NCBI RefSeq assembly: GCF_027111355.2
Contig: NZ_CP114291.2
Span: 868,001-932,000, forward strand
Reading direction: 5' to 3'
Length of the DNA stretch: 64,000 bases
Source: Flavobacterium eburneipallidum
GTDB lineage: Bacteria > Bacteroidota > Bacteroidia > Flavobacteriales > Flavobacteriaceae
Shown: positions 1-64,000 of the stretch, piece after piece
Numbering within the stretch: the first letter of the stretch is position 1
How the letters are laid out: every line of letters begins with the position of its first letter
The notes under the pieces: model-generated
Told to the model about the DNA's origin: nothing
Seen by the model: only the letters and a program-made list of their open reading frames with translations
Databases searched by the model: none
Translations under genes and position numbers: made by a program

Positions 1-716
1 AATAAACTTGCATTTTCAAAATATCTTGGATCAGCATTCATCACACCTGGAACGTCTTTCCAGATGGTTACGCTTTCCGCATTCAAGCAATAAGCAAAAA
101 TAGCAGCCGTATAATCCGAACCTTCACGACCTAAAGTAGTAGTGAAATTATTTTCGTCAGAACCTAAAAAACCTTGTGTAATGTTTAGAATTTTTCGCTT
201 TACATTTTTCGAAATATTTTGCTGTGTCAATTCCCAATCTACTTCGGCATCTCGGTAGTTAGAATCGGTTTTTACAAAATTTCTAACATCCAACCATTGG
301 GTTTTGATGCCCATAAAGTTCATGAAATGACTTAAAACTGTAGTCGAAATCAATTCACCATAACTCACAATTTGGTCATAAACAAAATTGTAATTCGGTG
401 ATTTGTTGTGTGCCAAGAAATATTCTAATTCTGCAAATTGAGCATTTACAGCAGCAAAAACTTCATTTTTTTCATCCTCGAATAAATCCAATAAAATTTC
501 GTTGTGGTATTTTTTTATTTCTTGAACAGACGATTGCAATTCTGGCGATTTGTCAAAATAGTTTTTGATTACTAATTCCAGTGCATTTGTGGTTTTTCCC
601 ATGGCGGAAACCACTAATAATACGTCTTCGTAACCTGCTGTTTGCAAAACGCTATATACGTTTTTAATTCCTGCGGCATCTTTTACAGATGCACCACCAA
701 ATTTGAATACTCTCAT
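1..716 (-). CDS. lysC: Aspartate kinase, N-terminal part (cut by window edge)
   Basis: This gene would phosphorylate L-aspartate, the first step towards lysine, threonine and methionine. The visible 238 residues begin at the ATG whose complement lies at 714-716 and run off the left edge. The start MRVFKFGGASV matches the amino-acid-kinase phosphate-binding segment, which is normally KFGGTSV, so this copy has Ala for Thr. About residue 195 onward, TLGREGSDYTAA matches the aspartokinase substrate loop, usually GRGGSD. The C-terminal ACT regulatory domains lie outside the window, so a monofunctional enzyme cannot be told from a fusion with homoserine dehydrogenase. The family call is firm; the symbol is less certain. 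Confidence 0.85.
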   Translation of the reverse strand, partial: MRVFKFGGASVKDAAGIKNVYSVLQTAGYEDVLLVVSAMGKTTNALELVIKNYFDKSPELQSSVQEIKKYHNEILLDLFEDEKNEVFAAVNAQFAELEYFLAHNKSPNYNFVYDQIVSYGELISTTVLSHFMNFMGIKTQWLDVRNFVKTDSNYRDAEVDWELTQQNISKNVKRKILNITQGFLGSDENNFTTTLGREGSDYTAAIFAYCLNAESVTIWKDVPGVMNADPRYFENASL

Positions 717-830
717 TTTTAAATTTAGATTTCTGACTTTAGATTTCAGAATAAACTACTGAAAACTAAAAGTCATTTATTGATATGTTTTTTTTCTAAT
801 CCTTTTTTGTACATGAACAAAAGTTGCAAT

Positions 831-1298
831 CTAAAATTGGAACTCTGAAATCCCTTTCTCGTCCATTTGCACTACTTTCCAGTCGTCAAATATTTTGGCT
901 CCTGATTTTTTGTAAAACTCGATAGCTGGCGTATTCCAATCCAGAACAGCCCATTCAATTCTTCGAACACCGTCTTTTTTGCCTTGCTTCATAATTTCAT
1001 CATATAAGGCTGAACCCACTCCTTGTCCACGCATTTCATCTTTTACAATTAAATCTTCCAAGTGGATGGTTTTACCTTTCCAAGTTGAATAGCGGTAATA
1101 ATACAAAGCAATTCCAACAATTTTTGATTCTACTTCTGCTACAAAAACATGAAACAAAGGAACTGCTCCAAAACCATCACGAATTAAATCCTCAACTGTT
1201 ATTACCACAGCATCGGGCTCTTTTTCAAAATCGGCTAAATCTTGAATTAGTCCCAAAACGGCTTTCATATCTTCAGCTGTGCCTTTTCGAATGTTCAT
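831..1298 (-). CDS. GNAT-family N-acetyltransferase, SSAT-like
   Basis: A 155-residue single-domain GNAT protein that would transfer acetyl from acetyl-CoA to an amine. The acetyl-CoA pyrophosphate loop is RGQGVGSAL at about residues 91-99. The segments LADFEKEP (about 21-28), YRYSTWKGKTIHLEDL and LDWNTPAIEFYKKSGA resemble the spermidine/spermine (SAT1/SAT2) and thialysine acetyltransferase branch. A polyamine-like or amino-acid amine substrate is therefore plausible but not shown. It lies 114 bases downstream of the aspartate kinase start on the same strand, and that gap shows no clear signal. The ATG at 1298 precedes the canonical GNAT beta-1 strand (MNIRKGTAEDM), which supports the start. 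Confidence 0.8.
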   Translation of the reverse strand: MNIRKGTAEDMKAVLGLIQDLADFEKEPDAVVITVEDLIRDGFGAVPLFHVFVAEVESKIVGIALYYYRYSTWKGKTIHLEDLIVKDEMRGQGVGSALYDEIMKQGKKDGVRRIEWAVLDWNTPAIEFYKKSGAKIFDDWKVVQMDEKGISEFQF

Positions 1299-1464
1299 AT
1301 TGTCTTATTTTACGTTTTTTTCTGCGTTTGAAAAGATTTTACAAACAAAAAGTTATAAAATTTTAAGCAAATATACAATTCTGATAAACGGATTGAATAA
1401 AATACGATGATTTTCACAAATAATCCGATATTTGTGACTTCAAACTAACTACAACGATTTCATA

Positions 1465-2484
1465 ATGGAAGAACGCAACAAAACTCTAGGAGAATTCATC
1501 ATCGAAAATCAACACGCTTTTCAATATTCGTCAGGTGAATTGTCTAAAATAATCAATTCAATTCGATTGGCTGCCAAGGTGGTCAATTATAAAGTAAACA
1601 AAGCTGGATTAGTGGATATTGTTGGAGCCGCTGGCGAGCAAAACATTCAAGGCGAAGACCAACAAAAATTAGATGTTTATGCCAACGAAGTTTTTATTCA
1701 AACTCTAATCAATCGTGAAATTGTATGCGGAATTGCATCCGAAGAAAATGACGAATTTATTACGGTTGAAGGAAGCGACCACAGTCATAATAATAAATAT
1801 GTGGTTTTGATGGATCCTCTTGATGGTTCGTCTAATATTGATGTGAATGTTTCGGTAGGTACTATTTTTTCAGTTTTTAGAAGAGTTACGCCAATAGGAA
1901 CTCCTGTAACGATAGAAGATTTCTTGCAACCAGGTATTAATCAAGTAGCAGCAGGATATGTAATTTATGGTACATCAACGATGTTGGTTTATACTACAGG
2001 TCACGGCGTGAACGGATTTACATTGAATCCCGCTATTGGAACCTTTTATTTATCGCACCCCAATATGCAGTTTCCAAAAGACGGAAATATTTATTCAATT
2101 AACGAAGGAAATTATGTTCATTTCCAGCAAGGTGTAAAAGATTATATCAAATATTGCCAGTTAGAAGAAGAGGACAGACCTTATACGTCTCGTTACATTG
2201 GAAGTTTGGTTTCTGACATTCACAGAAACATGATTAAAGGCGGCATTTATTTGTATCCAACGAGTACTAAAGCACCAAATGGAAAATTAAGATTACTTTA
2301 CGAGTGTAATCCAATGGCTTTTATTGTAGAGCAAGCGGGCGGAAAAGCATCGGATGGATTAAATAGAATAATGGAAATACAACCAACAGAATTGCACGAA
2401 AGAGCTCCTTTCTTTTGTGGAAGTTTCAATATGGTCGAAAAAGCCGAAGATTTTATGCGATTGGCAAAGTTGAGTAAATATTAA
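1465..2484 (+). CDS. fbp: Fructose-1,6-bisphosphatase, class I
   Basis: This cytoplasmic enzyme hydrolyses fructose 1,6-bisphosphate to fructose 6-phosphate in gluconeogenesis. Its 339 residues are the normal length for class I FBPase. The metal and substrate signature [10 protein letters not shown] lies at residues 117-126, and the acidic metal-binding segment SEENDEF at about 92-98. [20 protein letters not shown] near residue 275 is the conserved C-terminal substrate region. It is a stand-alone gene, with a strong hairpin terminator starting 20 bases after the stop. For a bacterium living on pectin-derived sugars that enter as pyruvate and triose phosphate, gluconeogenesis would be needed, but no regulatory link to the downstream locus is visible. 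Confidence 0.95.
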
Positions 2485-2504
2485 TTCGAAATAGTATTGT
2501 AAAC

Positions 2505-2545
2505 AAAACACCCCAAAACGAATGTATTTGTTTTGGGGTGTTTTT
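2505..2545. terminator. Rho-independent terminator after fbp
   Basis: A perfect 15-bp inverted repeat (2505-2519 with 2530-2544) has a 10-base loop and core ACCCC/GGGGT. It is flanked by an A-run on the left and a T-run on the right, so it could act in both directions: for fbp on the + strand and for the TerB-like gene on the - strand. Confidence 0.85.
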
Positions 2546-2553
2546 AGTTTTAA

Positions 2554-2585
2554 CTCCTTCGCTTTTGGAGAGGGCTGGGAGAATT
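2554..2585 (+). repeat. Degenerate copy of the CTTTGGAGAGGG intergenic repeat (family A)
   Basis: CTCCTTCGCTTTTGGAGAGGGCTGGGAGA is a diverged version of the element found intact at 35019-35063 and 52425-52470. Here the left arm of the hairpin is damaged. It lies just beyond the fbp terminator and just downstream of the convergent TerB-like gene. Confidence 0.6.
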
Positions 2586-2588
2586 TTT

Positions 2589-3020
2589 TTATTTATTCAT
2601 GTGCTCCATTTCGTAAACAAAAGTGTCAGCATCAACTTTTTTATCTACTAGTGTAAGGGCTTTGTCAACAATATAGTTTACGTTTTCTGGATTAAATCCT
2701 AATGCTACACCAATTTTTCTTAACAAAAGATCTTGTTTGTCGCCTAATTGATGATCTACATGCACCATTCTAGCAAGGTCATACAAACGCTCTAATCTTT
2801 GCGCACGCAAATAAGGAGGGTTGATCGGGTATTTTAAAGGATTTTCAAGGATTTCTTCGTATTCTGATTCCGTGATTTCTAGGTTTCTAGATAGTTTTTC
2901 TAAAAATTCTTTTTCTTCAGGACTAACTATTCCGTCGGCAAGTGCTACACGAACAATAGCCGAAAAATGACCTTTATTTCTTTGTTTGAATTCGCTATCG
3001 AATAAATCGGAGAATGACAT
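2589..3020 (-). CDS. TerB-like (tellurite-resistance family) helical protein
   Basis: A 143-residue soluble protein predicted to be all alpha-helical, with no signal peptide. The segment ARVALADGIVSPEEKEFL-like (about residues 25-42) is the metal-binding helix-turn pattern of the TerB/DjlA family, where ADG followed by acidic residues is conserved. A second acidic repeat, ARMVHVDHQLGDKQ, follows at about 84-97. Family members are linked to stress or membrane-associated complexes, but the actual role of single TerB proteins in Flavobacteriia is unknown. It is a monocistronic minus-strand gene, converging on fbp. Confidence 0.7.
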   Translation of the reverse strand: MSFSDLFDSEFKQRNKGHFSAIVRVALADGIVSPEEKEFLEKLSRNLEITESEYEEILENPLKYPINPPYLRAQRLERLYDLARMVHVDHQLGDKQDLLLRKIGVALGFNPENVNYIVDKALTLVDKKVDADTFVYEMEHMNK

Positions 3021-3171
3021 AATAGTGTTAAATTAAATGATTTCCACAAAGGTAATTTTAATTTTGCTTTCTAGCCAATATCGGTTTTTAAATTTTTCAT
3101 AATTAGGTTAAAAAATCAAGTCGGAGAATATATTTATGAGTATGCTTTCAAACTATTTTCAAAATATATTG

Positions 3172-3179
3172 TAAGTTTG
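3172..3179 (+). promoter_or_regulatory. Candidate -7 box TAAGTTTG
   Basis: An exact match to the Bacteroidota -7 consensus TAnnTTTG, 30 bases before the ATG at 3210. No clear -33 TTTG was found at the usual spacing, so this is a candidate only. Confidence 0.45.
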
Positions 3180-3209
3180 ACAGTCCCTAATCTTTAAAAC
3201 TATTGTAAA

Positions 3210-3803
3210 ATGGCAGAATTTTGGATTTATTTTGAAAAAGGCTTAAGGCATATTCTCGATGCTTATGCTTATGATCATATCTTGTTTTTAACAGCTTTGA
3301 CACTGCCTTATGCTTTTAAAGATTGGATGCGATTGTTACTTTTAGTGAGTGTTTTTACACTTGGTCATTCTTTGGCGTTACTCTTGTCTATTTTTGGAAT
3401 TGTATTTGTCAAAGGTCATTTTGTCGAGTTTTTAATTCCAATAGCCATAATTATTGTCGCTATTTTTCATCTTTTTACTGCTGGAAAATCATCCAAAAAA
3501 GAAAGTATTAGTGTGGTACTTTTTATTACACTGTTTTTTGGAATTGTACACGGATTAGATTATGCTACTTATTTCAAAACGCTAGTGAGTGGTTCTCCAC
3601 AATCCAAATTATTGCCTTTGTTGGAGTTGGGATTAGGGATTGAAGCAGCTCAAATAATAGTAGTTTTTGTGGTTTTGGTACTTTCGTATATTGTTCAAAC
3701 CTTCTTTAGATTTTCAAAAAGAGATTGGACATTAGTGATGGCATCATTTATAATTGGTGTAGTTTTGCCAATGATTATCGAAAGCAAAATCTGGATTAGA
3801 TAA
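3210..3803 (+). CDS. HupE/UreJ-like integral membrane protein
   Basis: A 197-residue protein made almost entirely of hydrophobic helices, about six to seven segments. It carries conserved histidines in membrane context: DHILFLTAL (about residues 22-30), LGHSLALLLS (about 51-60) and GIVHGLDYA (about 111-119). This His pattern is typical of the HupE/UreJ family, members of which are thought to move nickel or cobalt or act as accessory membrane proteins. No hydrogenase or urease gene is nearby, so the transported ion is unknown. The dCMP-deaminase-like gene starts one base after the stop codon, so the two are very probably co-transcribed. Confidence 0.75.
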   Translation: MAEFWIYFEKGLRHILDAYAYDHILFLTALTLPYAFKDWMRLLLLVSVFTLGHSLALLLSIFGIVFVKGHFVEFLIPIAIIIVAIFHLFTAGKSSKKESISVVLFITLFFGIVHGLDYATYFKTLVSGSPQSKLLPLLELGLGIEAAQIIVVFVVLVLSYIVQTFFRFSKRDWTLVMASFIIGVVLPMIIESKIWIR

Positions 3804-3804
3804 A

Positions 3805-4233
3805 ATGGAAAAGAAAAAATTAAATAAATACGATAGAGCTTATCTTCGAATTGCCAAAGAATGGGGACTTTTGTCCTATTGCAAGCGCAAGCAAGTAGGA
3901 GCCATAATCGTTCGAGATAAAATGATTATTTCCGATGGTTATAACGGAACACCTTCTGGTTTTGAAAACTGTTGCGAAGATGCAAACGGCTTGACCAATT
4001 GGTACGTACTTCATGCCGAAGCGAATGCGATTCTTAAAGTAGCTAAATCTACTCAAAGCTGCGAAGGAGCCACTTTATATATTACACTTTCGCCTTGCAA
4101 AGAATGTAGTAAATTAATTCATCAATCGGGAATTACTAGAGTTGTGTATCAAACCGCATATAAAGATACTTCGGGGATAGATTTTCTTGCCAAAGCAGGT
4201 GTGATGGTAGAACAAATTGAAGTTTTAGAATAA
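3805..4233 (+). CDS. dCMP deaminase-family (ComEB-type) zinc deaminase
   Basis: A 142-residue cytidine/deoxycytidylate deaminase fold protein. The zinc site is complete: H70-A-E72 in HAEANAI, and P97-C98-K-E-C101 in PCKEC. It would convert dCMP to dUMP, feeding dTMP synthesis. GYNGTPSGFENC at about 45-56 is the usual substrate-loop region of this family. It follows the HupE-like gene with a one-base gap and precedes the S41 peptidase. dCMP deaminase is the most likely activity; a ComEB-like label is equally used for this subgroup. Confidence 0.88.
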   Translation: MEKKKLNKYDRAYLRIAKEWGLLSYCKRKQVGAIIVRDKMIISDGYNGTPSGFENCCEDANGLTNWYVLHAEANAILKVAKSTQSCEGATLYITLSPCKECSKLIHQSGITRVVYQTAYKDTSGIDFLAKAGVMVEQIEVLE

Positions 4234-4285
4234 ATAAAATGAGCATAATCGGATAGTAATGTCAATGATGGTTTTGTATGTGAAT

Positions 4286-4293
4286 TACATTTG
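4286..4293 (+). promoter_or_regulatory. Candidate -7 box TACATTTG
   Basis: An exact TAnnTTTG match, 29 bases before the ATG at 4323. It suggests that the S41 peptidase gene has its own promoter although it follows the deaminase closely. No convincing -33 box was seen. Confidence 0.4.
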
Positions 4294-4322
4294 ACCATTA
4301 AAAAAGCAATGAAAATCTCCAA

Positions 4323-5894
4323 ATGAAAGTCAATCCGAATTTTTTACCCATTATTATCGCCGCAGCCATTGCCTTTGGAATTCTTCTAGGTGGCGGACTT
4401 AATTTTTCAGAGCAGAATTATTTTTTGGTTAAAAATTCCAAAGGAAAACTCAACAGACTCCTTGATTTTATTGATAACGAATATGTAGATAGCATTAGTT
4501 CCGATTCGATTATGGATAATGCTATCGATAATATCTTGGGACAACTCGACCCACATTCGATATATATTCCAGCTAGTGAGCAAACTCAAGTTGCCGAAAG
4601 TATGAAAGGCGATTTTGTGGGAATTGGCGTGAATTATTATATGTATAAAGATACGATGGCAATCTTGAAAACCATCGAAAATGGTCCTTCAGAAAAAGCA
4701 GGAATAAAAGCAGGAGACCGAATTTTGTATGTTGATCAAACAAAAATGTTTGGACGAAAATTGCCCAACGACAGTTTATTTGCAAAATTAAAAGGAAAAG
4801 AAGGCTCGGAAATTGTATTGACCATCTTTAGAAAATCAGAAAATAAAAAACTGAAAATAAAACTCAATAGAGGCGTTATCCCAATAAAAAGTGTTGATGT
4901 AGCTTTGCTTTTAGATAAAAATACGGGTTTTATAAAACTAAACCGATTTGCAGGAACAACTTACGAGGAATTCAAAGATGCCTTGGATAGTTTAATACAA
5001 AAAGGAATGAAAACACTGGTTATCGATCTTCGAGATAACGGAGGAGGTTATATGGAAGAAGCCATTGCTATTGCTGACGAATTATTAAAAGACAAACAAC
5101 CCATCGTTTTTGTCAAAAATAAAAAAGGAACTACCGAAAAAACATTTGCTACAGCAGGTGGAAGTTTTGAAACTGGAAGAGTATTTGTTTTAATCAACGA
5201 AAATAGCGCCTCGGCAAGTGAAATTCTCGCAGGAGCCATTCAGGATAACGATAGAGGAACAGTTATAGGGCGTCGTTCTTTTGGAAAAGGATTGGTGCAA
5301 CGTGAATTGGATTTTGCCGATGGATCCGCCGTGAGATTAACAATTGCTAGGTATTATACGCCAACAGGTCGTTCTATACAAAAGCCTTATATCAAAGGAA
5401 GTGAAGGATATGGTAAAGAATCAGAATCTCGTTTTACGAATGGAGAACTGTACTATAAAGACAGTATAAAAACACCTAAAACACCACAATTTAAAACTCC
5501 AAAAGGCAGAATTGTTTACGGTGGTGGCGGAATTGTTCCTGATGTTTTTGTTCCTTTAGAGTTAAACCAAGGCGATGAAAACACTGCCTATTTGCTGCAA
5601 TCGGGTTTGGTGAGTCACTTTGTTTTCGAACAATTAGACAAAGATAGAAATGCCTTCAAAGACTTAACTTTTGAGGAATCAATGGATAAAGTCAATACTA
5701 CTGATTTGTACTTTAAGACATTTCAAGATTTTCTTGCTACTCATGAAATCGATTTGAAATTGGATAAAAACAAGTCTTTAGCCAAACGTTATTTGTCAGC
5801 AGAATTTGCCCGACAATTATTCAATGAGCAAAAATATTATGAATTGGTGTTAAAAGAAGATTCAATGATTCAGCGGGTTTTAAGGAAAGATTGA
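4323..5894 (+). CDS. S41-family C-terminal processing peptidase (CtpA/Prc type)
   Basis: A 523-residue periplasmic serine protease anchored by one N-terminal membrane segment (about residues 8-26). It trims or degrades proteins from their C-terminus. A PDZ domain spans about 95-180, with FVGIGVNYY at 98-106 as its binding groove. The S41 catalytic domain follows. The Ser-Lys dyad is inferred as S297 within NENSASASEI and K322 within SFGKGLVQ, 25 residues apart as in plant D1 protease. The stop codon abuts the stop of the convergent oxidoreductase gene with no base between them, and there is no obvious terminator. Confidence 0.9.
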   Translation: MKVNPNFLPIIIAAAIAFGILLGGGLNFSEQNYFLVKNSKGKLNRLLDFIDNEYVDSISSDSIMDNAIDNILGQLDPHSIYIPASEQTQVAESMKGDFVGIGVNYYMYKDTMAILKTIENGPSEKAGIKAGDRILYVDQTKMFGRKLPNDSLFAKLKGKEGSEIVLTIFRKSENKKLKIKLNRGVIPIKSVDVALLLDKNTGFIKLNRFAGTTYEEFKDALDSLIQKGMKTLVIDLRDNGGGYMEEAIAIADELLKDKQPIVFVKNKKGTTEKTFATAGGSFETGRVFVLINENSASASEILAGAIQDNDRGTVIGRRSFGKGLVQRELDFADGSAVRLTIARYYTPTGRSIQKPYIKGSEGYGKESESRFTNGELYYKDSIKTPKTPQFKTPKGRIVYGGGGIVPDVFVPLELNQGDENTAYLLQSGLVSHFVFEQLDKDRNAFKDLTFEESMDKVNTTDLYFKTFQDFLATHEIDLKLDKNKSLAKRYLSAEFARQLFNEQKYYELVLKEDSMIQRVLRKD

Positions 5895-6503
5895 TTATTT
5901 TCTTATGCTATCATGAGCATGAGTCTGAATTCCTCCATTCCATAAAGTAAGAATATCGGTGGCTACTGCTGCTCCACTTCCAGCTGCAATCGCTACTTGG
6001 CTTCTCCAGCCTGCTAAAACGCCAATTACATAAATGCCTTCAGCGACTTTATGATCGTTGTTTTTGAGTTGGATTCGTTGTTTTTCAGGAAGAGACTTTT
6101 GATGTGGTTCTACAAATTGCATCAAGCCTTCAATCGCAAAAGTATTAGCAGAACCAATTCCTACTACAATTGATTTCGTTTTATAACTATTCTTGTTGGT
6201 AAGGACTGTGAATTCAGGCGATTCACCTTCGATTTTCAATACTTTTTCGTCGGCAATTTGTGTAATATGAGGATAGGTTTCTCGTAAATGTTCGATGCTT
6301 TCTGATAATAAATCCGCACCTAATTTCCTAGCAGGAATTCCGTAAGCATTGTTAATGAGAGCTTCTTGAAGAGCAGAAGTTTTTTGGTGAGCGATAATTC
6401 CAATTTTTTTATCAGTGGCAAAAGATTTGTTTTTGGCAGAACCCAAAACAAGAGCACACGACATTCCAGAAACGCCACCGCCTAGGAGTAGAACATCAAA
6501 CAT
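5895..6503 (-). CDS. Short FAD-dependent oxidoreductase, thioredoxin-reductase-like
   Basis: A 202-residue Rossmann-type flavoprotein. The N-terminus LLGGGVSGMSCAL is a GxGxxG dinucleotide fold. The C-terminal YVIGVLAGWRSQVAIAAGSG (about 154-173) matches the second FAD contact (GD-like motif) of thioredoxin-reductase-like enzymes. It is about two-thirds of the usual 310 residues: there is no separate NADPH domain and no CxxC redox pair. It may be a small single-domain flavoprotein or a reduced remnant. Its ATG overlaps the stop of the upstream membrane-protein gene by one base (TAATG), indicating translational coupling. Confidence 0.7.
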   Translation of the reverse strand: MFDVLLLGGGVSGMSCALVLGSAKNKSFATDKKIGIIAHQKTSALQEALINNAYGIPARKLGADLLSESIEHLRETYPHITQIADEKVLKIEGESPEFTVLTNKNSYKTKSIVVGIGSANTFAIEGLMQFVEPHQKSLPEKQRIQLKNNDHKVAEGIYVIGVLAGWRSQVAIAAGSGAAVATDILTLWNGGIQTHAHDSIRK

Positions 6504-6706
6504 TATAGTTTGTCGTTCATTTTTTCTTCAATATTCTTTGACATCTTAAAAATCAAAAGAATCAAAACCGCACAAATAGAAGCAGCGATTCCAATAAAAG
6601 CCACCATGCTATTTCCTTCAAATGGGTTTTTAAAATCCAAAAGACAGATATTAAAAATAATCAACCCCAATGCCAAAACGACCAATATATTAGTAAACAC
6701 TTTCAT
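6503..6706 (-). CDS. Small two-helix membrane protein, function unknown
   Basis: A 67-residue protein with two hydrophobic segments (about residues 5-25 and 34-54) and a short charged tail, KMSKNIEEKMNDKL. No recognised domain. It is the first gene of a two-gene unit and overlaps the oxidoreductase start by one base, so it might be a membrane partner of that flavoprotein. That link rests on position only. Confidence 0.6.
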   Translation of the reverse strand: MKVFTNILVVLALGLIIFNICLLDFKNPFEGNSMVAFIGIAASICAVLILLIFKMSKNIEEKMNDKL

Positions 6707-6759
6707 AAAAATATTTTTTTTCTTCTAAAATCCAGAGGGTAAATTTATAAAAATTTATT

Positions 6760-7335
6760 TTAGAGGAACAAATCTTTAACATTAGCAGCGAATAATTTAA
6801 CAGCAATTGCCAAAAGTACCACGCCAAAGGCTTTTCGGATGACTCCCAAGCCATTTTTTCCTAACCATTTTTCGATTTGAGCAGAGGATTTTAGAACAAT
6901 ATATACTACGATGACGTTCAAAATAATAGCAACTACTATATTTAAGGTTTGGTATTGCGCTTTCAAAGACAATAAAGTAGTCATGGTTCCTGCGCCAGCA
7001 ATCAGCGGAAAAGCAATGGGAACAATTGAGGCAGAGCTGGCTTCTTCATCCCGATAAATACGAATGCCTAGAATCATTTCTAAAGCCAAAAAGAACAATA
7101 CGAACGAACCTGCTACCGCAAACGAATGCACATCGATCCCAATAAGATTCAGGAATTCTTCGCCAATAAAAAGAAAAAAAATCATAATCAATCCTGCTAC
7201 TAACGAAGCTTTTTCGGATTCTATTTGACCGTGTTTGGTTCTTAAATCAACAATAATAGGAATTGTTCCTACAATATCAATTACGGCAAAAAGTACCATT
7301 CCTACTGTGGCTATTTCTTTGAAATTTAGTTCCAT
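6760..7335 (-). CDS. MarC-family integral membrane protein
   Basis: A 191-residue protein with six predicted membrane helices. The N-terminal region IATVGMVLFAVIDIVGTIPI (about 8-27) and the later PIAFPLIAGAGTMTTLLSL (about 107-125) are characteristic of the MarC/UPF0056 family. The family was once linked to multiple antibiotic resistance, a claim later withdrawn, so its function is unknown. It is a separate gene lying 53 bases upstream of the small membrane protein on the same strand. Confidence 0.85.
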   Translation of the reverse strand: MELNFKEIATVGMVLFAVIDIVGTIPIIVDLRTKHGQIESEKASLVAGLIMIFFLFIGEEFLNLIGIDVHSFAVAGSFVLFFLALEMILGIRIYRDEEASSASIVPIAFPLIAGAGTMTTLLSLKAQYQTLNIVVAIILNVIVVYIVLKSSAQIEKWLGKNGLGVIRKAFGVVLLAIAVKLFAANVKDLFL

Positions 7336-7540
7336 GATTTGGTGTGTTTGATGTAGTAAAAGTATTGAATTTCAAATCGATAAAACTCATTTTTGATTAT
7401 TTTTTAGAATAATTTAAAAGTGTTTAAGGAGTTGACTTTTATTGGTTTAATTTTAAAATTCACTCAAAAGAAGAAAGTAATAATACAATTAAATGAATAA
7501 TAAACTCAAAAATTAACAGTCAAAATTCAGAATTGCTGGC

Positions 7541-7548
7541 TATCTTTG
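7541..7548 (+). promoter_or_regulatory. -7 box TATCTTTG immediately before the DUF3109 gene
   Basis: A perfect TAnnTTTG box ends only four bases before the ATG at 7553. If it is used, transcription would begin at or within a few bases of the start codon, giving a leaderless or nearly leaderless mRNA. Confidence 0.55.
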
Positions 7549-7552
7549 CAAA

Positions 7553-8134
7553 ATGTTTCAACTAGGAAAAACCATCGTATCAGAAGATATTCTTGAAAAA
7601 GAATTTGTTTGTAATTTATCAGCTTGCAAAGGCGCATGTTGTGTCGATGGTGACGCTGGCGCACCATTGAGCGAAGCCGAAACCAAAATTATGGAAGCCA
7701 TTTATCCAAAAGTAAAACCCTTTCTTCGCAAAGAAGGAATTACCGCTATCGAAGCGCAAGGCACTTGGACAAAAGGAACCGATGGCGATCTTGAAACACC
7801 TTTAATTGATAATAAAGATTGTGCTTACGTCATTTTTGATGGTAAAACTGCACTTTGCGGAATTGAACAAGCTTACAATCAAGGAATTGTAGATTGGAAA
7901 AAACCCGTTTCCTGTCATTTGTATCCCATTCGTGTTAAGGATTTTACCGAATTTGCTGCCGTAAATTATGATAAATGGGACATTTGCGACGATGCCTGCT
8001 CTTTAGGCAAAGAATTAGAAGTTCCTGTGTATAAATTTGTCAAAGAAGCACTCGTTCGACGATTTGGCGAAGACTGGTATATCGAACTCGAAAAAGTGGC
8101 CGAGGAATTGAAAAATGATCCTCGAAAAAAATAA
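7553..8134 (+). CDS. DUF3109-family cysteine-rich protein
   Basis: A 193-residue cytoplasmic protein with a conserved cysteine set: [11 protein letters not shown] at about residues 22-32, then single cysteines in KDCAYV, ALCGIE and VSCHLYP, and CDDAC at about 145-149. The pattern resembles the YkgJ/DUF3109 group, in which cysteines are thought to bind zinc or an iron-sulfur cluster. Function is unknown. It is monocistronic, with a -7 box almost on the start codon. The ATG is supported by the family-typical N-terminus, which has no room for an earlier in-frame start with better context. Confidence 0.8.
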
Positions 8135-8370
8135 ACACCTTCCCTTTTTTTCTTTTATTAAACCCCTATGTTTTAGGGTGGTTTCTTGTTTTTATGCTTT
8201 TTAAATAACTGATAAACAGTGTTTTATTATTTGTATGAAAAGCATTCTAATTGTTAAAAACTCAAGCCGATTGTGAATAAGTTTGACTTTTAATAACCAC
8301 GATAATTCACAATCTTTGTAATCTACGAAAAGCACACTTTTCAATAAAATCTCTAAAAAACAAAATCAAA

Positions 8371-9348
8371 ATGTCGCAAATTGAACCAATCTTACAAGAG
8401 AACAAAAATAGATTCGTAATATTTCCTATCAAACACCAAGATATTTGGGAATTTTATAAAAGCATGGAAGCCAGTTTCTGGACTGCAGAGGAAATAGATT
8501 TATCCCAAGATTTAAACGATTGGAACAATAAGTTAAGCGAAGATGAAAAATATTTTGTAAAACATATTTTGGCATTTTTTGCGGCTTCAGACGGAATTGT
8601 AAATGAGAATTTAGCAGAGAATTTCGTGAACGAAGTACAATATGCTGAAGCCAAATTCTTCTATGGTTTTCAGATAATGATGGAAAATATTCATAGCGAA
8701 ACCTATTCGCTTTTGATTGATACTTACGTAAAAGATGAAGCTGAAAAGACAGAGTTGTTTACGGCAATAGATGTTTTTCCTGCGATTAAGAAAAAAGCAG
8801 AATGGGCTTTGAAATGGATCGAATCCGATTCGTTTGCTGAACGATTAATTGCTTTTGCAGCCGTAGAAGGAATTTTCTTCTCCGGAAGTTTTTGTTCTAT
8901 TTTTTGGTTGAAAAAACGTGGATTAATGCCAGGTCTGACATTTTCAAACGAATTAATTTCTCGTGACGAAGGCGTTCACTGTGATTTTGCTGTGCATTTA
9001 CACAATCATCATTTGGTAAACAAAGTCCCAAAAGAGCGAATTAGAGAAATTATTGTAGATGCGTTAAACATCGAAAGAGAATTCATTACCGAGTCAATTC
9101 CTGTGAGTTTGATTGGAATGAATGCTTCTTTGATGACACAATATTTAGAGTTTGTTACCGATAGATTGTTGGTCGAATTAGGATGCGAAAGAGAGTACAA
9201 TACACCAAATCCATTCGATTTTATGGATATGATTTCGCTCCAAGGAAAAACCAATTTCTTCGAAAAGAAAGTAGCCGAATACCAAAAAGCAGGAGTGATG
9301 AACACCGATTCTGACGCTCAAAAAATTAGTTTCGACGCTGATTTTTGA
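8371..9348 (+). CDS. nrdB: Ribonucleoside-diphosphate reductase small (R2) subunit
   Basis: The radical-carrying subunit of class I ribonucleotide reductase, which makes dNDPs from NDPs. The 325 residues contain the diiron ligands in the eukaryote-like arrangement: D43 in EEIDLSQD, E106 and H109 in ENIHSETY, a Glu in VEGIFFSG, and Glu and His in EGVHCDFA. The likely tyrosyl radical is Y112. The C-terminal tail ends in KISFDADF, as expected for docking to the large subunit. nrdA follows after 150 bases that hold a strong hairpin, so the two subunits may not be expressed at equal levels. Confidence 0.95.
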
Positions 9349-9356
9349 TTTTTTTA

Positions 9357-9389
9357 ATCTTTGTCAAAGTTCAAAACTTTGACAAAGAT
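9357..9389. repeat. 15-bp perfect hairpin between nrdB and nrdA (family D)
   Basis: 9357-9371 pairs perfectly with 9375-9389 around a three-base loop CAA, with core CTTTGTCAAAGTT. It begins nine bases after the nrdB stop. A closely related hairpin with the same 13-base arms and loop TTG occurs at 22823-22851 in the pectin locus. There is no T-run after it, so it looks more like a dispersed hairpin repeat or an mRNA end-stabiliser than a terminator. Confidence 0.75.
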
Positions 9390-9498
9390 CCTTCTTAAAA
9401 ATAAATTATAGAATGCCCGGGATTAGTTTCCCAAAATAGTAATACAAATTCACCTAAATAGAAAAGGGATTTTCTGTTTAAAAAACAACAACAAGATT

Positions 9499-11928
9499 AT
9501 GTACGTAGTAAAAAGAGACGGTAGGAAAGAGCCAGTAATGTTTGACAAAATCACGGATAGAATTAAAAAACTATGCTATGGTTTGAATGATTTAGTAGAT
9601 GCCGTAAAAGTGGCAATGCGAGTAATTGAGGGGCTTTACGATGGAGTTTCAACATCAGAATTAGATAATCTTGCGGCTGAAACGGCTGCTTCCATGACTA
9701 TTGCGCATCCAGATTATGCACAATTAGCAGCGAGAATCGCCATTTCGAATTTGCATTCAAATACCAAAAAATCATTCTCGGAAACGATGAACGAAATGTT
9801 TCATTATGTCAATCCGAGAACCAATCTAGAAGCACCTTTGCTTTCAGAAGAAGTGCATAAAGTAATTATGGAAAATGCCGAATTCTTGGATTCGCATATT
9901 ATATACAACAGAGATTTTAACTACGATTATTTCGGTTTTAAAACCTTGGAACGTTCGTATTTGTTGAGAATTAACGGAAAAATTGTAGAGCGTCCGCAAC
10001 ACATGTTGATGCGTGTTTCGGTTGGAATTCATTTAGGGGATTTGAAATCTGTAATTGAAACTTACGACTTGATGTCGAAAAAATTCTTTACACACGCCAC
10101 GCCAACATTGTTCAACGCTGGAACGCCAAAACCACAAATGTCTTCTTGTTTCCTTCTAGCAATGCAAGATGACAGTATTGACGGAATTTATGATACGTTA
10201 AAACAAACCGCTAAAATATCGCAATCAGCAGGAGGAGTTGGACTTTCTATTCACAATGTTCGTGCAACAGGATCTTATATTCGTGGTACAAACGGAACAT
10301 CAAACGGAATTGTGCCCATGTTAAGAGTGTTCAATGATACGGCTCGTTATGTGGATCAAGGTGGTGGAAAACGTAAAGGAAGTTTTGCGATTTATATCGA
10401 AACTTGGCATGCTGATATTTTTGATTTCTTGGATTTGAAAAAGAATACTGGAAAAGAAGAAATGCGTGCGAGAGATTTATTCTTCGCCATGTGGACTTCG
10501 GATTTATTTATGAAACGTGTGCAAGAAGATGGACCTTGGACTTTGATGTGTCCAAACGAATGTCCAGGTTTGTATGACGTTCATGGTGAGGAATTCGAAA
10601 AATTATATACCGATTACGAAAAGGCTGGCAAAGGTAGAAAAACCATCAAAGCACACGAATTGTGGGAGAAAATTCTAGAATCGCAAATCGAAACTGGAAC
10701 ACCATATATGTTGTACAAAGATGCAGCAAACCGTAAATCAAATCAAAAAAATCTTGGAACCATTCGTTCGTCGAATTTGTGTACCGAGATTATGGAATAT
10801 ACTTCAAAAGACGAAATTGCAGTTTGTAATTTAGCTTCACTTTCGTTACCAATGTTTGTTGAAAACAATAAATTCAATCACGAATTGTTGTTTACGGTTA
10901 CCAAACGTGTAACTAGAAACTTAAACAAAGTAATCGACAGAAATTATTATCCAGTACAAGAAGCAGAGAATTCTAATATGCGTCACCGTCCAGTAGGATT
11001 AGGAGTACAAGGTCTTGCTGATGCTTTTATTATGTTACGTTTGCCTTTTACTAGTGACGAAGCAAAGAAATTAAACCAAGAAATTTTCGAAACTTTATAC
11101 TTTGCAGCCGTAACCGCTTCGATGGAAATGGCAAAAGAAGAAGGACCTTATTCTACATTTGAAGGATCGCCAATTTCGCAAGGAGAATTCCAACACAACC
11201 TTTGGGGAATGAAAGACGAAGAACTTTCAGGACGTTGGGATTGGGCATCATTGAGAAAAGAAGTAATGGAACACGGAGTAAGAAACTCATTGTTGGTAGC
11301 ACCAATGCCAACAGCTTCGACTTCACAAATTTTAGGAAACAACGAAGCATTCGAACCGTATACTTCTAATATTTACACCAGACGTGTACTTTCAGGAGAA
11401 TTTATCGTGGTGAACAAACATTTATTAAATGATTTAGTAGAACGCGGACTTTGGAACGAAAGTTTGAAACAAGAATTAATGCGTAATAACGGATCGGTTC
11501 AAGACTTAAACATTCCGCAAGACTTGAAAGACTTGTACAAAACCGTTTGGGAAATGTCAATGAAAGATATTATCGATATGTCTCGTCAGCGTGGTTATTT
11601 TGTAGATCAATCGCAATCGTTGAACTTGTTTATGCAAAACGCCAATTACTCTAAATTGACGTCAATGCACTTCTACGCTTGGCAATCTGGATTGAAAACA
11701 GGAATGTATTATTTGAGAACCAAAGCAGCAGTTGATGCTATCAAATTCACATTGAACAACGATAAAAAAGCAGAACCAGTTGAGGTAAAAGAGCCAGTTG
11801 CAGAGCAAAAACTACAACCTATTGCTGAATTAAACGAACCTGTAGAAATAAGTCCAGAAGAATACAGAGCCATGATCGAATTAGCTAAAAATGCTGGTCC
11901 AGAAGATTGTGAGATGTGTGGGTCTTAA
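9499..11928 (+). CDS. nrdA: Ribonucleoside-diphosphate reductase large (R1) subunit
   Basis: The catalytic subunit of class I ribonucleotide reductase, 809 residues. An N-terminal ATP-cone domain (about 1-90, starting [13 protein letters not shown]) gives dATP/ATP activity control. The catalytic barrel includes [12 protein letters not shown] with the first active-site Cys at about residue 216 and CTEIMEY plus CNLASLSLP further on. The C-terminus ends in DCEMCGS, the CxxC pair that is reduced by thioredoxin or glutaredoxin. It resembles eukaryotic R1, matching the eukaryote-like R2 upstream. A strong terminator follows the stop. Confidence 0.95.
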
Positions 11929-11961
11929 AGGAAATAGAACAAAGAAAAGAGAATAAAGAGG

Positions 11962-11992
11962 AACAGCTATCAATTTTGGTAGCTGTTTTTTT
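11962..11992 (+). terminator. Rho-independent terminator after nrdA
   Basis: 11962-11972 pairs with 11977-11987 (11 bp with one G-T pair, core ACAGCTA/TAGCTGT) around the loop ATTT, and is followed directly by a T-run. It lies 33 bases after the nrdA stop. Confidence 0.85.
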
Positions 11993-11999
11993 ATATTTG
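11992..11999 (+). promoter_or_regulatory. -7 box TATATTTG before the RDD gene
   Basis: An exact TAnnTTTG match ending seven bases before the ATG at 12007, directly abutting the nrdA terminator. As with the DUF3109 gene, it implies a very short or absent 5' leader. Confidence 0.45.
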
Positions 12000-12006
12000 T
12001 ATTTCA

Positions 12007-12480
12007 ATGAAGAAAAAAGACATAATTCCGAATTACATTCTAGCGTCAAAAAACACTCGTTTTTTGAACTTTATAATCGATTTGTTTTTTATTTACATAC
12101 TCTCGTTGATGGTCTATTTCTTGTTGAGTTTTGTAAAGTTTGACAACGTTTATCCATATTTTTCAGATTGGATCGATACGTTCAATCATTCAGAAAATTT
12201 TATTTTCCATTCAATAATTTGGTTTTTTTATTACGGACTTACTGAATTTTTTCTATCTCGAACAGTTGCTAAATATTTTACCAAAACAATAGTGGTTTTA
12301 AAAGATGGTTCAAAACCAAAACTAAAGAATATTTTAGCTAGAACTGTGTTGAGAATTGTGCCTTATGAGCATTTTACTTTTTTAGGAGGAAGAAGACTTG
12401 GTTTACACGATGAAAGTTCTGAAACATTTGTAGTCAAAAAAGAAAAACTTGAAAAATTCATTTTAAATAGAAATACATAA
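12007..12480 (+). CDS. RDD-family membrane protein
   Basis: A 157-residue membrane protein with hydrophobic segments at about 22-43 and 66-85. The RDD-type N-terminal motif is TRFLNFIIDLFFIYIL (about 17-32), where the usual Arg and Asp of the family are kept, and a C-terminal LARTVLRIVPYEHF segment follows. RDD proteins are poorly understood; some affect ion or sodium homeostasis. It converges on the AraC gene, with only 21 bases between stops. Confidence 0.75.
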   Translation: MKKKDIIPNYILASKNTRFLNFIIDLFFIYILSLMVYFLLSFVKFDNVYPYFSDWIDTFNHSENFIFHSIIWFFYYGLTEFFLSRTVAKYFTKTIVVLKDGSKPKLKNILARTVLRIVPYEHFTFLGGRRLGLHDESSETFVVKKEKLEKFILNRNT

Positions 12481-12501
12481 AAAGTTTATTCCTAAGGAAT
12501 C

Positions 12502-13422
12502 CTAACTGTTTTTAACTCTATATTTACCCGGTGTCGTCCCAGTTCTTTGTAAAAAAGAAGAAGTAAAATGCTGTATCGACGAAAATCCGCAAGAATAAGC
12601 AATATCCGACATGGATTTGTTTTTAGGGTTTTGCATCAATACAATGGCTTTTTCAATTTTAAGATTTATGATGTAACTATTTGGAGGATAACCAGTTAGT
12701 CTTTTTACTTCATACGTAAATTTGGTTTTCCCCATCCCAAAACGATGCGCTAAATCGTCGATATTCCATTTTTTGCTAATATCTTCCGAAATGATTTTAG
12801 TGAAAGTTTCAATAAAATTGGTTTCTTCCTCGGTTTTGAGACTTCTAGACGAGAGATGGCGATACAAATCGATGAGTAAATTCTCTAAAATATTACCCAC
12901 CATAATTTCAAAACCTTCTTCTTGATCGGCTAATTCTTTGCGAATTTCAGCAAAATATTTTTCAAAATCTTTGGCTTTTTCTAAAACGGCATTGCTATTA
13001 TCGGCAATTAATTCGCCCAGACTATGTTGGAATTTTTGAGACAATTTAGTCCATTTTCCTAGATTTAATTTCTTCTTTTGGTCATATTCTACTGGCTTTA
13101 AAATAATCCAATTGATGTAACCAATGTCCATTTTTCCATTTGGACTTCCGTTCCAATGCCATGGTGCAGTTACCGATAAATTACCAGGTAGTAATTCAAT
13201 CTGATTGCCTTCGACAACCCAGTCGTATTTACCACTGGTTACAAAATGAATTTCGATTCCATCATTCAAGTGCGGACGCATATTTTCGTCCATTTGCACT
13301 TTCGTAAAACGCATACTTCCAAACTGCTTGATGAAAGGCAAATTAGCCAATGGACCTTGGTTTTTTTCATGCCACCAAACTCCAGAATTTCCAACATTGT
13401 TTTTTGAATTGATTTGATCCAT
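12502..13422 (-). CDS. AraC-family transcriptional regulator, probable activator of the pectin locus
   Basis: A 306-residue cytoplasmic regulator. The N-terminal half (about 40-115) is a cupin-like sensor domain (HFVTSGKYDWVVEGN, LLPGNLSVTAPWHW). The C-terminal half (about 205-303) is a double helix-turn-helix AraC DNA-binding domain, with the signature MSDIAYSCGFSSIQHFTSSF followed by TGTTPGKYR. It is transcribed divergently from the first gene of the large pectin locus, with 251 bases between starts that contain an 11-bp inverted repeat. By position it is the likely local regulator, sensing a released sugar such as L-rhamnose or L-fucose, although the ligand is an inference. No hybrid two-component or sigma/anti-sigma regulator is visible in the window. 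Confidence 0.85.
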   Translation of the reverse strand: MDQINSKNNVGNSGVWWHEKNQGPLANLPFIKQFGSMRFTKVQMDENMRPHLNDGIEIHFVTSGKYDWVVEGNQIELLPGNLSVTAPWHWNGSPNGKMDIGYINWIILKPVEYDQKKKLNLGKWTKLSQKFQHSLGELIADNSNAVLEKAKDFEKYFAEIRKELADQEEGFEIMVGNILENLLIDLYRHLSSRSLKTEEETNFIETFTKIISEDISKKWNIDDLAHRFGMGKTKFTYEVKRLTGYPPNSYIINLKIEKAIVLMQNPKNKSMSDIAYSCGFSSIQHFTSSFLQRTGTTPGKYRVKNS

Positions 13423-13497
13423 ATTTGTTTAAAATTTATCTAAGAGGGCGTTAAGTTACAAATATTTATACAATTGTTCGTTGTTTAAAAATAACAC

Positions 13498-13550
13498 GGA
13501 ATAATTATATAAATAGTACTTTTAGCTTTTAAATAATTATTCCTTGGAAT
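13498..13550. promoter_or_regulatory. Candidate operator: GGAAT inverted repeats in the divergent promoter
   Basis: 13498-13508 (GGAATAATTAT) pairs exactly with 13533-13543 (ATAATTATTCC). The right arm runs into a second palindrome, ATTCCTTGGAAT, at 13539-13550. It lies between the divergent AraC regulator and the first catabolic gene. That position and symmetry suit a regulator site, but no binding data can be seen from sequence. Confidence 0.45.
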
Positions 13551-13673
13551 AAATACAATATTCTCGGAAATAGATTACTATAAATAGGATTAATAAAAAA
13601 AAGAGAAGAATGTATTGCTGCATGAATGATTCAGAAATATGTTTTTTTGTTCAATTAACGATTAGTTTTTACA

Positions 13674-16175
13674 ATGACTTCAAAGCAACAGCGTAACATA
13701 TTTTTAATTTTTTTTCTAATAGGAATGCTCTTTTCAGCCAATGCTGCCGAAATTTGGGTCGCACCAAACGGAAAAGATACTAACGAAGGAACAAAAGTAA
13801 GTCCTTTAGCAACCGTACACATGGCATTGAGAAAAGCTAGGGAATTCCGTCGATTAAAAGACGCATCGGTAAAAGGAGGAATTCATATTATCATCAAAGA
13901 CGGAACCTATTATTTTGATGAGCCTTTGTTTGTAAGGCCAGAAGATTCAGGAACAGCTGATAGTCCAACAACTATTGAAGCCGATGTCAATGCAAAACCT
14001 ATTTTTAGCGGTGGAATCGAAATCAAAAATTGGAAAAAAACCACAACTTCAATAAATGGATTAAAATTAGGAATGGTTTGGGTAGCTGATGCTCCTGAAA
14101 AAGCGGGTGAAATCATCAATTACCGACAATTGTGGGTGAATGGAAAAAAAGCCGTCAGAGCCAAAAGCACAGCTGGAAATCAAATGGACAGAATTCTTTC
14201 ATGGGATGCTGCAACAGAAACTTGCTGGATTCCTTTCAAGGATAAATCGATTAAATTTCAACCCGGAATGGAAATGTTCATCGTACAATGGTGGGCAATT
14301 GCCAATCTTCGAATTAAAAATATCGAGGTGAAAAAAGACAGCGCCCGACTTTCATTCGAAAAACCAGAAAGTAGAATTCAAAGTGAACACCCTTGGCCAG
14401 CACCTTGGATTTCGAAAAATAACGGAAATTCAGCATTCTTTTTAAACAACGGAATGTCAATGCTGAACGAAGCCGGAGAATGGTATTTGGACAGAAAAAA
14501 AGCCAAAATATATTACATTCCAAGAGCAGGAGAAAATATGGCTTCCGCCAAAGTGACTGCTCCGGTTTTAGAAAATTTAGTTGAAGTAAAAGGAACGATT
14601 GACTCTCCAGTGCACGATGTAAAGTTTAAAGGAATTTCGTTTCAGTACAGCAATTGGCTTCGTCCTTCTCAGCAAGGTCACGTTCCGTTGCAGGCAGGAA
14701 TGTATTTATTAGATGCTTACAAATTGAAAACTCCAGGAACGCCAAATCAGGCTTCTTTAGAAAATCAGGCTTGGGTGGGAAGACCAAGAGCAGCTGTTGA
14801 AGTGAATTTTGCTAATAACACGATTTTCGAATCTTGTAGTTTTGAGCATTTGTCTTCTACAGGACTGGATTTGCATAAAGGAACAAATAACAACAAAGTA
14901 CAAGGAAATCTTTTTAAAGATATTGGTGGAAACGGAATTAATTTGGGTGTTTTCTCCGAAGAAGCTTTCGAAGCGCATTTGCCATTACAAGTAAAAGATG
15001 ATAGAGAAGTTTGTTCGAATGAATTAGTTGCTGATAATATGATTACTGATGTTGCCAATGAAGATTGGGGATGTTTAGGAATTGCAGCTGGTTTTGTGAA
15101 GAATTTGACTATTGAACACAACGAAATTTCAGATGTAGCTTACAGCGGAATTTCGATGGGTTGGGGTTGGACACACACTGAAAATGTGATGAAAAACAAT
15201 AAAATTATTGGAAATAAAATTCATCATTATGCCAAACATTTACACGATGTGGCTGGAATTTACACGCTTTCATCGCAGCCAGACAGCCGAATAGAAGAAA
15301 ATTACATTGATAAAGTGTACAACAGTCCGTATGCTCACGATCCATTTTTATGGCTGTATTTGTATACCGACGAAGGTTCACAACATTTTACGATTAAAAA
15401 CAATTGGATTCCAATTAAGAAAATTTTAAAAAATAACAATGGTCCAGCTGGGAATGTTTGGAAAGATAATTATGCTTTTGTTGATCCAAAAATCAAGGAA
15501 AATGCAGGTATTCGTGCACCTTTTGCAAATTTGAAAAAAGAAGTAGTTGTTGATGAGGCTTGGGGATTACAAGAAATGCCAAAATCGGTAGCGATAGAAT
15601 TAATCGGGAAAAATTTTGATATTGAAAAAATCAAATCGACGATAAAAGGTTTCCGAATTGTAGGCGAAGAATTGTACCAATGGGAAAATCATCTGGTGAT
15701 TTATGGTTTGATGAATCAGCCAGAAAGAACAAAAAGAAAACTGGCTCTAGCTTTTCCTGAATTAGAAATTAAAATCTACGAAAATCCAGTTTATGATTTT
15801 CAAAATTTCGAAAGATGCAAGGATTCAAAACCAGCATCCGAATGGGAAAATATTGTATTGACTGCCAATTTAGTAGCTGATGAAAAAATGCAAAAAGAGT
15901 ATGTGGATTATCACACGACTCAATTTGAAAAATGGCCGGAAATTGCTAAAGGTTTCTGTAATGCCGATTTCCAACAATTGCAGGTTTTCAAAAACGGAAG
16001 ACAATTAATGTTAGTAATCAGTATTCCAAAAGGAGAAAGTTTGGATAAATTAAATCCAAAAACTACCGAAAACAATCCGCGTGTTGACGATTGGAACGCC
16101 TTAATGAAAAAATACCAAACAGGAATCGAGGGAACAAAACCAGGAGAAGTTTGGATGTTTTTGAAGAAGCTTTAG
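13674..16175 (+). CDS. GH141-like beta-helix glycosidase fused to an L-rhamnose/L-fucose mutarotase-type domain
   Basis: An 833-residue exported protein with a signal peptide ending near residue 24 (FSANA/AEIW). Residues 25 to about 640 form a right-handed parallel beta-helix of the GH141-like kind. Conserved pieces are IWVAPNGKDTNEGTKVSPL, FESCSFEHLSSTGLDL, and NEISDVAYSGISMGWGWT. GH141 includes an alpha-L-fucosidase from rhamnogalacturonan II breakdown. The last 109 residues (from about 725) look like the RhaM family (PF05336, COG3254): EYVDYHTTQFEKWPEI contains the expected active-site His (H747) and the WPE motif, and the domain ends GEVWMFLKKL. RhaM-type proteins interconvert anomers of L-rhamnose or L-fucose. 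A 60-80-residue segment of unknown kind links the two. A fused hydrolase and mutarotase is unusual. The GH family call is moderate; the mutarotase call is fairly good. Confidence 0.7.
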   Translation: MTSKQQRNIFLIFFLIGMLFSANAAEIWVAPNGKDTNEGTKVSPLATVHMALRKAREFRRLKDASVKGGIHIIIKDGTYYFDEPLFVRPEDSGTADSPTTIEADVNAKPIFSGGIEIKNWKKTTTSINGLKLGMVWVADAPEKAGEIINYRQLWVNGKKAVRAKSTAGNQMDRILSWDAATETCWIPFKDKSIKFQPGMEMFIVQWWAIANLRIKNIEVKKDSARLSFEKPESRIQSEHPWPAPWISKNNGNSAFFLNNGMSMLNEAGEWYLDRKKAKIYYIPRAGENMASAKVTAPVLENLVEVKGTIDSPVHDVKFKGISFQYSNWLRPSQQGHVPLQAGMYLLDAYKLKTPGTPNQASLENQAWVGRPRAAVEVNFANNTIFESCSFEHLSSTGLDLHKGTNNNKVQGNLFKDIGGNGINLGVFSEEAFEAHLPLQVKDDREVCSNELVADNMITDVANEDWGCLGIAAGFVKNLTIEHNEISDVAYSGISMGWGWTHTENVMKNNKIIGNKIHHYAKHLHDVAGIYTLSSQPDSRIEENYIDKVYNSPYAHDPFLWLYLYTDEGSQHFTIKNNWIPIKKILKNNNGPAGNVWKDNYAFVDPKIKENAGIRAPFANLKKEVVVDEAWGLQEMPKSVAIELIGKNFDIEKIKSTIKGFRIVGEELYQWENHLVIYGLMNQPERTKRKLALAFPELEIKIYENPVYDFQNFERCKDSKPASEWENIVLTANLVADEKMQKEYVDYHTTQFEKWPEIAKGFCNADFQQLQVFKNGRQLMLVISIPKGESLDKLNPKTTENNPRVDDWNALMKKYQTGIEGTKPGEVWMFLKKL

Positions 16176-16240
16176 ACGAGAAAATTGAGAAAAGAATAAA
16201 GAAAATTGAAAAAGTATAATGCCAATACTTAATAGGTCTC

Positions 16241-16285
16241 AATCCAGTTTTGGCTCCCTCTTTTTTGTAGAGGGCTGGGGTGAGG
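16241..16285 (+). repeat. Intergenic hairpin repeat, family A
   Basis: CCAGTTTTGGCTCCCTC followed by a T-rich loop and AGAGGGCTGGGGTGAGG. The stem CCCTCT/AGAGGG lies at 16256-16261 and 16269-16274. It ends 20 bases before the ATG of the oxidoreductase gene. Other copies are at 35019-35063, 52425-52470, 61914-61955 (diverged) and 2554-2585 (degenerate). Confidence 0.8.
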
Positions 16286-16304
16286 AAAAAATTAAACAGA
16301 ATAA

Positions 16305-17369
16305 ATGTTAAAAATAGCCATTTTAGGTTTAGGAGAAGGAAGAAGTACAATGTCGGCCGCTTTGTCGAGCTCAAAATTAGAGTTGGTAAAAGTGTGTGAT
16401 AGTAACGAAGAGTTGTGTAAGCAAAGAGCTAAAGAATTTGATTTCCATTCTTATGCCACCAATTACGATGAACTTTTAAATGATAGCGCAATCGATATCA
16501 TTGCGATTTATACACCAGATCATTTGCATGCTGAACATGTAAAAAAAGCCTTGTTGGCTGGAAAACACGTGGTTTGCACCAAGCCTTTCATTGACGATCT
16601 TTCGGATGCGAAGGAGTTATTGGAGTTAAGCAAAAGCACAGGAAAGAAAGTATTTATTGGTCAAAGTTCACGTTTTTTTGAACCAGCTAAAAGACAAAGA
16701 AAAGATTTTGAAGCAGGAGTAATTGGTGATTTGATTACAATAGAATCGCATTATCATGCGGATCACCGTTGGTTTTTAAAAAAAGAATGGTCGTTGTTAC
16801 AATCATTCAAATGGTTGTACGGAGGATTGAGTCATCCTGTGGATTTTATTCGTTGGTATTTGCCTAATATCGAAGAAGTAATGGGTTATGGAATGATCAG
16901 CAGCAACGGAAAAACAGCAGGCTTGAAAAATGAAGATACAATGCACTTTATTTTCAAAGCGACTGATGGACGAATTGCCAGAGTTAGTGGAGTCTATACT
17001 TCGCCAACACAGCCAACCAAAAGAGATAGTGGAATGAGTGTTATTTTAAGAGGGACCGAAGGAGCAAGTCAGGCAGATTATCATGAATTGCGTTATTCTG
17101 TTACCGATAAAGAAGGCGAAGAAAAAATCATTCACTGGGGAGATGCAACGCTTAAATATTATTTCCGTTTTGAAGGACAAAGTCATCATGGTGGGGAATA
17201 CCAAAACTATTTAGACTATTTTGCAGATAGTATTGAGCAAGGTTTTACAGCGTATCCGGATATGAAAGAAGGAATAGGAACCGTAGCTTTATTGCAGGCA
17301 ATGGACAAAACATTACAAACCGGAATGCCAGTAAAAATGGCGAATATTTTAAAAGAATATAACCTATGA
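16305..17369 (+). CDS. Gfo/Idh/MocA-family NAD(P)-dependent oxidoreductase
   Basis: A 354-residue cytoplasmic protein without a signal peptide. The Rossmann motif ILGLGEGRSTM is at residues 6-16, and CTKPFIDD (about 91-98) replaces the usual EKP active-site turn with TKP. The C-terminal alpha/beta domain includes YGGLSHPVDFIRWYLPN. Family members oxidise or reduce hydroxyls of sugars, often at C3 or C1. Its stop overlaps the start of the symporter gene by four bases (ATGA), so oxidation of the sugar imported by that transporter is a reasonable proposal. The exact substrate is unknown; a role in redox-type glycoside cleavage is another option. Confidence 0.85.
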   Translation: MLKIAILGLGEGRSTMSAALSSSKLELVKVCDSNEELCKQRAKEFDFHSYATNYDELLNDSAIDIIAIYTPDHLHAEHVKKALLAGKHVVCTKPFIDDLSDAKELLELSKSTGKKVFIGQSSRFFEPAKRQRKDFEAGVIGDLITIESHYHADHRWFLKKEWSLLQSFKWLYGGLSHPVDFIRWYLPNIEEVMGYGMISSNGKTAGLKNEDTMHFIFKATDGRIARVSGVYTSPTQPTKRDSGMSVILRGTEGASQADYHELRYSVTDKEGEEKIIHWGDATLKYYFRFEGQSHHGGEYQNYLDYFADSIEQGFTAYPDMKEGIGTVALLQAMDKTLQTGMPVKMANILKEYNL

Positions 17370-18949
17370 ATAATACCATCTACGATAAATTAACTGCTTT
17401 AGACTTTATAATAGTTGCTGCTTATTTAGTGATATTATTGGTTATTGGATACATTGTTAGTGTCAAACAAAGCAAGAAGAATGAAACGCTTTTTATGGCG
17501 GGAAATTCGTTGAATTGGTATAATATTGGATTCAATATGTGGGGAACTAATGTTGGGCCATCTTCATTATTAGCTTTTGCCAGTATTGGATATACCACTG
17601 GAATTGTAGCAGGAAATTTCGAATGGTATGCCTTTGTTTTTTTACTGCTTTTGGCTATCGTTTTTGCACCAAAATACATTGCGAGCAAAGTAAGTACAAT
17701 GCCCGAATATATGGGAAAACGCTATGGTGATAGTACGCAGACCATTTTAGCATGGTATGCCATGGTGAAAATTTTGGTAAGTTGGTTGTCTTTGGGATTG
17801 TTTAGTGGAGGCGTTTTAGTACGTCAGATTTTAGGGATTCCGATGTGGCAAAGTGTGACAGTTTTAGTGATTTTTTCTGGAATTTTTACCTATGCCGGAG
17901 GATTGAAAGCCATTGCCAAAGTGAATGTTTTTCAGATGATTTTGTTAATTGTTGTATCGCTTACCTTATCCTATTTAGGTTTACAAAAAGTAGGCGGAAT
18001 CGAAGCTTTAATTGCAAAAACGCCATCAAATTTTTGGAATTTAGTGCGTCCTGCGGATGATGCTCATTATCCCTGGCCTGCTATTTTATTAGGTTATCCT
18101 GTGGCTGCAGTAGCTTTCTTTTGTACCGATCAATCGATGGTACAAAGCGTATTGGGAGCCAAAAATTTAGAGCAAGGACAATTAGGAGTTAATTTTATTG
18201 GTTGGTTAAAAGTGATGGCATTGCCATTATTTATTTTACCGGGAATTTTGTGTGCCGTTTTATATCCAGAATTAGGAGAAAATTCCGATTTGGCTTATAT
18301 GACAATGGTAACCAATTTATTTCCAAGTGGAATGAACGGTTTGGTTATTTGTGTGATGATTGCTGTATTAGTAGCTACAATTGGTTCTTCATTGAATGCG
18401 TTGAGTACGGTTTTTACCAATGATATTTATGTGAAGAAAATGAATCCTGCGGCAACTATCAAGGATCAGATTAAAGTAGGTCGTATCACCATTGGAGTAG
18501 GGTGTATTGTTTCTATTCTGATTACAGTAGCGATTGACAATATCAAAGGGCAAAATTTATTCAACATCTTTCAGGCAGTTTTAGGCTTTTTAGCACCATC
18601 TTTATCTGTTGTGTTTTTGTTGAGTATTTTTTGGAAGCGTACCACAAAGAGAGCTGTAAACTGGACACTTTCATGGGGTTCGGCTTTTAGTTTATTCGTT
18701 GGAGTATTGTATTTATGGATTTTTCCAGCCGATGTTTACACAGCCTGGCCACACTTTTTATTGATTTCTTTTTACATTTTTGCCGTTTTAATGTTAACAG
18801 CCATTGTCATTTCATTAGTGGATAAAAATCCCGAAACTAATTTCGAAATCGAGTCAGAAGTTCCTAAAACCAGTAAAAAAGTCAAATTGTTGTTTGGTTT
18901 ATTAGGAGTAACAATTGTCGTTTTATATCTCATTTTTAATTTCAATTAA
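17366..18949 (+). CDS. Sodium:solute symporter (SSS family), probable sugar importer
   Basis: A 527-residue inner-membrane protein with about 13-14 helices. The SSS-family start TALDFIIVAAYLVILLVIGY leads into FMAGNSLNWYNIGFNMWGTN, the conserved first substrate-cation region. ATIGSSLNALSTVFTNDIY near residue 340 is the typical helix-8 sodium-binding segment of SGLT-like transporters. It should carry a monosaccharide released in the periplasm, such as L-rhamnose, L-fucose or a uronic acid, into the cytoplasm with sodium. It overlaps the upstream oxidoreductase by four bases, and the GH78 gene starts one base after its stop. Confidence 0.9.
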   Translation: MNNTIYDKLTALDFIIVAAYLVILLVIGYIVSVKQSKKNETLFMAGNSLNWYNIGFNMWGTNVGPSSLLAFASIGYTTGIVAGNFEWYAFVFLLLLAIVFAPKYIASKVSTMPEYMGKRYGDSTQTILAWYAMVKILVSWLSLGLFSGGVLVRQILGIPMWQSVTVLVIFSGIFTYAGGLKAIAKVNVFQMILLIVVSLTLSYLGLQKVGGIEALIAKTPSNFWNLVRPADDAHYPWPAILLGYPVAAVAFFCTDQSMVQSVLGAKNLEQGQLGVNFIGWLKVMALPLFILPGILCAVLYPELGENSDLAYMTMVTNLFPSGMNGLVICVMIAVLVATIGSSLNALSTVFTNDIYVKKMNPAATIKDQIKVGRITIGVGCIVSILITVAIDNIKGQNLFNIFQAVLGFLAPSLSVVFLLSIFWKRTTKRAVNWTLSWGSAFSLFVGVLYLWIFPADVYTAWPHFLLISFYIFAVLMLTAIVISLVDKNPETNFEIESEVPKTSKKVKLLFGLLGVTIVVLYLIFNFN

Positions 18950-18950
18950 T

Positions 18951-21134
18951 ATGAAACTATTTTCTTCTTTACGCCAAAGTTTTAAAACGATTGTTTGCGT
19001 TGTTGCGGTATTCTTTTTGTCAGAAGCGGCTTCGGCTCAAACCTGGATTTGGTATCCGGGAGATTTCGAAGTTTGGTTAAGCAATAAAATGCAGGTAAGA
19101 CGTACAGAACGCGAAGCAGTATTTCCACCGCTTTGGCAATATTACAGTCCGTATGCCTTGGTCACTTTTCAGACAGAAGTAGATATTCCTGCCCCAGACG
19201 ATGTAAAAATCTACTCGGAAGGCTCTTTTCAATTACTTTTAGATGGTGTTCAAGTTTACGGGCAACCCAAATCATTAAAAATTCCAGCCGGTAAACACAA
19301 AATTTCCTTTAAAGTGTATAATCAGGAAGTGTTACCAGCTATTTATATTGCTGGTAAGTATGTGAAATCAGATGCTTCCTGGAAGGTGACTAATGAAGAT
19401 AAACTTTGGATTGATGAAAATGGAAAAGCACAGCAATCCGGTACACCATGGGTGCCTGTTGGTTCCTGGAATTTTGATGCGCCAGAAAACAAGCCTTCTG
19501 AATTTAAACTAACAACTACACCCTGGAATGCCAAAAAAACAGAAAAAACAGCAGCAGGTCAGTTGGTTGATTTTGGTAAAGAAACCTTTGGTTACATTAA
19601 AATTCACGGCTTAAAAGGAAAAGGTAAACTAGCATTGTATTATGGTGAATCTCGTGAAGAAGCGATGGATACGGCCAGATGTGAAACATTAGACCATTTA
19701 TCTTTTGATGGAAATCAAGCGGAAACGTATACTCATAATGGGTCGAAAGCATTTCGCTATGTTCAGGTAGTAGCAGATGCATCGGTAAAATATGATTCCA
19801 TTTCGATGCTTTATGAATACTTGCCATTGGAGTATCGTGGTGCATTCAAATCTTCGGATCAAGAATTGAATAAAATTTGGGATGTGTCGGCTTACACGAT
19901 GCATTTAACATCCCGTGAATTTTTTATAGACGGAATCAAACGCGACCGTTGGGTTTGGTCTGGCGACGCTTACCAAAGTTATTTAATGAATTATTATTTG
20001 TTCTTTGATTCGGCTTCCGTAGAACGAACGCTGTTGGCTCTTCGTGGTAAAGAACCTGTGACAGCTCATGTAAATATCATAATGGATTATTCGCTGTATT
20101 GGTTTGTGGGTGTTTACGATTACTATTTGCACACGGGCGATACGAAATTTATCAAAACTTTTTATCCGCGAATGAAATCATTGATGGAATTCTGTTTAGA
20201 AAGAAGAAACAAAAACGGATTTCTGGAACCATTAGAAGGCGATTGGGTTTTTATTGATTGGGCAAACGGATTACCAAAAACGGGTGAGGTTAGTTTTGAG
20301 CAAATGCTTTTAGCGAGAAGTTTAGAAGCAATGGCAGTAAGTGCTGAAATTGCAGGTGAAAAGGATGACCAAAAAGAGTATAAAAAATTAGCGGATGATT
20401 TAAAAATAAAATTATTTGATGTGTTTTGGGATAAAAAAGAAAACGTGATGAAGCACCAGCGTATAGACGGTAAAATGCAGGATATTGTTACCAGATACGC
20501 TAATATGTTCGGTATTTTTTTCAATTATTTTAATGAAGAACAAAAACAAAGTATAAAAAAGAAGGTGTTGCTCAATGATGATATTCTTCAAATCACAACA
20601 CCCTACATGCGTTTTTACGAGTTGGAAGCGTTGTGTGCCATGGGCGAACAAGATTATGTGTTGAAAGAAATGAAAGACTATTGGGGCGGAATGTTAAAAG
20701 AAGGCGCAACTTCTTTCTGGGAAGAATACAACCCAAACAAAAAAGGAACAGAACATTTAGCGATGTACGGACGTCCTTATGGAAAAAGTCTTTGCCACGC
20801 CTGGGGTTCCAGCCCAATTTATTTGTTGGGAAAATATTATTTGGGTGTAAAACCAACTGCTCCGGGTTATGCTGAATATGAAATCAAACCCAATTTAGGC
20901 GGACAGCAATGGATGGAAGGAAAAGTGCCAACGCCAAACGGAGAAGTTGCCGTATATTGTAGTACCAAAGAAATCAAAGTAAAAGCATCTGAAGGCGAAG
21001 GAAAATTGGTTTTCGAAAGTTCAAGCAAACCGAAAGTAAGTTCAGGAACGATTACAGAATTGGCAAAAAACAAATACCAATTGATCGTAAAACCGAATGT
21101 GGAGTATAAAGTAAGTTATAAAGCAGTTAAATAA
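18951..21134 (+). CDS. Alpha-L-rhamnosidase, GH78
   Basis: A 727-residue exported enzyme that removes terminal alpha-L-rhamnose. The ATG at 18951 is preferred over an in-frame ATG at 18915, because it gives a clean signal peptide (MKLFSSLRQ... to SEAASAQ) and lies one base after the upstream stop. An N-terminal beta-sandwich is followed by the (alpha/alpha)6 catalytic domain. FFIDGIKRDRWVWSGDAY (about 320-337) is the GH78 counterpart of the DxPxRERxGWTGD motif, and GDWVFIDWANG and FWEEYNPNKKGTEHLAMYG carry other conserved acidic residues. A C-terminal beta-domain follows. Its stop overlaps the next ATG by one base. Confidence 0.9.
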   Translation: MKLFSSLRQSFKTIVCVVAVFFLSEAASAQTWIWYPGDFEVWLSNKMQVRRTEREAVFPPLWQYYSPYALVTFQTEVDIPAPDDVKIYSEGSFQLLLDGVQVYGQPKSLKIPAGKHKISFKVYNQEVLPAIYIAGKYVKSDASWKVTNEDKLWIDENGKAQQSGTPWVPVGSWNFDAPENKPSEFKLTTTPWNAKKTEKTAAGQLVDFGKETFGYIKIHGLKGKGKLALYYGESREEAMDTARCETLDHLSFDGNQAETYTHNGSKAFRYVQVVADASVKYDSISMLYEYLPLEYRGAFKSSDQELNKIWDVSAYTMHLTSREFFIDGIKRDRWVWSGDAYQSYLMNYYLFFDSASVERTLLALRGKEPVTAHVNIIMDYSLYWFVGVYDYYLHTGDTKFIKTFYPRMKSLMEFCLERRNKNGFLEPLEGDWVFIDWANGLPKTGEVSFEQMLLARSLEAMAVSAEIAGEKDDQKEYKKLADDLKIKLFDVFWDKKENVMKHQRIDGKMQDIVTRYANMFGIFFNYFNEEQKQSIKKKVLLNDDILQITTPYMRFYELEALCAMGEQDYVLKEMKDYWGGMLKEGATSFWEEYNPNKKGTEHLAMYGRPYGKSLCHAWGSSPIYLLGKYYLGVKPTAPGYAEYEIKPNLGGQQWMEGKVPTPNGEVAVYCSTKEIKVKASEGEGKLVFESSSKPKVSSGTITELAKNKYQLIVKPNVEYKVSYKAVK

Positions 21135-22792
21135 TGATTCAAAAAAGTAAATATATTCATTGGTTATTCTTGGTTTTTTTGAGCTTTCAATTTTCAGTAA
21201 AAGCTCAAAATCCAGCTTGGCAACCCGCTTCTTTTGAAGTGGTAAAATCCAATTACAAAGCATTCAAAACAACCCAATACGCACACGTTTTTTCAGGTAG
21301 CAAACACAATATTATAGGATTGGCAACCGAATTGCAAGGGTTGACAGGAGTAGAACTTCCTTTGGATGCTTACAAAAAAGGAACGAATGCTCCATTACAA
21401 TTAAAATTCAAGGAGCCGGTCCAGGTGCTGATAGGAATTTTTCAAGAAAAAAATAATTCAGATTACCGCCAATTAAACAATGCCAAATTAGTTCTGGAAA
21501 ACGGTGTTACCATCACAGGTTTGCCACCCGTAAATGTATATGCGATTTCTTATCCAAAAGGAACTCAAATTATAAATCCCGAAGGCAAAGGCTTGTTCGC
21601 CGTTTTAGGTGTAATCAAAAACAATCAACCAATAGTTTCCCGTAATGCCCAATTATTGGATGGAAAACTTTGGAATATGCCTTACATAATCGAAGGATTC
21701 TCCGATGAAAAACCACTTTTCGAAATTATTGGTGGCGAAAATAAGCCAGTAATCGATGAAGGATTTCCTGGAACCGAAGGAATTCAAGGCGGTTTTGAAG
21801 GAGGTCGCGTGGTGAAAGTTGGCGATGCCTATCATATGTTTCCAACGGAAAGAGCTGGTGAAGTTGGTATAGAAATGTATTACGATCGTGTAAAAACTAA
21901 AATCGGACATTGGACAAGTAAGGACGCCGTTCATTGGAAAAGAGAATCCACTATTTTGCAAGCCAGGGGAACTTATGCCATCACCGAAGATGATAATCCG
22001 ATGAACGATCGTCGTGCGGCGATTTGGTCGTATATGCCGGTTTTTAACGAAAAAGCAAATAAATGGTACGGCTATTATTTGGCTTATACCGTTCACAAAG
22101 AAATTCAACCGAATCATTCTTTTGGAAGAATTTGGCGTTGTGAATCAACGGTCGATGGAATCAACGGAATCGGTGGTCCGTACAAAGATATGGGAATCAT
22201 TATGGAACCGGGTTTGGATTCACAGCCTTGGGAAGGACGTCAGGGAGTGGCTTCCTTTTTTCCGTATAAAGTCGGCGACAACTATTTCGGATTTTACAGC
22301 GGAGCCTATCCGTTTGAATCTTGGGCAGATTATCCGACGAAATCAGGAAAAGGCTGGTTTGTGGCTTTGGCAGAATCGAATAGTTTGGAAGGTCCGTGGA
22401 AACGATTAAACAAAGGTTTAGAACCGATAAAAACGATCCATCCACAGTTTGTTGAAAATCCAATTGTGAGTCAGTTGCCAAACGGTTTGTACATCGCCAT
22501 TTTTGACGGAGGCCCTGAAGGATGGGGACATCATTTGCCCAATATGATTGGATACACACTTTCAAAAGACGGAATCAATTGGGGAGAAGCACGCTATTTG
22601 CCAATAGAAACCAAAGTGGATAAATGGTGGGATATTATGCGAACACCGCTTTGTTTAATTCCCGAAGGAAATGACGTTTATACAATCGTGTACAACGCCA
22701 TCGATCTAAAAAGAAGATTTCACCCAACAGGAATGGTAAAAGTAAAACTGAACAAAGACGTGATGGAATCGAGATTGAAGGAGTTGAAGTAA
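21134..22792 (+). CDS. Exported beta-propeller protein, glycosidase candidate of unassigned family
   Basis: A 552-residue exported protein (signal peptide about 1-23, SVKAQ/NPAWQ). Residues up to about 200 look like a beta-sandwich. From about 210 on there are repeated propeller-like strands, such as GGRVVKVGDAYHMFPTERAG, RRAAIWSYMPVFNEKANKWY and VENPIVSQLPNGLYIAIFDG. The layout of acidic residues at the start of blades (the latter part of EGIQGGFEGGR, the DDNPMNDRRA segment) recalls the GH43/GH32/GH117-type five-bladed folds, but no family motif is complete enough to assign. The one-base overlap with GH78 suggests it acts on the same side chain. Confidence 0.6.
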   Translation: MIQKSKYIHWLFLVFLSFQFSVKAQNPAWQPASFEVVKSNYKAFKTTQYAHVFSGSKHNIIGLATELQGLTGVELPLDAYKKGTNAPLQLKFKEPVQVLIGIFQEKNNSDYRQLNNAKLVLENGVTITGLPPVNVYAISYPKGTQIINPEGKGLFAVLGVIKNNQPIVSRNAQLLDGKLWNMPYIIEGFSDEKPLFEIIGGENKPVIDEGFPGTEGIQGGFEGGRVVKVGDAYHMFPTERAGEVGIEMYYDRVKTKIGHWTSKDAVHWKRESTILQARGTYAITEDDNPMNDRRAAIWSYMPVFNEKANKWYGYYLAYTVHKEIQPNHSFGRIWRCESTVDGINGIGGPYKDMGIIMEPGLDSQPWEGRQGVASFFPYKVGDNYFGFYSGAYPFESWADYPTKSGKGWFVALAESNSLEGPWKRLNKGLEPIKTIHPQFVENPIVSQLPNGLYIAIFDGGPEGWGHHLPNMIGYTLSKDGINWGEARYLPIETKVDKWWDIMRTPLCLIPEGNDVYTIVYNAIDLKRRFHPTGMVKVKLNKDVMESRLKELK

Positions 22793-22822
22793 ATATAGAA
22801 CGAGGATTTAAGCGATTTTAAT

Positions 22823-22851
22823 CTTTGTCAAAGTTTTGAACTTTGACAAAG
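22823..22851. repeat. 13-bp perfect hairpin, second copy of family D
   Basis: 22823-22835 (CTTTGTCAAAGTT) pairs with 22839-22851 around the loop TTG. The arms are identical to those of the hairpin between nrdB and nrdA at 9357-9389. It lies 30 bases after the stop of the propeller gene. Confidence 0.75.
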
Positions 22852-22894
22852 TTGTTAAGAAGAAAAAAATCCGTGGAAATTAGTTTAATCTGCT

Positions 22895-22941
22895 CCTCAA
22901 AGTCGGAGACTTTGAGGATGTGTTTTTCAGTCTTTGACTGA
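22895..22941 (+). repeat. Tandem double hairpin, family C copy 1
   Basis: Hairpin 1: 22895-22904 (CCTCAAAGTC) with 22908-22917, loop GGA. Hairpin 2: 22927-22932 (TCAGTC) with 22936-22941, loop TTT. The same order of hairpins, with paired base changes, is found at 39721-39767. It lies 37 bases before the lipoprotein gene. Confidence 0.75.
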
Positions 22942-22977
22942 CCTTAAAGAAGAAAATAATAAAATTGAAGGAAATAT

Positions 22978-24114
22978 ATGAAAAATACAATGAAATATCT
23001 TTTTTTTGGAATAGCAACTTTGCTAATAGCGAGTTGTGCAACCAAATACAAAAAAAGAGAAATCAACGAAACCGTGATGCAGGAGATTTACAACGAAATC
23101 AAAACGCCTTACAAATACGGTTTGGTGATGGTGCCAACGGACAACTCCTATAAAATGGACTGCCCAAGCGTTTTTAGGAAAGACGGAAAATGGTTTATGA
23201 CCTATTTGATTTACGACGGAAGAGGCTACGAAACCTGGCTGGCCGAAAGCGATGATTTATTGCATTGGAAACATTTAGGAAAAGTAATGTCCTTTTCAGA
23301 AAATGAAAAACATTGGGATGTGAACCAAAAAGCGGGATATATTTCGTTGCAAGACCCAACTTGGGGCGGAAGTTACGAATGGGAAAAATACGATGACAAA
23401 TACTGGATGAGTTATTTTGGCGGAGACAGTAAAGGCTACGAAGCCGGAATATTGTCAATAGGAATGGCTTACACCAAGGAAGCACCGACAAAACCACACG
23501 AATTTCAGAGATTGGAAAATCCAGTTTTAACACCAAAAGACAAAGACGTAAGCTGGTGGGACAACAGCACAATGTACAAAAACAGCGTCATCCGTGACAA
23601 AGATAAATTGACGGGGCATAATTTTGTTATGTATTACAATGCCCGAGGCGACAGTTTGAAACCGCAAAAAGGTGCAGAACGAATTGGAATGGCAGTTTCA
23701 AACGATATGAAAACCTGGAAACGGTTCGGAAAAAATCCAGTTTTGAATAACCATAGAGGAATCACGGGCGATGCATACATTCAAAGAGTCAACGATACTT
23801 GGGTGATGTTTTATTTTGGTGCTTTTTGGACAGGTTGGGATCAAGGTGCTTTCAACCGTTTTGCAGTGTCGAACGATTTGATTCATTGGAACGACTGGAA
23901 AGGCGAGAATTTGATACAGTCGTCAGAACCGTATGATAATATGTTTGCCCATAAATCATTTGTAGTGAAACACAATGGTATTGTTTATCATTTCTATTGT
24001 GCCGTTAACAAAGCAGAGCAAAGAGGAATTGCCGTGGCAACTTCCAAGGATTTAGGTAAAAGTGAAATGAATTTTGTGGCTCCACCAGAGAAAAAAGAAA
24101 CTAAAAAGAATTAA
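22978..24114 (+). CDS. Lipoprotein beta-propeller, GH43/GH130-like glycosidase candidate
   Basis: A 378-residue lipoprotein. LLIASC places the lipidated cysteine at residue 20, so it should sit in the outer membrane, possibly facing outward. The rest is a propeller: MDCPSVFRKDGKWFMTYL at about 58-75, DDLLHWKHLGK, SNDMKTWKRF, GDAYIQRVNDTWVMFYFG and SNDLIHWNDW. The repeated D-(L/M)-x-x-W pattern is typical of five-bladed GH43, GH117 and GH130-like enzymes. The family cannot be settled by eye. An in-frame ATG at 22990 is an alternative start and would leave the lipobox intact. Confidence 0.65.
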   Translation: MKNTMKYLFFGIATLLIASCATKYKKREINETVMQEIYNEIKTPYKYGLVMVPTDNSYKMDCPSVFRKDGKWFMTYLIYDGRGYETWLAESDDLLHWKHLGKVMSFSENEKHWDVNQKAGYISLQDPTWGGSYEWEKYDDKYWMSYFGGDSKGYEAGILSIGMAYTKEAPTKPHEFQRLENPVLTPKDKDVSWWDNSTMYKNSVIRDKDKLTGHNFVMYYNARGDSLKPQKGAERIGMAVSNDMKTWKRFGKNPVLNNHRGITGDAYIQRVNDTWVMFYFGAFWTGWDQGAFNRFAVSNDLIHWNDWKGENLIQSSEPYDNMFAHKSFVVKHNGIVYHFYCAVNKAEQRGIAVATSKDLGKSEMNFVAPPEKKETKKN

Positions 24115-24119
24115 TATAA

Positions 24120-27527
<3,408 letters not shown>

Positions 27528-27542
27528 ATTTTAAAAGTATAG

Positions 27543-27607
27543 TTTGTCATTCCGTAGGAATTTTTACAACTGGAGCAACTAACGTGAGATTGCTTCGCAA
27601 TGACAAA
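27543..27607. repeat. Intergenic hairpin repeat, family B copy 2 (diverged)
   Basis: TTTGTCATTCCGTAGGAATT at 27543-27562 matches the left arm of family B. The right arm ends CGCAATGACAAA at 27596-27607, giving a 9-bp terminal stem plus further partial pairing. It lies between the GH2 and GH106 genes, 23 bases before the latter start. Confidence 0.7.
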
Positions 27608-27630
27608 GCAAATGGATAATAACAACAATA

Positions 27631-30600
27631 ATGTTTCCAAAAAAACACTTCTTTTTTATTTTATTACTTGCGGGAATCCTTTCCGCACAGGAAACCTATA
27701 AAAATGAAAACACATCATTTCAGCCCACAATCGAATCCTCAAAACCTTGGGTGTATTGGTATTGGATGCAAAGTGCCTATTCAAAACCCGGCATCACAGC
27801 CGATTTAGAAGCGATGAAACAAGCCGGAATTGGAGGTGCTTATTTGATGACGATAAAAGGGCCAGCAAATCCGCCCTTGATGGATCCGCCGGTTTTACAG
27901 TTGAGTAAAGAATTCTGGGACTTGGTACATTTTGCTTTAACCGAAGCAGACCGATTAGGCGTAAAAATAGCCTTTCATCCCGCCGATGGTTTTGCCGTTG
28001 CTGGAGGACCGTGGATTAGGCCTGAAATGTCGATGCAAAAAGTGGTTTGGGCAGATGTTACAATCAACGGAAATAGCTTCAAAAACCTGCAATTACCCGT
28101 TCCAAATCATTACAAAGAGTATTACAAAGATATCGCTGTGTTTGCCATTCCCGTTAAGGAAGATTATATCACATCCGATCAAAATCGTCCAAAAGTTACT
28201 TCCACTCTTGGCGATTTTGATGCTTCATTTTTGAGTGATTCAAAAAAAGATGATCAATTTCGATTAAAGGAAAAAGGCTGGGTTCAATACGAATTTGATC
28301 AGCCGTTTTTGTGTAAATCCATTCAAATTGAGAACAAAGGCAATAATTATCAGGCGCATCGTTTACTAATTGAAGTAAGTGACGATGGTGTAAATTTTAA
28401 AAGTCTCGGTCGATTGACAACGCCACGCCAAGGTTGGCAAGATACCGATGCGTTTTATACCCACAGCATCGTTCCGACAAAAGCCAAATATTTCCGTTTT
28501 GTTTACGATCCCGAAGGAACAGAACCAGGTGCGGAAGATTTAGATCCAGCCAAATGGAATCAGGGATTGAAAGTCGCAAAAATATATCTATCGAATGAGC
28601 CCCTGATTGACAATTACCAAGGAAAATCAGGAGCGATTTGGCGTTTGAGTCCGCAAACTTCTGTTGAACAAATTGAGAAAAATGATTGTGTGGAACAATC
28701 AAAAATGATTAACGTTTCGAAGTTTGTTGATGAAAAAGGTATTCTGAATTGGAAAGTGCCTTCAAAAGGAAATTGGCGAATTATTCGTTTCGGGCATACA
28801 TCCACAGGTCACGAAAATGCCACGGCAGGTGCAGGACGAGGTTTGGAAGTCGATAAATTCAATGCCGAAGCGGTTCGTTTTCAACTGGATCATTGGTTTG
28901 GCGAATTGCTTCGAACAGCAGGGCCTGAACTGGCATCCAAAGTGGTTAAAATATTGCATATGGACAGTTGGGAATGTGGCAGTCAAAATTGGTCGCCTGT
29001 TTTTCAATCCGAATTCAAAAAACGCAGAGGCTATGATATTGTAGATTATTTGCCAGTTATGGCGGGTATTCCCATAAACGATATTGAAACTTCGGAGAAA
29101 ATATTGTATGATGTTCGCAAAACAATTTCAGAATTAATTGTCTATAATTTCTTTGGCACTTTGGCGGATGAAGCCAAAAAAGCAGGAGTAAAATTCAGTT
29201 CCGAAAATGTGGCGCCAACGATGATGAGCGACGGACTTTTGCATTTCAAACACATCGATTATCCGAGTGGCGAATTTTGGCTGAAAAGTCCAACGCACGA
29301 CAAACCCAATGATATGCTCGATGCGATTTCAGGCGGACATATTTACGGAAAAGATATTATTCAGGCCGAAGCTTTTACGCAACTAAAAATGGATTGGGAC
29401 GAACATCCCGGAAATTTGAAAACTTTGGCAGACCGAAATTATGCCCTCGGAATCAACCGATTTTTCTATCACGTTTTTGTACACAATCCTTGGACGGACA
29501 GAAAACCTGGAATGACTTTGGACGGCGTGGGTTCTTATTTTCAAAGAGATCAAACTTGGTGGAAACCAGGAAAAGCCTGGGTGGATTATTGCCAGCGAGT
29601 GCAGTTTCAATTGCAAAAAGGAAAACCGGTTATTGATTTGGCGGTTTTTATTGGTGAAGATTTGCCGTCACGTTCGGTGCTTCCAGATCGATTGGTGCCG
29701 TTTATTCCGAATGTTTTTGGGAAGCAACGTCTGGAAAGTGAAGCCATCCGATTGAAAAATGTAGGCCAGCCAAGCATTAAAATACCAAAAGAAGTAACTT
29801 CTAGTAAAAATTCAACCGATTTGTCACAATGGACTAACGCAATGAATGGCTATCAGTACGATTCTTTCAACGCCGATGTTTTATTGCATAATGCCAAAGT
29901 TGAAAATGGGAAAATAGTTTTCAGTAACAGTATCGAATACCGTGCTTTACTATTTCCAGGAAGTCATAAAATGGCACCGAATAAAATAATTTCTTTGGCT
30001 GTAGCCGAAAAAATACTGGAGTTAATAAAGCAAGGTGGAACTGTTTTTGTGGATGAAAAACCAAATTTGCAACCCGGAATACAATCAGAAGCTGATCAAA
30101 AAAAACGGCAAAATGTTATTGATGAAATTTGGAATAACTCAAATGAATCAACTTGGAAAATTGGAAAAGGAACAATTATTAAATTACCATATTTAGGAAA
30201 CGATTTTTCAGGAATTGGAATTCCGAAAGATGTTTATTTTCCTAAATTAAGCAGGGCCGATGCCGAAACAATTGCCTGGACACACCGTAAATCGGAAACA
30301 GAAGATGTTTATTTTCTTTCGAATCAAAAAGAAGAAAAACGATCCTTTGAAGCTTCGTTTCGAGTAACTGGAAAAATACCGGTTTGGTACAATCCTGTAA
30401 CCGATAAAACATTGGCTTTAGCCAATTGGAAGATAGAAAATGGAAGGACAATTGTTTCGATACATTTAGATGCGAATGAATCCGGTTTTGTGATTTTTAA
30501 AGAAGAAACAAAAGAAATTTTGGCTCAAAGCAATCAAAAAGGTATAGAATTTGAGAGCGTTCAGACGTTGGATGAAAACTGGGAATTGCAATTTGATCCA

Positions 30601-31035
30601 GAATTTAAAGGTCCAAAAGAGGTTGTAAAAACAGATAAACTATTTGATTGGAGCAGTTCGGAAAATGATCAAATTAAGTATTATTCGGGAACGGCTACTT
30701 ATCAAAAAGAAGTGGTTTGGAAAGGAAAAACTGAAGATAAAATTTGGTTGGATTTGGGGACAATTGCCAATATTGCTGAGGTTAGTATCAACGGAAAAGA
30801 TTGCGGTACGCTTTGGACATTTCCTTATAAAGTCGCTATTTCTGATGCACTGAAAAAAGGAAAAAACACGATTGTTGTCAAAATCACGAATACTTGGGCA
30901 AACCGATTAATCGGCGACCAAAAATTGCCAAAAGAAGAAAAATTAACATGGACAACGGCGCCATTTCGTTTAGAAGGAGAACCGTTGCTTAAAGCAGGTT
31001 TATTAGGACCAGTAAGTATTGTAAAAGAAAAATAA
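27631..31035 (+). CDS. GH106-family alpha-L-rhamnosidase
   Basis: A 1134-residue exported enzyme (signal peptide to about residue 19, GILSAQ). The N-terminal barrel shows the GH106 hallmarks: KPWVYWYWMQSAYSKPGI at about 39-56, TADLEAMKQAGIGGAYL, and VKIAFHPADGFAVAGGPW at about 112-129. A discoidin-like insert (about 205-320) and later HMDSWECGSQNW and RGYDIVDYLPVMAG segments follow. The C-terminus (about 985-1134) is a GH2-type galactose-binding domain ending WTTAPFRLEGEPLLKAG. GH106 enzymes remove alpha-L-rhamnose from RG-I and RG-II, complementing GH78. Confidence 0.88.
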   Translation: MFPKKHFFFILLLAGILSAQETYKNENTSFQPTIESSKPWVYWYWMQSAYSKPGITADLEAMKQAGIGGAYLMTIKGPANPPLMDPPVLQLSKEFWDLVHFALTEADRLGVKIAFHPADGFAVAGGPWIRPEMSMQKVVWADVTINGNSFKNLQLPVPNHYKEYYKDIAVFAIPVKEDYITSDQNRPKVTSTLGDFDASFLSDSKKDDQFRLKEKGWVQYEFDQPFLCKSIQIENKGNNYQAHRLLIEVSDDGVNFKSLGRLTTPRQGWQDTDAFYTHSIVPTKAKYFRFVYDPEGTEPGAEDLDPAKWNQGLKVAKIYLSNEPLIDNYQGKSGAIWRLSPQTSVEQIEKNDCVEQSKMINVSKFVDEKGILNWKVPSKGNWRIIRFGHTSTGHENATAGAGRGLEVDKFNAEAVRFQLDHWFGELLRTAGPELASKVVKILHMDSWECGSQNWSPVFQSEFKKRRGYDIVDYLPVMAGIPINDIETSEKILYDVRKTISELIVYNFFGTLADEAKKAGVKFSSENVAPTMMSDGLLHFKHIDYPSGEFWLKSPTHDKPNDMLDAISGGHIYGKDIIQAEAFTQLKMDWDEHPGNLKTLADRNYALGINRFFYHVFVHNPWTDRKPGMTLDGVGSYFQRDQTWWKPGKAWVDYCQRVQFQLQKGKPVIDLAVFIGEDLPSRSVLPDRLVPFIPNVFGKQRLESEAIRLKNVGQPSIKIPKEVTSSKNSTDLSQWTNAMNGYQYDSFNADVLLHNAKVENGKIVFSNSIEYRALLFPGSHKMAPNKIISLAVAEKILELIKQGGTVFVDEKPNLQPGIQSEADQKKRQNVIDEIWNNSNESTWKIGKGTIIKLPYLGNDFSGIGIPKDVYFPKLSRADAETIAWTHRKSETEDVYFLSNQKEEKRSFEASFRVTGKIPVWYNPVTDKTLALANWKIENGRTIVSIHLDANESGFVIFKEETKEILAQSNQKGIEFESVQTLDENWELQFDPEFKGPKEVVKTDKLFDWSSSENDQIKYYSGTATYQKEVVWKGKTEDKIWLDLGTIANIAEVSINGKDCGTLWTFPYKVAISDALKKGKNTIVVKITNTWANRLIGDQKLPKEEKLTWTTAPFRLEGEPLLKAGLLGPVSIVKEK

Positions 31036-31043
31036 ATTTTTTC

Positions 31044-31101
31044 GCCACGAATTCACGAATTTTTATAATCCTGATTTGAAAATAATTCGTGAATTCGTGG
31101 C
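31044..31101. repeat. Perfect 18-bp inverted repeat before the esterase gene
   Basis: 31044-31061 (GCCACGAATTCACGAATT) pairs perfectly with 31084-31101 around a 22-base spacer. It lies eight bases after the GH106 stop and ends 18 bases before the next ATG, so any transcript running through it would fold there. Confidence 0.8.
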
Positions 31102-31119
31102 TAATAAAACATAGTAGAA

Positions 31120-32544
31120 ATGAAAAAAACAATTATTGCAATTTTAATGCTTTTAGGAAGCTTTCAAATCAATGCAAAAATCAAATTGCCGGCACTGTTC
31201 ACGGACAACATGATGTTGCAGCAAAAGGCGAATGCGCCAATTTGGGGCTGGGCAGAGAAGAACGCCAACATTACGATAAAAACATCTTGGGATTCCAAAA
31301 CCTACAAGCTGAAAGCGGACAATTCCGGAAAATGGAAAACAGAATTGCAGACTCCATCTTTTGGAGGACCTTTTACCATTGAAGTTACGGAAGGAAACGA
31401 AAAAGTAACCATCAAAAATATTTTAATTGGCGAAGTCTGGCTGTGTTCTGGTCAGTCGAATATGGAAATGCCTTTGAAAGGATTTCAGGGTCAGCCCGTA
31501 AAAAACGGCAACGAAATCATCGTGAAATCAACCAATAAAAACATCCGTTTGATTATGATTCCACGTGCAACGGTTTTAGAACCCAAAGATGATTTTGAAG
31601 GAAAATGGGAAGTGGCTTCACCAAAATCTACGGCAAATTTTAGTGCGACGGCTTGGTATTTTGGTTCGCTTTTGCAGGAAGTTTTGCAGGTTCCAGTAGG
31701 ATTGATTCACGTTTCCTACGGAGGTTCGAGTATGGAAGCATGGATGAATCAGGAAATGTTGAAAGATTTTGCAAGCGCCAAAATTCCGACTACAAAAGAA
31801 GAGTTGGCCAAAGACCCAAATCGCGTTCCGACGACTCTGTTCAACGGAATGCTTTCGCCTGTGATTGGTTACGGAATCAAAGGCTGTATTTGGTATCAGG
31901 GCGAATCGAATTACGAAAGAGCTTCGGAATATGCTGCTTTGATGAAAAAAATGGTCAGTAGTTGGAGAGGTTTGTGGAAGCAAGGCGATTTTCCGTTTTA
32001 CTACGCACAAATTGCTCCGTTTAATTACGCCCAATTTCATCCAAAAGACAATTTAGAGAAATACAATTCGGCTTATTTGAGAGAAGCGCAACTGAAAGCT
32101 TCGGCAGTAATTCCGAATTCAGGAATGGCGGTTTTGATGGATGTTGGCGAAGAAAATAACATTCACCCAATGGACAAGGAAAAAGGCGGAAACCGTTTGG
32201 CTTTTCAGGCTTTGGCAAAAACCTACGGAATCGAAGGCTTCGAATTTGAAAGTCCGAAATATAAGTCGATGGAAATAAAAGACGGTTCGGTAACGGTGTC
32301 TTTTGATAATGTTGAAAACGGAATAACGGCTTATGACAAAGAAGTTAAAGGTTTCGAAATAGCAGGCGAAGACAAAGTTTTCTATCCTGCAAAAACAGTA
32401 GTTCGAAGAAAATCAGTAGTATTGACTTCGGATAAAGTTGCTAAACCAGTAGCGATTCGTTATTTGTTTAAGGATTTTGCAAAAGCAGAATTGTTTAGTG
32501 GAGGTGGTTTGCCAATTTCGTCTTTTAGAACTGATGAGTGGTAA
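31120..32544 (+). CDS. Sialate O-acetylesterase-family (SASA) carbohydrate esterase
   Basis: A 474-residue exported SGNH-type esterase. The signal peptide ends around residue 19 (QINA/KIKL). The start KLPALFTDNMMLQQ is typical of the SASA/CE20-like family. An N-terminal beta-domain (to about 100) precedes the nucleophile S113 in CSGQSNMEMP; CIWYQGESNYERA (about 260) and a late His region (NNIHPMDKE) complete the likely active site. In a pectin setting it most likely removes O-acetyl groups from side-chain sugars rather than from sialic acid. Confidence 0.85.
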   Translation: MKKTIIAILMLLGSFQINAKIKLPALFTDNMMLQQKANAPIWGWAEKNANITIKTSWDSKTYKLKADNSGKWKTELQTPSFGGPFTIEVTEGNEKVTIKNILIGEVWLCSGQSNMEMPLKGFQGQPVKNGNEIIVKSTNKNIRLIMIPRATVLEPKDDFEGKWEVASPKSTANFSATAWYFGSLLQEVLQVPVGLIHVSYGGSSMEAWMNQEMLKDFASAKIPTTKEELAKDPNRVPTTLFNGMLSPVIGYGIKGCIWYQGESNYERASEYAALMKKMVSSWRGLWKQGDFPFYYAQIAPFNYAQFHPKDNLEKYNSAYLREAQLKASAVIPNSGMAVLMDVGEENNIHPMDKEKGGNRLAFQALAKTYGIEGFEFESPKYKSMEIKDGSVTVSFDNVENGITAYDKEVKGFEIAGEDKVFYPAKTVVRRKSVVLTSDKVAKPVAIRYLFKDFAKAELFSGGGLPISSFRTDEW

Positions 32545-32565
32545 GTTAAAGAAATTATAGATAAA

Positions 32566-32659
32566 GTTTGTCATTCCGTAGGACACGAGCGATAGCGAAT
32601 TGGCGAAGCAATCTCAAGTTAGTTGCTCACATTGCCGAGATTCCTACGGAATGACAAAC
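32566..32659. repeat. Intergenic hairpin repeat, family B copy 3
   Basis: 32566-32583 (GTTTGTCATTCCGTAGGA) pairs perfectly over 18 bp with 32642-32659, enclosing a 58-base insert. It ends 16 bases before the DUF5703 gene start. Confidence 0.8.
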
Positions 32660-32675
32660 GAAACTTAAAAATTAA

Positions 32676-35006
32676 ATGAAAAAAATAACAGTTTTCTTCT
32701 TTCTAATTTGTACGATTTTAACTAAAGCGCAAATTCCCGTGCTTGAGAATTACAATCAAATCTGGACAACTCAAAGCAATAATTCATCAGAGTCGATGCC
32801 ATTAGGTGGTGGCGATATTGGTATGAATGTTTGGGTAGAGAACGGTGATTTGTATTTTTATTTTTCACGGAGCGGAACATTTGACGAACACAACACTTTG
32901 CTGAAACTAGGACGTGTAAAAGTGAGTTTAAGTCCAAATCCGTTTGCCGATGATGAAGGATTTCGTCAAGAATTGGTTTTGAAAGACGGTTATATTTCGA
33001 TTATTCAAAAGGATACCAAAATCAAACTTTGGGTAGATGTTTTCAAGCCAATAATTCATTTGGATCTAGAAAGTGAAAATCCGTTGCAAATGACGGCTTC
33101 TTATGAAAGTTGGCGATACAAAAACCGCGATTCCAAAGGAAAAGCGAACAATGCCAATTCCTACAAATGGGCTCCTCAAGGCGAAATTGTAACATTTAAA
33201 GATTCGATTGCTTTTGAAAATAACGGAATCAAATTCTACCACCGTAACCGGGAACAAACCGTTTTTGATGTTGCAGTCAAACAACAAAAAATGGAATCGA
33301 TGAAAGACCAAATGATGAATCCGATTGTAGATTTGACCTTTGGCGGATTTATGAAAGGTGACAATCTCAAACCCATAGGCAATTATCTTGGAAAATATCA
33401 GGATACTGATTTTAGGGGATTCAGTCTTTCAAGCACAAAACCTTCTAAAAAACAGTCGGTTGAGATTTATTTAAACACGAGTCAATTTGATTTTAATACT
33501 TGGAATAACGGTTTGAAAATTTTGATTGCTGCAAATAAAGGAAGAGTAGAGCAGGCCGAAAAAAGCACAATGAAATGGTGGAATGATTTCTGGGATCGAA
33601 GTTTTATTTATACACAGGAAAGTAATTCTGCCGCAAAAGATTCTGTCTATCAAATTGGGCAGAATTATCAATTATTCCGCTATATGTTGGGGTGTAATGC
33701 CTACGGAAAATATCCAACCAAATTCAATGGTGGACTGTTTACGGTCGACCCCGTTTTTACCAATCCCGATTTGAATTTTACACCCGATTTCAGAAATTGG
33801 GGTGGCGGAACAATGACGGCTCAAAATCAGCGATTGGTTTACTTTCCGATGGTGAAAAGCGGTGATTTTGATATGATGAAATCGCAATTGGATTATTATT
33901 TGAGCCTTCAAAAAAATGCTGAATTGCGTTCGCAGGTTTATTGGAAACACGGCGGCGCATCGTTTACAGAGCAATTGGAAAATTTTGGTTTACCCAATCC
34001 AGCGGAATACGAATGGAAACGCCCAGCCGATTACGATCCTGGAATGGAATACAACGCTTGGCTCGAATATGAATGGGACACCGTTTTTGAGTTTTGCCAA
34101 ATGATGTTGCAACAGAAAGAATACGCCAACGCAGACATTCAGAAATACAATCCGTTTATCATCAGTTGTTTGAGGTTTTTTGACGAACATTACCAATATT
34201 TGGCGAAACAAAGAGGCAGAAAAGCATTGGACGGAAACGGACATTTGATTCTTTTTCCAGGTTCGGGAGCCGAAACCTATAAGATGGCAAATAACGCCAA
34301 CAGCACTATTTCTGCTTTAAAAGTAATTACGGAACAGTTATTGTTACTGTCGGAAAAAGAATTGTCAAAAGAAGATTTAGCTTATTTAAAAGGGCTTCAA
34401 ACTCGAATTCCGCCTTTAAATTTTAGGGATTTTAACGGAAATAAAACATTGGCTCCAGCCAAAACTTGGGAAAGAATCAACAATACGGAAGTTCCACAAT
34501 TGTATCCTGTGTATCCTTGGGGAATTTACGGAATAGGAAAACCCGATTTAGAAACGGCTTTGAATACTTGGAAATACGACACCGATGCGATAAAATTCCG
34601 AAGTCATATTGGTTGGAAACAGGATAATATTTTTTCGGCTCGTTTGGGATTAACCAATGAAGCGGCGAAATACAATTTGTTGAAAATGGCAAATTCCGAC
34701 CGAAGATTTCCAGCTTTTTGGGGTCCAGGATTCGATTGGGTTCCCGACCATAATTGGGGAGGTTCGGGAATGATCGGAATGCAGGAAATGCTTTTGCAGG
34801 AAGCCGATGGAAAAATTTACCTTTTCCCCGCTTGGCCAAAAGAATGGAATGTGCATTTCAAGTTGTATGCTACTCAAAATACAACTGTTGAGGCGCAGCT
34901 TGTAAATGGCAAATTGAAAGTTTTAAAAGTTGTTCCTGAAGAACGGAAAAAAGATATAATCAATCTGATTGGCAAATCAGAAGCAGAAAAAATCAAATTA
35001 AATTAA
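32676..35006 (+). CDS. DUF5703-type exported protein, probable (alpha/alpha)6 glycosidase
   Basis: A 776-residue exported protein with a signal peptide at about 1-18 (ILTKAQ/IPVLE). The N-terminal part has SMPLGGGDIGMNVWVENGDL (about 39-58) and YFYFSRSGTFDEHNTLLKLG. These match the DUF5703 N-domain and recall the N-terminal sandwich of GH95-like and related enzymes. The later part has NPAEYEWKRPADYDPGMEYN and AWLEYEWDTVFEFCQMML (about 450-480), an alpha-toroid with clusters of acidic residues, and a conserved NWGGSGMIGMQEMLLQEADG near the C-terminus. The activity is unknown. GH95 includes alpha-L-galactosidase in RG-II breakdown, so a similar role is possible. Confidence 0.65.
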   Translation: MKKITVFFFLICTILTKAQIPVLENYNQIWTTQSNNSSESMPLGGGDIGMNVWVENGDLYFYFSRSGTFDEHNTLLKLGRVKVSLSPNPFADDEGFRQELVLKDGYISIIQKDTKIKLWVDVFKPIIHLDLESENPLQMTASYESWRYKNRDSKGKANNANSYKWAPQGEIVTFKDSIAFENNGIKFYHRNREQTVFDVAVKQQKMESMKDQMMNPIVDLTFGGFMKGDNLKPIGNYLGKYQDTDFRGFSLSSTKPSKKQSVEIYLNTSQFDFNTWNNGLKILIAANKGRVEQAEKSTMKWWNDFWDRSFIYTQESNSAAKDSVYQIGQNYQLFRYMLGCNAYGKYPTKFNGGLFTVDPVFTNPDLNFTPDFRNWGGGTMTAQNQRLVYFPMVKSGDFDMMKSQLDYYLSLQKNAELRSQVYWKHGGASFTEQLENFGLPNPAEYEWKRPADYDPGMEYNAWLEYEWDTVFEFCQMMLQQKEYANADIQKYNPFIISCLRFFDEHYQYLAKQRGRKALDGNGHLILFPGSGAETYKMANNANSTISALKVITEQLLLLSEKELSKEDLAYLKGLQTRIPPLNFRDFNGNKTLAPAKTWERINNTEVPQLYPVYPWGIYGIGKPDLETALNTWKYDTDAIKFRSHIGWKQDNIFSARLGLTNEAAKYNLLKMANSDRRFPAFWGPGFDWVPDHNWGGSGMIGMQEMLLQEADGKIYLFPAWPKEWNVHFKLYATQNTTVEAQLVNGKLKVLKVVPEERKKDIINLIGKSEAEKIKLN

Positions 35007-35018
35007 AAGAGTATAACG

Positions 35019-35063
35019 ATTCCAGTTTCGGCTCCCTCTCCTTTGGAGAGGGCTGGGGTGAGG
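35019..35063 (+). repeat. Intergenic hairpin repeat, family A
   Basis: The stem CCCTCTCC (35033-35040) pairs with GGAGAGGG (35044-35051) around the loop TTT, flanked by CCAGTTTCGG and CTGGGGTGAGG. It lies 33 bases before the ATG of the PL1 gene, in the same orientation as the other copies. Read on the minus strand it encodes the spurious peptide LTPALSKGEGAETG. Confidence 0.85.
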
Positions 35064-35096
35064 TTCAATAGCAATTTAGAAAAATAAAATAAGAAG

Positions 35097-37550
35097 ATGA
35101 AAAAATTAGTAAGTGGTTTGGTTTTGTCGGCTATTTTGGCTGTAAATACACAAGCACAAGCATTAAAAAGTGGAACGGAAAAACAAATCGTAAAAGTTGA
35201 TTTCGATTTTTCGCAACGAAGATTGGAAGAAGTGAACGACACCAATTATAATTCTTGGACGATAAGCGAACAAAAGCAAGCCGAGAAATCCTTTAAAGAC
35301 TTAACCTTCAAATTGAAAGGAAACTTTAATGCGAAATGGTACAAGGTGGGAATGAATGCGCCATTTTACAGTAAGTTGGCGAGTGATGGTTTGGCTACAG
35401 CCGAAAACTTGGAATTGACAATCAGTGGACTAAAAGCGGGACAACATTCGTTGCTGACTTTTCACAATACTTTCGACAAAATCGAAGGAAAAACATTCTC
35501 GCCGGTAAAAATTTATGTGAATGGTACATTGGCGGAAACCGTTATACCAAGTAATCGCTCCAATTCCAAAATAGAAACCGCAACGGCTTATATTCTGTTT
35601 AATGCCGAGGCAAACAAGGATGTGGTAATTCGTTTTGAATTGGAAAATGGAACCGATTTTGTCCAACAAATGGTCATCAACGGATTTGAAATTGATACCC
35701 CAAATTTGAAAAAACAAGCTCATACGCCAAAGCCTGAAAATGCTAATGAGCACGTGGTGATGGACAACAAATTGATGTTGAACTGGGAATCGGCCAAAGA
35801 TGCCGTTGCGCACCAAATCTATTTTGGAACCGATAAAAAAGCGGTTTCAAATGCCACCGAAAAATCTCCTGAATTCAAAGGGAAATTAACCTCGAACCAA
35901 TTCGAACTTGGAAAATTATACAGCGGAACTTCTTATTACTGGCGTGTGGACGAATTGGATTCCAAAGGAATAGTGAAATTGGGAACTGTTTGGTCATTCA
36001 AACCAGCACAATTGGCTTTCCCTGGAGCGGAAGGTTACGGTCGTTTTGCCGTGGGTGGAAGAGGAGGAAAAGTGGTTGAGGTAACCAACTTGAATGATAG
36101 CGGACCGGGCAGTTTGCGTGATGCCGTTGACAAACCCATTGGACCAAGAACGATTGTGTTTAATGTTTCGGGAAATATAAAATTGCAATCCAGATTAGTT
36201 GTCAATCAACCCTACATAACCATTGCGGGTCAAACCGCTCCGGGCGAAGGAATCACGATTAGCAAAGCACCAGTGGGATTAACAGGAAATGATGGAGTAA
36301 TCCGATTTTTGAAAGTTAGAATTGGTGGCGGAACAACTTTTGACGGAATGGGATTGACGGGAGCGAATCACAGTATTATTGACCATTGTTCCATCAGTTG
36401 GACGATTGATGAATCTTTTAGTTCTAGAGGATCACACAACATTACCTTGCAACGCACTTTGATTTCTGAAGCCTTAAATATTGCGGGTCACGACAAATAT
36501 CCAGCAGGAAAAATGCACGGTTATGCGGCTACAATTGGTGGCGATATTGGAAGTTTTCATCATAATTTATTGGCACACAATGAAGGCAGGAACTGGAGTA
36601 TTGGTGGTGGTTTGAATGGCGATGGTTTTTATGGAGGAAAATTAGATATTCGTAATAATGTAGTCTATAATTGGGGACATCGCGCTACAGATGGAGGAGC
36701 GAGTGAAGTGAATTTTGTCAATAATTTTTATAAACCGGGAGTTTCAACTAAAATTTTTGTGGCCTTGAATGCCCAGATAGAAGGCGTTGGAAAAGGGAAA
36801 CAGCAATATTATTTTGATGGGAATGTGATGCTGGGTTATTTTGACGAAAAAAATCAGGACAAAGGAAGAAAATTTACGCTATCGAATAAAGCCGTTGTGG
36901 ATTATCCCGTGTTTTTGCCAAAACCATTTTTCGAATCTTTTGTAACCAATCAAACTGCCGAGGCTGCTTATAAAAACGTGCTTTCGGATGTGGGAGCGAA
37001 TCAGCCATTTTTCGACAAACACGATAAGAGAATTGTGGATGAAACCTTGAAAGGAACTTTTACTTATAAAGGAAGTAAAAGCGGTTTGGGTGGATTGATT
37101 GACAACGAAGCCGATGCTGGAGGATTTCCAAATTTCGCCAACGAAACACGCCCGACAGATTGGGATACCGACCACGACGGATTGCCAAATTGGTGGGAAA
37201 GAGCTTTTGGCTTGAACGAAAATTCAAAAGCAGGAGATTTCTCGGATGCCAATGCAGATGCAGACAAGGACGGATTTACGCAATTGGACAATTATTTGGA
37301 TTGGATGGCACAGCCTCATTATTTTGTGAATTCTGGAGAAAAAACAAGTTTAATTGTTACCGATTTTTTTAAAGGATACGAGAAGAAACCAGTATATACT
37401 TTTTCGGAAGTTAAAAATGGTAAAGTAGTTTTAAAAGGAAAAGAAATTCAGTTTACGCCAAGTGAAAAAGGGTTTGGTTCTTTTGTCGTTACTGTAAAAG
37501 ATTCAGAAGGAGATACAATGAGTCGTACAATTAATTTCTTTGTTAAATAA
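35097..37550 (+). CDS. Multidomain PL1-family pectate lyase
   Basis: An 817-residue exported lyase (signal peptide to about residue 20, NTQAQ). The N-terminal 200 residues form a carbohydrate-binding-like beta domain. About 215-300 is fibronectin-III-like (MLNWESAKDAVAHQIYFGTD, YYWRVDEL). The PL1 beta-helix covers about 305-650: AFPGAEGYGRFAVGGRGGKV, YITIAGQTAPGEGITI and IIDHCSISWTIDESFSSRG. A calcium-binding EF-hand/TSP3-like repeat (DWDTDHDGLPNWWERAFGL, ADADKDGFTQLDNYL) lies at about 690-740, and an Ig-like domain ends the protein. It cleaves alpha-1,4-galacturonan by beta-elimination. No type IX secretion C-terminal signal is obvious. Confidence 0.85.
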   Translation: MKKLVSGLVLSAILAVNTQAQALKSGTEKQIVKVDFDFSQRRLEEVNDTNYNSWTISEQKQAEKSFKDLTFKLKGNFNAKWYKVGMNAPFYSKLASDGLATAENLELTISGLKAGQHSLLTFHNTFDKIEGKTFSPVKIYVNGTLAETVIPSNRSNSKIETATAYILFNAEANKDVVIRFELENGTDFVQQMVINGFEIDTPNLKKQAHTPKPENANEHVVMDNKLMLNWESAKDAVAHQIYFGTDKKAVSNATEKSPEFKGKLTSNQFELGKLYSGTSYYWRVDELDSKGIVKLGTVWSFKPAQLAFPGAEGYGRFAVGGRGGKVVEVTNLNDSGPGSLRDAVDKPIGPRTIVFNVSGNIKLQSRLVVNQPYITIAGQTAPGEGITISKAPVGLTGNDGVIRFLKVRIGGGTTFDGMGLTGANHSIIDHCSISWTIDESFSSRGSHNITLQRTLISEALNIAGHDKYPAGKMHGYAATIGGDIGSFHHNLLAHNEGRNWSIGGGLNGDGFYGGKLDIRNNVVYNWGHRATDGGASEVNFVNNFYKPGVSTKIFVALNAQIEGVGKGKQQYYFDGNVMLGYFDEKNQDKGRKFTLSNKAVVDYPVFLPKPFFESFVTNQTAEAAYKNVLSDVGANQPFFDKHDKRIVDETLKGTFTYKGSKSGLGGLIDNEADAGGFPNFANETRPTDWDTDHDGLPNWWERAFGLNENSKAGDFSDANADADKDGFTQLDNYLDWMAQPHYFVNSGEKTSLIVTDFFKGYEKKPVYTFSEVKNGKVVLKGKEIQFTPSEKGFGSFVVTVKDSEGDTMSRTINFFVK

Positions 37551-37569
37551 AATTGGTTTAAATTTTTTT

Positions 37570-37625
37570 ACCGCAGATTCGCAGATTTTTCATTAATTCA
37601 TTAAAAAAATCTGCGAATCTGCGGT
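37570..37625. repeat. Perfect 21-bp inverted repeat before the GH127 gene
   Basis: 37570-37590 (ACCGCAGATTCGCAGATTTT plus one T) pairs perfectly with 37605-37625 around a 14-base loop. It begins 20 bases after the PL1 stop. Confidence 0.8.
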
Positions 37626-37681
37626 TAAATTTTAATTTTTTAATCTGTGACAAAATTCATCTCATTAAATAAAATTATAAA

Positions 37682-39703
37682 ATGAAAAAGAACATCATTC
37701 TATTATCGGCGGTACTTTTTTCTACAGCTTTTGTGGCTCAAAATAAAGGCTTGGTAGCCAATTCAGAAAGTCCGTATTCCAAATTGCAGAGTGTCAATTT
37801 ACAAGATGTAAAATGGACAAATGGCTTCTGGAAAGAACAATTTGATGTGGAAGCCAAAAATACTTTGCCGTATATGTGGGATTTGTATCATAACGATTCG
37901 ATTTCACACGCCTATAAAAATTTTGAAATTGCAGCTGGCGAAAGTAAAGGAACTTTCAAAGGACCTTCTTTTCACGACGGGGATTTTTACAAGATTTTCG
38001 AAGGAATGGCAGCCACTTATGCCGTAACCAAAGACAAGAAATTGGATACCGAAATGGACAAAGCCATTGCACTTTTTGCCAAAACACAACGCAAAGATGG
38101 CTATTTGCACACGCCCGTTTTAATTGACGAACGTTGGGGAACTTTGGGGCCTGAAGAAGTGAAAAGACAGTTGGGTTTCGAGAAATACAATATGGGACAT
38201 TTGATGACTGCGGCCTGTATTCATTATCGTGCCACAGGGAAAACGAATTTCTTGAATGTTGCCAAAGGCGTTGCCGATTTCTTGTATGATTTTTACAAAA
38301 AAGCATCGCCAGAATTAGCACGAAATGCCATTTGTCCTTCACATTATATGGGAATTGTCGAAATGTATCGCACGACGAAGAATCCAAAATACCTGGAATT
38401 GGCCAATAATCTAATTGACATTCGAGGAACGACCAATGACGGAACCGACGACAATCAGGACAGAATTCCGTTCCGAAAGCAAACCACTGCAATGGGTCAC
38501 GCTGTGAGAGCGAATTATTTGTATGCTGGTGTAGCCGATTTGTATGCGGAAACGGGAGAGAAAAAATTATTGGACAATCTGGAATCGATTTGGGATGACG
38601 TTACTTATCGAAAAATGTACATAACGGGTGCTTGCGGTTCTTTGTACGACGGTGTTTCGCCGGACGGAACTTCATACAATCCAACCGATGTGCAAAAAAT
38701 TCATCAAGCTTACGGAAGACCTTTCCAGTTGCCGAATGCCACGGCTCATACCGAAACTTGCGCCAATATCGGAAACGTGTTGTGGAATTGGAGAATGCTT
38801 CAGATTACCGCCGACGCCAAATATGCCGATATCGTGGAGTTGGCTTTGTACAACAGCGTGTTGTCGGGAATCAGTTTGGAAGGAAAAGATTTTTTCTATA
38901 ACAATCCGTTGAATGTTTCCAAGGATTTGCCTTTCAAACAACGTTGGAGCAAAGAACGCGAAGGTTATATTGCTTTATCCAATTGCTGTGCACCCAACGT
39001 GACCAGAACCATTGCCGAGATTAGCAATTACGCTTATAATTTTTCGAAAGAAGGATTGTATGTGAATTTGTACGGAAGCAATAATCTGAATTCTACTACA
39101 CTTTCGGGAGAAAAAATTGAAGTTGAACAACAGACGAATTATCCTTGGGACGGAAAAATCAGCTTGAAAATCGTGAAATCCCCGAAAGATGTTTACGCTT
39201 TCCTGTTGAGAATTCCGGGTTGGAGCCAGGGAACCACTATTTCGGTGAATGGTAAAAATGTTGATGATGTAATTACTTCGGGTTCCTACCAAAAAATAGC
39301 CCAAAAATGGAAAAAAGGAGATGTCATCGAATTGAATATCCCGATGCCTGTTGAATTGATGCAAGCCAATCCATTGGTGGAAGAAGTCAAAAATCAGGTT
39401 GCTGTAAAACGTGGACCAATAGTGTATTGCTTGGAATCGAATGAACTTCCTGCGAATGTAAAAGTGAACGATGTGATTTTGAATCTAAATTCAAAATTCA
39501 CTACCGATTTTATCAAAATCGACAACCGTCAATTGTTGAGTATAACGGCAAGTTCGTCCATAGCTCCAGATAATTCTTGGGATAAAAAGTTGTACAAACC
39601 CATTTCGACCAAAGACAATAAAGAATATAACATAAAATTGATTCCTTATTTTGCGTGGGGAAATAAGGGTAAAGGCGAAATGTCTGTTTGGTTGTCGCAT
39701 TGA
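37682..39703 (+). CDS. GH127-family enzyme (beta-L-arabinofuranosidase or aceric acid hydrolase)
   Basis: A 673-residue exported GH127 (formerly DUF1680) enzyme, with a signal peptide ending near FVAQ. The (alpha/alpha)6 barrel carries the zinc-thiolate site: E358 and C360 in AHTETCAN, and C435-C436 in LSNCCAPN. The second set includes the cysteine used as nucleophile in characterised GH127. A C-terminal beta domain follows from about 480. GH127 members hydrolyse beta-L-arabinofuranosides, but one GH127 in the RG-II system of B. thetaiotaomicron acts on aceric acid, so both substrates are possible in this locus. Confidence 0.88.
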   Translation: MKKNIILLSAVLFSTAFVAQNKGLVANSESPYSKLQSVNLQDVKWTNGFWKEQFDVEAKNTLPYMWDLYHNDSISHAYKNFEIAAGESKGTFKGPSFHDGDFYKIFEGMAATYAVTKDKKLDTEMDKAIALFAKTQRKDGYLHTPVLIDERWGTLGPEEVKRQLGFEKYNMGHLMTAACIHYRATGKTNFLNVAKGVADFLYDFYKKASPELARNAICPSHYMGIVEMYRTTKNPKYLELANNLIDIRGTTNDGTDDNQDRIPFRKQTTAMGHAVRANYLYAGVADLYAETGEKKLLDNLESIWDDVTYRKMYITGACGSLYDGVSPDGTSYNPTDVQKIHQAYGRPFQLPNATAHTETCANIGNVLWNWRMLQITADAKYADIVELALYNSVLSGISLEGKDFFYNNPLNVSKDLPFKQRWSKEREGYIALSNCCAPNVTRTIAEISNYAYNFSKEGLYVNLYGSNNLNSTTLSGEKIEVEQQTNYPWDGKISLKIVKSPKDVYAFLLRIPGWSQGTTISVNGKNVDDVITSGSYQKIAQKWKKGDVIELNIPMPVELMQANPLVEEVKNQVAVKRGPIVYCLESNELPANVKVNDVILNLNSKFTTDFIKIDNRQLLSITASSSIAPDNSWDKKLYKPISTKDNKEYNIKLIPYFAWGNKGKGEMSVWLSH

Positions 39704-39715
39704 TAATTTGTGAGT

Positions 39716-39850
39716 TAGCTCCGCAAAGTCTCCGACTTTGTGGATGTGAATTGCGGTCTCTGACCGCCCTTGTAACAAGTAAATTAACCCAAATAATGAA
39801 GGTCGGAGACCTTCAAACACACCCACAAAGTCTCCGACTTTGCGGAGCTA
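39716..39850. repeat. Large composite inverted repeat, family C copy 2
   Basis: Outer arms 39716-39730 (TAGCTCCGCAAAGTC) and 39836-39850 are perfectly complementary. Inside are hairpins CCGCAAAGTC-TCC-GACTTTGTGG (39721-39743), GCGGTC-TCT-GACCGC (39753-39767), GAAGGTC-GGA-GACCTTC (39798-39814) and a 10-bp one with a mismatch (39823-39845). It fills the gap between GH127 and the hydrolase gene. The remaining bases up to the next ATG show no further clear signal. Confidence 0.8.
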
Positions 39851-39994
39851 GTTTGTAATAAATTATTGATTTGTTCCCAGTTTAATAGCGATATTTCTAC
39901 TGTTTTAGAGTTTATTAGATGTAATTTTGCTTTTAGCAGAAACTCCGACAGGGATGTTTAAATGAAACTTTTTAAAACTAACCACCAACCAAAA

Positions 39995-40903
39995 ATGAAA
40001 AAAGCAATAACATTTCTGTTGCTATTGGCAATAGGTCAAATTAATGCACAAGAATTTATGCCGCTTTGGACAAAAGGCAAGATGCCCAATTCCAAAGGAT
40101 TGGTCGTAAAAGACAGCATCAATAATGAGCGTGTAATGCAGGTGGGAATGCCAGGTATTCACGCTTTTTTCACATCCATACAAGAGAATAAAGGAGCAGC
40201 GGTTTTGATAATTCCGGGCGGAGGCTACCATCATTTGTCTTATAATATCAGTGGATTTCAATTGGCAAAATGGTTCAACACCATTGGAATTAATGCTTTC
40301 GTGTTGACACATCGATTACCGATTTCACCAGACCTCAAAGAAAGAGAGAAAGCACCGCTGCAAGATGCCGAAAGAGCGATGCGAATAATTCGCAAAAATG
40401 CAACTGCTTGGAAAATAGATGCCAATAAAATTGGCGTTATGGGTTGTTCGGCAGGAGGACATTTGGCGGCAAGCCTTGGAACAATCAAAGATGATTTTGC
40501 CAAAGTAGGGGATGAATTGGATGGTTTTTCTTTTCAACCCAATTTCATGATTTTGGTGTCTCCGGTAATCGACATGGGAATTTTGGGACACAAGGGAAGC
40601 ACTGAAAATTTGCTTGGACCCAATCCATCTGCAGAATTGATTAAAAAATATTCGCTACAATTTCAGGTAAGCGATTATACGCCACCCACTTTTATGGCTC
40701 ACGCTTTCAATGATAAAGTGGTGTCACCAAAAAACAGTTTGTTGTTTTATGACGCTTTATTGTCAAACAAAATTCCTTCGAGTTTGCACATTTTCAATCA
40801 AGGTGGTCACGCGATTGCTTTAAGAAATAATCCAGGTTCCACAAATATATGGACTGCTATTTGTGAAGAGTGGCTGACGGAAATAAATATCCTGAAAAAA
40901 TAA
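39995..40903 (+). CDS. Exported alpha/beta-hydrolase, probable carbohydrate esterase
   Basis: A 302-residue exported hydrolase. The ATG at 39995 gives a compact signal peptide (MKKAITFLLLLAIGQINAQ); an in-frame ATG at 39962 would add 11 residues and is less likely. The oxyanion segment IIPGGGYHHL is at about 72-81. The nucleophile is S152 in MGCSAGGH, and the late DKVVSP and QGGHAIAL segments carry the likely Asp and His. It resembles the acetyl-xylan/feruloyl-esterase-like (BD-FAE) group and would remove acetyl or feruloyl esters from pectin or its side chains. It lies immediately before the CE8 gene. Confidence 0.75.
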   Translation: MKKAITFLLLLAIGQINAQEFMPLWTKGKMPNSKGLVVKDSINNERVMQVGMPGIHAFFTSIQENKGAAVLIIPGGGYHHLSYNISGFQLAKWFNTIGINAFVLTHRLPISPDLKEREKAPLQDAERAMRIIRKNATAWKIDANKIGVMGCSAGGHLAASLGTIKDDFAKVGDELDGFSFQPNFMILVSPVIDMGILGHKGSTENLLGPNPSAELIKKYSLQFQVSDYTPPTFMAHAFNDKVVSPKNSLLFYDALLSNKIPSSLHIFNQGGHAIALRNNPGSTNIWTAICEEWLTEINILKK

Positions 40904-40935
40904 TTTCAATAACTACAAACCACCATTTAAAAATT

Positions 40936-41928
40936 ATGAAACGTATTTTAATCCTTTTGCTGTCATTAAGTTCTATCTTATCGTCAGCGCAAACTATGGA
41001 GAATTTATTTGAACTAACCGTTGCTCAAGATGGTTCTGGGAATTTCAAAACCATTCAAGAAGCCATCAACAATGTTAGAGATCACGCCGAAATTCGAGTG
41101 ACAATTATCATTAAACCAGGAATTTATAATGAAAAAGTTGTGATTCCTTTTTTTAAAAGAAATATAACTCTGAAAGGATTGGACAAAGAAAAAACGCTAA
41201 TTACATACAATGATTATTCTGGAAAACCATTTAGAGGAATTGACATAACAGGAAATCCAAAATTCAGTACTTACACTTCTTACACTTTATTGGTTCAAGG
41301 AAATGATTGTTCCGTGGAAAATCTGACTATCGAAAATACCGCTGGAAAAGTAGGTCAAGCAGTGGCATTGCATACTGAAGGGGATCGCTTGGTTTTTAAA
41401 AATTGTTCTATTTTAGGAAATCAAGATACTTTATATTTAGCAAAAGGAGGAACCAGAAATTATTTTGAAAACTGCTACATCAACGGAACGACCGATTTTA
41501 TTTTTGGTGCCGCAACGGTTTATTTTTACAATTGCACCATCGAAAGTTTGACTAATTCTTATGTTACCGCAGCATCTACAACACAGCAAGATGCCCACGG
41601 TTTTGTATTCGTTGATTGCAAATTGACTGCAAAAGATACTAGTGTAAATAAAGTTTTCTTGGGAAGACCATGGCGACCTTATGCACAAACAGTTTTCATT
41701 AATACTGAAATGGGAAGCCATATTCTTGCTGAAGGTTGGAATCCTTGGAAAGGCGACAAGAATTTCCCAGACAAGGAAAAAACAGTTTTTTATGCTGAAC
41801 ATGGTAGTAAAGGCGAAGGCGGAAAAGATACTTCAAAAAGAGTTGCTTGGTCACACCAACTAAAAAAAGCCGATCTTAAAAAATATGATTTGGGTAAAGT
41901 ATTCAACGGTTGGAATCCTAAAAATTAA
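40936..41928 (+). CDS. Pectin methylesterase, CE8
   Basis: A 330-residue exported enzyme that removes methyl esters from homogalacturonan, opening it to PL1 and GH28. The ATG at 40936 yields a signal peptide MKRILILLLSLSSILSSAQ; the frame is open further upstream, but that stretch overlaps the preceding gene. It is a right-handed beta-helix with all key residues: D164 in GNQDTLY, D187 in TDFIFG and R244 in LGRPWRPY, plus Q142 in GQAVAL. The GH28 gene begins five bases after its stop. Confidence 0.92.
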   Translation: MKRILILLLSLSSILSSAQTMENLFELTVAQDGSGNFKTIQEAINNVRDHAEIRVTIIIKPGIYNEKVVIPFFKRNITLKGLDKEKTLITYNDYSGKPFRGIDITGNPKFSTYTSYTLLVQGNDCSVENLTIENTAGKVGQAVALHTEGDRLVFKNCSILGNQDTLYLAKGGTRNYFENCYINGTTDFIFGAATVYFYNCTIESLTNSYVTAASTTQQDAHGFVFVDCKLTAKDTSVNKVFLGRPWRPYAQTVFINTEMGSHILAEGWNPWKGDKNFPDKEKTVFYAEHGSKGEGGKDTSKRVAWSHQLKKADLKKYDLGKVFNGWNPKN

Positions 41929-41933
41929 AAAAT

Positions 41934-43583
41934 ATGAACAAAATATTTTCCAAGGAGCTTCTTTTGTTCCTTTTTTGTGTAGTTGCGATACAAGTTCAAG
42001 CACAAACTAAACCCTATTCTTGGAATAATTTACCAGTAATTACTGAACCTGTGTTCAAAAAGGACACCATCAACATCATCAAATATGGGGCAAAACCAGA
42101 TGGAACTTTTTTAAATACCAAAGCAATCAATGATGCTATTTCAGCTTGTAATGCCAATGGCGGTGGAGTGGTTTTGATTCCCAATGGCTTTTGGTTAACG
42201 GGTCCAATAAAATTGAAAAGCAATGTTAATTTGCATTTAGAAAAAAATGCTCTTTTGTTGTTTTCAAAAAATTTCGACGATTACAAAATTATTGAAGGCA
42301 ATTACGAAGGCGTTCCATCGGCAAAAAATGAATCGCCAATTATGGGAACTAATTTGCAGAATATAGCCATAACCGGAAAAGGAACTATTGATGGAAACGG
42401 TGATGCTTGGCGAATGGTGGGAAAAAATAAATTGACCGAATCCGAGTGGAAAAATAAAATAGCCTCTGGCGGAAGTGTGAGCGAAGACCAAAAAATCTGG
42501 TTTCCTTCCGAAAAAACGAAGAAAGCCTATTATGAAAAACCTTCAACTTTACTGAAACCAGGAGTTAAGCTGGAAGATTTTGATCCAATAAAAGATTTTC
42601 TTCGTCCTAATTTGATTGTGCTTACCAGTTGTAAAAATGTATTGTTAGAAGGTGTTGTTTTTCAAAATTCTCCCGCTTGGAATGTACATCCATTAATGTG
42701 CGAGAATTTGACAATGAGAGATTTGTTTATAAAAAACCCAGATTATGCCCAAAACGGGGATGGAGCAGATATCGAGTCTTGCAAAAATGTATTGATGGAA
42801 AATTGCGTTTTTGATGTAGGCGACGATGCCATTTGTATCAAATCAGGTAAAGATGTAGAAGGTAGAAAAAGAGGGATGCCAACAGAAAATATGATTATCA
42901 GAAACAATACTGTTTATAGCGGTCACGGAGGTTTTGTGATTGGTAGCGAAATGTCGGGTGGAGCTAGAAATATCTTCGTTTACGATTGTACTTTTAGAGG
43001 AACTGACAAAGGACTTCGTTTTAAAACCACTAGAGGAAGAGGTGGAGTGGTCGAAAATATCTTCATCAGAAACATCAATATGGTTGATATTGTTAGCGAA
43101 GCTATTTTCTTTGATATGTATTATTGGGTAAAATCTCCAAAACAAAATGAAGTGGTTGCAGTGCCTCCAGTTACGGAAGAAACGCCAATTTTTAGAAATA
43201 TTTATATAGACAATGTGGTGTGTAATGGCGCTAAAAAAGGAATCTTTGTGAGAGGTATTCCAGAAATGCCAGTACAAAATATTTATATGGAAAATTTGGT
43301 TCTGAATACTGACATTGGTGTTGAAATCAAAGATGCTAAAGGAATTTACATCAAGAATTGTGACTTTACCACCAAGAAAGGAAAAGAATTGATTTACATC
43401 GAAACGAGTCAAAATATCTCTTTCGATACGATAAAAAGCAATCAATCCGAAGGGACTATTTTTAACATCAATGGTGAAAGCAGTTTGGATATTAGTATTA
43501 AAAATTCGACTTTTTCAGAGAATTTGACCAAGGCAGTTTTTAATAATAAAGCTGTTGCAAAATCATTGAAATTCAATAAATAA
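41934..43583 (+). CDS. GH28 polygalacturonase-type enzyme (first copy)
   Basis: A 549-residue exported beta-helix hydrolase (signal peptide to about residue 23, QVQAQ). The catalytic aspartates are D276 in QNGDGADIES, and D297 and D298 in VGDDAICIKSG. H331 lies in SGHGGFVIGSE, and the RFKTTRGRGG segment holds the substrate Arg/Lys. The first motif is NGD rather than the usual NTD. It probably releases galacturonic acid from oligogalacturonides or RG fragments in an exo manner. Its stop overlaps the CE12 start by one base. Confidence 0.88.
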   Translation: MNKIFSKELLLFLFCVVAIQVQAQTKPYSWNNLPVITEPVFKKDTINIIKYGAKPDGTFLNTKAINDAISACNANGGGVVLIPNGFWLTGPIKLKSNVNLHLEKNALLLFSKNFDDYKIIEGNYEGVPSAKNESPIMGTNLQNIAITGKGTIDGNGDAWRMVGKNKLTESEWKNKIASGGSVSEDQKIWFPSEKTKKAYYEKPSTLLKPGVKLEDFDPIKDFLRPNLIVLTSCKNVLLEGVVFQNSPAWNVHPLMCENLTMRDLFIKNPDYAQNGDGADIESCKNVLMENCVFDVGDDAICIKSGKDVEGRKRGMPTENMIIRNNTVYSGHGGFVIGSEMSGGARNIFVYDCTFRGTDKGLRFKTTRGRGGVVENIFIRNINMVDIVSEAIFFDMYYWVKSPKQNEVVAVPPVTEETPIFRNIYIDNVVCNGAKKGIFVRGIPEMPVQNIYMENLVLNTDIGVEIKDAKGIYIKNCDFTTKKGKELIYIETSQNISFDTIKSNQSEGTIFNINGESSLDISIKNSTFSENLTKAVFNNKAVAKSLKFNK

Positions 43584-44368
43584 TGATGAAAAATTATAAA
43601 AGGCTATTAGTTGCTTTTGTATCTATATTGGTTTTAAGTGCTTTTAATCCAAAACCTAAAGTGACCACAATTTACTTAATCGGAGACTCTACTGTAGCCG
43701 ATTACTCATTAGAAGAAAATTATCAAACCAAAAGATTTCCTTTGGTGGGTTGGGGACAAATGTTTCAACCCTTTTTTCAAAAAGACAGTTTGAAACAGCT
43801 TACGACTATTTTAGGCAATGCCAAAGAAGTAAAAATCGACGATAGAGCCAAAGGAGGGAGAAGCACCAGAACCTTTTTTCAAGAAGGTCGTTGGGCTGAA
43901 GTATATAAATCCTTGCAAAAAGGTGATATTGTGATGATGCAATTTGGGCATAATGATGCATCTGTAGAAAAAACCGAACGTTATGTTGATATTCAAGGGT
44001 ATAAAGAATTCTTGCGTCTTTTTATCAATCAAACTCGTGAAAAAGGAGCCACCCCAATTGTCATGACTCCGGTTGCCAGAAACTATCCTTGGAAAGACGG
44101 TAAGTTAACCAATGTTCACGGAGAATATCCACAAGCAGCCAAAGATGTTGCCAAAGAACTCAACGTAAAATTGATTGATTTGAATGAATTATCGATAGCG
44201 TTTTTTACCAGCAAAGGACAAGAATATGTGACCAAAAATTATTTTATGACTTTCGAAGCTGGTTTATATGAAGCTTATCCCAACGGACAAAAAGACAATA
44301 CCCATTTTCAAACCGAAGGAGGAAAGGAAGTGGCAAAATTGGTTTTCAATGCGATGAAAAAACTTTAA
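43583..44368 (+). CDS. Rhamnogalacturonan acetylesterase, CE12 (SGNH hydrolase)
   Basis: A 261-residue SGNH esterase with a hydrophobic N-terminus (about 8-21) serving as signal sequence or anchor. Block I is LIGDSTVAD with S36. KGGRSTRTF holds the block II Gly, QFGHNDASV the block III Asn, and DNTHF near the C-terminus the D238 and H241 of the triad. CE12 removes acetyl groups from galacturonic acid of RG-I. It is translationally coupled to the GH28 gene through a TAATG overlap and is the last gene before the long intergenic region. Confidence 0.88.
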   Translation: MMKNYKRLLVAFVSILVLSAFNPKPKVTTIYLIGDSTVADYSLEENYQTKRFPLVGWGQMFQPFFQKDSLKQLTTILGNAKEVKIDDRAKGGRSTRTFFQEGRWAEVYKSLQKGDIVMMQFGHNDASVEKTERYVDIQGYKEFLRLFINQTREKGATPIVMTPVARNYPWKDGKLTNVHGEYPQAAKDVAKELNVKLIDLNELSIAFFTSKGQEYVTKNYFMTFEAGLYEAYPNGQKDNTHFQTEGGKEVAKLVFNAMKKL

Positions 44369-45095
44369 TTTCATAAAGATTTAGTAACCTAATTTCAGTT
44401 TCTTTTTTATAAATACTTTTTCAAAGCTTTACTTTTTGCTTAATCGTTAAAGCAGCGATGTAAGAATTTACTTTTTTAGCAAAAAAAAATTCAATAAAGT
44501 TAAAATTTTAACATTTTGAAATCGATTTCGTAAATGGATTTTTTAGATTTTAAATCAAGTTTATTTTAGTAGTTTTTGATTAAAAAAAACTTCTTCTTTG
44601 AGTTTTTTTTTATTGTCTAAATATCTGTAAATCAGTTATTTGTTTTTGTTATTTAAAATATCATAAGAAACTATTTTTTAATTTTTTTATATAAAAAAAC
44701 GCAGTATAATTCCATAATTTGTTTAAAAATTAGTTATGAGATTTTTTCTTTTAAAAACAGGTTTTTTCTGCTTATAAGTCACTTTTGTTAAATTTATCTC
44801 AACAATACAAAACAAATGGGGTTAAAAATTAAAATAAATCAGTAATATCGGTATTTTTTTTGCTAATTTTATTTTAGGTGTTCATTTTTTATGAATATGA
44901 TTTATTTTTACTACTTTTATTTTGTAAAAATCAAATAGCAGGATAGTGCAGGATAGTTTAGGTTTACCTAGCTAATAATTTTGACCAAAATAGTATAATT
45001 GTATCTTTTACATTTATTAATTTTTGGTTTTTCCAGAAACTACTGTAAAAAATATTTTTTTATAACTAACTAACTTTAATTTAACTAAAACATTT
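44369..45095. other. 727-base AT-rich intergenic region before susC
   Basis: No coding sequence is supported here. It is strongly A/T-rich with many T-runs, and contains a tandem repeat plus a small palindrome about 130 bases before the SusC start (listed separately). It likely holds the SusC/SusD promoter and a long untranslated leader. I saw no RNA gene and no perfect TAnnTTTG box; TATCTTTT near 45002 is the nearest match. Confidence 0.6.
44938..44970 (+). promoter_or_regulatory. Tandem 10-base repeat and palindrome in the susC upstream region
   Basis: GCAGGATAGT occurs twice in a row (44938-44947 and 44948-44957), followed at once by TAGGTTTACCTA (44959-44970). It is the only such G-containing repeat in the AT-rich region, 126 bases before the SusC ATG, and is a good candidate regulator site. 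Confidence 0.45.
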
Positions 45096-48000
45096 ATGAA
45101 ACAAACTATTAAACAGGTATGTGGGGTACTGTTATTTATGCTGTTAAGTTTGTCGGGTTTTGCTCAAAATGCCGATGGAGGAAAAATTATAACAGGTAAT
45201 GTAGTCGATAACACAGGTATTGGGATACCAGGAGTGAATGTAATCGAAAAAGGAACTAAAAATGGCGTAACAACCGATATGGATGGTCGTTATAAAATTA
45301 CAGTAAAGAATGGATCAATTCTTACATTTGCATTTATAGGAATGGACAGAATAGAAAAACCAGTTGGTAATTCATCAACTATTAATGTAACAATGAAAGA
45401 AGATGCAACACAACTTGATGATGTTGTAATTGTTGGATATGGAGCGCAAAAAAGAGGTAATCTTACGGCATCTGTTGTTACAATAAAACCAGATGACATT
45501 AAAGATCTGCCTGTTTCTAATTTAGCAGAAGCTTTAAGAGGATTGTCTCCTGGAGTAAATGTGAACAATGCAAATGGATCTAGCCGTCCGGGTGGAGCTG
45601 CTACTATTAATATTCGTCAATCTTTTGGGTTTACAAATGCTACTGCATTATTTAGTGTTCCTTTGATTGTAATTGATGATATGGTGCAAATTGATCCAGC
45701 AACGGGTAGAACTACACAAGAAGCATTCGATAGATTAGATCCTTCAGAAATTGAAAGTATTACTATTTTGAAAGACGGTTCGGCAGCGATATATGGTTCT
45801 CGTGCTTCTCAAGGTGCTATTATTGTTAAAACCAAAAGAGGAAAAGAAGGTAAAGCAAAACTTTCTTATTATTCTCAATTTGCTGTGAATGATGCGGTAA
45901 GTCATCAGAAAACAATGAGTGCTTATGAGCATGGTGTTTGGAAAAACAGATTTTTGAGATCTAATTTAGATGCGAATCAAGCTAAATATTTTTCTGATGC
46001 TGAATTAGAACAAATGAAAGGGTTAGATTATGACTGGTTGAAAAAAGCATGGAGAGCAGCGACTCAACAAAGACATGTGCTTAATGTAAGTGGTGGTACG
46101 GATAAAGCAACTTATTTTGCAGGTATTAATTTTTATACCCAAGGAGCAAATTTAGGAGAACAAGATTATAAGAGATGGAATTTCCGTACAGGTACTACTG
46201 TTAAAGTTACAGATAATTTAGAGTTTTCAGCTTCGGTTTCTGGAAGTTCAACCGATACTCAAAAATCATTTACAAAGGCTTCTGCAAACTTAAATGATAG
46301 TAGTTTTGGTTCTCTTTCTTCAGGAGAACAAGCAGATTATATGTATTTATTGCACATGCCAAAATATATTCCTTGGGAAACGACTGTGGCTGGTAAAGAA
46401 TATTGGCTATCTCCGTTTGCACGTACCGATGTTAATTTAGGAAGTGCTAATAATAGAGGTACTATTGCGGGTTGGAATTATTTTGCTGCATTAGATGCAG
46501 GTAAACAAATAGATGAGGATTTTTCATACAACGTAAATTTGAATTTGACTTACAAAGTACCTTTTATCAAAGGAATGTCTATTAAAGGAAGTTATGCTAG
46601 AAGTCAGTCTGCTTCTCATACAGAACAAGTTCAATTGCCTTTTGATTTGGCTAGAATAAGAAACTATGAAACAGTTGGTAATCATTTAGCAGGAGCTGCT
46701 GATCCAACATTTTATGATGTTGTAACTAACCCAAATGGGGATTATATTTTAGATACCAATAGCGCACAATCAAGAGTTTATTATACTTCTGATTTGGATA
46801 AAATGATTCAGACAAATCTTTTTGTTAATTACAATAGAACTTTTGGTGATCATAGTATTGATGGAATGGTGGGTGTTGAACGTTCGGAGCTAAATAATAA
46901 AAATGTACGTTTAGCTTATGAGGGAACGGGAAAAGACTATTTAGGAGATTATGCTACAGCAGGACCTATAAGTACTAATTCAACAGCGACAAAAGTAGAG
47001 TCAGGTAATCTTTCTTATTTAGGACGTTTAAATTATAGTTTCAAGGATAAGTACTTATTATCACTAATTTTCAGAAGCGATGCTTCTACAAAATTTGCTC
47101 CGCAAAATTATTGGGGCTTTTTCCCTGGAGCACAAGTAGGTTGGGTTGTGTCTAAAGAGAAATGGTTTTCTGAAAATGTATCATGGGTAGATAATTTAAA
47201 ATTCCGTTATTCAATTGGAAAAACAGGAAAAGATGCTATCAATCCTTGGCTTTGGCAGCAATTATATGAACCAATTGTGGATAAAGGTGCTCAATTTGGA
47301 AATTTAGGCGGTACATTAGGAACAGGTATAACACCTCGTATTACGCCAAATGCAGATGTTCGTTGGGATGCTAGTGTGAAGCAAAATTATGGGATAGATT
47401 TGGCTTTGTTAAATAATAGATTACAAATAACTGCTGATTATTATTATAATAAATCAACTGATATGTTGGTAAGTTTAGCAAGTATTGTTGGAACTCCAAT
47501 TTCAGTAGGAGGAGGGTTAGCAGAACGTAATTATGCAGCTGTCGATGATTGGGGTACAGAATTTTCTGTGAATTGGAATGACAGAATCAAAGAGAATTTT
47601 AGTTATAATGTCGGGGTTAACTTTGGTTTTACTAATAATGAAGTACAAACTTATCCACTTTCTGCTCTAGCGCTTCCATCTGCAAATGTTATTCGTGAAG
47701 GTCAATCGTTAATTTTTCCTTCATGGGGATTCAGAACTTGGAAAGGAACTTCTTCAGGAGACGGTATCCTTCGTACGGATGAAGATGTTACCAACTATTG
47801 GAATTATTTGACAGCAAATGCAACAGCTGCTGGGGGAACTCCTAGTTATGTTGGTAATATCACAAATGTTAGCAATATGAGAAAAGGGATGTTAGCTTAT
47901 GAAGATGTTGGAGGTGTATTTAATACTGCTACTGGTGTTCAAGCTGCAGCTGATGGAAAGATTGCAACAGGTGAAGATTATGTGAAATTGGTTAATAAAA

Positions 48001-48476
48001 ATAGAACCTATGGATTTACCACAAATCTTGGATTCAAATACCATAGTTTTTATTTTAAATCACAAATTGCTACTTCTTGGGGAGGTTACAATGCTATTGA
48101 TTTAATTAGACAAGGAACTGGATCTGCACATAATGATTGGTCACATGAAGTTTTTTGGACAGATATGTATGATGCTACAACGAATCCAAACGGGAAATAC
48201 CCTAACATGTATCAAGGTGCTAATTTCAACCCATCTGATTTCTGGCAGTTAAATAATTTTAGATGTGTGGTTAGAAATTTATCAATAGGTTTTGCTGTTC
48301 CAAAAGAGGCACTAAAAACTATAAAAGTGGACGGTCTTAATTTTGGTATTACAGGTCAAAACCTATGGGATTTGTATAATCCTTATCCTAATAAATACCG
48401 CAATATGTATGATGATTCTTCTACAAAGTATCCTACTCTTAGAACTTGGTCATTAAGTATTAATGTTGCATTTTAA
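45096..48476 (+). CDS. SusC-family TonB-dependent outer-membrane transporter
   Basis: A 1126-residue outer-membrane beta-barrel that imports oligosaccharides together with SusD. The signal peptide ends near GFAQ (about residue 24). A carboxypeptidase-D-regulatory-like domain follows (about 30-110, GNVVDNTGIGIPGVNVIEKG). The TonB box/plug begins DVVIVGYGAQKRGNLTASVV (about 109-128), with SITILKDGSAAIYGSRASQG in the plug. The barrel ends with an aromatic C-terminus, LSINVAF. It is the only SusC in the visible locus, so it should handle the main import of pectic fragments. It uses more AT-rich codons than the neighbouring enzyme genes. Confidence 0.95.
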   Translation: MKQTIKQVCGVLLFMLLSLSGFAQNADGGKIITGNVVDNTGIGIPGVNVIEKGTKNGVTTDMDGRYKITVKNGSILTFAFIGMDRIEKPVGNSSTINVTMKEDATQLDDVVIVGYGAQKRGNLTASVVTIKPDDIKDLPVSNLAEALRGLSPGVNVNNANGSSRPGGAATINIRQSFGFTNATALFSVPLIVIDDMVQIDPATGRTTQEAFDRLDPSEIESITILKDGSAAIYGSRASQGAIIVKTKRGKEGKAKLSYYSQFAVNDAVSHQKTMSAYEHGVWKNRFLRSNLDANQAKYFSDAELEQMKGLDYDWLKKAWRAATQQRHVLNVSGGTDKATYFAGINFYTQGANLGEQDYKRWNFRTGTTVKVTDNLEFSASVSGSSTDTQKSFTKASANLNDSSFGSLSSGEQADYMYLLHMPKYIPWETTVAGKEYWLSPFARTDVNLGSANNRGTIAGWNYFAALDAGKQIDEDFSYNVNLNLTYKVPFIKGMSIKGSYARSQSASHTEQVQLPFDLARIRNYETVGNHLAGAADPTFYDVVTNPNGDYILDTNSAQSRVYYTSDLDKMIQTNLFVNYNRTFGDHSIDGMVGVERSELNNKNVRLAYEGTGKDYLGDYATAGPISTNSTATKVESGNLSYLGRLNYSFKDKYLLSLIFRSDASTKFAPQNYWGFFPGAQVGWVVSKEKWFSENVSWVDNLKFRYSIGKTGKDAINPWLWQQLYEPIVDKGAQFGNLGGTLGTGITPRITPNADVRWDASVKQNYGIDLALLNNRLQITADYYYNKSTDMLVSLASIVGTPISVGGGLAERNYAAVDDWGTEFSVNWNDRIKENFSYNVGVNFGFTNNEVQTYPLSALALPSANVIREGQSLIFPSWGFRTWKGTSSGDGILRTDEDVTNYWNYLTANATAAGGTPSYVGNITNVSNMRKGMLAYEDVGGVFNTATGVQAAADGKIATGEDYVKLVNKNRTYGFTTNLGFKYHSFYFKSQIATSWGGYNAIDLIRQGTGSAHNDWSHEVFWTDMYDATTNPNGKYPNMYQGANFNPSDFWQLNNFRCVVRNLSIGFAVPKEALKTIKVDGLNFGITGQNLWDLYNPYPNKYRNMYDDSSTKYPTLRTWSLSINVAF

Positions 48477-48495
48477 TTTTAATTTAATTGTAATT

Positions 48496-50499
48496 ATGAA
48501 AACAAAATTTAATAAATATTTAGTTGTATCCCTTCTAATCGTTCTTGGAGTTTCTTCCTCTTGTAATGATGATTTTTTAGAAGAAAAAAAACAGTTTAGG
48601 TACTACGATGAGACTTTTATGGAAAGTGAAACTCGTGTCAATCAGTATGTAAATAATTTGTATTTTGATTTTTTTGATGGATTTAAAGCACCTGGAGCAA
48701 TTAAAACAGGTCTTTATAGTACAACAGAAACGTCTTATACTGAAGAATTAGGGGGAATTTCAAATTTAATTAACCCAAACGTAACTTTACAAAATGCAGC
48801 TGATGGTTCTAGCTACTATGGAACTACTCTAGGTTCTACACTTCGAAACGAACCTTATACCAGAATTAAAGATTGTAATTTTTTATTGGAAAAATTAGAT
48901 GTAGTTGGAGCTGCTTTACCTCAAGCTTTTCGTAATGCAATTAAAGGGCAAGTGTATTATTTACGTGCATTACAATATTTTGATTTAATGCGTACTTATG
49001 GAGGGGTTCCTATTGTAACTAATAGTCAGCAAGCATCGCCAACTGATGAATCCATTAAAACACCGCGAGGAACGGTAACTGAAGTAGTTAATCAAATTGT
49101 GGCTGATTTGGATTTGGCGGCTACTTTATTACCTCCAAATTGGGATGCAGCCAATTATGGTCGTTTTACAAGAGGAGCTGCTTTGGCTCAAAAATCAAGA
49201 GTATTATTGACCTACGCAAGCCCATTATTTAATAAAGGTTGGGATACTTCAACTACACGTTGGGATGTAGCATTAGCTGCAGGTTTAGCTGCTGAAACAC
49301 AACTGACAACTGACGGTTACGGTTTGTATGGTACAAATGCGAAACAATGGGCTGAAATGTTTTATATTAATGATAATGCTAAAAATAGTGAAGCTATTGT
49401 TGTTAAACTTTTAGCTAATGGTATTACTGCATTGTTTTCAAACAACTCTTGGGAAAGATCGATGAGATTGGCTAGTCAAGGTGGTGTAGCTGGTGGTGGT
49501 GTGAAAGTACCTAAAAGAATGATTGATTTATTTCCAACTAATACTGGCGCCAGACCTGTTGCAGGAACTAATTATGATCCATTTCTTTTCTTTAAGGATC
49601 GTGATCCACGTTTTTATAGAACTTTTGGTTTTTCAGGCGTTGCTTGGCCATACACTAACACTCTTGGAAATACCACACAAACAACTGTTTGGGCTTATCG
49701 TTGGGCAGTAAGTAGTGCGTCTAATACGGCTTTTGGTTTTAGTTTAGGTAATGATGTGCCTAGTCCAGCTTTTGTGCGTAAAATGTCAAATCCTGCTGCT
49801 GGTAATGCAAGTAATTTTCAGTATTCTGGAACAGATATTATGGAATATCGTTATGCAGAGCTATTGTTGAACATAGCTGAATGTTATGCTGCTAAAGGAG
49901 ATGTAACTAACACATTAGTGTATTTAGGTAAAATTAGAAATCGAGTAGGAATTCCTTCTGCTAATAATTATGGTATTGGTACATTGGCAACTAAATATGC
50001 TGCTCTTGAAGCTGTATTGTACGAACGTAGAGTAGAATTAGCTTATGAAGGAAAACGTTTTTGGGATATACAACGTTGGATGTTATATAGTGACGATAGT
50101 TCCGTAAATGAAGATGATACAAATGCAAAACTTGGTTTTCCAATAATAAATGGTACACAGCGTATTGGTAACTATTTACACTATAAAAATGGTTTCAGTC
50201 CTACAGGTACAGATCCATTGGCTACAGCACGTGCTGCTATTTCAGTAGATCCTGATGCTTCAAATTTTGCTGCTCAAATTACTCTTTTAGCTAATTTTTA
50301 TACAGCTAACTTTGAATTGAAATCGCCTCCTTCTCCTATGGATAACGTGAGTAGTACAGCAACTAATATTTTATGGAGACCTAATTATTATCTTATGGGA
50401 CTTACACAGACTGTTTTATCTCAAAATCCATGGTTGATACAAAACAAAGGATGGAATGATTCTACAAACTCTCCAGGAACATATAATTATCAAGAATAA
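48496..50499 (+). CDS. SusD/RagB-family surface glycan-binding lipoprotein
   Basis: A 667-residue lipoprotein that closes over the SusC barrel and binds the glycan outside the cell. The ATG at 48496 gives the lipoprotein signal MKTKFNKYLVVSLLIVLGVS ending SSCNDDF; an earlier in-frame ATG overlaps susC. Tetratricopeptide-like helices cover the core (RALQYFDLMRTYGGVPIVTN at about 155-174, ELLLNIAECYAAKGD, YERRVELAYEGKRFWDIQRW). It lies 19 bases after susC. A stable hairpin occurs 110 bases downstream of its stop, before the next lyase gene. Confidence 0.95.
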   Translation: MKTKFNKYLVVSLLIVLGVSSSCNDDFLEEKKQFRYYDETFMESETRVNQYVNNLYFDFFDGFKAPGAIKTGLYSTTETSYTEELGGISNLINPNVTLQNAADGSSYYGTTLGSTLRNEPYTRIKDCNFLLEKLDVVGAALPQAFRNAIKGQVYYLRALQYFDLMRTYGGVPIVTNSQQASPTDESIKTPRGTVTEVVNQIVADLDLAATLLPPNWDAANYGRFTRGAALAQKSRVLLTYASPLFNKGWDTSTTRWDVALAAGLAAETQLTTDGYGLYGTNAKQWAEMFYINDNAKNSEAIVVKLLANGITALFSNNSWERSMRLASQGGVAGGGVKVPKRMIDLFPTNTGARPVAGTNYDPFLFFKDRDPRFYRTFGFSGVAWPYTNTLGNTTQTTVWAYRWAVSSASNTAFGFSLGNDVPSPAFVRKMSNPAAGNASNFQYSGTDIMEYRYAELLLNIAECYAAKGDVTNTLVYLGKIRNRVGIPSANNYGIGTLATKYAALEAVLYERRVELAYEGKRFWDIQRWMLYSDDSSVNEDDTNAKLGFPIINGTQRIGNYLHYKNGFSPTGTDPLATARAAISVDPDASNFAAQITLLANFYTANFELKSPPSPMDNVSSTATNILWRPNYYLMGLTQTVLSQNPWLIQNKGWNDSTNSPGTYNYQE

Positions 50500-50608
50500 A
50501 ATAATAAATGTTAATTTTACAATTATTAATGTTTTTGGCATCATATTTGAAATTAGCCCTGCGAATGCAAGGGTTCACTTATCCAATTAATAGTAATAAT
50601 TAGTTAAA

Positions 50609-50647
50609 TAAATCAGCTGTATTTCTTCAAAGAATGCAGCTGATTTA
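50609..50647 (+). terminator. Hairpin downstream of susD, probable terminator or attenuator
   Basis: 50609-50619 (TAAATCAGCTG) pairs perfectly with 50637-50647 (CAGCTGATTTA). A smaller stem forms in the 17-base loop, and a short T-containing stretch follows. It may end or weaken transcription after susCD so that the binding and import pair is made in excess. Confidence 0.55.
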
Positions 50648-50679
50648 GTTTAACGACAAATTTGAAATCAAAAATTATC

Positions 50680-52383
50680 ATGAAAAAATCTATTTTATTT
50701 ATTTTATTTCTTCTTTTTTTAGGGAATACAAAAAGTTTCGCGCAATACCCAAAAATAAGCCCTGAAGTACAGGCTCAAGAAAAAGCAATTAAAGAAGAAG
50801 CCAATAAACTTTCGGACGAAGCTTGGGAAAAAGCTCTTGTAATTATCGAGCAAGAAGCCAAACAAGGAAAACCTTTTATTCCGTGGGCATCAAGACCAAA
50901 CGATTTACCACAAGCAACAATTCCAGCTTTCCCTGGAGCCGAAGGTGGAGGAATGTACACTTACGGAGGTCGTGGCGGAAATGTCTATACCGTTACCAGT
51001 CTTGAAGACAGAGGTCCTGGAACTTTGCGCGAAGCTTGTGAACAAGGAGGAGCTAGAATAGTAGTGTTTAATGTTTCTGGTATTATCAAAATCAAAAGCC
51101 CTTTAATTATTCGTGCACCTTACATTACCATTGCGGGACAAACCGCTCCTGGTGATGGAGTTTGTGTGGCTGGAGAATCTATTTGGATTGATACCCATGA
51201 TGTAATTATTAGACACATGCGTTTCCGTAGAGGAGAAACTTTTGTGGGTCGTAGAGATGATTCAATTGGAGGAAATCCTGTTGGTAATATTATGATTGAT
51301 CACGTTTCGGCCACTTGGGGATTAGACGAAAATATGTCGATGTACAGACACATGTACAGCCCAGGTGCAGGCTATCCTGACGAAAAAAAACCAACTGTAA
51401 ACATCACAATTCAGAACAGTTTGTTCGGAGAAGCATTAGATACGTATAACCACGCTTTCGGAAGTACTTTAGGTGGAGAAAATTGCTCTTTTATGAAAAA
51501 CATGTGGGCAAGCAACGCAGGTAGAAATCCATCTATCGGTTGGAACGGGATCTTTAATTTTGTAAATAATGTGGTTTACAACTGGTACAACCGTTCAACA
51601 GATGGTGGTGATTATACAGCCAACTACAACATCATTAATAACTTTTACAAACCAGGACCTGTAACTAATTTAAATGAACCTATCAGCTACAGAATTTTAA
51701 AACCGGAATCTGGAAGAAGCAAATTGTCTTATATGGTTTTTGGTAGAGCACACGTAACAGGAAATATTGTGAATGGTAACGAAAAAGTAACCAAAGACAA
51801 CTGGGATGGCGGTATTCAAATTGAAAACAAAAAAGGAGAATTGATGGGTTATGACGAAGCCAAAACCTATTTCGACAAAATGAAAAGCGAAACACCTTTT
51901 CCAATGCCTTGGTTTTCTAAAATCCTAAAAGCAGACGAAGCCTATGAATATGTTCTTAAAAATGTAGGAGCCACTCTACCTATCAGAGATAAAGTGGACG
52001 AAAGAATTGTTAGAACTGTAAAAACTGGAGTTCCAGAATATGCAAAAGGATTAGAGAAAAAGACGTTTTATCAGTTTGAGCACCGTCGTTTACCTGCGGA
52101 TTCTTATAAACAAGGAATCATCACCGATATTTCACAAGTGGGTGGTTATCCAGAATACAAAGGGAAGCCTTATGTAGATTCAGACAAAGATGGTATGCCA
52201 GACATCTGGGAGAAAAAACACGGACTAAATCCAAACGATTCCTCTGATGCCAAAGGAGATTTAAACGGTGATGGATATTCTAATATCGAAGATTACATCA
52301 ATGGTGTGAATCCTGCCATAAAAGTGGATTGGAAAGATTTAGCCAATAATAAAGAGACTTTAGTTAGACCTTTATTGGATTAA
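50680..52383 (+). CDS. PL1-family pectate lyase, first of a pair
   Basis: A 567-residue exported lyase. The ATG at 50680 is preferred over a TTG 18 bases upstream, and gives a signal peptide ending KSFAQ. A helical lead region (about 25-70) precedes the beta-helix: IPAFPGAEGGGMYTYGGRGG, PYITIAGQTAPGDGVCVAGE, IRHMRFRRGETFVGRRDDS and DHVSATWGLDENMSMYRHM. The C-terminus has the calcium-binding repeat DSDKDGMPDIWEKKHGLNP with DLNGDGYSNIEDYING. It is clearly paralogous to the lyase at 53185-54891, with near-identical stretches such as DTYNHAFGST and RILKPE. Confidence 0.88.
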   Translation: MKKSILFILFLLFLGNTKSFAQYPKISPEVQAQEKAIKEEANKLSDEAWEKALVIIEQEAKQGKPFIPWASRPNDLPQATIPAFPGAEGGGMYTYGGRGGNVYTVTSLEDRGPGTLREACEQGGARIVVFNVSGIIKIKSPLIIRAPYITIAGQTAPGDGVCVAGESIWIDTHDVIIRHMRFRRGETFVGRRDDSIGGNPVGNIMIDHVSATWGLDENMSMYRHMYSPGAGYPDEKKPTVNITIQNSLFGEALDTYNHAFGSTLGGENCSFMKNMWASNAGRNPSIGWNGIFNFVNNVVYNWYNRSTDGGDYTANYNIINNFYKPGPVTNLNEPISYRILKPESGRSKLSYMVFGRAHVTGNIVNGNEKVTKDNWDGGIQIENKKGELMGYDEAKTYFDKMKSETPFPMPWFSKILKADEAYEYVLKNVGATLPIRDKVDERIVRTVKTGVPEYAKGLEKKTFYQFEHRRLPADSYKQGIITDISQVGGYPEYKGKPYVDSDKDGMPDIWEKKHGLNPNDSSDAKGDLNGDGYSNIEDYINGVNPAIKVDWKDLANNKETLVRPLLD

Positions 52384-52424
52384 GGATTGAACCGCAAAGT
52401 CGCAAAGAAAATAAGTATAATAAT

Positions 52425-52470
52425 ATTCCAGTCTCGGCTCCCTCTCCTTTGGAGAGGGCTGGGGTGAGGT
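52425..52470 (+). repeat. Intergenic hairpin repeat, family A
   Basis: The stem CCCTCTCC (52440-52447) pairs with GGAGAGGG (52451-52458), loop TTT, flanked by TTCCAGTCTCGG and CTGGGGTGAGGT. It is almost identical to the copy at 35019-35063 and ends 18 bases before the DUF3826 gene start. Confidence 0.85.
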
Positions 52471-52487
52471 TTTTAAAAATTATAACA

Positions 52488-53156
52488 ATGTCAATAAATA
52501 AATTTGCCCTATTGTTCCTGCTTTTTGCTTTTTGCCAATTAAGCGCACAACAATATGCAGACCCGGAATACATCAAAGTAACCAACGAAAGAGCAGCCAA
52601 AATCGTTGAAAAGTTAGCTTTGGGAAACAAAGCAAAAGAAACTGCTGTAACCAATATCATTGCGCAACAATTCCGTGATTTGAGTAAAATTCATGACGGA
52701 AGAGATACTGATATTAAAATAGTAAAAGACGACGCTAGTTTATCTAAAGATAAGCAAAATGAAATCATTGATAAATTGAAAGCCGAAGCCGACAAATCAA
52801 TTAATGAATTGCACAAAGCCTATTTGGAAAAATTAGCAACGCAATTAGACGAGGCTAAAATAACCGAAGTAAAAGACGGAATGACTTATGGCGTTTTGCC
52901 AATTACTGTTGATGGTTATAATGATATGTTGCCTAATTTGACCGTAGCACAAAAAAAATACATTTATGATGCTTTGGTCGAAGCCAGAGAACATGCCATG
53001 GACGGTGGCTCATCCAAAGAAAAACACGCTTGGTTTGGTAAATACAAAGGAAGGATCAACAATTATTTGTCGAAAGAAGGTTACGATTTGAACAAAGAAA
53101 GCACCGATTGGCACAAACGTTTAGAAGAACGAGAGAAAGCTAAAAAGGCTAAATAA
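52488..53156 (+). CDS. DUF3826-family exported protein
   Basis: A 222-residue protein with a signal peptide (MSINKFALLFLLFAFCQLSA, then QQYAD). The ATG at 52488 follows the family A hairpin; the open frame upstream runs through that repeat and is not coding. It is rich in charged helices (VTNERAAKIVEKLALGN, EIIDKLKAEADKSINELHKA) and ends in a Lys/Glu-rich helix. DUF3826 proteins recur in Bacteroidota pectin loci, but their function is unknown. It sits between two paralogous PL1 lyases, which suggests an accessory role for them. Confidence 0.75.
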   Translation: MSINKFALLFLLFAFCQLSAQQYADPEYIKVTNERAAKIVEKLALGNKAKETAVTNIIAQQFRDLSKIHDGRDTDIKIVKDDASLSKDKQNEIIDKLKAEADKSINELHKAYLEKLATQLDEAKITEVKDGMTYGVLPITVDGYNDMLPNLTVAQKKYIYDALVEAREHAMDGGSSKEKHAWFGKYKGRINNYLSKEGYDLNKESTDWHKRLEEREKAKKAK

Positions 53157-53184
53157 TCAATTTTAATTCCTAACAAGAATTCCA

Positions 53185-54891
53185 ATGGCTAACATTTTTC
53201 AAAAGAACAGTTTACAAACTACGATGATGGCAATTACTTTCTGCCTGACTTTTTCATCCGCATTTGCCCAATATCCAGAAATTCCAAAAGAACTTCAAGC
53301 CAAGACGGATTCTATTTTGGCAAAAGAAGAAATCCGATTGGGCGAAATTTGGAAAAGCAACGAAAATGTGCTAAAGGAAGAAGCAAAACACGGCAAACCT
53401 TATTTGCCTTGGGCTTCCTATCCAAAAGATTTTGTGCCTGCAGAAATTCCGGCATTTCCTGGAGCCGAAGGTGGAGGAGCATTTACCCAAGGTGGTCGTG
53501 GTGGGAAAATATTTGTAGTTACCAGCTTGGAAGACAGCGGAAAAGGAACTTTCAGGGAAGCTTGCGAAGCTGTTGGATCAAGAACCATTGTATTCAATGT
53601 TTCGGGAATTATCCGATTGAAAAACCGCATCAGTATGCGAGCACCATATGTTACCATTGCAGGACAAACTGCTCCCGGTGACGGAATTTGTATTGCGGGA
53701 GAAACCTTGGAAATTGACACGCACGACGTAATTATTAGACATATGCGTTTTCGTAGAGGTGCCACCGACGTGACCCGTAGAGATGATGCGTTGGGCGGAA
53801 ATCCAATGGGGAACATTATCATAGATCATTGCTCGGTAAGTTGGGGATTGGACGAAAATATATCTTTGTACAGACACCAGTTTAAAGCGAACGAAAAATC
53901 TACATTGGAGAAATTGCCGGCTGTAAATATTACGATTCAAAACACGATTTCCTCGGAAGGGATGGATACTTACAATCACGCTTTCGGAAGTACAATTGGC
54001 GGATTAAATAGTACCTTTATGAGAAATTTATGGGCCGACAACATTTCCAGAAATGCGTCTATCGGAATGTATGGCGACTTTAATTTTGTAAACAACGTGA
54101 TTTTCAATTGGTGGAACCGTTCTTTGGACGGCGGTGATTATCGTTCGATGTTTAACATTATCAATAATTATTTCAAACCGGGACCAATTACACCAACGGA
54201 TCAACCCATTCGTTACAGAATTTTAAAACCAGAAGCAGGTTATATGAAACCTAAAACTTTTGGAAGAGCTTATGTTTCGGGAAATCACATAGTAGGAGCT
54301 CCAGAAGTTACGGCCGATAACTGGAATGGCGGAATTCAATTGGAAGACCTTTCATTGGAAGCTTCCAAAGAATATTTGGAATTAATCAAACAACCAAAAC
54401 CATTCGCAATGCCCCAGTTTAAAATAATGTCGGCAGAAGAAGCGTATGAATTTGTGTTGAATAATGTTGGTGCAAATTTTCCAAAAAGAGATGCCGTTGA
54501 CGAACGTATTATCAAACAAGTTCGTACTGGAAAAATCGAAGTCAAAGACGGTTTGGAGAACACAATTGGCAAGGAATTTATCAAAAGAAGATTGCCTGCC
54601 GATTCGTACAAAAAAGGAATTATAACCAATCCCAATCAAGTGGGTGGTTATCCAGAATACAATGGGAAAGCCTATAAAGATTCGGATAATGACGGAATTT
54701 CTGACGCTTGGGAAAAGAAATTTGGGTTGAATCCAAACGATGCCTCCGACGCCAACAAAGATTTGAATGGCGATGGTTATACCAACTTGGAAAAATATTT
54801 CAATGGTATCGATCCAACCCAAAAAACGGATTGGACAAAAGCTGAAAACAATACCGATACGTTGGCGAAGTCCAAAGGATTATTGCAGTAA
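53185..54891 (+). CDS. PL1-family pectate lyase, second of a pair
   Basis: A 568-residue exported lyase. The N-terminus MANIFQKNSLQTTMMAITFC leads to a signal cleavage after SAFAQ at about 33; M14 or M15 could also start the protein. The beta-helix motifs mirror those of the first copy: IPAFPGAEGGGAFTQGGRGG, YVTIAGQTAPGDGICIAGE, IRHMRFRRGATDVTRRDDA and DHCSVSWGLDENISLYRHQ. The C-terminal calcium-binding repeat DSDNDGISDAWEKKFGLNP with DLNGDGYTNLEKYFNG is shared. The two lyases probably arose by duplication and may differ in preference for methylation or chain length. Confidence 0.88.
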   Translation: MANIFQKNSLQTTMMAITFCLTFSSAFAQYPEIPKELQAKTDSILAKEEIRLGEIWKSNENVLKEEAKHGKPYLPWASYPKDFVPAEIPAFPGAEGGGAFTQGGRGGKIFVVTSLEDSGKGTFREACEAVGSRTIVFNVSGIIRLKNRISMRAPYVTIAGQTAPGDGICIAGETLEIDTHDVIIRHMRFRRGATDVTRRDDALGGNPMGNIIIDHCSVSWGLDENISLYRHQFKANEKSTLEKLPAVNITIQNTISSEGMDTYNHAFGSTIGGLNSTFMRNLWADNISRNASIGMYGDFNFVNNVIFNWWNRSLDGGDYRSMFNIINNYFKPGPITPTDQPIRYRILKPEAGYMKPKTFGRAYVSGNHIVGAPEVTADNWNGGIQLEDLSLEASKEYLELIKQPKPFAMPQFKIMSAEEAYEFVLNNVGANFPKRDAVDERIIKQVRTGKIEVKDGLENTIGKEFIKRRLPADSYKKGIITNPNQVGGYPEYNGKAYKDSDNDGISDAWEKKFGLNPNDASDANKDLNGDGYTNLEKYFNGIDPTQKTDWTKAENNTDTLAKSKGLLQ

Positions 54892-54962
54892 AAGAAAATA
54901 GAATAAAGAGAAAAGACGTTTGAGAAAAATCTAAAATCTAAATTCTGAAATCCAAAATTAAA

Positions 54963-57900
54963 ATGAATTTTGTTCAACTAAAAAATAGAATCTCTTTCCA
55001 AAAAGGCAAACTGGTTTTGTCAAGTTTCGCTTTGTTTTTTATGGTGGCAAATGGAACGGCGCAAAACACATTTCCAGATATTGTAAAAACCAAAGAAGGA
55101 AAACTATCTCATACTGCGGATAATCAAGGAAATCAAATTCCTGATTTTTCGTATGCCAGCTATATGGCTTCCGAAAAAGCGATTCCGAATCTGGAAAACA
55201 AAATTTTTGTCTCCAGACAAGAAGAAGATGCGACTCAAAAAATACAAAATGCGATTGATTATGTGAGTAATCTAAAACCGGACAAATCAGGTTTTCGAGG
55301 TGCCGTTCTTTTAGACAAAGGAACTTTCAAAATCAGTGGAACTTTATACATCAGAAAATCGGGTGTCGTTTTAAGAGGAAGTGGCAACACTGAAAACGGA
55401 ACCATTCTTTTGGGAACAGGACTTGAAAGAGAAGCCTTGATTCGGGTTTTAGGAGTTGACGATAGAAAATACGGAGAAACTTTCGAATTCAATACCGCTT
55501 ACACGCCACTTGGAACCCAAAAAATTCAATTAAAAAATGCTTCCAAATTAAAAGTCTCGGACGAAATCAGCATTAGCAGACCATTGACGGACAATTTTAT
55601 TAAGGAATTGAATATGCAGGATTTTGGAGGAGAAACTTCTTGGATTGGTTGGAAAAAAGACAGTTGGGACATTGTTTGGAACAGGGTCGTGACCAAAATC
55701 AATGGTAATGAAGTAACGCTAAATGCGCCAATAACAATGGCTTTGGATGATACTTATGGAACTTCAAAAGTGACAACTTATACTTGGGAAGGAAGAATTG
55801 AGCACATCGGAATCGAAAATATTTTGATGAAATCGACTTTTAACGCATCCAATTTAAAAGACGAAGAACATCGTTGGCAAGCCATCAGCATCGAAAACAC
55901 CAGAAACGCTTGGGTGAAACAAGTGAATTTCAAGCATTTTGCGGGCGGAGCCATTACATTATTGAAAACTTCGCAACAAATCACCGTTGAAGATTGTATT
56001 GCAACCGAACCAGTTTCTGAAATTGCCGCTTTCAGAAGACATACTTTTTATACAGAAGGACAGCAAACACTTTTCCAACGTTGTTATTCAGAGTTTGGAT
56101 ACCACGATTTTGCCGTTGGCGGTTTTGGAACTGCGGGACCAAACGTGTTTTTACAATGTGAATCGCATTTGCCTTTTGAAAATAGCGGAGCCATCGGAAG
56201 TTGGGCAACCGGAGTTTTATTTGACATTGCCAATATTGACGGTCAGGCATTAAGCTACAACAACCGAGAACAAGACGGAAGAGGAGCAGGATGGACGGCT
56301 GCAAACAGCGTAATCTGGGAATCTTCGGCTTCCAAAATAGAAAATTACAGTCCGCCAACAGCTCAAAACTGGGCTTTTGGAGTTTGGGGACAATTTGCAG
56401 GAAACGGACATTGGAAAGACGTAAACGGTCACATCAGTCCAAGAAGTTTGTTTTATGCACAGTTGGAAAACCGTTTGGGGAAACTTCCCGTGAAATCCTT
56501 TATTTATGATTTAGGTTCAGAACCATCTTCAAGTCCAACGGTGGAAGTCGCTATGGAATTAACCAAAAACTCGGCTAAAACCGCAATGACTTTGCCGGAA
56601 TGGATTGCCGAAGTTTCAAAACAAAATCCAATTTCGATTAACAATTCGGGATTAAAAAATGCCAACGATTTAAAAAATAACGACCAAGATAAGGTTGCCA
56701 AAAACAGTTCTAAAGTAAAAACTGAAAACGGATTATTGACTTTCGAAGGAAAATTAATTGCCGGAAAACAAACAAATGTAGCTTGGTGGCGTGGAAGTCT
56801 TTTAGACAAAGAAGTTCAAAAATCGACTCCGCACCTTACCCGATTTGCTCCCGGAAGAACTGGAATCGGATTGACCGATAAAGTTTCGGAAACCGTGGAT
56901 TATTTAAGTGCCAATAATACTGTCGCTTTAGAACATAATTACGGCTTGTGGTACGACCGCAGAATGGACGATCACGAACGTGTCCGCCGAATTGATGCCG
57001 ATGTTTGGCCTCCGTTTTACGAACAGCCTTTTGCGAGAAGCGGACAGGATTTGGCTTGGGATCATTTGAGTAAATATGATTTGACCAAATTCAATGATTG
57101 GTATTGGACTCGCTTGGCACAATTTGCAAATTTGGCGGAACCCAACGGACAATTGTTGGTCAATCAACAATATCTTCAACACAATATTATTGAGGCTGGC
57201 GCGCATTGGTCCAGTTCTCCTTGGCGTTCAGCGAATAATATTAACGAAACAGGATTTCCAGAACCGCCGCCGTATGCAGGAGACAAACGTATTTTTATGG
57301 CGGAACAGTTTTATGATATTACCAATCCAACAAGAAAAAAATTACACCAAGGATTCATTCGAAAATCATTGGAAAATTTCCAAGAAAACAGCAACGTAAT
57401 CCAATTGACAAGTGCCGAATATACAGGTCCACTTCATTTTATGGAATTTTGGTTGGACGAAGCACAAAAATGGAAAACGGAAACCGGTAAAAAAGGAATC
57501 ATTGGTTTAAGTGCCACCAAAGATGTACAAGATGCCATCTTGAATGATGCCAAAAGAGCCAAAACCGTTGACGCCATTGATATTCGGTATTGGTATTACA
57601 AAGAAGACGGTTCTGCTTATGCACCACAAGGAGGCGTAAATTTAGCGCCAAGACAACACGCCCGAAAATTAAAAACCGGAAAAGAAACCGATGACCAAGT
57701 GTATCGTGCCGTTCGAGAATATCGCGAGAAATATCCAGAGAAAGTAGTCTTGTATTCTACCGATGGTTCATCGAGATTTGGATGGTCAGTTTTGATGGCG
57801 GGAGGTTCTTTGCCTAATATTCCAAAAATAGAATTGCCCGCTTTTTATTCCGCTTTAAGCGAAATGAAATTTGTAAACGGAACCACGTTTTCAGATCCCG

Positions 57901-58121
57901 TTTGGAAGCTTGAAAATAAAGGGAAAGCTTATCTTTTTTACACAAAGAATTCCCAAGATATTGCAATTGACCTTGCTGCGGATAAAGGAGATTTTGAAGT
58001 TTATGCCATTAATGCAACTACAGGAAGCATATCAAAAAACACAAACATCAGCGGAGGAAAAAAGGTTGTAATTCCAGCTTCTGACGTGAAGGAAAAAGTA
58101 CTATTCGTAATAAAAAAATAA
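54963..58121 (+). CDS. DUF6298-like two-domain exported protein (beta-helix plus barrel), unknown activity
   Basis: A 1052-residue exported protein (signal peptide to about residue 34, NGTAQ). Residues about 70-500 look like a right-handed beta-helix: GAVLLDKGTFKISGTLYIRK, SGVVLRGSGNTENGTILLGT and AGGAITLLKTSQQITVEDC. A Lys/Asn/Asp-rich linker (about 555-590) joins it to a second half (about 595-1052). That half looks like a clan GH-A-type barrel (NYGLWYDRRMDDHERVRRID, TSAEYTGPLHFMEFWLDEAQ, DAIDIRYWYYKEDG) with a C-terminal beta domain. I recognise it as DUF6298-like. The second half broadly resembles GH140/DUF4038 proteins, and a GH140-like gene follows directly. It may be a bifunctional pectin enzyme, which is an inference from fold and context. 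Confidence 0.6.
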   Translation: MNFVQLKNRISFQKGKLVLSSFALFFMVANGTAQNTFPDIVKTKEGKLSHTADNQGNQIPDFSYASYMASEKAIPNLENKIFVSRQEEDATQKIQNAIDYVSNLKPDKSGFRGAVLLDKGTFKISGTLYIRKSGVVLRGSGNTENGTILLGTGLEREALIRVLGVDDRKYGETFEFNTAYTPLGTQKIQLKNASKLKVSDEISISRPLTDNFIKELNMQDFGGETSWIGWKKDSWDIVWNRVVTKINGNEVTLNAPITMALDDTYGTSKVTTYTWEGRIEHIGIENILMKSTFNASNLKDEEHRWQAISIENTRNAWVKQVNFKHFAGGAITLLKTSQQITVEDCIATEPVSEIAAFRRHTFYTEGQQTLFQRCYSEFGYHDFAVGGFGTAGPNVFLQCESHLPFENSGAIGSWATGVLFDIANIDGQALSYNNREQDGRGAGWTAANSVIWESSASKIENYSPPTAQNWAFGVWGQFAGNGHWKDVNGHISPRSLFYAQLENRLGKLPVKSFIYDLGSEPSSSPTVEVAMELTKNSAKTAMTLPEWIAEVSKQNPISINNSGLKNANDLKNNDQDKVAKNSSKVKTENGLLTFEGKLIAGKQTNVAWWRGSLLDKEVQKSTPHLTRFAPGRTGIGLTDKVSETVDYLSANNTVALEHNYGLWYDRRMDDHERVRRIDADVWPPFYEQPFARSGQDLAWDHLSKYDLTKFNDWYWTRLAQFANLAEPNGQLLVNQQYLQHNIIEAGAHWSSSPWRSANNINETGFPEPPPYAGDKRIFMAEQFYDITNPTRKKLHQGFIRKSLENFQENSNVIQLTSAEYTGPLHFMEFWLDEAQKWKTETGKKGIIGLSATKDVQDAILNDAKRAKTVDAIDIRYWYYKEDGSAYAPQGGVNLAPRQHARKLKTGKETDDQVYRAVREYREKYPEKVVLYSTDGSSRFGWSVLMAGGSLPNIPKIELPAFYSALSEMKFVNGTTFSDPVWKLENKGKAYLFYTKNSQDIAIDLAADKGDFEVYAINATTGSISKNTNISGGKKVVIPASDVKEKVLFVIKK

Positions 58122-58138
58122 TTCAAATACATTCAATA

Positions 58139-59536
58139 ATGAATCCGAAAATTAAATATTTCAACTTGTTTCTTATAAGCTTTTTGCTTTTAGCACAAAG
58201 CGGATTTTCTCAATCCAAAAACCTACCAAAACTTAAAGTTTCCAAAAACCAACACTATTTCGTAACCGAAGACGGGAAACCATTTTTCTGGTTGGGCGAT
58301 ACTGGCTGGCTGACCTTCGGGAAACTGGACAGAGAAGGGGTTGTTAAATATTTGGAAGACCGAAAAGCAAAAGGATTCAATGTCGTTCAGGTAATGGTCT
58401 TGCATAATGTGAATGCCGTAAATGTCTATGGCGATCAGGCATTAATGAATGAGAATGTGGCGCATCAAATTACTTCACCGGGCAACGATCCCAATAATGC
58501 TCCCGAATACGATTACTGGGATCACGTAGATTACACCTTGGATGTAGCTCAAAAAAACGGAATCTACTTGGCAATGGTGCCAGTTTGGGGAACCAATATT
58601 AGTAGTGATAAAAGCAAAGTAACGAAAGCGGATGTTGAAAAATACGCCAAATTTTTAGCCGATCGATATAAAAAAAGAACCAATATTATCTGGCTTAACG
58701 GAGGAGATACTTACGGAAATAAATTTCAGGACATCTGGAACGCACTTGGAAGTATTTTAAAAACCAGCAACCCAGATCAATTGGTGACTTTTCACCCATT
58801 CGGAAGAACCGATTCGTCAGAGAATTTCCACAATGCATCTTGGCTGGATTTCAATATGTTCCAATCCGGTCACAGAAGATACGATCAGGATACTTTGAAA
58901 AATTCCTTTAAAGAAGACAATTTCAAGTTTGTGCATAGAGATTGGGATTTAAAACCAACCAAACCAACCCTTGACGGAGAGCCATCTTACGAAGGAATTC
59001 CCCACGGATTGCACGATACTTTACAGCCATTATGGAAAGACAGCGATGTAAGACGTTATGGGTATTGGTCGGTTTTTGCTGGCGGGGCAGGTTACACTTA
59101 CGGTCACAATGCCGTAATGCAAATGTTCAGAAAAGGTGACAAACCAGCTTATGGAAACAAAATTTTATGGGATGATGCCATCAATGCACCAGGAGCCGGA
59201 CAAATGGTACACATTAAAAACCTGATGTTGGAATTTCCGTATTTAGAAAGAGTTCCAGACCAAACTTTAATCGCGAATCAAGGCAAAAAATACGACTATC
59301 AGGTTGCCACCAGAGGAAATGATTATGCCCTGATTTATACTTATACGGGAAGAAAAATTACCGTTAATATGGGCAAAATTTCAGGAGATAAAGTAACGGC
59401 AAGCTGGTACAATCCAAGAAATGGCGAAAGAACAAAGATTGGAACATTTGATAACAAAGGAACCAAAGAATTCCAGCCTTCCGGCAAAAATGAAGATGGA
59501 AACGACTGGGTTTTAATCCTAACATCGAACAAGTAA
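58139..59536 (+). CDS. GH140-like (DUF4038) glycosidase, apiosidase-type
   Basis: A 465-residue exported enzyme (signal peptide to about residue 25, SGFSQ). The barrel begins with FVTEDGKPFFWLGDTGWLTF, the DUF4038 hallmark. EYDYWDHVDYTLDVAQKNGI, NIIWLNGGDTYGNKF (strand-4 acidic residue at about 185) and LDGEPSYEGIP (likely second catalytic Glu at about 281) follow. A C-terminal putative collagen-binding-like beta domain (about 375-465) ends the protein. GH140 contains the endo-apiosidase that frees RG-II side chain A from the backbone, so this is the best single marker for an RG-II target. Confidence 0.82.
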   Translation: MNPKIKYFNLFLISFLLLAQSGFSQSKNLPKLKVSKNQHYFVTEDGKPFFWLGDTGWLTFGKLDREGVVKYLEDRKAKGFNVVQVMVLHNVNAVNVYGDQALMNENVAHQITSPGNDPNNAPEYDYWDHVDYTLDVAQKNGIYLAMVPVWGTNISSDKSKVTKADVEKYAKFLADRYKKRTNIIWLNGGDTYGNKFQDIWNALGSILKTSNPDQLVTFHPFGRTDSSENFHNASWLDFNMFQSGHRRYDQDTLKNSFKEDNFKFVHRDWDLKPTKPTLDGEPSYEGIPHGLHDTLQPLWKDSDVRRYGYWSVFAGGAGYTYGHNAVMQMFRKGDKPAYGNKILWDDAINAPGAGQMVHIKNLMLEFPYLERVPDQTLIANQGKKYDYQVATRGNDYALIYTYTGRKITVNMGKISGDKVTASWYNPRNGERTKIGTFDNKGTKEFQPSGKNEDGNDWVLILTSNK

Positions 59537-59568
59537 TCCGCAAAATCTGCTTGCAAAAAAAGAACACT

Positions 59569-61143
59569 ATGAAAATCAAAAACATCATAATAATACTTTG
59601 CTTAATAACCGGATTAAACACCGCTTTCGCAAATGACGGCTGGTTGAATATCTTGAACGAAGGCGGAAACAACAAAGGCATAAATTGCACCGAAGCCATT
59701 CAAGGTGCTATCGAAAAAGCATCAAAAAACGGTGGAGGAACTATTTTTTTTCCAGCCGGCGAATATTTAACAGGCGCTTTAAAACTAAAAAGCAACATCA
59801 CTATCCATTTAGATTCAGGAGCACTTTTAAAATTTTCAGAGAATTTCGATGACTACCTTCCGTATGTAGAAATGCGTTACGAAGGAATCGTGATGCAGTC
59901 TTTCTCCCCATTATTTTACGCCAAAGACGTAGAAAATATCACCATCAAAGGAAGAGGCATAATCGACGGACAAGGAAAAGCGTGGTGGAACGAAGTGTAC
60001 CGAATCGAAACCGCCAAAGGCCCGATCCCGGAAACCAAATACCAAAAAATGTGGACCGAGCAAAACAAAGGAATCGTTTACGAGCCGTATTACAAAAGAA
60101 CAATTGACAAACACTTTTTCCGTCCTTCTTTTTTTCAGGCTTACAATTGTAAAAACATTTTGATTGAAGGTGTCACGTTTAAAAACTCGCCTTTCTGGAC
60201 CATAAATCCTGAATTCTGTGACAACGTAACCGTAACCGGAATCTCCATTTTCAATCCGCATTCACCAAATACAGACGGAATCAACCCTTCGTCCTGCACC
60301 AACGTTCACATTTCAAATTGCCACATCAGCGTGGGCGACGACTGTATCACTATCAAATCGGGTCGCGATGCCGACGGCCGTAAATACGGAAAAGCAACCG
60401 AAAATGTAACCATCACCAACTGTACCATGTTAAGCGGTCACGGAGGTGTCGTTATCGGAAGCGAAATGTCGGGCGGAATCAAAAAAATCACGATATCCAA
60501 CTGCGTTTTCGACGGAACTGATCGTGGAATCCGTATCAAAGCCGCTCGTGGTCGTGGCGGAGTGGTCGAGGACATTCGCGTCGACAATATCGTAATGAAA
60601 AACATCAAGGAAGAAGCCATTATTTTGGATCTTTTCTATGACAAAGACAATCCCGTAGAGCCTGTTAGCGAACGCACACCGATTTTCAGAAACATCCACA
60701 TCAGCAATGTTACGGGCGGAAATGTCAACAAAGCCGGATTCGTTCGCGGAATTGTTGAAATGCCAATCCAGAACATCACGTTCTCCAACATCAATATGGA
60801 CGGCAAGGAAGGTTTTACCATAAACACGGCGACCGATGTAGAATTTCACGATGTAAAAGTCAATGCAACAGTCGGTTCCTCTTTCAAAATCACCGATGCT
60901 AAAAACCTGATTTTGGATAATGTAGGATCTTCAACGCCAATAAAAGGAGTTCCGGTTATCAAAATCGACAACGCTTCGAACATTATGATCAACAACAATT
61001 TTCCGTTCAACGCCACCGATATTTTCATCGAAGCCAATGGAAAAGACACCAATAATATTTTCCTAAAAAACAATGTGTTCAACAATGTGACTACAGTTGT
61101 GAAAAAAGGAAAAGACCTGGATAAAAAAGCAATTACAGAATAA
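59569..61143 (+). CDS. GH28 polygalacturonase-type enzyme (second copy)
   Basis: A 524-residue exported beta-helix hydrolase. The ATG at 59569 is preferred over an upstream TTG; the signal peptide ends NTAFA/NDGWL. It has the complete canonical set: D236 in NTDGINPSS, D257 and D258 in VGDDCITIKSG, H291 in SGHGGVVIGSE, and RIKAARGRGG. It differs from the first GH28 by carrying the standard NTD motif and is more G+C-rich, so the two may have separate origins and different substrates, such as homogalacturonan versus RG backbone. Confidence 0.9.
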   Translation: MKIKNIIIILCLITGLNTAFANDGWLNILNEGGNNKGINCTEAIQGAIEKASKNGGGTIFFPAGEYLTGALKLKSNITIHLDSGALLKFSENFDDYLPYVEMRYEGIVMQSFSPLFYAKDVENITIKGRGIIDGQGKAWWNEVYRIETAKGPIPETKYQKMWTEQNKGIVYEPYYKRTIDKHFFRPSFFQAYNCKNILIEGVTFKNSPFWTINPEFCDNVTVTGISIFNPHSPNTDGINPSSCTNVHISNCHISVGDDCITIKSGRDADGRKYGKATENVTITNCTMLSGHGGVVIGSEMSGGIKKITISNCVFDGTDRGIRIKAARGRGGVVEDIRVDNIVMKNIKEEAIILDLFYDKDNPVEPVSERTPIFRNIHISNVTGGNVNKAGFVRGIVEMPIQNITFSNINMDGKEGFTINTATDVEFHDVKVNATVGSSFKITDAKNLILDNVGSSTPIKGVPVIKIDNASNIMINNNFPFNATDIFIEANGKDTNNIFLKNNVFNNVTTVVKKGKDLDKKAITE

Positions 61144-61211
61144 CGTAATTATTTTCAGGAGCAGAAAAATTAGGCATTTTTAGGAAGCATTGTCCCGCTT
61201 TCCGTTACAAT

Positions 61212-61238
61212 CTTTTGTGCCGAACACCGGCACAAAAG
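61212..61238. repeat. 11-bp perfect hairpin in a REP-like intergenic element
   Basis: 61212-61222 (CTTTTGTGCCG) pairs with 61228-61238 around the loop AACAC. It sits in a longer GC-richer block (about 61185-61262, CCCGCTTTCCG to CAATCGGGGCT) that resembles a repeat common between flavobacterial genes. It is not followed by a T-run. Confidence 0.65.
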
Positions 61239-61312
61239 GATTTCCACTGCAATCGGGGCTAAAGAGAGAGATTTTGCTTTTTTGCCCCATTAAGAGGAAA
61301 CGCCTAATCCTG

Positions 61313-61366
61313 CAAGGTCTTTTTTTGACCTTGTAGGTATTTCATTAGACAAAATCATACCTACAA
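61313..61366 (+). promoter_or_regulatory. Two overlapping, mutually exclusive hairpins before the GNAT gene
   Basis: CAAGGTC (61313-61319) pairs with GACCTTG (61327-61333) around a T7 loop, while TTGTAGGTAT (61331-61340) pairs with ATACCTACAA (61357-61366). The two stems share 61331-61333, so an RNA could form one or the other fully. This could be an attenuator-like leader or just nested repeats. Confidence 0.4.
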
Positions 61367-61399
61367 AGTTTTGGACACTTTGCAGAAAAAAATAAAAAA

Positions 61400-61903
61400 A
61401 TGGGAACAATAAAAATAGCTGAAATTAAGTCTAATAAAAATAGTGAGTACAAAGAGTTTTTAACGATTGGACTCATTAATGACGAAGAAAATTTTAGGAT
61501 TACGCCAAATGACGATTTGAATTCAAAGTTTCCTACCAATGATAAAGAAGACAGTTTTACATTGGGTGCCTATGTCGAAAATGAATTGGGAGGAGTCGTA
61601 AGTTTTACAAGAGATGGAAATGACAGAGAAAAATTAAGACACAAAGGAATTTTATTCAGAATGTATGTTTCAAATGAGTTTCGTGGCAAAGGAATTGGAA
61701 AACAACTTATAGAAGAACTTATAACAAGAGTTAAGAAAAGCAACGACATTGAACAAATTAACTTAACCGTAATTTCAAATAATGCAAACGCCAAAAAATT
61801 ATATGAAAAATTCGGTTTTGTAACGTTCAGTTCTGAAAAAAATGCTATTAAATGGAAAGGAAAATATTTTTCAGAAGACCAAATGGCATTACAACTTAAA
61901 TAA
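61400..61903 (+). CDS. GNAT-family N-acetyltransferase
   Basis: A 167-residue cytoplasmic acetyltransferase. The acetyl-CoA loop is RGKGIGKQLIEEL at about 96-108, after the beta-4 strand GILFRMYVSNEF. NLTVISNNANAKKLYEKFGF (about 121-140) is the typical C-terminal GNAT segment. Nothing shows a role in pectin breakdown. It is the only housekeeping-type gene inside the locus, bounded by repeat elements on both sides, so it may be a small independent insertion. Confidence 0.82.
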   Translation: MGTIKIAEIKSNKNSEYKEFLTIGLINDEENFRITPNDDLNSKFPTNDKEDSFTLGAYVENELGGVVSFTRDGNDREKLRHKGILFRMYVSNEFRGKGIGKQLIEELITRVKKSNDIEQINLTVISNNANAKKLYEKFGFVTFSSEKNAIKWKGKYFSEDQMALQLK

Positions 61904-61913
61904 AAAAATCTTC

Positions 61914-61955
61914 AGTTTTGACTTTCTCACTTTTGGAGAAAGTCGTGGAGAAGAA
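61914..61955 (+). repeat. Diverged family A hairpin with compensated stem
   Basis: The stem GACTTTCTC (61920-61928) pairs perfectly with GAGAAAGTC (61936-61944), flanked by CAGTTTT and GTGGAGAAGAA. Its order and flanks align with the other family A copies although the stem sequence differs on both sides. It lies just before the GH43-like gene. Confidence 0.6.
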
Positions 61956-61965
61956 AAATATAACA

Positions 61966-62883
61966 ATGAAAAAAATATTCATCATACTAACGCTTTCATT
62001 TTTCGCTGTCAGCTATTCCCAGAAAAAAAAGGAAATTTTCCTTTTCACCTCTTTCAGGGAACCCGCTACCGAAGGTTTGTATCTGGCGTACAGTGAAGAC
62101 GGTTATAACTGGAAAGGCCTTGAAGGTTCGTTCCTAAAACCCGAAATCGGTGCCAGCAAAATAATGCGTGATCCCTCCATCACAAAAGGCGCAAACGGAA
62201 CCTACCATATGGTCTGGACAACCGACTGGAAAGGCGGAAACGGATTCGGATACGCCAGTTCCAAAGATTTAATTCATTGGTCAAAACAGGAATACATTCC
62301 CGTGATGAAACACGAACCCGAAGTCGTAAACGTGTGGGCACCCGAAATTTTTTACGATGATGTCAAAAAAGAATACATTATCATCTGGGCATCCACAATC
62401 CCATTCCGATTCGAAAAAGGAGTAGAAGATGAAAAAAACAACCACCGAATGTATTACGTAACCACCAAAGATTTCAAAACCTTTTCGGATACCAAATTAT
62501 ATTACGATCCTGGTTTCAGCGTCATCGATTGTGTGATTGTAAAAAAAGGCAAAAAGGATTATGTATTGGTTCTTAAAGACAACACCAGACCGATGCGAAA
62601 TATCGAAGTAGCTTTTGGAAAATCACCTTTAGGCTCATTCGAAAAAAGATCAAAACCCTTAACCGAATATTTATCAGAAGGTCCAACGGTTGTAAAAGTC
62701 GGTAAAAACTGGTTGCTGTATTATGACAATTACGGATCAAAAAATTACAAAGCCTTGAGCACTTCCGATTTTGTAAATTTCGAAGATGTCTCATCCAAAA
62801 TAACCCTTCCCGAAGGACACAAACACGGAACAATTACAACAATTTCCGAAGAAGTTCTAAAAGGATTAATAGAAAAGAAATAA
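61966..62883 (+). CDS. GH43-like exported beta-propeller enzyme
   Basis: A 305-residue exported protein; the ATG at 61966 gives a signal peptide (MKKIFIILTLSFFAVSYSQ), and the open frame upstream is only the repeat. It is a five-bladed propeller with the GH43 triad in likely positions: Asp in KIMRDPSITKG (about 52), Asp in FSVIDCVIVKK (about 188), and Glu in YLSEGPTVVKVG (about 243). VWAPEIFYDDVKKEYIIIWA is the usual second-blade segment. GH43 enzymes act on arabinose, galactose or xylose linkages, and arabinan or galactan side chains of RG-I are plausible targets. Confidence 0.78.
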   Translation: MKKIFIILTLSFFAVSYSQKKKEIFLFTSFREPATEGLYLAYSEDGYNWKGLEGSFLKPEIGASKIMRDPSITKGANGTYHMVWTTDWKGGNGFGYASSKDLIHWSKQEYIPVMKHEPEVVNVWAPEIFYDDVKKEYIIIWASTIPFRFEKGVEDEKNNHRMYYVTTKDFKTFSDTKLYYDPGFSVIDCVIVKKGKKDYVLVLKDNTRPMRNIEVAFGKSPLGSFEKRSKPLTEYLSEGPTVVKVGKNWLLYYDNYGSKNYKALSTSDFVNFEDVSSKITLPEGHKHGTITTISEEVLKGLIEKK

Positions 62884-62889
62884 ATTAAT

Positions 62890-62997
62890 GCCACAGATTT
62901 CAAAGATTAAAAGGATTAAAAAATCTGCTAAATCTGCCAAATCTGCGAGAAAAAAATAGACAAGCAAATTCAATAAAAAATCTGTGAAATCTGTGGC
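62890..62997. repeat. Imperfect inverted repeat with internal AAATCTGC tandem units
   Basis: GCCACAGATTTCA (62890-62902) pairs perfectly with TGAAATCTGTGGC (62985-62997). Between them are three short direct repeats of the AAATCTGC type (about 62930-62947). It lies seven bases after the GH43-like stop and ends 15 bases before the next ATG. Confidence 0.7.
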
Positions 62998-63012
62998 AAA
63001 AAAATAAAAGCA

Positions 63013-64000
63013 ATGATTGCATTTCAAAACATAAAAACCAATATCGTAACAGCAACAACTATTTTGTTGAGCTGTGTCGCAGTCAATTCGGCGCAGGCCC
63101 AACAAGACACGATACGATATACAGGCAAAACACTTTCCAATGTCGATTACCATCACGGACAATTGAGTCCGGCAGTTGGCGTTCACGCTACACAGATTAT
63201 GCGTGCCAGCCGTGAACATTCTGAAAAAGCAGATGGTTTTGGCTGGACGTACAATCACCAGTCCATGATGGCGTATTGGAACAATACCTTTTACCTGCAT
63301 TATTTAAGCGACCCGTCAGGTGAACACATTCCGCCAAGTCAGACTTTTATGATGACTTCCAAAGATGGGGTAAACTGGACAAAACCAGCCGTGCTTTTTC
63401 CAATTTACCACGTTCCTGACGGCTTCAAAAAAGAAGGAGTAGAAGACGTTGCCAAAAATATTGATGCGATAATGCACCAGCGAATGGGCTTTTATGTTTC
63501 ATCAGACAACAGATTACTGGCAACCGGTTATTATGGAGTTGCCTTAGACAAAAAAGACGATCCGAATGACGGAAAAGGAATTGGTCGTGTCGTGCGAGAA
63601 ATTTATAAAGACGGCACATATAGTCCAATTTATTTTATTCGATACAATAAAACCGGAAATCCTTTGCCAACGACTTTTCCATTTTACACCAAAAGCAAAG
63701 ACAAAAAATTCATCAAAGCCTGCGATGAGCTGATGTCAAAACCTTTACTGATGCAACAATGGGTCGAAGAAGCCGATCGTGATGATGAATTAATTCCGCT
63801 TAAAAAACAATACAAAGCCTTCAATTATTACCATTTACCAAACGGAAACGTAGTTGGTTTATGGAAATTTGCTTTGACATCTTTAAGCAAAGACAATGGT
63901 AAAACTTGGGAATACACGCCATTAAGAGCGCCCGGATTTGTAAACAGCAACGCCAAAATCTGGGGTCAAAAAACCTCTGATAATCGTTATGCAACCGTTT
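63013..64000 (+). CDS. Exported sialidase/BNR-like beta-propeller protein, N-terminal part (cut by window edge)
   Basis: The first 329 residues of an exported protein; the start ATG at 63013 gives a signal region ending NSAQA/QQDT. There are Asp-box/BNR-like strands such as MMTSKDGVNWTKP (about 115-127) and SLSKDNGKTWEYTPL (about 297-311). The early part has LSPAVGVHATQIMRASREHS and YNHQSMMAYWNNTFYLHYLS. This suggests a six- or seven-bladed sialidase-like propeller acting on an acidic or deoxy sugar of pectin. The catalytic residues and C-terminus lie partly outside the window, so no family is assigned. Confidence 0.65.
   Translation, partial: MIAFQNIKTNIVTATTILLSCVAVNSAQAQQDTIRYTGKTLSNVDYHHGQLSPAVGVHATQIMRASREHSEKADGFGWTYNHQSMMAYWNNTFYLHYLSDPSGEHIPPSQTFMMTSKDGVNWTKPAVLFPIYHVPDGFKKEGVEDVAKNIDAIMHQRMGFYVSSDNRLLATGYYGVALDKKDDPNDGKGIGRVVREIYKDGTYSPIYFIRYNKTGNPLPTTFPFYTKSKDKKFIKACDELMSKPLLMQQWVEEADRDDELIPLKKQYKAFNYYHLPNGNVVGLWKFALTSLSKDNGKTWEYTPLRAPGFVNSNAKIWGQKTSDNRYATV

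Follow-up and report, generated by a model that had tools for sequence, protein, structure and literature searches.

The open reading frame at positions 13674 to 16175 (+ strand) of the 64,000-nucleotide stretch of Flavobacterium DNA that we analyzed (the window) encodes an 833-residue protein in which Pfam and PDB sequence searches found a GH141 enzyme fused to a tandem mutarotase part; the frame agrees with the one given in an initial annotation of this DNA. We consider it probable that the fusion is an exported RG-II α-L-fucosidase that carries its own fucose-type mutarotase, its product being anomerized for uptake by an SSS symporter and then broken down with the participation of a Gfo/Idh protein. 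This explanation draws on the identities of the domains, the conserved residues, a signal peptide recognized by inspection, and a recurring gene block, that is, on sequence, predicted structure, and comparison; catalysis, the substrate, the anomer preference, and the role of the Gfo/Idh protein are what we infer from these.

The first 24 residues (positions 13674 to 13745, + strand) are a likely signal peptide by inspection (MTSKQQRNIFLIFFLIGMLFSANA followed by A, with the boundary at ANA/A), in keeping with the secreted protein described by the initial annotation. BT_1002 (PDB entry 5mqp) could be aligned from residue 21 to residue 622 (E = 1.4e-197), and we took residues about 25 to 622 (positions 13746 to 15539, + strand) as the enzyme part. 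Within it, Pfam identified a GH141_M insertion domain (residues 133 to 284, positions 14070 to 14525, + strand; 218.1 bits, cut-off of 27) and a Beta_helix match (42.5 bits, cut-off of 25.9). The alignment to 5mqp also placed D525 and D566 of the fusion at D523 and D564 of BT1002, the numbering being that of PMC10154630 and a constant offset of 5 from the 5mqp chain being assumed from the alignment. Both of these Asp residues are reported to be critical in BT1002, and the part of the same paper that we drew on places a xylanase in GH141 too (PMC10154630). Judged by its sequence, the N-terminal part of the fusion is a BT_1002-type GH141 enzyme, and its predicted activity is that of an α-L-fucosidase on RG-II chain A.

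Beyond the GH141 part, the fusion has 211 extra C-terminal residues starting near residue 623, not near 725, and an AF2 model divided them into two ferredoxin-like units rather than the single mutarotase domain of about 109 residues originally proposed. The first, degenerate unit (residues 637 to 702, positions 15582 to 15779, + strand) matched no Pfam family, and its sequence gave no sign of homology to PF05336; matches confined to it were mostly ACT-domain proteins, a result with which other relations are compatible. The second unit (residues 724 to 833, positions 15843 to 16172, + strand) is the PF05336 mutarotase domain according to Pfam, the AF2 model, and alignments. The membership in PF05336 that had been suggested for the C terminus was borne out (rhaM, 40.5 bits, cut-off of 23.4, residues 733 to 831), the motifs DYHTTQFEKWPEI and GEVWMFLKKL were confirmed there, and all 38 members of profile A1 matched PF05336 (E ≤ 1). 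The model likewise agreed with the dimeric alpha+beta-barrel-type fold that had been expected. Among the top structural matches of the tandem in Foldseek was the L-fucose mutarotase 7byu (rank 16, E = 1.9e-3), with fused monooxygenase-like and heme-protein barrels ranking above it; a PDB sequence search with the 211-residue piece or profile A1 gave no match. An AF2 model of the full-length fusion was poor (pLDDT of 57, pTM of 0.38), probably because its alignment was filled by short rows. In the predicted structure the tandem appears to replace, within one chain, the PF05336 dimer, and the C-terminal part may be an intramolecular version of that dimer, with a degenerate partner unit and an active-site unit.

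Next, we looked into how widespread this architecture is. The GH141-mutarotase fusion is common in Bacteroidota: a search of the kind that the initial annotation had proposed found it recurrent, with the tandem domain lying in the GH141_M frame in 15 of the 18 genomes with strong GH141_M matches (E below 1e-60) in a phylum sample of 395 genomes, while a sixteenth match to profile A1 (G300) was a single-domain lipoprotein. A class sample of 395 genomes, which overlaps the phylum sample, held strong GH141_M in 11 genomes and the full tandem in 8, one of them as a separate gene. In chosen families, GH141_M was found at E ≤ 1e-20 in 18 of 101, 21 of 116, and 30 of 121 genomes; weak matches of the phylum sample (E above 1e-20) were left out of the fetched loci. 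Of 1337 candidates close to the fusion in length, 977 had the C-terminal part (E ≤ 1e-3), and PF21231 and PF05336 occurred together, counted by eye, in 119 of the 120 best that were listed. Many of the 120 shorter proteins listed (the best 120 of 762) had signal-like starts, some of them being fragments of fusions. Among the best 80 of 302 named loci, 75 were titled Flavobacterium, and in all 80 the tandem lay in a frame no shorter than 780 residues. Within the DNA retrieved for them, 78 had an SSS gene and 78 a Gfo/Idh gene; both loci that lack SSS are short contigs. An exported fusion is thus not the unexpected arrangement that it was first taken for. The name L-rhamnose mutarotase is already attached to several database entries, and the architecture is therefore visible in databases; in the literature covered, mostly without subscription papers, we found no description of a GH141-mutarotase fusion or module. 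At one locus (L151, 9247 to 11869), the GH141 and tandem frames overlap in different reading frames, as a frameshifted fusion or overlapping genes, and at L187 to L192, GH141_M occurs with a lower score in very long frames (1113 to 1782 residues), which is another architecture.

In the window, the fusion gene is preceded by a divergent AraC-family regulator (12502 to 13422, − strand) and followed on the + strand by a Gfo/Idh/MocA-family protein (16305 to 17369), which has no signal peptide by inspection and is a candidate for a cytosolic enzyme that uses the sugar after import, an SSS (SGLT-type) sodium:solute symporter (17366 to 18949), and a GH78-like, α-L-rhamnosidase-like protein (18951 to 21134, its frame listed from the TTG at 18915). 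The best solved relatives of the Gfo/Idh protein include DgpA (E = 4.3e-18), which we take to be a C-glycoside 3-oxidase. Model matches assign positions 21134 to 61143 (+ strand) to the remainder of an RG-II-type utilization locus, with alpha-galacturonidase-like, GH137-like, GH2, GH106, SASA esterase, DUF5703, GH127, BD-FAE, pectinesterase, GH28, GDSL, a SusC/SusD pair, DUF3826, DUF6298, apiosidase-like, and GH28 genes; the GH numbers of RG-II families are partly our own presumption. The alpha-galacturonidase-like gene scored 58.9 bits, far below the model cut-off, and the GH137-like gene matched a BT0996-type model partially. Partial matches to a PelZ pectate lyase model, far below its cut-off, occur at 35097 to 37550, 50662 to 52383, and 53185 to 54891, and a 1052-residue protein at 54963 to 58121 matches DUF6298 over its full length.

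We then considered the substrate. According to the part of PMC7939467 that we drew on, B. theta cleaves 21 of the 22 linkages of RG-II, the exception being that of 2-O-Me-Xyl-α-1,3-L-Fuc, a disaccharide that accumulates. The initial annotation had the GH141 part free a sugar; the characterized enzyme of this type, BT1002, is reported to release this disaccharide instead (PMC10154630; PMC7939467). We compared the surroundings of GH141, over at most 20 kb, in 80 genomes (giving 88 rows, including the window and one gene fetched twice) and found the SSS gene with alternative gene sets: a Gfo/Idh gene in 56 of the 63 rows with SSS, and genes for a GH31 α-xylosidase and a B12/corrinoid methyltransferase in 7 of the 63 (6 genomes), the two sets never occurring together (0 of 63). 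The GH31 proteins of the second set reached 480 and 476 bits to an α-xylosidase model, below its cut-off of 606, and have no signal peptide by inspection. A third set was present in Flavobacterium sp. CF136 (L032), where GH31, a PhyH-family protein (dioxygenase), and a protein without Pfam family stand in this order between the fusion and SSS (10677 to 14847) and where there is no Gfo/Idh; its GH31 is 65% identical to that of genome G699. To see whether Gfo/Idh-type genomes encode an α-xylosidase at another site, we searched 38 chosen genomes. Apart from the GH31 of G699 itself, close relatives (63 to 67% identity) were limited to G760, G735, and G748; the remaining GH31 matches did not exceed 45% identity, a kind of match also seen in 9 of 18 control genomes that we chose, and we give them no weight. 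GH141 loci with GH31, corrinoid methyltransferase genes, and SSS were L111/L201 (G699), L178 to L180, L182, and L183, and their corrinoid genes perhaps serve B12-dependent O-demethylation of an RG-II sugar. An α-xylosidase and a putative O-demethylase are what the use of imported 2-O-methyl-xylosyl-fucose would need, and the Gfo/Idh protein seems to take their place elsewhere. The gene block can be read, from its sequences, as a module to release, anomerize, import, and break 2-O-Me-Xyl-α-1,3-L-Fuc. More tentatively, we suggest that GH141, the exported tandem mutarotase, Gfo/Idh, and SSS together could form the missing route for this disaccharide: the mutarotase would act on the disaccharide while still intact, at its reducing end, the SSS symporter would import it, and the Gfo/Idh protein would be a new NAD+-dependent α-(2-O-methyl)xylosidase or a cleavage-triggering C3-oxidase, doing the work of GH31 and the corrinoid or PhyH O-demethylase.

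To which type the mutarotase belongs was addressed with a tree of 43 rows. The second unit (domain 2) formed a single clade (support 99/96), two single-domain lipoproteins were its sister (joint clade, 100/99), and domain 2 together with Bacteroidota single-domain proteins was split from RhaM (96/96). Domain 2 is a divergent, separate clade on the Bacteroidota fucose-type side of the tree; the solved FucM (FucM_7byu) is a long branch that the main split leaves with RhaM, and the bootstrap of the tree had not converged. Domain 2 had no match at E ≤ 1 to TIGR02625 (L-rhamnose mutarotase equivalog, cut-off of 99.6 bits). The single-domain relatives stood beside L-fucose-pathway-like or FucP-like genes at 14 of the 18 loci in the tree, counted where a relative of the L120 Amidohydro_2 lactonase, FAH hydrolase, or SDR or of the L105/L122 MFS genes lay within about 1.5 kb; Pfam assignment of neighbors was run for proteins of L120, L122, and L124, and the names lactonase, FucP-like, and "L-fucose operon" are partly our presumption. 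A GH29 relative (63%) is near the single-domain gene of L210, and L107, L109, and L209 have none of those neighbors except a 51-residue MFS end. In the genome of the window, the single-domain gene L001 is downstream of an MFS gene. Because of the tree grouping and the gene neighbors of the single-domain relatives, fucose is our best guess for the tandem, which would be a fucose-type mutarotase, and rhamnose is less likely; given these two lines and the absence of a TIGR02625 match, we rejected rhamnose specificity as first choice. The other single-domain relative of the same genome (L003, 1495 to 1839; L124, 9942 to 10286) adjoins a GH29-like frame (36% over 463 residues) and lies two genes away from a PF01120 α-L-fucosidase gene. 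A second exported form of the family is seen in single-domain lipoprotein mutarotases whose genes immediately follow an SSS gene (L020, 1420 to 1860, and L204, 1432 to 1887). At nine other Flavobacterium loci (L120 and L193 to L200), the DNA that carries the GH141 fusion also contains L-fucose-oxidation-like genes: all 9 loci have a lactonase and an SDR, and 8 of them an FAH hydrolase.

These last genes are consistent with another explanation, in which the tandem would be a working mutarotase for a free monosaccharide made by other enzymes of the locus (L-rhamnose via GH78 or GH106, L-fucose, or L-galactose) and imported by SSS. The GH78-like and GH106 genes of the locus and the true L-rhamnose mutarotases within PF05336 also favor it; we nevertheless think it unlikely, since domain 2 stands apart from RhaM, a cytosolic RhaM is already encoded in the same genome (L002, 113.9 bits to TIGR02625), and the GH31 α-xylosidase and putative O-demethylases that swap with Gfo/Idh beside the same SSS fit a methyl-xylosyl substrate.

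The residues of the second unit bear on whether the tandem is catalytic. We aligned 137 tandems, more than half from closely related Flavobacterium loci, and dropped one short row. In all 136 remaining rows, Tyr743 (15900 to 15902, + strand) and His747 (15912 to 15914, + strand) were kept, and they align with Y18 and H22 of E. coli RhaM, which we take to be catalytic. The Trp pair of RhaM and FucM is important as well; its second member, W807, was kept in 136 of 136 rows, whereas the first was replaced by Asp in 62 and by Glu in 61, W754 being another second-unit residue identified in the alignments. The active-site His and Trp named by the initial annotation are thus retained, and the tandem has the Tyr and His of RhaM/FucM without their complete Trp-Trp pair. 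In the single-domain relatives of the same genome (L001 and L003), the first Trp is likewise Asp or Glu. The replaced Trp, the degenerate first unit, and the turning of a dimer into a tandem would fit a tandem that has ceased to be catalytic and works by binding sugar or by docking, either keeping hold of what GH141 releases or guiding the enzyme to the transporter. We regard this as improbable, given the invariant Tyr and His, the stronger conservation of the second unit than of the first (mean majority-residue frequency of 0.836 versus 0.704), and the stand-alone, apparently exported tandem copies, which have no enzyme to anchor. The shared C-terminal part of the 977 proteins and the invariance of Tyr743 and His747 indicate that the fusion architecture is not due to chance.

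We also evaluated whether the tandem and the symporter occur together across the 80 genomes. The tandem was fused in 42 of the 88 rows and only separate in 15. Nine separate copies sit exactly between GH141 and the Gfo/Idh-SSS pair; at L138, L147, and L148, a tandem-Gfo/Idh-SSS block lies 5 to 8 kb from GH141, in G922 about 0.2 Mb from it, and in G990 the separate tandem block runs beyond the fetched edge. In a first count, 52 genomes had tandem and SSS, 3 the tandem only, 10 SSS only, and 15 neither (Fisher test, P value = 2.5e-7, uncorrected for relatedness; the compared genomes share ancestry). After follow-up, the counts were 54, 2, 10, and 14, and for 4 of the 14 "neither" genomes (G975, G238, G394, and G166) the search for both parts covered the complete genome. 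An SSS gene was thus present in the locus of 54 of the 56 genomes with a fused or separate tandem, the exceptions being G993 and G984, where the fusion is followed by GH78 without a close SSS (best identity, 30 to 31%), and Gfo/Idh was present in 53 of the 54 (51 in the first count; G990 and G922 by sequence), the exception being G699. Among the SSS-only genomes, G929, G886, G919, G840, and G881 have GH141-Gfo/Idh-SSS, profile A1 finding single-domain relatives only (one of these, in G881, is of the exported type and follows a different SSS gene). The other five, from family f11, carry GH141-GH31-corrinoid-SSS; 7 of the ten were checked whole, including two f11 genomes, in which no tandem was found. 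The mutarotase is therefore not obligatory, and it usually, not always, accompanies the symporter. The link to the neighboring SSS symporter proposed by the initial annotation holds, and it is stronger than could then be known because the tandem can also be encoded by a gene of its own, apparently for an exported protein, alongside the same symporter. Chance neighborhood, with the domain fused by drift and the symporter and Gfo/Idh serving another RG-II sugar, would suit the frequent absence of the domain from GH141 and the two fused genes without a close SSS, but we give it very little credence because the tandem and Gfo/Idh-SSS remain together across three families, also when the tandem is split from GH141, and all 16 full-tandem genomes of the phylum and class samples together have strong GH141. 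These results indicate that the conserved partner of the tandem is the Gfo/Idh-SSS pair more than GH141.

The preferred mechanism, with a fucosidase carrying its own mutarotase, would run as follows. In the periplasm, the GH141 part would release 2-O-methyl-D-xylosyl-α-1,3-L-fucose from RG-II side chain A as one anomer, and the second unit of the tandem, which would hold the active site with the degenerate first unit as structural partner, would accelerate α/β exchange at the freed reducing-end L-fucose. The neighboring SSS symporter would take up whichever anomer it prefers, and breakdown of the imported sugar would begin with the Gfo/Idh protein in the cytosol. Fusion would put the anomerase at the site of sugar production, and relief of product inhibition may be another gain. 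The coupled release, anomerization, and uptake sketched by the initial annotation is thus partly supported: its outline and the SSS link survive, and the details change to a fucose rather than a rhamnose type, a disaccharide product, and an architecture that is not rare.

Few plant glycans are as complex as RG-II, and one of its linkages is reported as left uncleaved by B. theta (PMC7939467, in the part that we drew on). What makes the fusion clearly interesting is that it leads to genes for that last unbroken linkage: the locus family offers candidate genes, in three interchangeable versions, to release, anomerize, import, demethylate, and cut the last RG-II disaccharide, which makes the question directly testable. 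It suggests how bacteria may use an RG-II fragment left by a well-studied gut bacterium. It would also add to the known transport-coupled mutarotases an exported, transporter-linked putative mutarotase for a sugar other than sialic acid, one that exists both fused and as a separate gene and in which a PF05336 dimer has apparently been converted into a single-chain tandem.

Compared with known systems, the fusion is alignable to BT_1002 over nearly the whole enzyme part and has GH141_M, the beta helix, and the Asp pair in common with it, but the 5mqp sequence stops where the tandem part begins, and the fetched f11 loci, B. theta-like by inference, are without both Gfo/Idh and the tandem domain. 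The L-fucose mutarotase of Acidovorax avenae (7byu/7byw; PF05336/COG3254) is a protein of 120 residues, whereas the present one is exported, tandem, and fused, its second unit is 16% identical to the solved FucM, and it has lost the first Trp of the pair. With the L-rhamnose mutarotase RhaM/RhaU (1x8d, 2qlw, and 6hhn), the tandem shares the Pfam family and the fold, yet it falls outside the RhaM clade and has no TIGR02625 match. As a precedent for Gfo/Idh as a stand-in for GH31, NAD+-dependent GH188 sulfoquinovosidases are reported to replace GH31 enzymes in otherwise alike gene clusters; their substrate is another one, they belong to the SDR superfamily according to the same source, and the likeness to Gfo/Idh is one of role (PMC10755693). 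In its working, the tandem would most resemble NanM, a separate, Kelch-related protein for Neu5Ac that is not known to be related to PF05336. The tandem is, by inspection, exported and is genetically coupled to a predicted uptake transporter, as NanM would lead one to look for. In E. coli, NanT is suggested not to accept the anomer that sialidase yields, and the exported anomerase NanM feeds this inner-membrane transporter its anomer after a glycosidase has freed the other one (PMC8141875, in the part that we drew on).
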